Shown: one piece after another, positions 1-20,118 of the stretch
How the letters are laid out: each line of letters starts with the position of its first letter
Numbering within the stretch: position 1 is the first letter of the stretch
Virus record (IMG/VR): IMGVR_UViG_3300009610_000106
Coordinates: 1-20,118 of that record
Direction: 5' to 3' (one strand)
Origin: a virus
DNA: 20,118 nucleotides
Program-made: the position numbers and the translations under genes
The notes under the pieces: generated by a model
Databases searched by the model: none
Told to the model about the DNA's origin: nothing
The model's input: the letters and a program-made list of their open reading frames with translations, nothing else

Positions 1-138
1 CCGCCGCAGCCCCAGCCCCTCTTGACGCAGCCGCTTGTCGATGATCCGGAAGGCCACCGCCAGATGCGGCCCGAACCAGGAGTAGATCCGCAACTCGGGC
101 GGCCACTCCCACGTGGGCTTACGTCGACGCCATCTCAC
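1..138 (-). CDS. Hypothetical protein, 3' end beyond window
   Basis: This is the start of a leftward gene whose other end lies outside the window; 46 codons are visible. I chose GTG at 138 because it overlaps the stop of the preceding gene by four bases (GTGA) and because GAGG lies seven bases upstream of it. The visible peptide starts with a run of Arg and Lys (MRWRRRK), then a Trp/Pro-rich stretch (WEWPPE), then a likely helix ending in more basic residues. It is too short to assign to a family. It is the last visible member of the leftward early operon, so a role in DNA metabolism or host takeover is only a guess from position. Confidence 0.6.
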   Translation of the reverse strand, partial: MRWRRRKPTWEWPPELRIYSWFGPHLAVAFRIIDKRLRQEGLGLRR

Positions 139-314
139 TGGTTGTCCTCTTCGATCCCCTGGTAGACGGCGATCATCTCGTTGCCGACGAGATGCCACGT
201 GTAGCGCTCCGTGTACAGCTTGTTGTCGTCCACCACCTTGTGCAGGACCTGGGTGCCCTCCACGTTCAAGCGCTTGCCGTCGAGCCGACCGCCGCAGACG
301 ATGGCTCGCTTCAC
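135..314 (-). CDS. Small hypothetical protein (59 aa)
   Basis: I do not recognise this small protein. The reading frame stays open upstream to base 506, but that extension is the shadow of the preceding gene. The chosen GTG at 314 overlaps the previous stop by four bases (GTGA) and has a clear GGAGG about four bases upstream. The product starts MKRAIVCGG and appears to be a compact beta-rich fold with alternating hydrophobic and charged residues (YTERYTWHLVG, MIAVYQGI), ending in an acidic tail. No membrane segment or cysteine cluster is present. Its stop overlaps the next gene by four bases, so it is translationally coupled on both sides. Confidence 0.7.
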   Translation of the reverse strand: MKRAIVCGGRLDGKRLNVEGTQVLHKVVDDNKLYTERYTWHLVGNEMIAVYQGIEEDNQ

Positions 315-493
315 TCGTCCTCCATGCGGATCTGTCTGAGCACGACCCGGCACGTCTCCGTGACGTCGACGCTTGATGCCGTCGACAGCCAGATGGTGGT
401 CCCTCCCTGGGTGGGCCGGAACCCGACGATGTGGTCGCAGTTGAGGTACAGGTCCTCGTCGACCCCGGCCTTGTTCAGCTTGATGAACTTCAT
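311..493 (-). CDS. Small beta-rich protein, possibly FlbD-like (60 aa)
   Basis: This 60-residue protein starts at ATG 493, which overlaps the upstream stop as ATGA, and ends in a GTGA overlap with the next gene. Its pattern is a short strand (KFIKLNK), a segment with an Asn and acidic residue (LYLNCDHIVGF), a central strand ending in a polar turn (GTTIWLS), and a final helix (VTETCRVVLRQI). That order resembles the small FlbD family of flagellum-associated proteins: start strand, LN-x-D/x-I, a T-x-I-x-L strand, then a V-x-E-x helix. I make this comparison from memory of the family pattern, so it is a weak inference. A role in phage biology is unknown. Confidence 0.7.
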   Translation of the reverse strand: MKFIKLNKAGVDEDLYLNCDHIVGFRPTQGGTTIWLSTASSVDVTETCRVVLRQIRMEDE

Positions 494-957
494 TCCGGGA
501 GCCCATCCGGCGTGAAGTCGTGTTCGACGAACCAGGCCAGCAGGTCCTCCGTCGTGGAGCCGATCAGGCGGGACGCCCCAGTCCCGGCCAGCAGCCAGCG
601 GGCCCGGTCCTTGACGTCGGGCAGGCGCATCACGACGTAGTGGTACTCGGTCTCGCCGTCGTGGATGGTGAAGCCGACAGCGTCGGTCGTGTTGGGCAAG
701 GCGTCGTCGAGGGGGTATTCGTCCCAGGCTGCGTAGAGGCGATCGAGGCGTTCGCGCTCGCGCTTCTCCTTGCGTTCGTCAGCGATCTTCTGGGCGGTGG
801 ACATGGGTGGGGTCTCCTTGGTTGGGGTCCACTGACCGTCGATGATCAGTGGGTAGGTGGTGCAGCCGCCGTTGGCGTACGTGTAGGTCGGGCCGGTGGT
901 GTGGGTGTGGCTGGTGTTCCACGGCAGCGGGCCGAGGGTGGGTTCTCCGTAGCTCAT
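490..957 (-). CDS. Hypothetical protein with alternative internal start (155 or 104 aa)
   Basis: I do not recognise this protein. ATG at 957 overlaps the HNH stop as ATGA and has GGAG about nine bases upstream, giving 155 residues. A second ATG at 804 (residue 52) has an even better AAGGAG about nine bases upstream and would give 104 residues. Residues 1-50 are Thr/Pro/Tyr/Gly-rich and low in charge. Residues 52-80 form a strongly charged helix (DERKEKRERERLDRLY). The rest is a mixed alpha/beta domain with YHYVVMRLPD and a C-terminal helix (TTEDLLAWFVEHDF). Either one gene with a disordered N-terminus or two nested products is possible. The stop overlaps the next start (ATGA). Confidence 0.75.
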   Translation of the reverse strand: MSYGEPTLGPLPWNTSHTHTTGPTYTYANGGCTTYPLIIDGQWTPTKETPPMSTAQKIADERKEKRERERLDRLYAAWDEYPLDDALPNTTDAVGFTIHDGETEYHYVVMRLPDVKDRARWLLAGTGASRLIGSTTEDLLAWFVEHDFTPDGLPE

Positions 958-1571
958 TCGATGTGGCTCCATCTCTGTCGGTGGACGATCTTGAAGATCG
1001 CTGCGTTCTTGACGCCGAACTGCTTGGCGAGGGCGTGTTGGGAGTGCTCGCCCGTTGCCCACAGACGGCGGATCTCCCGCACGTCGTCTTCGGTCAGGCG
1101 GGCGGAGGGGTGATCTTCACCCTTGAAGCCGTTGACCGGGGGCCTGCTGTTGCGTCGCTTGGCAACCATGTCGGCGTTGTTCTCCTTGACGGTGCCGATC
1201 TTCAAGTGATCGACCCGGTAGCACAAGCGGTTGTCACACAAGTGCAACACGACCTCGGTCTGGCGGAGGGGGCGACCCATCACCTGCGTCATCGTCCAGC
1301 GATGCATCGTCACTGGTTCCCACTTGCCGTCCCGGCGCTGCACTCGCTTGCGGCCGTAGCCGTAGCGGTCGACCGGCCCCTGCCACAGCCGACACGGGGT
1401 CGGCTGTGGCGTGGGGGAGGGGAAGTCGATCAGGCGGCGGACGATCACCAGGCGGCGACCCTTGTTGCGGGCCGTCTTCAAGGTGAGATGCCGTTGACGG
1501 GCCACTTCACGCTGAGGATCGGTGGGCATCCTCAGCTTGATGGTGGGCGTCAGCCGCCTGATCTCGACCAT
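954..1571 (-). CDS. HNH endonuclease with C-terminal helix-turn-helix
   Basis: This 205-residue protein is a phage-type HNH endonuclease of the HNH_3/homing kind, expected to nick or cut double-stranded DNA at a specific site. The nuclease core starts at C60 (CRLWQG) and runs through YGYGR, MHRW (H90), VVLHLCDN (H110, D113, N114), C117 and DHLKIGT (H122), followed by the usual helix NNADMVAKRR at 131-140. The common C-V-N-P-x-H segment here reads C-Y-R-V-D-H. Residues 159-203 form a DNA-binding unit: a first helix (DDVREIRRL) and a helix-turn-helix with LAKQFGVKNAAIFKI. ATG 1571 overlaps the previous stop by one base (TGATG) with GAGGA just upstream. It sits inside the recombination operon, as free-standing HNH genes often do. 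Confidence 0.9.
   Translation of the reverse strand: MVEIRRLTPTIKLRMPTDPQREVARQRHLTLKTARNKGRRLVIVRRLIDFPSPTPQPTPCRLWQGPVDRYGYGRKRVQRRDGKWEPVTMHRWTMTQVMGRPLRQTEVVLHLCDNRLCYRVDHLKIGTVKENNADMVAKRRNSRPPVNGFKGEDHPSARLTEDDVREIRRLWATGEHSQHALAKQFGVKNAAIFKIVHRQRWSHIE
1382..1410. repeat. Perfect 12-bp inverted repeat inside the HNH gene
   Basis: Bases 1382-1393 (GCCACAGCCGAC) and 1399-1410 are exact reverse complements, separated by the five bases ACGGG. The repeat lies within the HNH coding sequence, over codons for TPQPTPCRLW, where the Pro-rich linker meets the nuclease core. No T-tract follows on either strand, so it does not look like a standard terminator. Confidence 0.75.
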
Positions 1572-2041
1572 CAGTCCTCGAACAGGTCGCCCACCGCCAC
1601 CGAAGCCTTCGCTGCCTCGTACGAGGCGGTGTACAGCTTCGGAGCGGAGTAGCCCCGGTTCGTCTTCTTGCCGACGCCGGTGTAGGCGACCCGCAGGAAG
1701 CCGCCCTCATCGATCGACTTCGCTCCGACCTTGCGGAGCGCGTCAGCGATGGCGTCCTTCATGGCCTTGCCCTTGCCCGAGGCGACTTCGTAGTTGCCGC
1801 CCTTGGCGTAGATCCGGCGGACTCCGTCGTCCTCGTCGTCTTCGTGCAGTTCGGTCTGCAAGGCGATGACGAGTTGCTCACGGGGGCGACCATCGCTCCA
1901 CGTCAACGGCGTCCCGGTGTCCATGTCGGTCTGCTGCGTGACATCGACGTTGAGGATCTCCCCCGCCACCATGTCACCGACCTCTTCGAACTTGGCGGCC
2001 TTGCCGCCACCCCCGAAGAGGAAGTCAGTTGGGTTGCTCAT
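1571..2041 (-). CDS. Putative single-stranded DNA-binding protein
   Basis: This 156-residue protein resembles small actinophage proteins that start M-S-x-P-x-x-F-L-F-G-G-G and are often annotated as hypothetical or SSB-like. After the Gly-rich start, residues 18-80 look like a beta-barrel (GDMVAGEILNVDV, EQLVIALQT, GVRRIYAKG) and residues 90-120 continue with a helix and the strand FLRVAYTG. The C-terminus ends in an acidic, aromatic tip (GDLFED), similar in kind to the SSB tail that recruits partner proteins. An OB-fold ssDNA-binding role is inferred from this architecture and from its neighbours, a resolvase and a nuclease. ATG 2041 has AAAGGA a few bases upstream and overlaps the preceding gene by 17 bases. 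Confidence 0.7.
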   Translation of the reverse strand: MSNPTDFLFGGGGKAAKFEEVGDMVAGEILNVDVTQQTDMDTGTPLTWSDGRPREQLVIALQTELHEDDEDDGVRRIYAKGGNYEVASGKGKAMKDAIADALRKVGAKSIDEGGFLRVAYTGVGKKTNRGYSAPKLYTASYEAAKASVAVGDLFED

Positions 2042-2210
2042 TGGTTTCCTTTCTTGCTTGGTTCCCTTGTTCCTGGGATCTGTAGTTCTCGATCTCGTTG
2101 GCGGCCCGCAGGCAGGCGACCACCACCTGCGACACCGGGACCCGCCAGGCGTACTCGACGATGCGCTCCAACTCGTTGACGATGTCGTCCTCGGGCTCGT
2201 TCGGCGCCAT
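2025..2210 (-). CDS. Small acidic helical protein (61 aa)
   Basis: I do not recognise this protein. The frame is open further upstream, but that part overlaps the small cysteine-rich gene in another frame, so I start at ATG 2210, which overlaps the previous stop by one base (TGATG). The product begins with an acidic segment (NEPEDD), continues as a long amphipathic helix or two (IVNELERIVEYAW, VVVACLRAANEIENY), and ends in a polar tail rich in Gln, Asn and Glu. It could be a helical adaptor or oligomerisation module. It overlaps the SSB-like gene by 17 bases, so the two are probably translated together. Confidence 0.65.
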   Translation of the reverse strand: MAPNEPEDDIVNELERIVEYAWRVPVSQVVVACLRAANEIENYRSQEQGNQARKETNEQPN

Positions 2211-2353
2211 CAGTGGGTTGTCCAGGCGTCGATGTCGGCGCATGGGCAGTAGTTGGCGCCGTAGTACTGACATTTGGTGTTGGTGCACGGCGGTTCGGGC
2301 GCGGTGACTTTCTGCCACCAACGGCGGAGCCGTCCGGGGCGCTTGGCGCTCAT
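2210..2353 (-). CDS. Cysteine-rich small protein (47 aa)
   Basis: This short gene fills an otherwise unexplained 143-base gap in the leftward operon. ATG 2353 overlaps the nuclease stop by one base (TGATG) and its own TGA overlaps the next ATG by one base in the same way. The product has a basic N-terminus (MSAKRPGRLRRWWQKV) followed by a cysteine cluster: C23, C28, C36 and C38, spaced CX4C-X7-CXC, with aromatic residues between (QYYGANY). Four cysteines at this spacing could bind a zinc ion. The basic segment would suit nucleic acid binding. No family is recognised. The exact fit between its neighbours and the absence of any other reading frame here support it as real. Confidence 0.7.
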   Translation of the reverse strand: MSAKRPGRLRRWWQKVTAPEPPCTNTKCQYYGANYCPCADIDAWTTH

Positions 2354-3528
2354 CAGTGGGGCTCGACCTTCGAGCGGTGGACTCCGGGCTCGCCCCGGGG
2401 GTCCGGCAGGAAGGGCAACGAGAAGTCGGCCTCGACCTTGTCGAGCACGTCGAGCACGGCCAGCACCTGGCCCGGGACCGACAGCCCCTGCTTAGGCGTC
2501 GGTACCCCGGCAGGCCACTTCAAGATCAGGCGCTCTTTGGCCTTCTCATGACGGCCGATCTGCTCGACCCGGATACGCACGTACTCGATGAGGGCCGGGA
2601 CCATCTCCTGGTCGATCTCCACCGTCGCATCGAACTCCTCGATGATCGCATCCACCGGCAGCGGGATCGGGACCCCGTCGTACTCACCGTTCTTCCACTT
2701 CTTGCGCCACTGCTTGACCTCCTGGGCGATCCACGCCCCGTAGACGCCGAGCTCGATCGACACCCACTGCAACTCGCAGCGCCCCTGCCCGACCGGCAGG
2801 TGGACCAGGATCGCCCAGTCCCCGTTGATCGGTGGGGTGGGGAGGCGGCGTTGCGTGGCCAGGTCGTACAGCGTGCCGGTGGCGTACAAGGCCAGTTGGA
2901 TGGCGTAACCGGGCAGCGAGAAGTCGAACTTCTGGCCCGTCTTCAAGTCGCCCAACACCAACTGTCCAGCGGGGATCACACCGCTTGGCGTCGTCAGGTC
3001 CTTGGTCAGGCGGTAGATGCGGTCGGCCGTGCCCGCCGCCCGGAAGTTGTCGTTGACCATCGGGCACTCGAACATCTCCGACACCAGGCCGAAGGTGGCC
3101 AGGCAGTCGCGGTAGGCGTCCAGGTCGGCTTGGAACGGCTCGCCCGGATCGAAGTCGACGTCGGTGGCGTCCTCGGCCCGCACCGTCATGGCGTGCAGGG
3201 CGGTGCCCATGTCAGCGGCCTCGTTGGCGGTGCCCTTGTCGAGGGCCTTGTCGCGCAGGCGGCGCTTCTCCTCCTTGTCCTCGTCCTTGCAGGCCTTGAT
3301 CTCAGCGGCCAGCGACGGTGACGAGGCCACGCCGTTCATCGCCTTGAAGATCCGCCAGTTGGTCAGCGCCTCCTCGTCGTCCAGCGGCTTGCCGTAGGAC
3401 GAGGGACGGCTGTAGCGCTGCCATTTGTCCGGGTGCTCCGGATCCGACACCATCGGGGCGCCGTTGGCACGGCGGTAGTCCAGCTTCCCCTCGTTGGGGT
3501 CGCTCAGGTCATCCAGGTCAACGGCCAT
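2353..3528 (-). CDS. RecB/Cas4-type PD-(D/E)XK nuclease
   Basis: This 391-residue protein has the ordered motifs of the RecB/Cas4-like branch of PD-(D/E)XK nucleases, which cut or resect DNA with divalent metal ions. Motif I is GTALHAM with H112. A Glu-containing strand (FECPMV, E154) is followed by AGTADRI with D169. The DXK signature is LGDLKTG with D194 and K196, and the Q-motif is QLALYA with Q211. Before the core, residues 75-105 are charged and helical. After it, residues 235-262 add strands (WAILVHLPVG) and the tail is helical. In the phage it likely acts in recombination or replication, alongside the resolvase and SSB-like protein. ATG 3528 overlaps the preceding gene by 11 bases. No helicase or cysteine-cluster Fe-S motif is seen. 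Confidence 0.88.
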   Translation of the reverse strand: MAVDLDDLSDPNEGKLDYRRANGAPMVSDPEHPDKWQRYSRPSSYGKPLDDEEALTNWRIFKAMNGVASSPSLAAEIKACKDEDKEEKRRLRDKALDKGTANEAADMGTALHAMTVRAEDATDVDFDPGEPFQADLDAYRDCLATFGLVSEMFECPMVNDNFRAAGTADRIYRLTKDLTTPSGVIPAGQLVLGDLKTGQKFDFSLPGYAIQLALYATGTLYDLATQRRLPTPPINGDWAILVHLPVGQGRCELQWVSIELGVYGAWIAQEVKQWRKKWKNGEYDGVPIPLPVDAIIEEFDATVEIDQEMVPALIEYVRIRVEQIGRHEKAKERLILKWPAGVPTPKQGLSVPGQVLAVLDVLDKVEADFSLPFLPDPRGEPGVHRSKVEPH

Positions 3529-3709
3529 CGGTCAGGTGTCCCATCAGTTCTCGGGCGTAGGCGTCAGCGATCTCACCGATCTTCGGGTCGTTGCACTCCC
3601 CGAAGACCTCGTACAGGATGCGCGCGAGGGTGCGCGTGGTGTCGTCGACGTCGGAGCGCATGATGCGGCTGAGCACAGCCATCCAGGGCACTTCCATCAG
3701 CGCGTTCAC
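3518..3709 (-). CDS. Small helical protein (63 aa)
   Basis: I do not recognise this protein. GTG 3709 overlaps the resolvase stop as GTGA and has GGAAGG about five bases upstream, which supports it as the start. The product looks all-helical: VPWMAVLSRIMRS, DDTTRTLARILYEVFGE, then KIGEIADAYARELMGHL. It has one cysteine and no membrane segment. It might be a small accessory partner to the resolvase or nuclease between which it lies, but this is inferred from position only. Confidence 0.65.
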   Translation of the reverse strand: MNALMEVPWMAVLSRIMRSDVDDTTRTLARILYEVFGECNDPKIGEIADAYARELMGHLTDGR

Positions 3710-4170
3710 GAAGCCTTCCGCAGGTAGTTGAGTTGGTAGGCCCGGGCGATCAGGGCGGCGTCAGCACGCCCGTCGTCCTTGACACGCTTGAAGCTGCCGG
3801 AGTAGGCGGGCCACAACTCAGAGGCCAGCGCCCGTGAGGCGTCCTTGCCCGGACGGCCGAGGATCCCGTTGATCTTCTTCCACTCCTGCGGGCGCAGGCG
3901 GGTCATCGGCAAGCCGAGGGACCCGATGACACCGAGCAGGATGCCCGTGTTCATTCCCAGCGAGAAGGTGGCCTTACAGCCGTTCTTCGGCATCGGCTGG
4001 GTCTGCTCGACGACCACCACATCGGGCTTGATGTGCTTCAAGAACTCATGGACGAGTTGCGCGTCGACCCGCCCGTCCCACACCGGCATGTCGACGATGT
4101 TGATCGGGCCGAGATCACTGAGCACGACCAGGGCCCCGGTCAGGCCGGGGTCGATCCCCATGATCTTCAT
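3706..4170 (-). CDS. RuvC-like Holliday junction resolvase
   Basis: This 154-residue protein is a RuvC-type resolvase of the RNase H fold, about the family's usual size. It would cut Holliday junctions or other branched DNA before packaging. The catalytic acids are visible: D7 in MGIDPGLTGA, E55 in VVVVEQ, and D132, D133 and D137 in KDDGRADAALIA. The Gly/Met-rich central helix (LGMNTGILLGVIGSLG) fits the family. The frame is open to 4347, but the extra N-terminal sequence is a shadow of upstream genes; ATG 4170 directly precedes the first catalytic strand and overlaps the tiny membrane-peptide gene as ATGA. It is one of the first genes of the leftward operon. Confidence 0.92.
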   Translation of the reverse strand: MKIMGIDPGLTGALVVLSDLGPINIVDMPVWDGRVDAQLVHEFLKHIKPDVVVVEQTQPMPKNGCKATFSLGMNTGILLGVIGSLGLPMTRLRPQEWKKINGILGRPGKDASRALASELWPAYSGSFKRVKDDGRADAALIARAYQLNYLRKAS

Positions 4171-4247
4171 GACCGCACCATGTTCACGATCGTCCCGCCG
4201 AGGAAGCAGAGGCTGCCGAGGGCGTACAGGATGTTCGCGAGCGTCAT
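4167..4247 (-). CDS. 26-residue single-pass membrane peptide
   Basis: This very small gene lies exactly between two longer ones. ATG 4247 overlaps the RHH stop (ATGA) and its TGA overlaps the RuvC ATG (ATGA). The peptide begins MTLANILYALGSLCFLGG, continues TIVNMVRS, and is almost entirely hydrophobic apart from one Arg near the C-terminus. That is the pattern of one transmembrane helix with a short basic tail. No known family is recognised. It could be a membrane-acting toxin-like or host-modifying peptide, or serve mainly as a translational coupler between the neighbours. Exact overlap at both ends makes chance less likely. Confidence 0.6.
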   Translation of the reverse strand: MTLANILYALGSLCFLGGTIVNMVRS

Positions 4248-4432
4248 GCGCTGATCTCTTCGGGCTCCTCGACGGACTTCGGCGGTCGGGGCGGGTAGGC
4301 CATCTTGATCGCGTCCATGATCGTGCGGGTGATCGGCGTCTTGGCATCCCGCAGCAGTTGCTCGCGGTACCAGAACGGCATTCGGACCGACACCTGCACG
4401 GGCAGGGTCCGGGGATCTCTGCTGTGGGTCAT
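4244..4432 (-). CDS. Putative ribbon-helix-helix DNA-binding protein
   Basis: This 62-residue protein is the first gene of the leftward operon. Its pattern fits the ribbon-helix-helix (Arc/MetJ) fold: a strand with alternating residues (PVQVSVRMP, about 11-19), a first helix (FWYREQLLRDA, 20-30), a turn, and a second helix (ITRTIMDAIKMAY, 34-46). An acidic, Pro-rich tail follows. Such proteins usually act as dimers on short palindromes and often repress their own promoter. The position beside a palindromic operator suggests that role, but this is inference. ATG 4432 lies six bases from a TAGCAT -10 element, so the message may be leaderless; the only GGGG is too near the start to be a normal ribosome binding site. 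Confidence 0.72.
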   Translation of the reverse strand: MTHSRDPRTLPVQVSVRMPFWYREQLLRDAKTPITRTIMDAIKMAYPPRPPKSVEEPEEISA

Positions 4433-4438
4433 GCCCCT

Positions 4439-4468
4439 ATGCTACCCCCCCTGGGGGGGAACAGGCAA
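4439..4468 (-). promoter_or_regulatory. Leftward early promoter, probably leaderless
   Basis: Read on the minus strand, TTGCCT (4468-4463) is followed by an 18-base spacer and TAGCAT (4444-4439). Six bases then separate the -10 element from the ATG at 4432, so transcription is expected to begin at or near the start codon. The -10 has the TANNNT form usual in actinobacteria. The -35 is moderate. The spacer is mostly a G7/C7 tract. Confidence 0.6.
4445..4459. repeat. C7-T-G7 homopolymer palindrome in promoter spacer
   Basis: Seven C (4445-4451), one T, then seven G (4453-4459) form a mirror-complementary tract. It occupies 15 of the 18 bases between the proposed leftward -35 and -10 elements. 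Tracts of this type can slip during replication, which would change spacer length, though no variant can be seen in a single sequence. Confidence 0.7.
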
Positions 4469-4484
4469 TGTGACATTCGTCACA
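4469..4484. promoter_or_regulatory. Palindromic operator, CRP/GlxR-like TGTGA-N6-TCACA
   Basis: TGTGACATTCGTCACA is a perfect inverted repeat (TGTGAC / GTCACA, four bases between) and matches the CRP-family consensus TGTGA-N6-TCACA, used by GlxR/Crp regulators in actinobacteria. Its centre (4476.5) is 44.5 bases from the leftward start codon and 45.5 from the rightward one. It directly abuts the leftward -35 element. It may be bound by a host CRP-type regulator or by a phage protein such as the adjacent RHH protein. No CRP homologue is encoded in the window. Confidence 0.65.
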
Positions 4485-4509
4485 CTCGAGCGGGGCTTGG
4501 TGGTCGAAG

Positions 4510-4515
4510 TACCAT
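4510..4515 (+). promoter_or_regulatory. Rightward -10 element, probably leaderless late promoter
   Basis: TACCAT at 4510-4515 lies exactly six bases before the GTG at 4522, the same geometry as the leftward promoter. There is no recognisable -35 hexamer 16-18 bases upstream, so an activator may be needed. It would drive the whole packaging and structural run. Confidence 0.5.
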
Positions 4516-4521
4516 GTCAAC

Positions 4522-4962
4522 GTGGCAGAGGTCCCGATCACGGACTGGCGGAAGCAAGAGTTCCTCGCCTGGCTCTGTACCCCTGAGCCTGATCGGGACC
4601 CTGCCCTCATGAAGGATCTGGCACCCAGGCTCGGTGTCGAGCCCAAGACACTGAGTTCCTGGAAGCGTGATGATGACTTCCTGGCGGAGTGGGAGAAGCT
4701 GTACCGGCGGACCATCGGCAGCCCCGAGAAGATGCGCCAGGTCACCGACGCTCTCCATGAGACAGCCAGGGACCGCACCGACCCTCGTCAGGTCCAGGCC
4801 GCCCGTGCCTACGCCGACATCGTCGATGCCGCCAAGCCGAAGAAGATCGACGTCAACGTCAACCAGACCCAGGCTCGCGACCTGAGCGACGACACGCTGC
4901 TGGCGATCCTCGCTGAGCGGGCGGCGGTCGAACTCGAACAGCGCAAGCCCACCGATGCCTGA
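4522..4962 (+). CDS. terS: Putative terminase small subunit
   Basis: This 146-residue protein opens the rightward operon and precedes TerL by one gene. Residues 8-20 form a first helix, and 29-49 look like a helix-turn-helix (MKDLAPRLGVEPKTLSSWK), followed by the recognition-type phrase DDDFLAEWEKLYRR seen in phage small terminase proteins. Residues 70-110 are helical and would serve oligomerisation. The C-terminus is an acidic helix ending KPTDA. TerS recognises the phage DNA and delivers it to TerL. GTG 4522 was chosen for its position six bases after the -10; no Shine-Dalgarno is seen, which fits a leaderless message. The small terminase call rests on fold pattern and context, as this family is poorly conserved. 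Confidence 0.75.
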   Translation: MAEVPITDWRKQEFLAWLCTPEPDRDPALMKDLAPRLGVEPKTLSSWKRDDDFLAEWEKLYRRTIGSPEKMRQVTDALHETARDRTDPRQVQAARAYADIVDAAKPKKIDVNVNQTQARDLSDDTLLAILAERAAVELEQRKPTDA

Positions 4963-5446
4963 CATCTCGATCGGCTTCCAGCCACGCACCCGACAGCCCG
5001 AGCGCCGGGCGTTCATGGACCTGTTGCGCCGGGACGCAGCCGTTGTCAACGCGATCGACGCCACCAACGCTGCTGTCGCGGTCCATGAAACCCGGCTCGA
5101 TGCCCTCGACGAGATGCCCTGGATCTACGTTGACCAGACCATCGGGGCGCCGCTGTTCACCAACTCATGGGTCAACTTCGACGCCGAGCCCTCCGAGCGC
5201 AACGTCGCCTTCCGCTTGATGCGGGGGTATGTGGAGATGAAGGGCCTGCTGTCGGGCGGCACCGTCAACGCCACCATGTTCACGCTCCCCGTTGGGTACC
5301 GGCCGATCGGCAACCGTCACTTCCCGGTGATCGCTAACAGCCTCTTCGCCAACCTGCGAGTGGGGTCTGACGGGCAGATTCAGATCCCGTCAGCCGGATC
5401 GAACGTCTTCGTTGATCTCGGCCCTGTTCGCTTCGACCTGCCATGA
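4955..5446 (+). CDS. Fibre-like protein between terminase genes
   Basis: This 163-residue protein has a helical N-terminal half (DLLRRDAAVVNAIDATNAAV, about 22-52) likely to form a coiled coil, then a beta-rich domain from 58 to the end. The end domain carries phrases typical of phage tail-fibre or receptor-binding heads: YVEMKGLLSGGTVNATMF, LPVGYRP, then HFPVIAN, ANLRVGSDGQIQI and a final FVDLG strand. It is therefore likely a trimeric fibre, spike or head-decoration protein. Its place between the two terminase genes is unusual, as fibres normally lie with tail genes. It overlaps terS by eight bases and terL by four (ATGA), so it is part of the same translational chain. Whether it is on the tail or capsid cannot be told. 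Confidence 0.78.
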   Translation: MPDISIGFQPRTRQPERRAFMDLLRRDAAVVNAIDATNAAVAVHETRLDALDEMPWIYVDQTIGAPLFTNSWVNFDAEPSERNVAFRLMRGYVEMKGLLSGGTVNATMFTLPVGYRPIGNRHFPVIANSLFANLRVGSDGQIQIPSAGSNVFVDLGPVRFDLP

Positions 5447-7080
5447 GCGCTGAGCAGATCTCCACCGCGCAACTCCTGGAGGAGCGCGAGTGGCGGCGTT
5501 GCGCGCCCGACACCCGCGACCCGCAGAAGCTGCTCGAAGCCTTCGAGTACTTCTGCTGGAACTACTGCCACATCAAGCACCCCGACCGGGGGCGCATCAA
5601 GTTCGAGTTGTTCGACTCACAGGTCGACTCGGTCAACCTGTGGATCCGCTCCCGCTACAGCCTGATGTTGAAGGCCAGGCAGTTGGGGTTCTCGACGCTC
5701 GTCGCCGTCTACGCCTTCTGGCTGGCCTTCTTCTACGAGGACCGCGTCGTCATCATGCTGTCGAGGACCGAGCGCGAAGCCATCAAGCTGCTGCAGAAGT
5801 CGAAGTACGTCTACCGCTTCCTGCCTGAGTGGATGAAGTTCCGGGGTCCCCCAATGAACGCCACCCAGACCAAGATGGAGTTCTCCAACGAGTCCTACAT
5901 CGAGTCGATGCCCTCGGCGTCGGACCCCGCCCGTGGCGAGTCCGTGTACCTGGCGATCATCGACGAGTTGGCCTACCTCCCCAACAGCGAGGAAGCGTGG
6001 GCCTCGATCGAGCCCATCGCTGACGTCGGTGGCCGGATCATCGCCCTTTCCACAGCCAACGGCGAAGGCAACCTGTTCCACCAACTGTGGGTCGGGGCCG
6101 AGACCAAGAACAACCGGTTCAAGGCGATGTTCCACCCGTGGTGGGCGAACGGGCGTACCCAGGAGTGGTATGACGAGAAGTCCCTTGATCTGCCCGACTG
6201 GCAGATGGCTCAGGAGTACCCCGACAACCCCGAAGATGCCTTCCTGCGTTCCGGTCGTCCCGTCTTCTCGCTCGACGTGGTGCGCGCCATCACGCCGCGC
6301 GACCCCATCATCTGCGGGTACTTCCGTCCCTCCAACGGGGAGTTCGTCCCCGACGATGGCGGCCCGTTGAAGGTGTGGGCGCTGCCCGCTCCCGACGGCA
6401 AGTACGCCATCGGGGCCGACCCGGCGATGGGTCTCGAACACGGGGACTTCACCAGCGTCCACGTCATCAACGCTCGCAATGGCGAGGTCGTCGCCCACTG
6501 GCACGGGCGCATCGATACCGACCTGCTGGCTACCGACGTCCTCATCCCGCTCGGCAACTGGTACCACCGCGCTCTCATCGGCGTGGAGAACAACAACCAC
6601 GGTCTGACCACCGTCGTCACCCTCTCCAAGAAGCGGTACCACCCGATCTTCATGCAGCGGTCCCCGCGCTACAAGCGGTCGAAGCCGACCGACATCCTCG
6701 GTTGGCGGACGTCGTCGATCTCGAAGCCCGTGGCCATCGATGAACTCGGGGCCAACCTGCGTGATGGCACGATCAAGCTGTTCTGCGCTGACACCATCGC
6801 TGAACTCCGCACCTTCGTGCGCAACGACGCCGGGAAGATGACCGGCTCGCCCTACGACGACCGGACGATGAGCCTGGCGATCGCCAACCAGATGATCAAG
6901 TTCGTCTTCTTGAAGCAGTATCAGCCTGAGTTGGAGCCTGGACCTGGCACGATGGGGTGGATGGAGAAGATCCTCTACGGTGATGATCTGTTCTCCAACA
7001 TGACCACCAGGAAGCGGCCGCCCGAACCGGAGCCGATCGGCAAGCAGTTCGTTCGCAAGGACGAGCCAAAGCGGAGGTAA
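5443..7080 (+). CDS. terL: Terminase large subunit (ATPase and nuclease)
   Basis: This 545-residue protein is the packaging motor and nuclease that pumps DNA into the prohead through the portal. The ATPase has a Walker A-like motif at about 77-86 (KARQLGFST), a Walker B at 168-175 (VYLAIIDE, with D174 and E175) and the coupling motif at 202-208 (LSTANGE). The RNase H-like nuclease domain starts near 320 with D326 (AIGADPAMG), E382 (IGVENNNHG) and D472/D473 (SPYDDRTMS). The length is normal for the family and all key residues are present. The C-terminal 30 residues are basic and Pro-rich. ATG 5443 overlaps the previous stop as ATGA. Confidence 0.96.
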   Translation: MSAEQISTAQLLEEREWRRCAPDTRDPQKLLEAFEYFCWNYCHIKHPDRGRIKFELFDSQVDSVNLWIRSRYSLMLKARQLGFSTLVAVYAFWLAFFYEDRVVIMLSRTEREAIKLLQKSKYVYRFLPEWMKFRGPPMNATQTKMEFSNESYIESMPSASDPARGESVYLAIIDELAYLPNSEEAWASIEPIADVGGRIIALSTANGEGNLFHQLWVGAETKNNRFKAMFHPWWANGRTQEWYDEKSLDLPDWQMAQEYPDNPEDAFLRSGRPVFSLDVVRAITPRDPIICGYFRPSNGEFVPDDGGPLKVWALPAPDGKYAIGADPAMGLEHGDFTSVHVINARNGEVVAHWHGRIDTDLLATDVLIPLGNWYHRALIGVENNNHGLTTVVTLSKKRYHPIFMQRSPRYKRSKPTDILGWRTSSISKPVAIDELGANLRDGTIKLFCADTIAELRTFVRNDAGKMTGSPYDDRTMSLAIANQMIKFVFLKQYQPELEPGPGTMGWMEKILYGDDLFSNMTTRKRPPEPEPIGKQFVRKDEPKRR

Positions 7081-7083
7081 CAC

Positions 7084-7416
7084 ATGCCCTATCGTCTCGA
7101 CACGCAGCGTCCGCCCGTGCGCTTCCATCGGCGTCGTAGCTATCGCTACATGAACCGGGGGTACTCCTACCGACCCCACGCCGTGTGGGGGGTCCAGGTC
7201 GCGGACGGCCCCGACCGAGCCAAGGCCGCTCCCGGCAGCATGTACCCGGTCGACCCCGACATCGGCGCCCAAGACGCAGGCAACGCTGCCGAACTGGCAG
7301 CCGAAGGCTTCGTCGCCGCTCCGCTGACCAACTGGACCACTGGCCAGGCGATCACGATCGGCACGTTCAACTTCAACTGGACGGGGGCCGCCTGGGCGGC
7401 CGGGATCCACGCGTGA
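7084..7416 (+). CDS. Hypothetical protein (110 aa)
   Basis: I do not recognise a function. ATG 7084 has a perfect GGAGGT five bases upstream, overlapping the end of terL. The first 30 residues are rich in Arg and Tyr (FHRRRSYRYMNRGYSYR). The middle is Ala/Asp-rich. The C-terminus is a short beta unit (LTNWTTGQAITIG, FNFNWTGAAWAAG), of a kind seen at the end of some phage head-associated proteins; I infer a virion-associated role from that and from position between terminase and portal. Its stop overlaps the next start as GTGA. Confidence 0.75.
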   Translation: MPYRLDTQRPPVRFHRRRSYRYMNRGYSYRPHAVWGVQVADGPDRAKAAPGSMYPVDPDIGAQDAGNAAELAAEGFVAAPLTNWTTGQAITIGTFNFNWTGAAWAAGIHA

Positions 7417-7625
7417 CCTGCGAGACGTGCGGAGTCAAGCCCGCCGAAGAGGGGCGCAAGGAATGCTTCCGTTGCCGCGTCTCCACCATCGGGATCAACT
7501 TCGTGGGTGGTGGCGGCTACGGCCGCAAGACCTTCCACGACCGCACCACCAGCGAGTACATCAACGAGTTCGTACCTAAGAACAACCCCAACATCGCTCC
7601 GGCGGACAGGGGGTGCTGGACCTGA
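7413..7625 (+). CDS. Zinc-ribbon protein (70 aa)
   Basis: The start is GTG 7413, overlapping the previous TGA as GTGA; the longer open frame upstream is a shadow of the preceding gene. The product has two CXXC pairs, C3-X2-C6 and C18-X2-C21, separated by 11 residues, which would bind one zinc ion as a ribbon. The rest is Gly/Tyr/Arg-containing (GGGGYGRKTFHD) and polar, with no further domain. Similar tiny zinc-ribbon proteins occur near the terminase and portal genes of other actinophages, and their role is not known to me. The stop overlaps the portal ATG by one base. Confidence 0.8.
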   Translation: MTCETCGVKPAEEGRKECFRCRVSTIGINFVGGGGYGRKTFHDRTTSEYINEFVPKNNPNIAPADRGCWT

Positions 7626-9484
7626 TGGCTGGCATGACGCAGGAGGCGTACCTACGGTACGTCCGTGGAGAGGTCAGGCGCTCGAAGAAGTGGCGCTCCA
7701 ACGAGGACTACGAGGACGACTGGAAGCGCTTCGTTGACCTCTATCGGGGCAAGCACTACGGAGAAGGCGCCTACGGCGACAAGCTGATCGTCAACCTGAC
7801 CTTCTCCACGATCAACGTGATGGCGCCCTCGGTGGCGGTCAACAACCCTCGCTTCGTGGTCAACGCGCGCCACGACGAGAAGGCCCCACACGCGTCGATC
7901 ACCGAGGAAGTCCTCAACTACATGTGGCGGACCCACCGCTACCAGGACGAGTTCCGCCTCGCCGTCAACGACATGCTGGTCATCGGCCACGGGTGGTGCA
8001 AGGTCGGCTACAAGTTCACCAAGCCACCTGAGGAGAAGAAGGCCGAGCCCAACAGCGGCAGCAACATGCCCGACTCGGCTGCAGAAGTCGGGATCGACGA
8101 CCGTGACCCGGTGGACGGGAACGTCGAGTCGGAGATGTACATCTACGACGATCGGCCGTTCCTCGAACGCATCAGCCCCTACGACATGTTCGTCGATCCC
8201 GACGCCCGCCACCCCAAGGAGATGTGCTGGATCGCTCAGCGGACGTGGCGTCCCATCGCAGACGTCCAGGTCGACAGCCGCTACTCGGCCACCGCCCGCA
8301 AGAACGTCACCGCCAAGTCATGGACCAAGTGGACCGAGGAGGGCCGGGACGACAACCGCCTCGATGAGAGCCCCCGGTCCTTCTGCGAAGTCATCGAGTT
8401 CTACGACATCAAGCGGCGCAAGGTCAGCACCTTCGCCCTCGGTAGCCCTGACGACACCGAGCCGGGGTCGGGCTTCCTGATCAAGCCGAAGGAGATGCCC
8501 TACGCGATGGGGCACCCGTTCGAGATGATCCGCAACTACGAGGTCTGCGACCAGTTCTACCCCATCGGGGACGTCGCCCAGATCGAGTCGCTGCAACTCG
8601 AACTCAACAAGACCCGGGCCCAGATGATGATGCACCGGGCCCGCTTCCAGCGGAAGTGGCTCTACGAGAAGGATGCCTTCCCGGATCGCGACTCCATCGC
8701 TGCGCTGCAGTCCGACGTGGACAACACGATGGTCCCGGTGACCAGCGACGGGGACCTCAACAGGGTCATCATCCCGATGCCTGCTGTCATCACGCCGTCT
8801 GACTTCTACGACCAGTCCGGCCTGATCACCAACGACATCGACCGGGTGTCGGGCGTCTCCGATTACCAGCGGGGCTCCGCCCAGACCGCTGTCAAGCGCA
8901 CCGCCACCGAGGCGGCGATGATCCAAGATGCCGCCAACGCCAGGGCCCAGGACCGCTTGGCCAAGATCGAGGCATCCCTCGCCCGTCTCGGTGAACGAGT
9001 CATCGGCTTGATGCAGCAGTACATGACCGGTGACCAGGTCATCCGCATCGTGACGATGCCCGGGAAGATCTGGCAACATTACGATTCGGACTACATCCAG
9101 GGTCAGTTTGATTACGAAGTGGCTGCTGGTTCCACCGAGCCGATGAACGAAACGTTCCGGCGTCAGTCGGCGTTGCAGCTGGTCGACGCTTCGATGCCGT
9201 TCCTGGAGATGGGCGTGGCCAACCCGGTGACCCTCTACATGCACATCTTGCAGAAGGGCTTCGGGATCAAGAGCACCCAGGCGTTCATCATGGATCCGGG
9301 CGGGGCACCCGAAATGCCTGGTGCGGAGCCCGTCGGGCCGCCTGGTGTCCCGCCCGACATGCTGCAGCAGGGCGCCCCGATGCCGCCTGACGTGCAGATG
9401 CAGGGGCCGCCCGAACAGCCTCCGCCGGAGATCGACGAAGCCATGCTCATGCAGATGATGGGCAGCGGCGGGCCGATGATCTAA
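7625..9484 (+). CDS. Portal protein
   Basis: This 619-residue protein fits a podovirus-type portal: the dodecameric ring at one capsid vertex through which DNA passes. Residues 53-75 (LIVNLTFSTINVMAPSV) are typical of the N-terminal wing, and a long helical segment (VKRTATEAAMIQDAANARAQ) with a preceding loop (ITNDIDRVSGVSDYQRG) is typical of the clip/stem/crown region. The last ~60 residues are rich in Pro and Met (PPGVPPDMLQQGAPMPPD). I start at ATG 7625, which overlaps the previous stop (TGATG). GTG 7613 is an alternative giving four more residues, and a second ATG is three codons on. Position after terL and before the scaffold supports the call. Confidence 0.9.
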   Translation: MAGMTQEAYLRYVRGEVRRSKKWRSNEDYEDDWKRFVDLYRGKHYGEGAYGDKLIVNLTFSTINVMAPSVAVNNPRFVVNARHDEKAPHASITEEVLNYMWRTHRYQDEFRLAVNDMLVIGHGWCKVGYKFTKPPEEKKAEPNSGSNMPDSAAEVGIDDRDPVDGNVESEMYIYDDRPFLERISPYDMFVDPDARHPKEMCWIAQRTWRPIADVQVDSRYSATARKNVTAKSWTKWTEEGRDDNRLDESPRSFCEVIEFYDIKRRKVSTFALGSPDDTEPGSGFLIKPKEMPYAMGHPFEMIRNYEVCDQFYPIGDVAQIESLQLELNKTRAQMMMHRARFQRKWLYEKDAFPDRDSIAALQSDVDNTMVPVTSDGDLNRVIIPMPAVITPSDFYDQSGLITNDIDRVSGVSDYQRGSAQTAVKRTATEAAMIQDAANARAQDRLAKIEASLARLGERVIGLMQQYMTGDQVIRIVTMPGKIWQHYDSDYIQGQFDYEVAAGSTEPMNETFRRQSALQLVDASMPFLEMGVANPVTLYMHILQKGFGIKSTQAFIMDPGGAPEMPGAEPVGPPGVPPDMLQQGAPMPPDVQMQGPPEQPPPEIDEAMLMQMMGSGGPMI

Positions 9485-9505
9485 CGATTGCTCCCACCAG
9501 GGGCG

Positions 9506-9540
9506 TATAGTCCCCATCACACAGAGCACGCCGAGGAGGA
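9506..9540 (+). promoter_or_regulatory. Possible promoter and strong ribosome binding site before scaffold
   Basis: In the 61-base gap after the portal gene, TATAGT at 9506-9511 looks like a -10 element, but no good -35 is found 16-18 bases upstream. AGGAGG at 9534-9539 is a near-perfect Shine-Dalgarno six bases before GTG 9546, and decides that start over the ATG at 9552. A local promoter could raise scaffold and capsid output. Confidence 0.4.
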
Positions 9541-9545
9541 ACTCA

Positions 9546-10388
9546 GTGTCGATGGAAGACACCCCCCTTTCGGGGGAGGGCTTCGAAGGTGATCCCGGTA
9601 GCGGGGAAGTCACCGAAGAGCCAACACAGTCCGAGGCTCCCACCGAGCCAGAACGTCAGTACGTCGAAGTCGACGACCCCGACAACCGGTACGTCCGAGT
9701 CAAGGTCGATGGCGAGGATCAGGAGGTTCCGTACTCCGAGGTCACGAAGGGTTACAGCCGAGAGGCTGACTACACCCGGAAGGCCCAGGAGGTCGCGAGG
9801 CTCCGCCAAGAAGCCGACTTCGGGATGCGGGTCCAGCAAGCGCTGGAGTCGAACCCCAAGTTGGCGCTCACGATCCTCGCTGAGCGCTACGGCGTCGAGT
9901 TCGCGCAGCAGGTCGTTGACCAGCAGCAGCAGCCACCGGAAGAGGACTACGCCGACCCGCTGGAGCGGGGGCAGGCGGAACTCCAGGCCCAGGTGCGAGC
10001 GCTGGAACATCGACTCCAGCAGCGCGACGAAGACGAACGGCTCGATCGGGTGGTCTACGGATTGCGCAGCCAGTTCCAGATCAGCGACGAAGACCTGAAC
10101 GCAGTGGTCGCCACCGCACAGAGGTTCAACCTCGAACCGGAGGCACTCCCGATGGTGTACAAGACGATGCAGTTCGACCGGTTGCAAGCGAGGGTCCAAG
10201 CGGCCCGAGCCCGAGACGAACAGACGAAGGCCGACAACACCCGCCGTCAGGCGGCTGCTGCCAGCGCCAGCGGCGTCATCACCACGGGGTCCAGTGCGAA
10301 CGGGTTGACGGAGCGAGTGGATGTGGCTGACTCCCACCTGACCATCCGCGAAGCCATCGAAGCCTCCTTGGCAGAACACGGGCTGTAG
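9546..10388 (+). CDS. Capsid scaffolding protein
   Basis: This 280-residue protein has the layout of a phage head scaffold, which guides coat assembly and is then lost. Residues 1-47 are very acidic and disordered. Residues 49-88 contain a phrase common in such proteins: a small beta unit (YVRVKVDGEDQEVPYSEV) followed by KGYSREADYTRKAQEVARL. Gln/Glu-rich coiled coils follow (about 140-165), then a helical part and a low-complexity Ala/Ser segment with the final helix LTIREAIEASLAEHGL. It lies directly between portal and major capsid genes, the standard place. GTG 9546 is set by the AGGAGG upstream. No protease domain is seen. Confidence 0.88.
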   Translation: MSMEDTPLSGEGFEGDPGSGEVTEEPTQSEAPTEPERQYVEVDDPDNRYVRVKVDGEDQEVPYSEVTKGYSREADYTRKAQEVARLRQEADFGMRVQQALESNPKLALTILAERYGVEFAQQVVDQQQQPPEEDYADPLERGQAELQAQVRALEHRLQQRDEDERLDRVVYGLRSQFQISDEDLNAVVATAQRFNLEPEALPMVYKTMQFDRLQARVQAARARDEQTKADNTRRQAAAASASGVITTGSSANGLTERVDVADSHLTIREAIEASLAEHGL

Positions 10389-10412
10389 CGGATCCAAACC
10401 GAAAGGTAATCC

Positions 10413-11516
10413 GTGGCACTCGCCTCCCACGTCCCAGCAACATGGGACCAGGTCCTGTCCACGACGTTGCACAACTACCGGAAGACCCTCCGGGACAACG
10501 TCTTCAACAGCCGCCCCCTGCTCAACTTCTTGATGGAGAACGGGCGGGTCCGGACCATTGATGGTGGCTACACCATCGTCGAGCCCCTGCTGCTCGGCGT
10601 CGGTGAAGCCAACTCCTACGGTCCGTGGCAGCAACTCACCGTCACCAACCAGGGCGGCATCTCCGCCGCCCAGTTCGTGTGGCGGCAGATCTACGCAACG
10701 ATCATCATCTCGGGCCTCGAAGAGGCTCAGAACAACGGTCGTGAGCAGATGATCAACCTCGTCGAAGCCAAGGTCAAGCAGGCCGAAGGCACCTTGAAGA
10801 ACATCCTGTCAGCGATGGTCTGGGGTACCCGCGGCGGCGCCGCCTTGGCAACCGACTTCACCGGATTCCCCACGCTCATCGACGCCACGGCGGCGGCGGG
10901 CGGCATCACCCCGGCGGCGGACCCCGCACCTGAGAACCTGTGGCGGTCGCCCACGTGGAACGCCACCACGCAGGCCGGGACCGACGCCAAGGGCGTCGCC
11001 ATCGTCATGCCGAGCACGGCGCCGGTCGCGCCGTATGACGGCACGGAGTTGGAGATGGTGATGCGGCACATGTTCATGCTCGCCAGTGATGGCGGCTCGG
11101 AGTTCCCCAAGGCCCTCTTCGGTGGGCTCGGGTTCTTCGAGGCGTACGAGGCGTCGCTCACCCCGCAGGTGCGCTACACCGACACGTCGAAGGCGAACCT
11201 CGGGTTCTCGAACCTGATGTTCAAGCAGGTCCCGCTCTACTGGGATCCGGACGCCCCGACGGGCACGCTGCTCGGGCTCGACCCCGAGACGATCGGCTTG
11301 ACGATCCACAGCGACCGCAACTTCACGCAGTCGCCGTTCACGTCGAACCTGTCGGGCTCCGTGGCCTCGACGCCGAACGCCAACCCGGGCACCACCCCGG
11401 CGGCCCCGGCGGCGAACGCCATCGACGCCCGGGTCAGCTTCATCACGACCTACGGCAACACCACGGTGCGCGAGCGTCGGCGGAACTTCAAGGTCACCCT
11501 GGCTACCTTCACCTGA
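10413..11516 (+). CDS. Major capsid protein
   Basis: This 367-residue protein is the likely coat protein of the icosahedral head, based on position after the scaffold, length and pattern. The N-terminal part (LHNYRKTLRDNVFNSRPLLN) is a helix of the kind seen in several podovirus coat proteins. It is followed by IDGGYTIVEPLLLG, then YGPWQQL and a long helix (REQMINLVEAKVKQAEGTL). The middle third is Ala/Gly/Pro-rich and a C-terminal strand region (VSFITTYGN) ends with a basic segment (RERRRNFKV). I infer an HK97-type fold but see no diagnostic residue. GTG 10413 has GAAAGG upstream with normal spacing. A hairpin follows the gene. Confidence 0.88.
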   Translation: MALASHVPATWDQVLSTTLHNYRKTLRDNVFNSRPLLNFLMENGRVRTIDGGYTIVEPLLLGVGEANSYGPWQQLTVTNQGGISAAQFVWRQIYATIIISGLEEAQNNGREQMINLVEAKVKQAEGTLKNILSAMVWGTRGGAALATDFTGFPTLIDATAAAGGITPAADPAPENLWRSPTWNATTQAGTDAKGVAIVMPSTAPVAPYDGTELEMVMRHMFMLASDGGSEFPKALFGGLGFFEAYEASLTPQVRYTDTSKANLGFSNLMFKQVPLYWDPDAPTGTLLGLDPETIGLTIHSDRNFTQSPFTSNLSGSVASTPNANPGTTPAAPAANAIDARVSFITTYGNTTVRERRRNFKVTLATFT

Positions 11517-11529
11517 GGGAGGCTTCATA

Positions 11530-11563
11530 GCCCGGCCCTAAGCACCCGTGCTTAGGGCCGGGC
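11530..11563. terminator. Perfect 16-bp hairpin after major capsid gene
   Basis: GCCCGGCCCTAAGCAC (11530-11545) and its exact reverse complement (11548-11563) are separated by two bases, so the realistic loop is about 4-8 bases. It is the only strong hairpin in a gap on the right arm. No T-tract follows on either strand. It may act as a partial terminator, or protect the 3' end of the capsid message, as hairpins after phage capsid genes often do. Confidence 0.7.
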
Positions 11564-11579
11564 CTCAGGAAGGAGAGAG

Positions 11580-11957
11580 ATGACCACAGAGCAGTTCAGC
11601 CACCGCAAGGCGGCCAACGCCGCCCGCCCCGGCGTGGTCCTGGTACACCAGGCTTGGGGCGACCCGTACCACAACACCGGGACGGTCAACAACCCCGGCA
11701 ACAAGGAGGGCATCCAGCGAGCAGGCCTGTTCTCCACGGCTCCCTACCGAGGCCCCGATGATCCCAGTCGGGACCCCACTGCCAGGGCCCCGGGGCGCGA
11801 GAAGCGCTGCAAGGCCAACGACGACACCTGCAAGGCGTGGGCCACCAACAAGTACGACGGCAACTACTGCAACCCACACGGTCGCAAGATGGCGGGCGAA
11901 GCACCCTGGCCGAACGCCAAGGCCCGCTACGCCGACGCGATGGTGAGCGATGGCTGA
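11580..11957 (+). CDS. Zinc-knuckle-like protein (125 aa)
   Basis: This protein has no recognised function. ATG 11580 follows AGGAAGGAGAG at good spacing. Residues 1-70 are polar with short hydrophobic pieces (RPGVVLVHQAWGD) and many Gly/Pro/Asn. Residues 77-101 hold a cysteine/histidine group: C77, C84, C97 and H100, ending PHGRK. This resembles a small phage motif in which three Cys and one His precede a Gly at the end (C-x-A ... C-x-x-H-G). It could bind zinc. Position directly after the major capsid gene suggests a head-associated or assembly role, but that is inference. The stop overlaps the next gene by eight bases. Confidence 0.75.
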   Translation: MTTEQFSHRKAANAARPGVVLVHQAWGDPYHNTGTVNNPGNKEGIQRAGLFSTAPYRGPDDPSRDPTARAPGREKRCKANDDTCKAWATNKYDGNYCNPHGRKMAGEAPWPNAKARYADAMVSDG

Positions 11958-12645
11958 TGTCCAGACCTTGCGGAACTTCGTACGTGCGCAACTGGATGTT
12001 GACGACGAGGAACTCCCGGACGCGATCCTCAACGTCTACCTGCAAGAAGCCTTTGACCGGACTCTGGCAGCCGACAACCGGTGGCCCCGCAACGAGTTCA
12101 CGTGGACGCTGGTCAAGGCCGCTGGGGACGACGCAGCAGATCTGCCGATTGACCTGAACCCGCCGACGATCATGTCGGTGATCCCGGTCGGAGACGACGC
12201 CTACCGCCTCGTCAACATCGACCACGAAGCCGCCGAGGACGCCTTCCCGCCGATGTGGAACTCGGGTGACGGTGGCAGCCCCCTGTACTTCTCGGTGTGG
12301 CAGCAGCGCCTGTTCCTGTGGCCCCGCACGGCGACCGATGTCGCGTACTCCGTGACGCTGCGGGGCTACCGCCAGCCGGTGTGGTCGTCCGTCGCGGGCA
12401 ACATCCCCGACCTCGACGAGCGCTTGCACATCCCGCTGTGCTACTTCGCCATCGCCCTGGCCTACGCCGCCCAGGAGGACGAAGTCCTCGAAGGCGTGTA
12501 CATGGCGCGCTGGGAACGTGACGTCCGCAACCAGTTGCGCACGATCATGGAGCCCGCCCACCACCGCCCGCTGGTGCTGCATGGTGGCGCGCCCATCGGC
12601 GGGATGCCGACCTACATCGTCCAACTCCCGAGTGACGGTCCGTAA
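11950..12645 (+). CDS. Head-tail adaptor (connector) protein
   Basis: This 231-residue protein is likely the first adaptor beneath the portal, like T7 gp11 or P22 gp4 in role. The N-terminal helices (LRNFVRAQL, AILNVYLQEAFDRTLA) are of the kind seen in adaptor proteins, and residues 70-140 contain the beta unit common in short-tailed phage adaptors (YRLVNIDHEAAEDAF, YFSVWQQRLFLWP, YSVTLRGYRQP). The C-terminal helices (LHIPLCYFAIALAYAAQEDE) finish the core and the last 35 residues are an extended tail. Its place between the capsid protein and the nozzle supports the role. The start overlaps the preceding gene by eight bases and the end overlaps the next ATG by one (TAATG). Confidence 0.82.
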   Translation: MADVQTLRNFVRAQLDVDDEELPDAILNVYLQEAFDRTLAADNRWPRNEFTWTLVKAAGDDAADLPIDLNPPTIMSVIPVGDDAYRLVNIDHEAAEDAFPPMWNSGDGGSPLYFSVWQQRLFLWPRTATDVAYSVTLRGYRQPVWSSVAGNIPDLDERLHIPLCYFAIALAYAAQEDEVLEGVYMARWERDVRNQLRTIMEPAHHRPLVLHGGAPIGGMPTYIVQLPSDGP

Positions 12646-14372
12646 TGCCGAACCGCCTGGAGCCGATCAACATCGTCGACTACACGGGCGGGATCAACCT
12701 CCGGCGGTCCCAGTTCCAGCTTGCTGACAACGAGTCGCCCGACCTGCTCAACGTCGACATCGATCCCCGTGGTGGCTTCATGACCCGCAAGGGCTGGGAG
12801 CGCTGGAACGAGAACGACATCGTCGACATGTTCACCACGGCGTGGGAGCCCCGCAACGCCTTCGCCCACGTGTGGGCGGACAACAACGAAGAGATCTACA
12901 TCGTCAACGAGGGCGTCCTCTACTCGGCCAGCGGGGACGGTGTGTTCACGGTGGTCACCGGCATCACGGCGGAGGCTTCCCCCCACGGTGCTGACTTCGC
13001 TGCCTGGGGCGACGACCTCTACATCGTGTCGGGGCGCACCCAGAACGCTCGACGGCGTTCCCTCGATGGTGCCACCGTCTCCCTCAGCCCCTCGACCTGG
13101 TCGGAGATCGACACCCCGACCAACAACACGATGCCTGCGTCGGAGTTCTGCGAGACCCACGCCGGGTACATGTTCGTGGGCTCCACCAGGGAAGCTGCCG
13201 TCGACCACGACGACCGCATCCGCTGGTCCCATCCTGGCGACCCTGACTCCTGGCGGGAGGATGACTTCCTCGACATCACTGAGGGAGGCGGACGGATCAC
13301 CGGGCTGATGTCGTTTGGGGACCATCTGTTGATCTTCAAGACGACCTCGATCCACGCCCTCTACGGTTATGACGAGGGGTCGTGGCAGCGGGTCAAGGTC
13401 TCCGATCACATCGGCTGCCCGGCCATCACCGCCGCTACCCGCTCCGAGTCGGCGGTGTACTTCTACTCGACGTTCGCTCGGGGCGGCATCTACATCTACA
13501 GCGGAGACCGCCCCGAGTACATCTCCGAGCAGGTCAGCGTCGCCTTCGAAGAGATCATCAACTACGAGAACATCTTCGTGTCCTGGGCTGGCCGCCGCCT
13601 GTGGGTGGCGGTGCCGTGGACCAAGGGCATCGGCTCGACGGTCGGACCGAGCGCCATGTTCGTCTACAACAACGACATCGGTAGCGGCGCCTGGGTGATG
13701 TACAACTCGAACTGCGGCTCGGCCAGCACGATCCTCGACGGTGCTGACGTCAACTTCAAGTACCCGCTCGCCGCCTTCTGGTGTACTCACGCTGCGACGA
13801 TGGTGTCGCTCGACCATCTCGAAGATGCCTTCGACATGATCTGGGACCCGCCCTCGCTGTGGGCCATGCCTGACGTGGGCTACATCGTCACCGATGCTGA
13901 CGAAGAGATCGGAGTCACCGGGGGCACGGTCGGCCAGCCGTTCACCACCTACTACCGCACCCGCTGGCTGCACGCTGGGTGGCCGGACCGCAAGAAGTCC
14001 TGGCGTCGCCCCACCTTCATCTGCCGGGAGACCGTGCAGGATGCCGAACTGCTCGTCGAGACGTACCGCGACTATGACGAGACCAACGTCCACCGCACCC
14101 GCACCCTGCGCATCGAGGCAGGAGGCGGTGCCTACTGGACCGAAGAGGGCGCCGCTGACCCCGATGGTCTCGGCTTCGACTGGTCTGAGGACGGCATCGC
14201 GCCCGGTGCTTTCTGGGGCGCCGGGACCGGGGGGACCCGATTGGTCCGTGCGGGCTCGATCGGTCTGGCACGATCAGTGCAGATGAAGGTCAGTCCCTCC
14301 CCCGTGACGGTTGGCAGAAGCTGGGGAGTCGACGGGATCGTGGCCAAGTTCGTCCAGCGGAGGTTCCGGTAG
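12645..14372 (+). CDS. Tail nozzle / tubular hub protein of a short tail
   Basis: This 575-residue protein resembles the propeller-type nozzle or hub proteins of short-tailed phages (T7 gp12 and P22 gp10 in role). The N-terminal phrase is diagnostic: DYTGGINLRRSQFQLADNE followed by SPDLLNVDID and MTRKGWERWN. The body has repeated beta units that fit propeller blades (IYIVNEGVLYS, DLYIVSG, LLIFKTTSIHAL, YFYSTF, IYIYSGDRPEYI, WVAVPW, FVYNNDIGSGAWVMY). The C-terminal part is a separate beta domain (YYRTRWLHAGWPDRKKSWRRP). It would form the tube through which DNA leaves. ATG 12645 overlaps the previous stop by one base. No tape measure gene follows. Confidence 0.85.
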   Translation: MPNRLEPINIVDYTGGINLRRSQFQLADNESPDLLNVDIDPRGGFMTRKGWERWNENDIVDMFTTAWEPRNAFAHVWADNNEEIYIVNEGVLYSASGDGVFTVVTGITAEASPHGADFAAWGDDLYIVSGRTQNARRRSLDGATVSLSPSTWSEIDTPTNNTMPASEFCETHAGYMFVGSTREAAVDHDDRIRWSHPGDPDSWREDDFLDITEGGGRITGLMSFGDHLLIFKTTSIHALYGYDEGSWQRVKVSDHIGCPAITAATRSESAVYFYSTFARGGIYIYSGDRPEYISEQVSVAFEEIINYENIFVSWAGRRLWVAVPWTKGIGSTVGPSAMFVYNNDIGSGAWVMYNSNCGSASTILDGADVNFKYPLAAFWCTHAATMVSLDHLEDAFDMIWDPPSLWAMPDVGYIVTDADEEIGVTGGTVGQPFTTYYRTRWLHAGWPDRKKSWRRPTFICRETVQDAELLVETYRDYDETNVHRTRTLRIEAGGGAYWTEEGAADPDGLGFDWSEDGIAPGAFWGAGTGGTRLVRAGSIGLARSVQMKVSPSPVTVGRSWGVDGIVAKFVQRRFR

Positions 14373-15253
14373 TGGCATCCATTGACCTGCAGTACGACCT
14401 GGCGAACGAGACGCCCGCCAACGCCAGCCCGGTGGAGGCCAACTTCAATCGGGTCGAGCAGCACATCAACACCGAGTTGATCGAACGTGACGGCACGGTG
14501 GCGATGCGCCAGCCGCTGCGCCTGTCCGGTGACCCGGTCAGCGCCCTCGACGCAGCGACCAAGGCGTACGTCGATGCGGTCATGCCGGTCGGGATCATCA
14601 TGCTCTACGGCGGGGCGACGGTCCCTCCGGTCGGGACCTGGCTGCTGTGCGACAACGCTGAGTACAGCCAGGGGGCCTATCCCGCGCTGTTCGCTGTCAT
14701 TGCCCAGACCTACGGCGGTGCGGTCGGGACCTTCCGTACCCCGCCAATCAACCAGGGCCGCATCCCGATCGGGACGGGCGGCACCCCGAGTCTCGCTCTC
14801 GGTGCTACTGGTGGTACGCGTGACGCCGTCAGCGTCGCTCACAGCCACACGGCTTCGTCGGGCGTCGAATCAGCGAGCCACGTCCACGCTGGGATCGACC
14901 ACCTGCACTCGATCGGTGCTGGGAACACGGCGGGCCAGAGCGCTACCCACTTCCACATGGGTCCGAGTGGCTCGCTGATCGGTGTGTCGCCTGGGTCCAA
15001 CGGGCAGTTGAACGCCCTCGGGATCGGCGGTGGCCCCACTGTCGGGTTCCCCGGCGGCACCGAGAACGCTTCGGGCGATCACAGCCATGCGATCGGTGCG
15101 GGCGCGACTGGCCCGGCTGACCGTTCACTGATCACGGGTGGGAACAACGTCAACCACACCCACGCCATCACCGTTAACAGCGATGGGGTCACTGGGGTCG
15201 GGGCCAACATGCCGCCCTACGTGGCCATGACCTACATCATCAGGGCGGCATAG
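14372..15253 (+). CDS. Collar-domain tail fibre protein
   Basis: This 293-residue protein belongs to the phage tail collar/fibre group. Residues 45-70 hold a common fibre hinge (LRLSGDPVSALDAATKAYVD). Residues 71-135 are a Phage_Collar-type domain (MPVGIIMLYGG, WLLCDNAEYS, YPALFAVI, FRTPP, GRIPIGTG). The C-terminal half is Gly/Ser-rich and carries six HxH motifs at 157-159, 170-172, 177-179, 193-195, 237-239 and 262-264, and ends in a short conserved-looking beta segment (NMPPYVAMTYIIRA). The HxH motifs probably bind metal ions along a trimer, as in T4-like fibre tips. GTG 14372 overlaps the previous stop by one base and has GGAGGT seven bases upstream. Receptor binding is inferred. Confidence 0.88.
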   Translation: MASIDLQYDLANETPANASPVEANFNRVEQHINTELIERDGTVAMRQPLRLSGDPVSALDAATKAYVDAVMPVGIIMLYGGATVPPVGTWLLCDNAEYSQGAYPALFAVIAQTYGGAVGTFRTPPINQGRIPIGTGGTPSLALGATGGTRDAVSVAHSHTASSGVESASHVHAGIDHLHSIGAGNTAGQSATHFHMGPSGSLIGVSPGSNGQLNALGIGGGPTVGFPGGTENASGDHSHAIGAGATGPADRSLITGGNNVNHTHAITVNSDGVTGVGANMPPYVAMTYIIRAA

Positions 15254-15709
15254 ATGCCAGTTCCCGGGTACAACAACAACGCTCAGTACGAGTCGCAGGC
15301 AGCGGATGTCCAGTACCGCTACAACACCGACAAGGCGGCCAACGCCTACGGTCGGTTCCTCTCTCAGCAGCGGGGCAGCAGGTCGACCGGGGACCTGCGC
15401 CAGACCTACAATCGAACGCTGCCCAGCTACAAGTCGCAGTTCGGACAGCGGGGCCTGATGGGTCCCGGCGTCAACAGCGGCGTGCAGAAGCGGGCGATGG
15501 GCAACTTCCTCGGGGACTACACCCGGGACTACAGCAGGGCGCAGTCGGACGCCACGCAGGAAGCACAGAACTACGACCTGCAGTCGGCCAACCTCGACGC
15601 CTACCTCAACAACAGCCTGGCTGCGTTGGAGATCGAGAAGCAGCGCGACATCGCCAACTCTGCTCAGGCGCTCGAAGCGCTCAGGGGCATCCTGGGAGGA
15701 GCCTTCTAG
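15254..15709 (+). CDS. Putative internal virion protein (151 aa)
   Basis: I do not recognise a named family. The gene starts at ATG 15254, directly after the preceding TAG. The product is helical and polar, with many Tyr, Gln and Asn. Its middle has YKSQFGQRGLMGPGVNSGVQ, and a long helix (ALEIEKQRDIANSAQALEALR) follows near the end, which suits a coiled-coil or DNA/lipid-associating protein. The composition and place after the fibre and before three large similar proteins suggest a minor virion or ejection protein. It lacks any enzyme motif. Confidence 0.7.
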   Translation: MPVPGYNNNAQYESQAADVQYRYNTDKAANAYGRFLSQQRGSRSTGDLRQTYNRTLPSYKSQFGQRGLMGPGVNSGVQKRAMGNFLGDYTRDYSRAQSDATQEAQNYDLQSANLDAYLNNSLAALEIEKQRDIANSAQALEALRGILGGAF

Positions 15710-16771
15710 ATGGCTGATTCATTCACCGGTGGCGGCGGCACCCGCTACAACACGGCCCCCAGGAAGCGGACACCTGCACCGAGGCCGCGCCCGGCTCCAC
15801 CGCCCGCTGGTAACCAGGGGTGGGGCGACGCCCTGCGTCGGCAGATGGGGGCCAACGCCCTGCAGGGCGCTGGTGTCGAGGTCAACAACGCCAACATCAA
15901 CGCTTGGGATCAGCAGTACCTGCGTGGCAGTCGCCCCGGCGCTGCCCCCATGACGACGCCGCGGCAGCCTGGCCTCTCCGGGAGCAGCAGCGGTAGCCGG
16001 GGCCGCAGCGGTGGCGGCGGCGGTAGCGGTGGTGGTGGCGGCCTGACGCAGGACCAGTTGAACTGGGCCCTGCAGTTGGCGGCATCGAACCGGTCGGGGG
16101 CGCCGCTCGACCTGCCTGACTACGTCCCGCCTGCTCAGCGGGCCTTCGACCCGTCGATGTACGACCAGATGTTGGCATCGCTGGAGCAGGCGCTGGCCAC
16201 TGACACCGGGACGGCGCAGCGCAAGGCGGGCGAGACCACCGATTACCTCAACACCAACTACCGCAATGCCTTCGCTACCCCGAACTACGCCACCCGGGCC
16301 ACCGCTCCCGGTGACAGCCAGGCGCAGATGGCACAGTTGATGCGATCCCAGGGTGTCGATCCGTCGATCATGGCGGCCGAGCAGGGCCAGGCCGCTGGCG
16401 CCGATCAGGCGTTCTCGAACGTGTGGTCGCTGCTCGCTGGCAACGAGGACATGGCCCAGGCCAACCGTCTCCGCAACGTCCAGACCGGGCTGACCGACAC
16501 CCTCGGCAACATCGGCATCGCTGGCCTGCAGGGGCGTACCGGGATCGGCATGCAGCGGGGCCGGGCTCAGCAGGAGTACAACACCCGCAGCGACGAGTGG
16601 GCTCGCCAGGACGCCATGACGCAGGCGCAGACGGCACAGCAGGAGGCGATGACCAACTGGCAGGCCCAGCAGGGATCGAGGCAGTCGATCATCGATGCCC
16701 TGCTGGCTCTGTTCCCGAACATGGCGGGGTCCGGGCTGCAACTCCCTGACCTGGCATCATTGGGGCTGTAA
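15710..16771 (+). CDS. Putative internal virion protein with Gly-Ser linker (353 aa)
   Basis: This protein has three parts. Residues 1-60 are basic and Pro-rich (RKRTPAPRPRPAPPP), then a short helical piece. Residues 88-111 are a natural Gly/Ser linker (SGSSSGSRGRSGGGGGSGGG). Residues 112-353 are a long, mostly helical Gln/Ala-rich region (MAQLMRSQGVDPSIMAAEQG, DAMTQAQTAQQEAMTNWQAQ) that could form coiled coils, with a hydrophobic end (IIDALLALFPNMAG). The pattern is that of a capsid core or ejection protein that travels through the tail, but no catalytic motif is visible. ATG 15710 directly follows the previous stop and has GGGAGGA nine bases upstream. It is a hypothetical protein by sequence alone. 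Confidence 0.75.
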   Translation: MADSFTGGGGTRYNTAPRKRTPAPRPRPAPPPAGNQGWGDALRRQMGANALQGAGVEVNNANINAWDQQYLRGSRPGAAPMTTPRQPGLSGSSSGSRGRSGGGGGSGGGGGLTQDQLNWALQLAASNRSGAPLDLPDYVPPAQRAFDPSMYDQMLASLEQALATDTGTAQRKAGETTDYLNTNYRNAFATPNYATRATAPGDSQAQMAQLMRSQGVDPSIMAAEQGQAAGADQAFSNVWSLLAGNEDMAQANRLRNVQTGLTDTLGNIGIAGLQGRTGIGMQRGRAQQEYNTRSDEWARQDAMTQAQTAQQEAMTNWQAQQGSRQSIIDALLALFPNMAGSGLQLPDLASLGL

Positions 16772-18171
16772 TGGATGACGAAGAGTTCCAAGCCTGGTGG
16801 GCGTCGCTGAGCCCGCAGGAGCAGGATCAGGTCCTCTACTCGGTCGAGATGCAGTCGATCAACCAGTTGCCTGGCTCGTTCAATCAGATGCAGCCCGAGA
16901 TCGGACCGGAGCAGTATGACCTGCTCGGCTTCGGTGGCGGCCTGCCCCAGGAGATCGACAAGTACGGACAGCAGTTGCCGTGGGGCATGGACCAGGAGGC
17001 CCAGGCCACCAGCCTGCAGCGCAACCGTAACTCGATGCTCGTCGACAACGTCACCGCGGCCCTGTCCGGGCCCGGGTCCTACGACATGGGGGCCTTCCAG
17101 GACAAGGTCACCATGCCGGACGAAGTCCTCGACCAGCCTGGCTTCCGCACCGCCAAGACCTACGCCAGCATGGCTGGCGGCTACGAGTCGTTCATCGCTC
17201 AGATGATGCTCAACGGCATGTCGCCCTCGCAGGCGGTGGCTGAGATGTGGGCGTTCCTCGACGAGCCCGAGTCGGACCAGGTCGATCCCGAGTCGTCAGC
17301 CATGCGGGAGGCGCTGCGAGGATCGCTGCCCACCGCCCGCGGCGAACCCAGCCTGATGCCCCCTGGTAGCGGCGTCAAAGGACGGGAGAGCCGGGGCATG
17401 TTCGACGAGGTCGCCGTCAACAACTTCGCTGGGGACCTGTTCAAGCAGTTGGTGAGCGACCCCGAGTTGGGCACCGGCTGGACCGACCCACAGACGGGGG
17501 TCACCTACACCAAGCCGCCCGAGACGGAGCGCTCCGAGGCGGCGTCGTGGTACGACCAGCGTGGCTTGCCCACCCCCGACGAGAGCTACATGGACTTGGA
17601 GTACCTGCAGGGCCTGGGGTTCGGGACCGACGAGGCGACGGCACGGGGCCGGGCCGAGGGCAAGGCCCGGGCCGAAACGAACTACGACACGGCGATCGGT
17701 GGCGCCAACAAGGCGGCCGGGACCCAGCGCACCCTGGAAGCTGGGTTCGCTAACCGGGGGCCGAACGCTCCGCTGCCGCAGGTGTCGGACCACCCGGGAG
17801 CTCAGCGCATCGTCGGGGAGTCCCGGCAGTACCCGCTGGTGCAGCGCAACACCGCTACCGGTGGGGTCGGCCTGGCCGCTGGTCAGGGTGCCCAGCCGAA
17901 CCTGCTCAACTACCTGTTGCGAGGCGAGCGGCGTGGCAGCCCGGCTGACCTGACGCAGGCACGGGGCAACACTCAGCGGGCCAAGCAGGGGCGCAACCAG
18001 GCGCTGCAGGCTCAGATCGCTGAGAAGGAGCGGGTGATCCCCCAAGAAGTCCAGTCGGCCGCTGCCCTCGGCCAGGCCACTGCGTTGACCCGTTCCGGGC
18101 GCAACCCGTTGAACGACGCCCTCATGCAGCGGCTGCTTGGCTCCAGGGCGCAAGGCCTCTATCGGCGGTAG
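16771..18171 (+). CDS. Putative internal virion protein (466 aa)
   Basis: This protein starts at ATG 16771, overlapping the previous stop by one base (TAATG). The N-terminal 60 residues are acidic and Gln-rich (DDEEFQAWWASLSPQEQDQV). Residues 80-170 are mixed helical (TAKTYASMAGGYESFIAQMM, AVAEMWAFLDEPES). The middle holds many Pro/Gly-rich loops (LPTARGEPSLMPPGSGVKG). The C-terminal 150 residues are Arg/Ala/Gln-rich and likely helical (ARGRAEGKARAETNYDTAIG, RAKQGRNQALQAQIAEKERV), ending in basic residues. No transglycosylase, protease or membrane motif is seen. I infer an internal or ejection role from its neighbours and composition. Confidence 0.72.
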   Translation: MDDEEFQAWWASLSPQEQDQVLYSVEMQSINQLPGSFNQMQPEIGPEQYDLLGFGGGLPQEIDKYGQQLPWGMDQEAQATSLQRNRNSMLVDNVTAALSGPGSYDMGAFQDKVTMPDEVLDQPGFRTAKTYASMAGGYESFIAQMMLNGMSPSQAVAEMWAFLDEPESDQVDPESSAMREALRGSLPTARGEPSLMPPGSGVKGRESRGMFDEVAVNNFAGDLFKQLVSDPELGTGWTDPQTGVTYTKPPETERSEAASWYDQRGLPTPDESYMDLEYLQGLGFGTDEATARGRAEGKARAETNYDTAIGGANKAAGTQRTLEAGFANRGPNAPLPQVSDHPGAQRIVGESRQYPLVQRNTATGGVGLAAGQGAQPNLLNYLLRGERRGSPADLTQARGNTQRAKQGRNQALQAQIAEKERVIPQEVQSAAALGQATALTRSGRNPLNDALMQRLLGSRAQGLYRR

Positions 18172-18174
18172 TTG

Positions 18175-20118
18175 ATGGCATCACCCCTCGCCAACGCCCA
18201 GCGTTCGGGTGGCCTCGTCTACATGCCACCTGCTCGACCTGCCCCGACGCGCCGTACGAACGCCGCACCCCCTCGGCGTCGTTCCGCGTCCCCACCGTCG
18301 GGGCAGGTCGACTGGTTGAAGGTCCGCCAGGCTTACGCCTCCACGCCGGAGGCACAGCAGAAGCGGGCCGAAGAGGAACAGGATCAGCAGGGCGGCTTCT
18401 GGAACTCGGACCTGGGCAGAGGGCTCGGCATCGTGCTGGGCAACCCGGTCAGCAAGGCTGCCCTGTCCCCGCTGTCAGCGTTCGCCCTGCCCGGCAGGGC
18501 CGTGGTCGCTGGCATCGAAGAGGGCGTCAAGGCGCTGCCCGAAGACTGGGAGCGCAAGTTGGAGATGCTGACGCGCCAGACGCCTGGCGCGATCAACGCC
18601 ATCGACGAGGACCGCAACGAAGGGCGGTCCGTGATGGACCGCGTTATGGATCCCACCTACGGGTTCGGGTCCACCTTGCAGGAGACCGACAACAAGTGGG
18701 CCAACCGCGCCGTCGGCTTGACCGGCGACATCGTGTTCGACCCGCTGACCTACATCGGAGGGGCTGGTAATCGTGCTCTCATGGCTAGTGCTCCCCGTGC
18801 TGCGGCTGGCCGTGAGGCTGCTGGACTCGCTGAGCGTCTTGCTCCACTGGCTGGCCAAGGTGGCTACGCCGGTGCCGCCCGTCAGGGCATCGAACGTCAG
18901 CTTGCTGAGGCCCAGGCCAAGGTTGCTCGGCTGCCCACGCTCGAAACCCGCGTCCCGACAGGCCGTGCGGCGCGCGCGGAGTTCCTATCCCGGCTGTCGC
19001 TGACCGACCCGGAGGCGCTGGCCGCCCTCGCCCCTGACATCGCACGGGCTGGCGAGCGTGGCCTCAACGTCGCCAGCCCGGCGCTGCGTGAAGCTACCGG
19101 CCTGCAGGAGCCCGCCTTCCGCCTGTTCGATGCCCCGATCCCTGGCACCCGCAAGCTCGCTCAGGGCATCGCTGGGGTCACCGGGCTGGGGCGTACCGGG
19201 CTGAACAAGATCCCCGGCGCCGACGTCCTGGCCCGCGGGCCCAAGGGCCTCGAAGACGCGATGGCCACCCTGACCAGGGGCCAGCAGCAGATGGACGTGC
19301 CGCGGGCCGCGGCGCAGGTGCAACTCGCCAACCTGGCGCGTCAGGGCGAGGGGACCGTGCGGTCGATGGGCCGCGGCATGATGCGGAACTTCTTCAACGA
19401 GAACGTCAAGGGCAAGTCGCGGGAGTCGGTGGACGAACTGGTCAAGGCGGCCGAAGCCACCGCCACGAAGAACCCGGTCAACGATCTGTTCGCTCAGTTG
19501 AAGGATCTCTTCGAGCAGGTCACCGGCACGAAGCTGACCGCTGTGCTGCCCGGCGAGGTCTACGTCCCGCACATGCTGACCCCGTCGTTCCGGCGCCTGC
19601 TCAACACCAAGGGCGACGCCGATGAGGCGGTGCGGCAGTTCAAGAAGGAAGCAGGCATCGTCACCGATGACCTGCTGGAGTCGTCCAGCTTCCTGGAGCG
19701 CGCCCGCAAGCTGCGCCCGAACCCCAACGGATCCCCGCGTACGATCAAGATCGCAGGCCGGGAGATCATCATCTCGACCGGGACGCTCGATGAGTTGAAC
19801 CGGGAGTTGACCAAGGTCTTCCCTGGCTTCAAGGGGAAGTTCTACGAGCAGGACCCGCTGCGGATGGCTGAGTCGTACGTCGACTCGATCGCTCGCCAGG
19901 CTGGCCGGGACGTGGCGACCCGGCGCTTCGCTGACTCCGCCAACAACATGGTGCAGCGAGTCGAGGGCCCGCTGGCTCAGGCGCTGGATGAGCGCAACCG
20001 GGTGCTGCGGACCCAGGGTGCCCACGTCAACACAGCGATGGCGGGCCCCAAGTACACGCCGGGGCAAGCAGCGCCCAAGATCGCTCCGGTCGAGGAACTG
20101 CCTGACGAGGTCGCGGGC
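18175..20118 (+). CDS. Large internal virion/ejection protein, 3' end beyond window
   Basis: This frame is open from ATG 18175 to the last base: 648 complete codons with no stop. It begins three bases after the previous stop. Residues 1-60 are basic and Pro-rich. A segment GLTGDIVFDPLTYIGGAG (D185 to about 195) resembles a phrase found in very large phage structural proteins (GD-I-x-x-DPLTY). Later parts are helical and charged, with YVPHMLTPSFRR at 463-474 resembling a Y-x-P-H-x-L-T motif of phage minor capsid or internal proteins. No catalytic domain is visible in this part. Size, position and helix-rich content suit a large ejection protein in a short-tailed phage. A C-terminal enzyme domain could lie past the edge. 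Confidence 0.85.
   Translation, partial: MASPLANAQRSGGLVYMPPARPAPTRRTNAAPPRRRSASPPSGQVDWLKVRQAYASTPEAQQKRAEEEQDQQGGFWNSDLGRGLGIVLGNPVSKAALSPLSAFALPGRAVVAGIEEGVKALPEDWERKLEMLTRQTPGAINAIDEDRNEGRSVMDRVMDPTYGFGSTLQETDNKWANRAVGLTGDIVFDPLTYIGGAGNRALMASAPRAAAGREAAGLAERLAPLAGQGGYAGAARQGIERQLAEAQAKVARLPTLETRVPTGRAARAEFLSRLSLTDPEALAALAPDIARAGERGLNVASPALREATGLQEPAFRLFDAPIPGTRKLAQGIAGVTGLGRTGLNKIPGADVLARGPKGLEDAMATLTRGQQQMDVPRAAAQVQLANLARQGEGTVRSMGRGMMRNFFNENVKGKSRESVDELVKAAEATATKNPVNDLFAQLKDLFEQVTGTKLTAVLPGEVYVPHMLTPSFRRLLNTKGDADEAVRQFKKEAGIVTDDLLESSSFLERARKLRPNPNGSPRTIKIAGREIIISTGTLDELNRELTKVFPGFKGKFYEQDPLRMAESYVDSIARQAGRDVATRRFADSANNMVQRVEGPLAQALDERNRVLRTQGAHVNTAMAGPKYTPGQAAPKIAPVEELPDEVAG

Follow-up and report, generated by a model that had tools for sequence, protein, structure and literature searches.

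Actinobacteria possess regulators of the Crp/GlxR family, and a palindromic operator lying between divergent promoters, beside the gene of a small RHH protein, is known from the immI region of phage P22 (Mnt). In C. glutamicum, promoters controlled by GlxR carry the exact motif TGTGA-N6-TCACA upstream of a -35/-10 promoter (PMC7999487, PMC4254451); the GlxR consensus is TGTGANNTANNTCACA and the protein is mostly an activator (PMC4254451). Host Crp can also act directly on phage promoters, as in phage T1, whose pir, dam and recE promoters are under host cAMP-CRP (PMC6737242). Cluster O mycobacteriophages such as Corndog have divergent leaderless SigA promoters (PL1 and PR2) and more than 30 dispersed copies of a palindrome that has one sequence throughout the cluster (PMC4351075). 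In phage BPs, repressor sites are dispersed and an operator lies between divergent promoters (PMC4557955), and the stoperators of Cluster A phages are asymmetric, phage-specific dispersed sites whose sequence varies between related phages (PMC6550527).

The DNA analysed here (the window, meaning the whole stretch of 20,118 bases) is a fragment from an IMG/VR virus record in which a leftward and a rightward arm of genes diverge from an 89-bp gap (Table 1). We interpret these 89 bp as the control region from which both arms of a tailed phage, uncultivated and probably actinobacterial, are transcribed. Beyond terS and TerL the rightward arm continues with portal and capsid genes, and the GTG at 4522 is the sole in-frame start of terS, the frame being closed at 4471. 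The host is probably actinobacterial, judging from a single gene, the exonuclease, whose named phage relatives nearly all infect Actinobacteria; a search of bacterial genomes with TerL gave no match.

As in the GlxR promoters of C. glutamicum, an exact match to the GlxR motif stands in the gap upstream of a -35/-10 promoter; unlike them, the candidate site in the window belongs to a phage, has leaderless promoters diverging on either side and carries TT rather than TA at its centre. The likeness to T1 would lie in the direct action of a host Crp at promoters of a phage, T1 differing as an enterobacterial phage with repression and another promoter layout. Divergent leaderless promoters are shared with Cluster O, whose dispersed palindromes also have counterparts in relatives of the window, but the palindrome in the window itself is single-copy and Crp-like. 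The region likewise resembles that of BPs, and the dispersed sites of relatives resemble stoperators in being phage-specific; stoperators are asymmetric, unlike the palindromes here, for which no repressor was identified. With P22 immI the locus shares a small RHH gene beside a palindrome between divergent promoters, the two proteins being only distantly homologous and no operator having been assigned to the one here. Our literature search gave no publication describing Crp/GlxR sites in promoters of actinophages, and we know of no description of a Crp-type site among several interchangeable operators of one phage family.

Table 1. Features of the window and groups of loci carrying comparable sites.
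Feature	Position	Strand	Remarks
HNH	954-1571		leftward arm
Exonuclease	2353-3528		leftward arm
RuvC-like	3706-4167		leftward arm
RHH-like (Arc/Mnt-like) protein	4244..4432	-	62 aa; first gene of leftward arm; 35 nonredundant loci have a homologue next to terS
Leftward -10, TAGCAT	4439..4444 (read 4444-4439)	-	ends six bases before ATG; conserved in 35/35 loci
C7-T-G7 perfect inverted repeat	4445..4459		fills leftward -35/-10 spacer
Putative leftward -35, TTGCCT	4463..4468 (read 4468-4463)	-	4/6 of TTGACA; 18-bp spacer; abuts palindrome
Crp/GlxR-type palindrome, TGTGA-N6-TCACA	4468..4485, core 4469-4484		18-mer ATGTGACATTCGTCACAC common to L172, L175, L173, L177, L186
Rightward -10, TACCAT	4510..4515	+	ends six bases before GTG; without -35
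Terminase small subunit (terS)	4522..4962	+	first gene of rightward (late) arm; PHROG 2538, E=2e-5; alignment
Terminase large subunit (TerL)	5443..7080	+	PHROG 2, Pfam PF03237; query used for relatives
Palindrome after capsid gene, GCCCGGCCCTAAGCAC-CC-GTGCTTAGGGCCGGGC	11530-11563		34 bp; single copy in window
ATGTGAC-N4-GTCACAC 10 bp before promoter, unrelated phages			L173, L177, L186, L256, L264, L268, L283, L289, L315
Dispersed-palindrome loci			G007: L140, L141, L057; G008: L056, L138, L139; G004: L142-L144, L052; G010: L146, L051, L147; G020: L162, L163; G014: L150

The palindrome, TGTGACATTCGTCACA, has no mismatch to TGTGA-N6-TCACA and is the sole match in the window even when two mismatches are allowed. 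Its centre at 4476.5 lies 44.5 bases from the A of the leftward ATG (4432) and 45.5 from the G of the GTG, and it is 25 bp from the rightward -10. A sequence-only reading of the gap had already described the perfect site, this centring and a TANNNT element, the actinobacterial -10 form, six bases before each start, and all of its coordinates are right. Overlooked by that reading were the leftward -35 and the C7-T-G7 inverted repeat, which we take to resemble the G-tract operators of the CsoR kind and which is not conserved among relatives.

Single-protein searches with terS and with the RHH protein returned no relatives, and both TerL and an alignment were needed: the TerL query gave 49 relatives in IMG/VR and the terS alignment 80 loci. 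In 35 nonredundant loci, the window counted in, an RHH-like gene and terS are divergent neighbours, and the other 34 loci are the nearest syntenic relatives of the window. TANNNT is found 6-7 nt before the ATG of the RHH gene in 35/35 loci, a count in which the choice of ATG was partly guided by the motif itself; if the most upstream ATG is used regardless of the motif, a peak at a distance of six bases is still seen (23/35). A leftward -35 with at least 5/6 matches to TTGACA at 15-19 bp is present in 69% of the 35 loci versus 1% of random places, the relatives mostly having TTGACA or a near match with a 16-18 bp spacer. On the terS side, -10-like elements (CATACT, CATAAT or CACAAT) mostly lie 6-9 nt before the start, and a -35 reaching 5/6 or better occurs in only 2% of relatives and not in the window. 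The leftward promoter is, by its elements, of the leaderless SigA type with a -10 and a -35, and its transcripts are predicted to begin without a leader. Since the promoters are conserved among relatives on both sides of the gap, the divergent leaderless layout proposed earlier appears to be real. Equal, symmetric control of the two arms, which had been proposed along with it, finds no support, since a -35 is present on the left and absent on the right.

The palindrome between these promoters could be a chance or functionless resemblance, the two promoters alone being of importance. Perfect palindromes with 6-bp arms of any sequence are found in 6% of shuffles and at 16-23% of random places, and TGTGA-N6-TCACA with at most one mismatch occurs in 0/34 of the nearest syntenic relatives, so that conservation in close relatives, by which the sequence-only reading had proposed to judge the site, is absent. 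The exact consensus, however, is expected (with independent bases) only 0.006 times per window and 2e-5 times in the 89-bp gap. A chance origin is also at odds with the recurrence of the site upstream of terS in distant members of the family and with its fixed spacing to the -35 in other phages, and we regard it as improbable.

This recurrence was followed in viral contigs. The exact 16-mer is present in 35 contigs of IMG/VR, by our estimate roughly the chance number for such a collection. Two of them (L172 and L175) belong to the same terminase family as the window (TerL 57%) and carry the site in a noncoding stretch upstream of terS, at a distance of about 450 bp; its orientation and its outer bases (A...C) are those of the window site. 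Among the matches listed for ATGTGAC-N4-GTCACAC, further members of the family (L254/L290, L272, L284 and L220; TerL 43-58%) have the site 0.3-2 kb upstream of the terminase genes; among the matches listed for the reversed control pattern, no TerL relative above 30% identity was found. When five control dyads were scanned upstream of terS, four had no exact match and GATGT-N6-ACATC had 3, located 660-1020 bp upstream of terS among leftward genes; the five exact Crp-type matches in this test are not independent, their records having been chosen for carrying the site.

In phages unrelated by terminase, a leftward TTGACA-N17-TANNNT follows the site at a distance of exactly 10 bp in at least 11 cases, 8 of them in the matches listed, the sites having the centres ATTC, TTTT, CTTC, ATCC, GTGT, ATGC, ATTT and TCTC. 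The reversed control has no 10-bp case among the matches listed, and two -35 boxes nearby lie at unrelated offsets. A fixed distance combined with a variable centre is the trace expected of a dimeric regulator touching RNA polymerase, and the 10-bp-spaced sites may represent a common regulon in phages of Actinobacteria. Among the matches listed, 35/111 sites lie outside ORFs of at least 60 aa versus 7/84 for the control. In the window, site and -35 are 0 bp apart, a helical turn short of the 10 bp found elsewhere; this comparison is tentative because the window -35 is weak. Together, the recurrence in distant members and the fixed -35 spacing argue for a real Crp-type site rather than chance.

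Palindromes resembling TGTGACAARTGTCACA were also seen in coding DNA, within reading frames with CDKCH motifs in L183 and near 420-600 of L202, where they are repeated. The exact 18-mer gave 5 matches in bacterial genomes against about 7 estimated by chance and is not enriched; as a host-wide site it was rejected at this chance level, although a Crp site need not share its centre.

A pac site is kept upstream of the small terminase gene in some phages, and the dyad, lying just upstream of terS, might likewise be a packaging (pac/cos-like) recognition site instead of a transcription operator. We consider this very improbable: the same type of site stands at promoters of other phages without this terminase family alongside, and the palindromes that relatives have in the terS-upstream region are scattered along the genome.

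The main rival to a Crp-type site is the operator of a phage-encoded regulator, the likeness to Crp sites being coincidental. This regulator would be an unseen phage repressor, or else the Arc/Mnt-like RHH protein encoded next to the gap, which would autoregulate the leftward promoter. In favour of this rival, dyads of other kinds occupy the gap in the relatives. Of the 35 loci, 19 have GTTAY pairs close to the leftward -35, patterns that were picked after inspection, versus 0.5 in shuffles, and 5 have GTTAC-N6-GTAAC versus 0 in shuffles; the paired motif is a candidate for the RHH protein's operator. Conservation of the RHH gene next to the gap also fits this rival, as does the match of its family profile to the P22 Mnt repressor (1mnt, E=0.0027). 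Strong perfect palindromes are found upstream of terS in 51% of relatives versus a background of 3.5-6%. They differ from phage to phage, and several are phage-specific and dispersed; dispersed repressor sites are known from BPs (PMC4557955) and L5 (PMC6550527). In five larger records the terS-upstream palindrome recurs genome-wide, with 14 copies of CTGCACGTGCAG in G007, 9 copies in G004, 6-8 in G008, 5 in G010 and about 8 in G020.

Against a phage-encoded regulator, the window has one copy of the palindrome in 20 kb, and the Crp-like dyad was rejected as a dispersed element. The place after the capsid gene, where seven relatives bear their own dispersed palindrome, holds CTAAGCAC-CC-GTGCTTAG in the window, which is different from the Crp-like dyad; the latter is therefore probably not the window's dispersed element. 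Moreover, the site stands before promoters of phages in which no homologue of the RHH protein was found (tblastn, fetched loci). An operator of a phage-encoded regulator is accordingly a possible reading, to which we give appreciable but minor weight.

Six relatives (G007, G008, G004, G010, G020 and G014) each have their own perfect palindrome of 16-22 bp in 5-14 copies per genome. Five of these phages have one copy upstream of terS, a copy behind the capsid gene is also frequent, and predicted ORFs contain half of the copies. No CTAAGCAC-N2-GTGCTTAG was found in other viral contigs. In loci L059 to L134 the paired GTTAY of the RHH-terS gap takes the form TATAAC-N3-GTTATA or GTTACC-N4-GGTAAC, near the leftward -35. 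A ParB/parS or KorB-like reading of the CACGTG-centred palindromes of relatives was rejected, 16 records having no ParB N-domain. Pfam HicB is detected in 15/35 and Arc in 10/35 members of the RHH family, and neither in the window copy; a model of the RHH monomer has two helices (pLDDT 83), and Foldseek gave no match. Likewise rejected was the idea that the variable palindromes are read by the RHH protein, which is probably not the case: the presumed DNA-facing strand VTVQLQIRVP is identical in L059 and L079, but their palindromes differ.

The reading we favour, tentatively and at slightly less than an even chance, is that the palindrome is a genuine Crp-type dimer site, most likely read by a host Crp/GlxR-like protein. 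Its consensus match and its recurrence in distant members and other phages speak for this reading; counting against it are the absence from close relatives, the lack of enrichment of the 18-mer in bacteria, the 0-bp spacing to a -35 of only 4/6, the TT centre and the assignment of the host by a single gene. No Crp-type HTH (PF13545) was found in 12 site-bearing phage records, several of them fragments, the control genomes being all positive. The earlier suggestion that a host regulator sets phage timing is plausible in view of the recurrence in distant relatives and at the promoters of unrelated phages.

In this reading, the leaderless SigA-type promoter would start the leftward arm with the RHH, RuvC-like and exonuclease genes, and a leaderless -10 without a -35 would start terS, TerL and the virion genes. 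The dimer site would adjoin the upstream end of the leftward -35, its centre being at about -44.5; for the rightward promoter, which lacks a -35, it would occupy an activator-like upstream position with the centre at -45.5. The likeliest reader would be a host protein of the Crp/GlxR family, coupling phage transcription to the cAMP/nutrient state of the host and probably acting as an activator or modulator and not as a roadblock on the -10; both the protein and the direction of its effect are inferred.

The Crp-type site is probably retained patchily, in a region where operators turn over quickly. A broader proposal, which we put forward as rather unlikely, is that in this uncultivated actinobacterial phage group the operator of the arm switch has been repeatedly replaced, a host Crp/GlxR site in some phages and a phage-specific dispersed perfect palindrome in others, with the leaderless promoters and the gene order kept. 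If host control is true, the main control region would be where phages of Actinobacteria read host Crp/GlxR, and thereby cAMP and carbon state; the constant 10 bp between site and -35 in other phages constitutes a concrete prediction. The contrast with the phage-specific dispersed palindromes of close relatives would make operator turnover directly testable and, should the regulator be phage-encoded, the region would remain a promising starting point for identifying the repressor of an uncultivated phage family.

Follow-up and report, generated by a model that had tools for sequence, protein, structure and literature searches.

The genes from the adaptor onwards very probably form a phage's short-tail and ejection module, in which the last four genes, here called A to D, encode internal virion (ejection) proteins. 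This kind of system is already known, i.e. it is a podoviral ejection-protein cluster, here found in an unclassified lineage. It is set apart as a variant by its lineage, by protein D with its large size and division into domains, and by the likely occurrence of the cluster in an actinobacterial phage.

The window, i.e. the whole stretch of DNA that was analysed, is the complete IMG/VR record IMGVR_UViG_3300009610_000106, a linear fragment of 20,118 bases whose end cuts the gene of D. No match was found by megablast against 50,697 named phage records. The phage is from soil and its lineage is an unclassified, poorly known virus group, of which we found no description in the open-licence literature on LPD38, on podoviral ejection proteins (Gram-positive or actinobacterial) or on the core proteins of phage A-4L. 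On the plus strand, the genes read from left to right as small terminase, a fibre-tip-like gene, large terminase, a 110-aa gene, portal, a putative scaffold (so named from its position), capsid, a 125-aa gene, adaptor, nozzle, collar fibre, A, B, C and D (Table 1). The original prediction put the last four proteins at 151, 353, 466 and at least 648 residues, and these sizes and their coordinates are right, the last one being counted from the ATG at 18175. The interval 11950-18171 that was meant to hold all four proteins ends before the fourth gene, which occupies 18172 onwards.

Table 1. Features of the window that bear on the tail and ejection module and on the host.
Feature	Position	Strand	Size (aa)	Evidence or remark
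Cas4-like exonuclease	2353..3528	-		phrog_466, E 1.6e-55; host clue
Portal	7613..9484	+		SU10_portal PF23899, E 1.1e-19; P22_portal, E 2e-16
Major capsid protein	10413..11516	+		phrog_9953, E 2.2e-46; query for finding relatives
Adaptor, head-tail connector	11950..12645	+	231	Pfam SU10_adaptor PF24175, E 1.2e-12, 49.1 bits vs cut-off 27
Nozzle, tail tip tube protein	12645..14372	+	575	phrog_3287, E 1.9e-14; phrog_511, E 1.3e-7
Collar-type tail fibre	14372..15253	+	293	Pfam Collar PF07484, E 1e-11; phrog_9116 and others
Protein A (putative ejection protein)	15254..15709	+	151	most conserved of A-C
Protein B (putative ejection protein)	15710..16771	+	353	alignment; Pro-rich start, glycine block at about residues 98-112, conserved C-terminal part
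Protein C (putative ejection protein)	16771..18171	+	466	alignment; 518-705 aa in relatives
Protein D (putative ejection protein)	18172..20118	+	first 649	N-domain; the record end cuts this giant protein; ATG 18175 the likelier start

The capsid search for relatives yielded 45 IMG/VR loci, many of them on short contigs. Homologues were counted for the adaptor (40 loci), A (24), B (22), C (18) and D (15). At a looser homology cut-off than the one used for these counts, 38 loci carried at least two members of the adaptor-to-D set of seven genes, and the order and strand were kept in all 38, i.e. the predicted succession of adaptor and nozzle, collar fibre and four further proteins held wherever it could be tested. 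All seven genes were present in 16 of the 38. As homologues of A to D lie in the same order and on the same strand in the relatives, we regard these reading frames, on comparative grounds, as real genes.

The predicted short-tail plan is supported by several features. The SU10/P22-type portal and adaptor families of Pfam (PF23899, PF16510 and PF24175) all scored above their cut-offs, the capsid relatives are of the P22/Mx8 type, and D has a homologue in podovirus A-4L, namely gp26. A relative of the nozzle in MW202803 is annotated as a 'phage stabilization protein'; the nozzle profile had no match in the PDB, and single-sequence PDB searches with the nozzle and the adaptor gave chance-like matches only. 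The block of four genes adjoins the adaptor and nozzle genes and the sizes rise from A to D, the last gene being the largest, which is the layout of ejection-protein operons. A passage in PMC8954989 describes the same layout for T7/P22-type ejection operons, and one in PMC10386132 states that P22/Mx8-type phages have the genes of their internal virion proteins to the right of those for the tube. According to the relevant sections of four papers, the internal proteins of T7 and SU10 are the first to leave the head and extend the tail to form a channel, and SU10 gp20 and T7 gp16 have transglycosylase activity (PMC9509320, PMC11784390, PMC9863714, PMC8954989).

We infer for A to D a location in the virion, ejection and channel formation. 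The adaptor and the nozzle would form a stubby tail that the collar fibre decorates, while A, B, C and D would lie inside the head and leave it ahead of or together with the DNA. If T7, P22 and SU10 are a guide, A to C may extend the tail conduit and D, as its long distal part, may span the envelope. D itself would belong to a family of giant proteins with a conserved C-terminus, of which A-4L gp26 is another member, and it resembles LPD-type polyvalent phage proteins in fold. The giant LPD-type phage proteins would thereby gain a place in a podoviral virion block, and their role can be tested in the cultured cyanophage A-4L, which has the homologue.

Within the window D has 649 residues if read from the TTG at 18172; the ATG at 18175 is the likelier start, as the relatives begin there in the alignment. 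D and the DNA downstream of it were taken from 13 relatives, and a search with the C-domain added 37 loci, some of them from the same records. In this set 22 of the 23 D reading frames closed at both ends have 1511-2537 aa, a few of them being near-identical copies. The remaining one (337 aa) comes from record L093, where D appears to be broken over several frames; eight further frames, open at the 5' end, reach up to 3163 aa. Nine full-length proteins could be divided into a conserved N-domain (652-709 aa), a variable, Ala/Glu/Arg-rich middle (479-1270 aa) and a C-domain (539-575 aa) that is the most conserved part. The C-domain is known from the relatives and is expected to lie past the record end in the D protein of the window. 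The AlphaFold model of the N-domain (mean pLDDT 69.7) supports a helical fold, and the C-domain model has a mean pLDDT of 72.7.

The homology of D to gp26 was established with a profile of six cyanophage gp26 proteins. In hhalign comparisons the C-domain matched this family with a probability of 97.2 (E 3e-11, 348 columns) and the N-domain with a probability of 74 (E 2.8e-5), in the same order along the chain; judged from these alignments, the N-domain link is the weaker of the two. With the single A-4L sequence in place of the family both links were weak (probabilities of 1.5 and 31.7), and the controls against the nozzle alignment, A-4L gp27 and A-4L gp28 gave probabilities of at most 0.3 each. 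In addition, phrog_19395 matched six of ten C-domains (best E 7.4e-7). Its label reads 'tail fiber protein; host specificity', which we do not accept as the function: identical wording stands on the cyanophage gp26 records, and the gene lies in an internal-protein block. The only named phage record that matched the D protein of a full-length relative was MW202803.1.

At the level of folds, Foldseek found 20 viral models for the C-domain at E<=0.001, A-4L gp26 among them; nine of these bear the names of large polyvalent protein associated domains, LPD38 in one case. The E values were 5.3e-4 and 3.7e-3 to LPD38-named proteins and 3.1e-22 to an LPD-named protein, and A0A6J5RQM5, which tops the list, is matched in part by the N-domain model as well. 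LPD38 was first considered on account of its motif, and Pfam did not confirm it, i.e. LPD38 (PF18857) gave no match in the D proteins scanned. We note that myo- and siphovirus contigs, too, encode proteins with LPD-type C-domains, and such a domain alone is therefore no proof of a short tail. In the PDB, the N-domain profile matched 9k3a_A ('Tail protein', 1114 aa, E 0.02), which is presumably A-4L gp26, given the equal length of 1114 aa. PDB profile matches of D to designed barrels were dismissed as chance-like, and the C-domain gave nothing usable there. Most rows of a VIA-align search with the N-domain cover one long-helix stretch (residues 196-261); 9vvp_W in row 14 ('Core proteins of the bacteriophage E1004'; 185 aligned, Z 5.4, rmsd 8.0) can count only as a lead, and no fitting paper on bacteriophage E1004 was found in the open-licence literature. 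A genome scan with the C-domain gave 28 candidate stretches, none of which was confirmed.

The profiles of proteins A to C showed no similarity to any solved ejection protein in the PDB, so that the role proposed for them is taken from the position of their genes. Across its 24-row family A is 23-68% identical to the window protein, which itself had no match in Pfam or the PDB. The glycine block of B (at least 9 Gly within 15 residues) is found in 22 of 24 aligned sequences, including that of the window, and is likely to be a flexible hinge; PDB matches of B to the glycine linkers of scFv constructs were rejected as chance-like. The four proteins had been described as helical and Gln/Ala-rich. 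The first term applies to the N-domain of D, by its model, and B carries the glycine block. The second describes A, B and C, in which Gln is high (9.0-10.2%), but not D, which is rich in Ala alone (Gln 4.8%). The combined Ala and Gln content is 22.5% in A, 24.9% in B, 20.0% in C and 19.1% in D, compared with 10.1-20.9% in the eleven other genes measured.

No known lytic motif had been seen in any of the four proteins, and the same holds in the wider set: no peptidoglycan hydrolase domain was found by Pfam in 23 D proteins (the window D being represented by its first 649 residues), in 21 C proteins or in A and B of the window. Reading D past position 20118 through the relatives revealed the conserved C-domain instead of a hydrolase. 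Such a domain is not universal in ejection sets, and a section of PMC8954989 notes that it is not conserved in P22. A more novel and less likely reading is that an ejectosome with a giant D (1.5-2.5 thousand residues) would cross an actinobacterial wall instead of a Gram-negative periplasm, and would open the peptidoglycan either with an unrecognised catalytic domain in A to D or with no enzymatic cutting at all. A full cluster in a lineage with other genes that point to actinobacteria would make it possible to study the passage of a short tail across a thick wall into the cytoplasm.

D could also be mainly a carrier of injected effectors (a polyvalent protein sensu Iyer et al. 2017) whose middle acts against host defences, with A to C doing the channel work; we consider this possible but unlikely. 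The fold matches include proteins named for polyvalent-associated domains, LPD38 among them, and proteins named for ART, RelA/SpoT, zeta toxin, helicase and methylase domains, and the length of the middle varies in the nine relatives as given above. The protein gp69 of the Bcep22-like podovirus JC1 is described in a section of PMC9144972 as having LPD38 near its C-terminus and a lytic-transglycosylase-like N-terminus. However, Pfam gave nothing consistent in the 23 D proteins, i.e. six families occurred in one protein each and no enzymatic domain recurred, and the Ala/Glu/Arg-rich middle does not look enzymatic.

A high-GC, thick-walled host had been predicted, and it has indirect support: the exonuclease of the window matched 646 phage records, of which 645 are named after actinobacterial hosts and one is a 'Dulem' record. 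Endolysins of two relatives behave alike, all 77 matches (L079) and 86 of 87 matches (L050) being actinobacteriophage records. As a T7 lysozyme control run on the same collection matched mostly phages with Gram-negative hosts, this bias is not only due to the make-up of the collection. Taken from such sequence matches, the host is quite likely actinobacterial, and the wall faced is probably of the thick Gram-positive type.

A Gram-negative host, in which the cluster would be an ordinary trans-periplasmic ejectosome and the actinobacterial-looking genes would have been acquired, is rather improbable in view of these counts and of the control. It does draw on the named-phage relatives of the capsid, which infect Myxococcus, Ruegeria, Bradyrhizobium and Stenotrophomonas, among others, on the terminase matches, which are mostly to phages of Gram-negative hosts, and on a contig of a Flavobacteriales MAG with a capsid match at 54% identity. 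Among genomes of the class to which an Acidimicrobiales MAG belongs the capsid profile was found in 5 of 395, and among those of the Flavobacteriales MAG's class in 2 of 395; naming a host from these counts was rejected as too weak. Parts of PMC8954989 describe ejection proteins as common in podoviruses of Gram-negative hosts, in a list that also names mycobacteria, and as not present in the phi29-like phages of Gram-positive hosts.

The genes behind D bear on tail length. Amidase_2 endolysins were found there in all four relatives scanned and a VanY-type peptidase in MW202803; others include fibre J or minor tail family matches (L049 and L086), a tail fibre (L090), a small virion structural protein (L089) and large proteins with no match. 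No tail tube or tape measure, the finding named as refuting the short-tail plan, was recognised among the downstream reading frames scanned in a few relatives, the window itself ending in D, nor was any tail tube, assembly chaperone or tape measure found among the window genes scanned. That the module comes from a long-tailed phage, D being tape-measure-like, would fit its length, its helical N-domain model, its Ala-rich middle and the fibre J and minor tail matches, but it is very improbable given the SU10-type adaptor and portal, the nozzle, the lack of recognised tube, chaperone or tape-measure families and the homology of D to a podovirus protein.

Among the closest known systems is the gene block of the Anabaena phage A-4L (Saffermanviridae). 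There, too, terminase, portal, scaffold, capsid and tail tubular proteins A and B precede the internal proteins, and three large proteins follow the tail tubular genes, gp26 coming last, with profile homology over both the N- and C-domains of D. Differences are the length of gp26 (1114 aa versus 1511-2537 aa), the other two large proteins (1058 and 1717 aa), which lack similarity to the C-domain of D, and the cyanobacterial host. Podoviridae sp. ct52p938 (MW202803.1, Manatee Spring) is the only named record found with relatives of the nozzle, A and D, in the same order; its D has only 1312 aa and 24% identity in the C-domain, and its lysis-type gene behind D is the VanY-type peptidase.

Kuravirus SU10 shares the adaptor and portal families and, as a section of PMC9509320 reports, carries a set of ejection proteins in its head, as is predicted here. 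The same source gives SU10 five ejection proteins, the transglycosylase gp20 among them, and no such domain was found here. Some polyvalent proteins named for LPD38 are matched by the C-domain model in Foldseek, and in JC1 gp69 LPD38 likewise lies near the C-terminus (PMC9144972), but they differ from D in the Pfam match and in the recurring enzymatic domains that D lacks. The P22/Mx8-type podoviruses (Mx8, 45A6, BUCT555 and ppBjS10J-1) show distant capsid homology and a similar late-gene order in their annotated records. BUCT555 differs in having a lytic transglycosylase protein in the block, and 45A6 in having one 11.7-kb reading frame near that place.

The gene for a protein of 110 amino acids that lies between the large terminase and portal genes was present in 24 of the 45 relatives, i.e. 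the IMG/VR loci found by search with the major capsid protein, and its product was without a Pfam match. The fibre-tip or minor-tail-like gene is flanked by the genes of the small and the large terminase.

Features of the window and of two related loci
Position	Strand	Feature
954-4347	minus	HNH endonuclease, phrog_1911 (conserved unknown), Cas4-like exonuclease, Holliday junction resolvase
4955-5446		Fibre-tip or minor-tail-like protein (phrog_3285, phrog_5207)
7084-7416		110-aa protein
15710-16771		Protein B
L084:9610-10161		Collagen-repeat protein (PF01391)
L064:6147-17885		11.7-kb ORF, Ruegeria phage 45A6

In the putative ejection protein B, a glycine block at residues about 98-112 is kept in 22 of the 24 aligned sequences, and the sequence around it is otherwise variable. 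As for protein D, its C-domain in some relatives matches PHROG family phrog_19395; a family of cyanophage internal-block proteins seems to bear that family's label, 'tail fiber protein; host specificity'. In loci L056 and L093, both from the same single IMG/VR record, D appears split across several frames, perhaps by sequencing error or by decay.

The late region of Ruegeria phage 45A6, a distant capsid relative, has one single long ORF. In another relative, L084, the collagen-repeat gene adjoins the endolysin gene.
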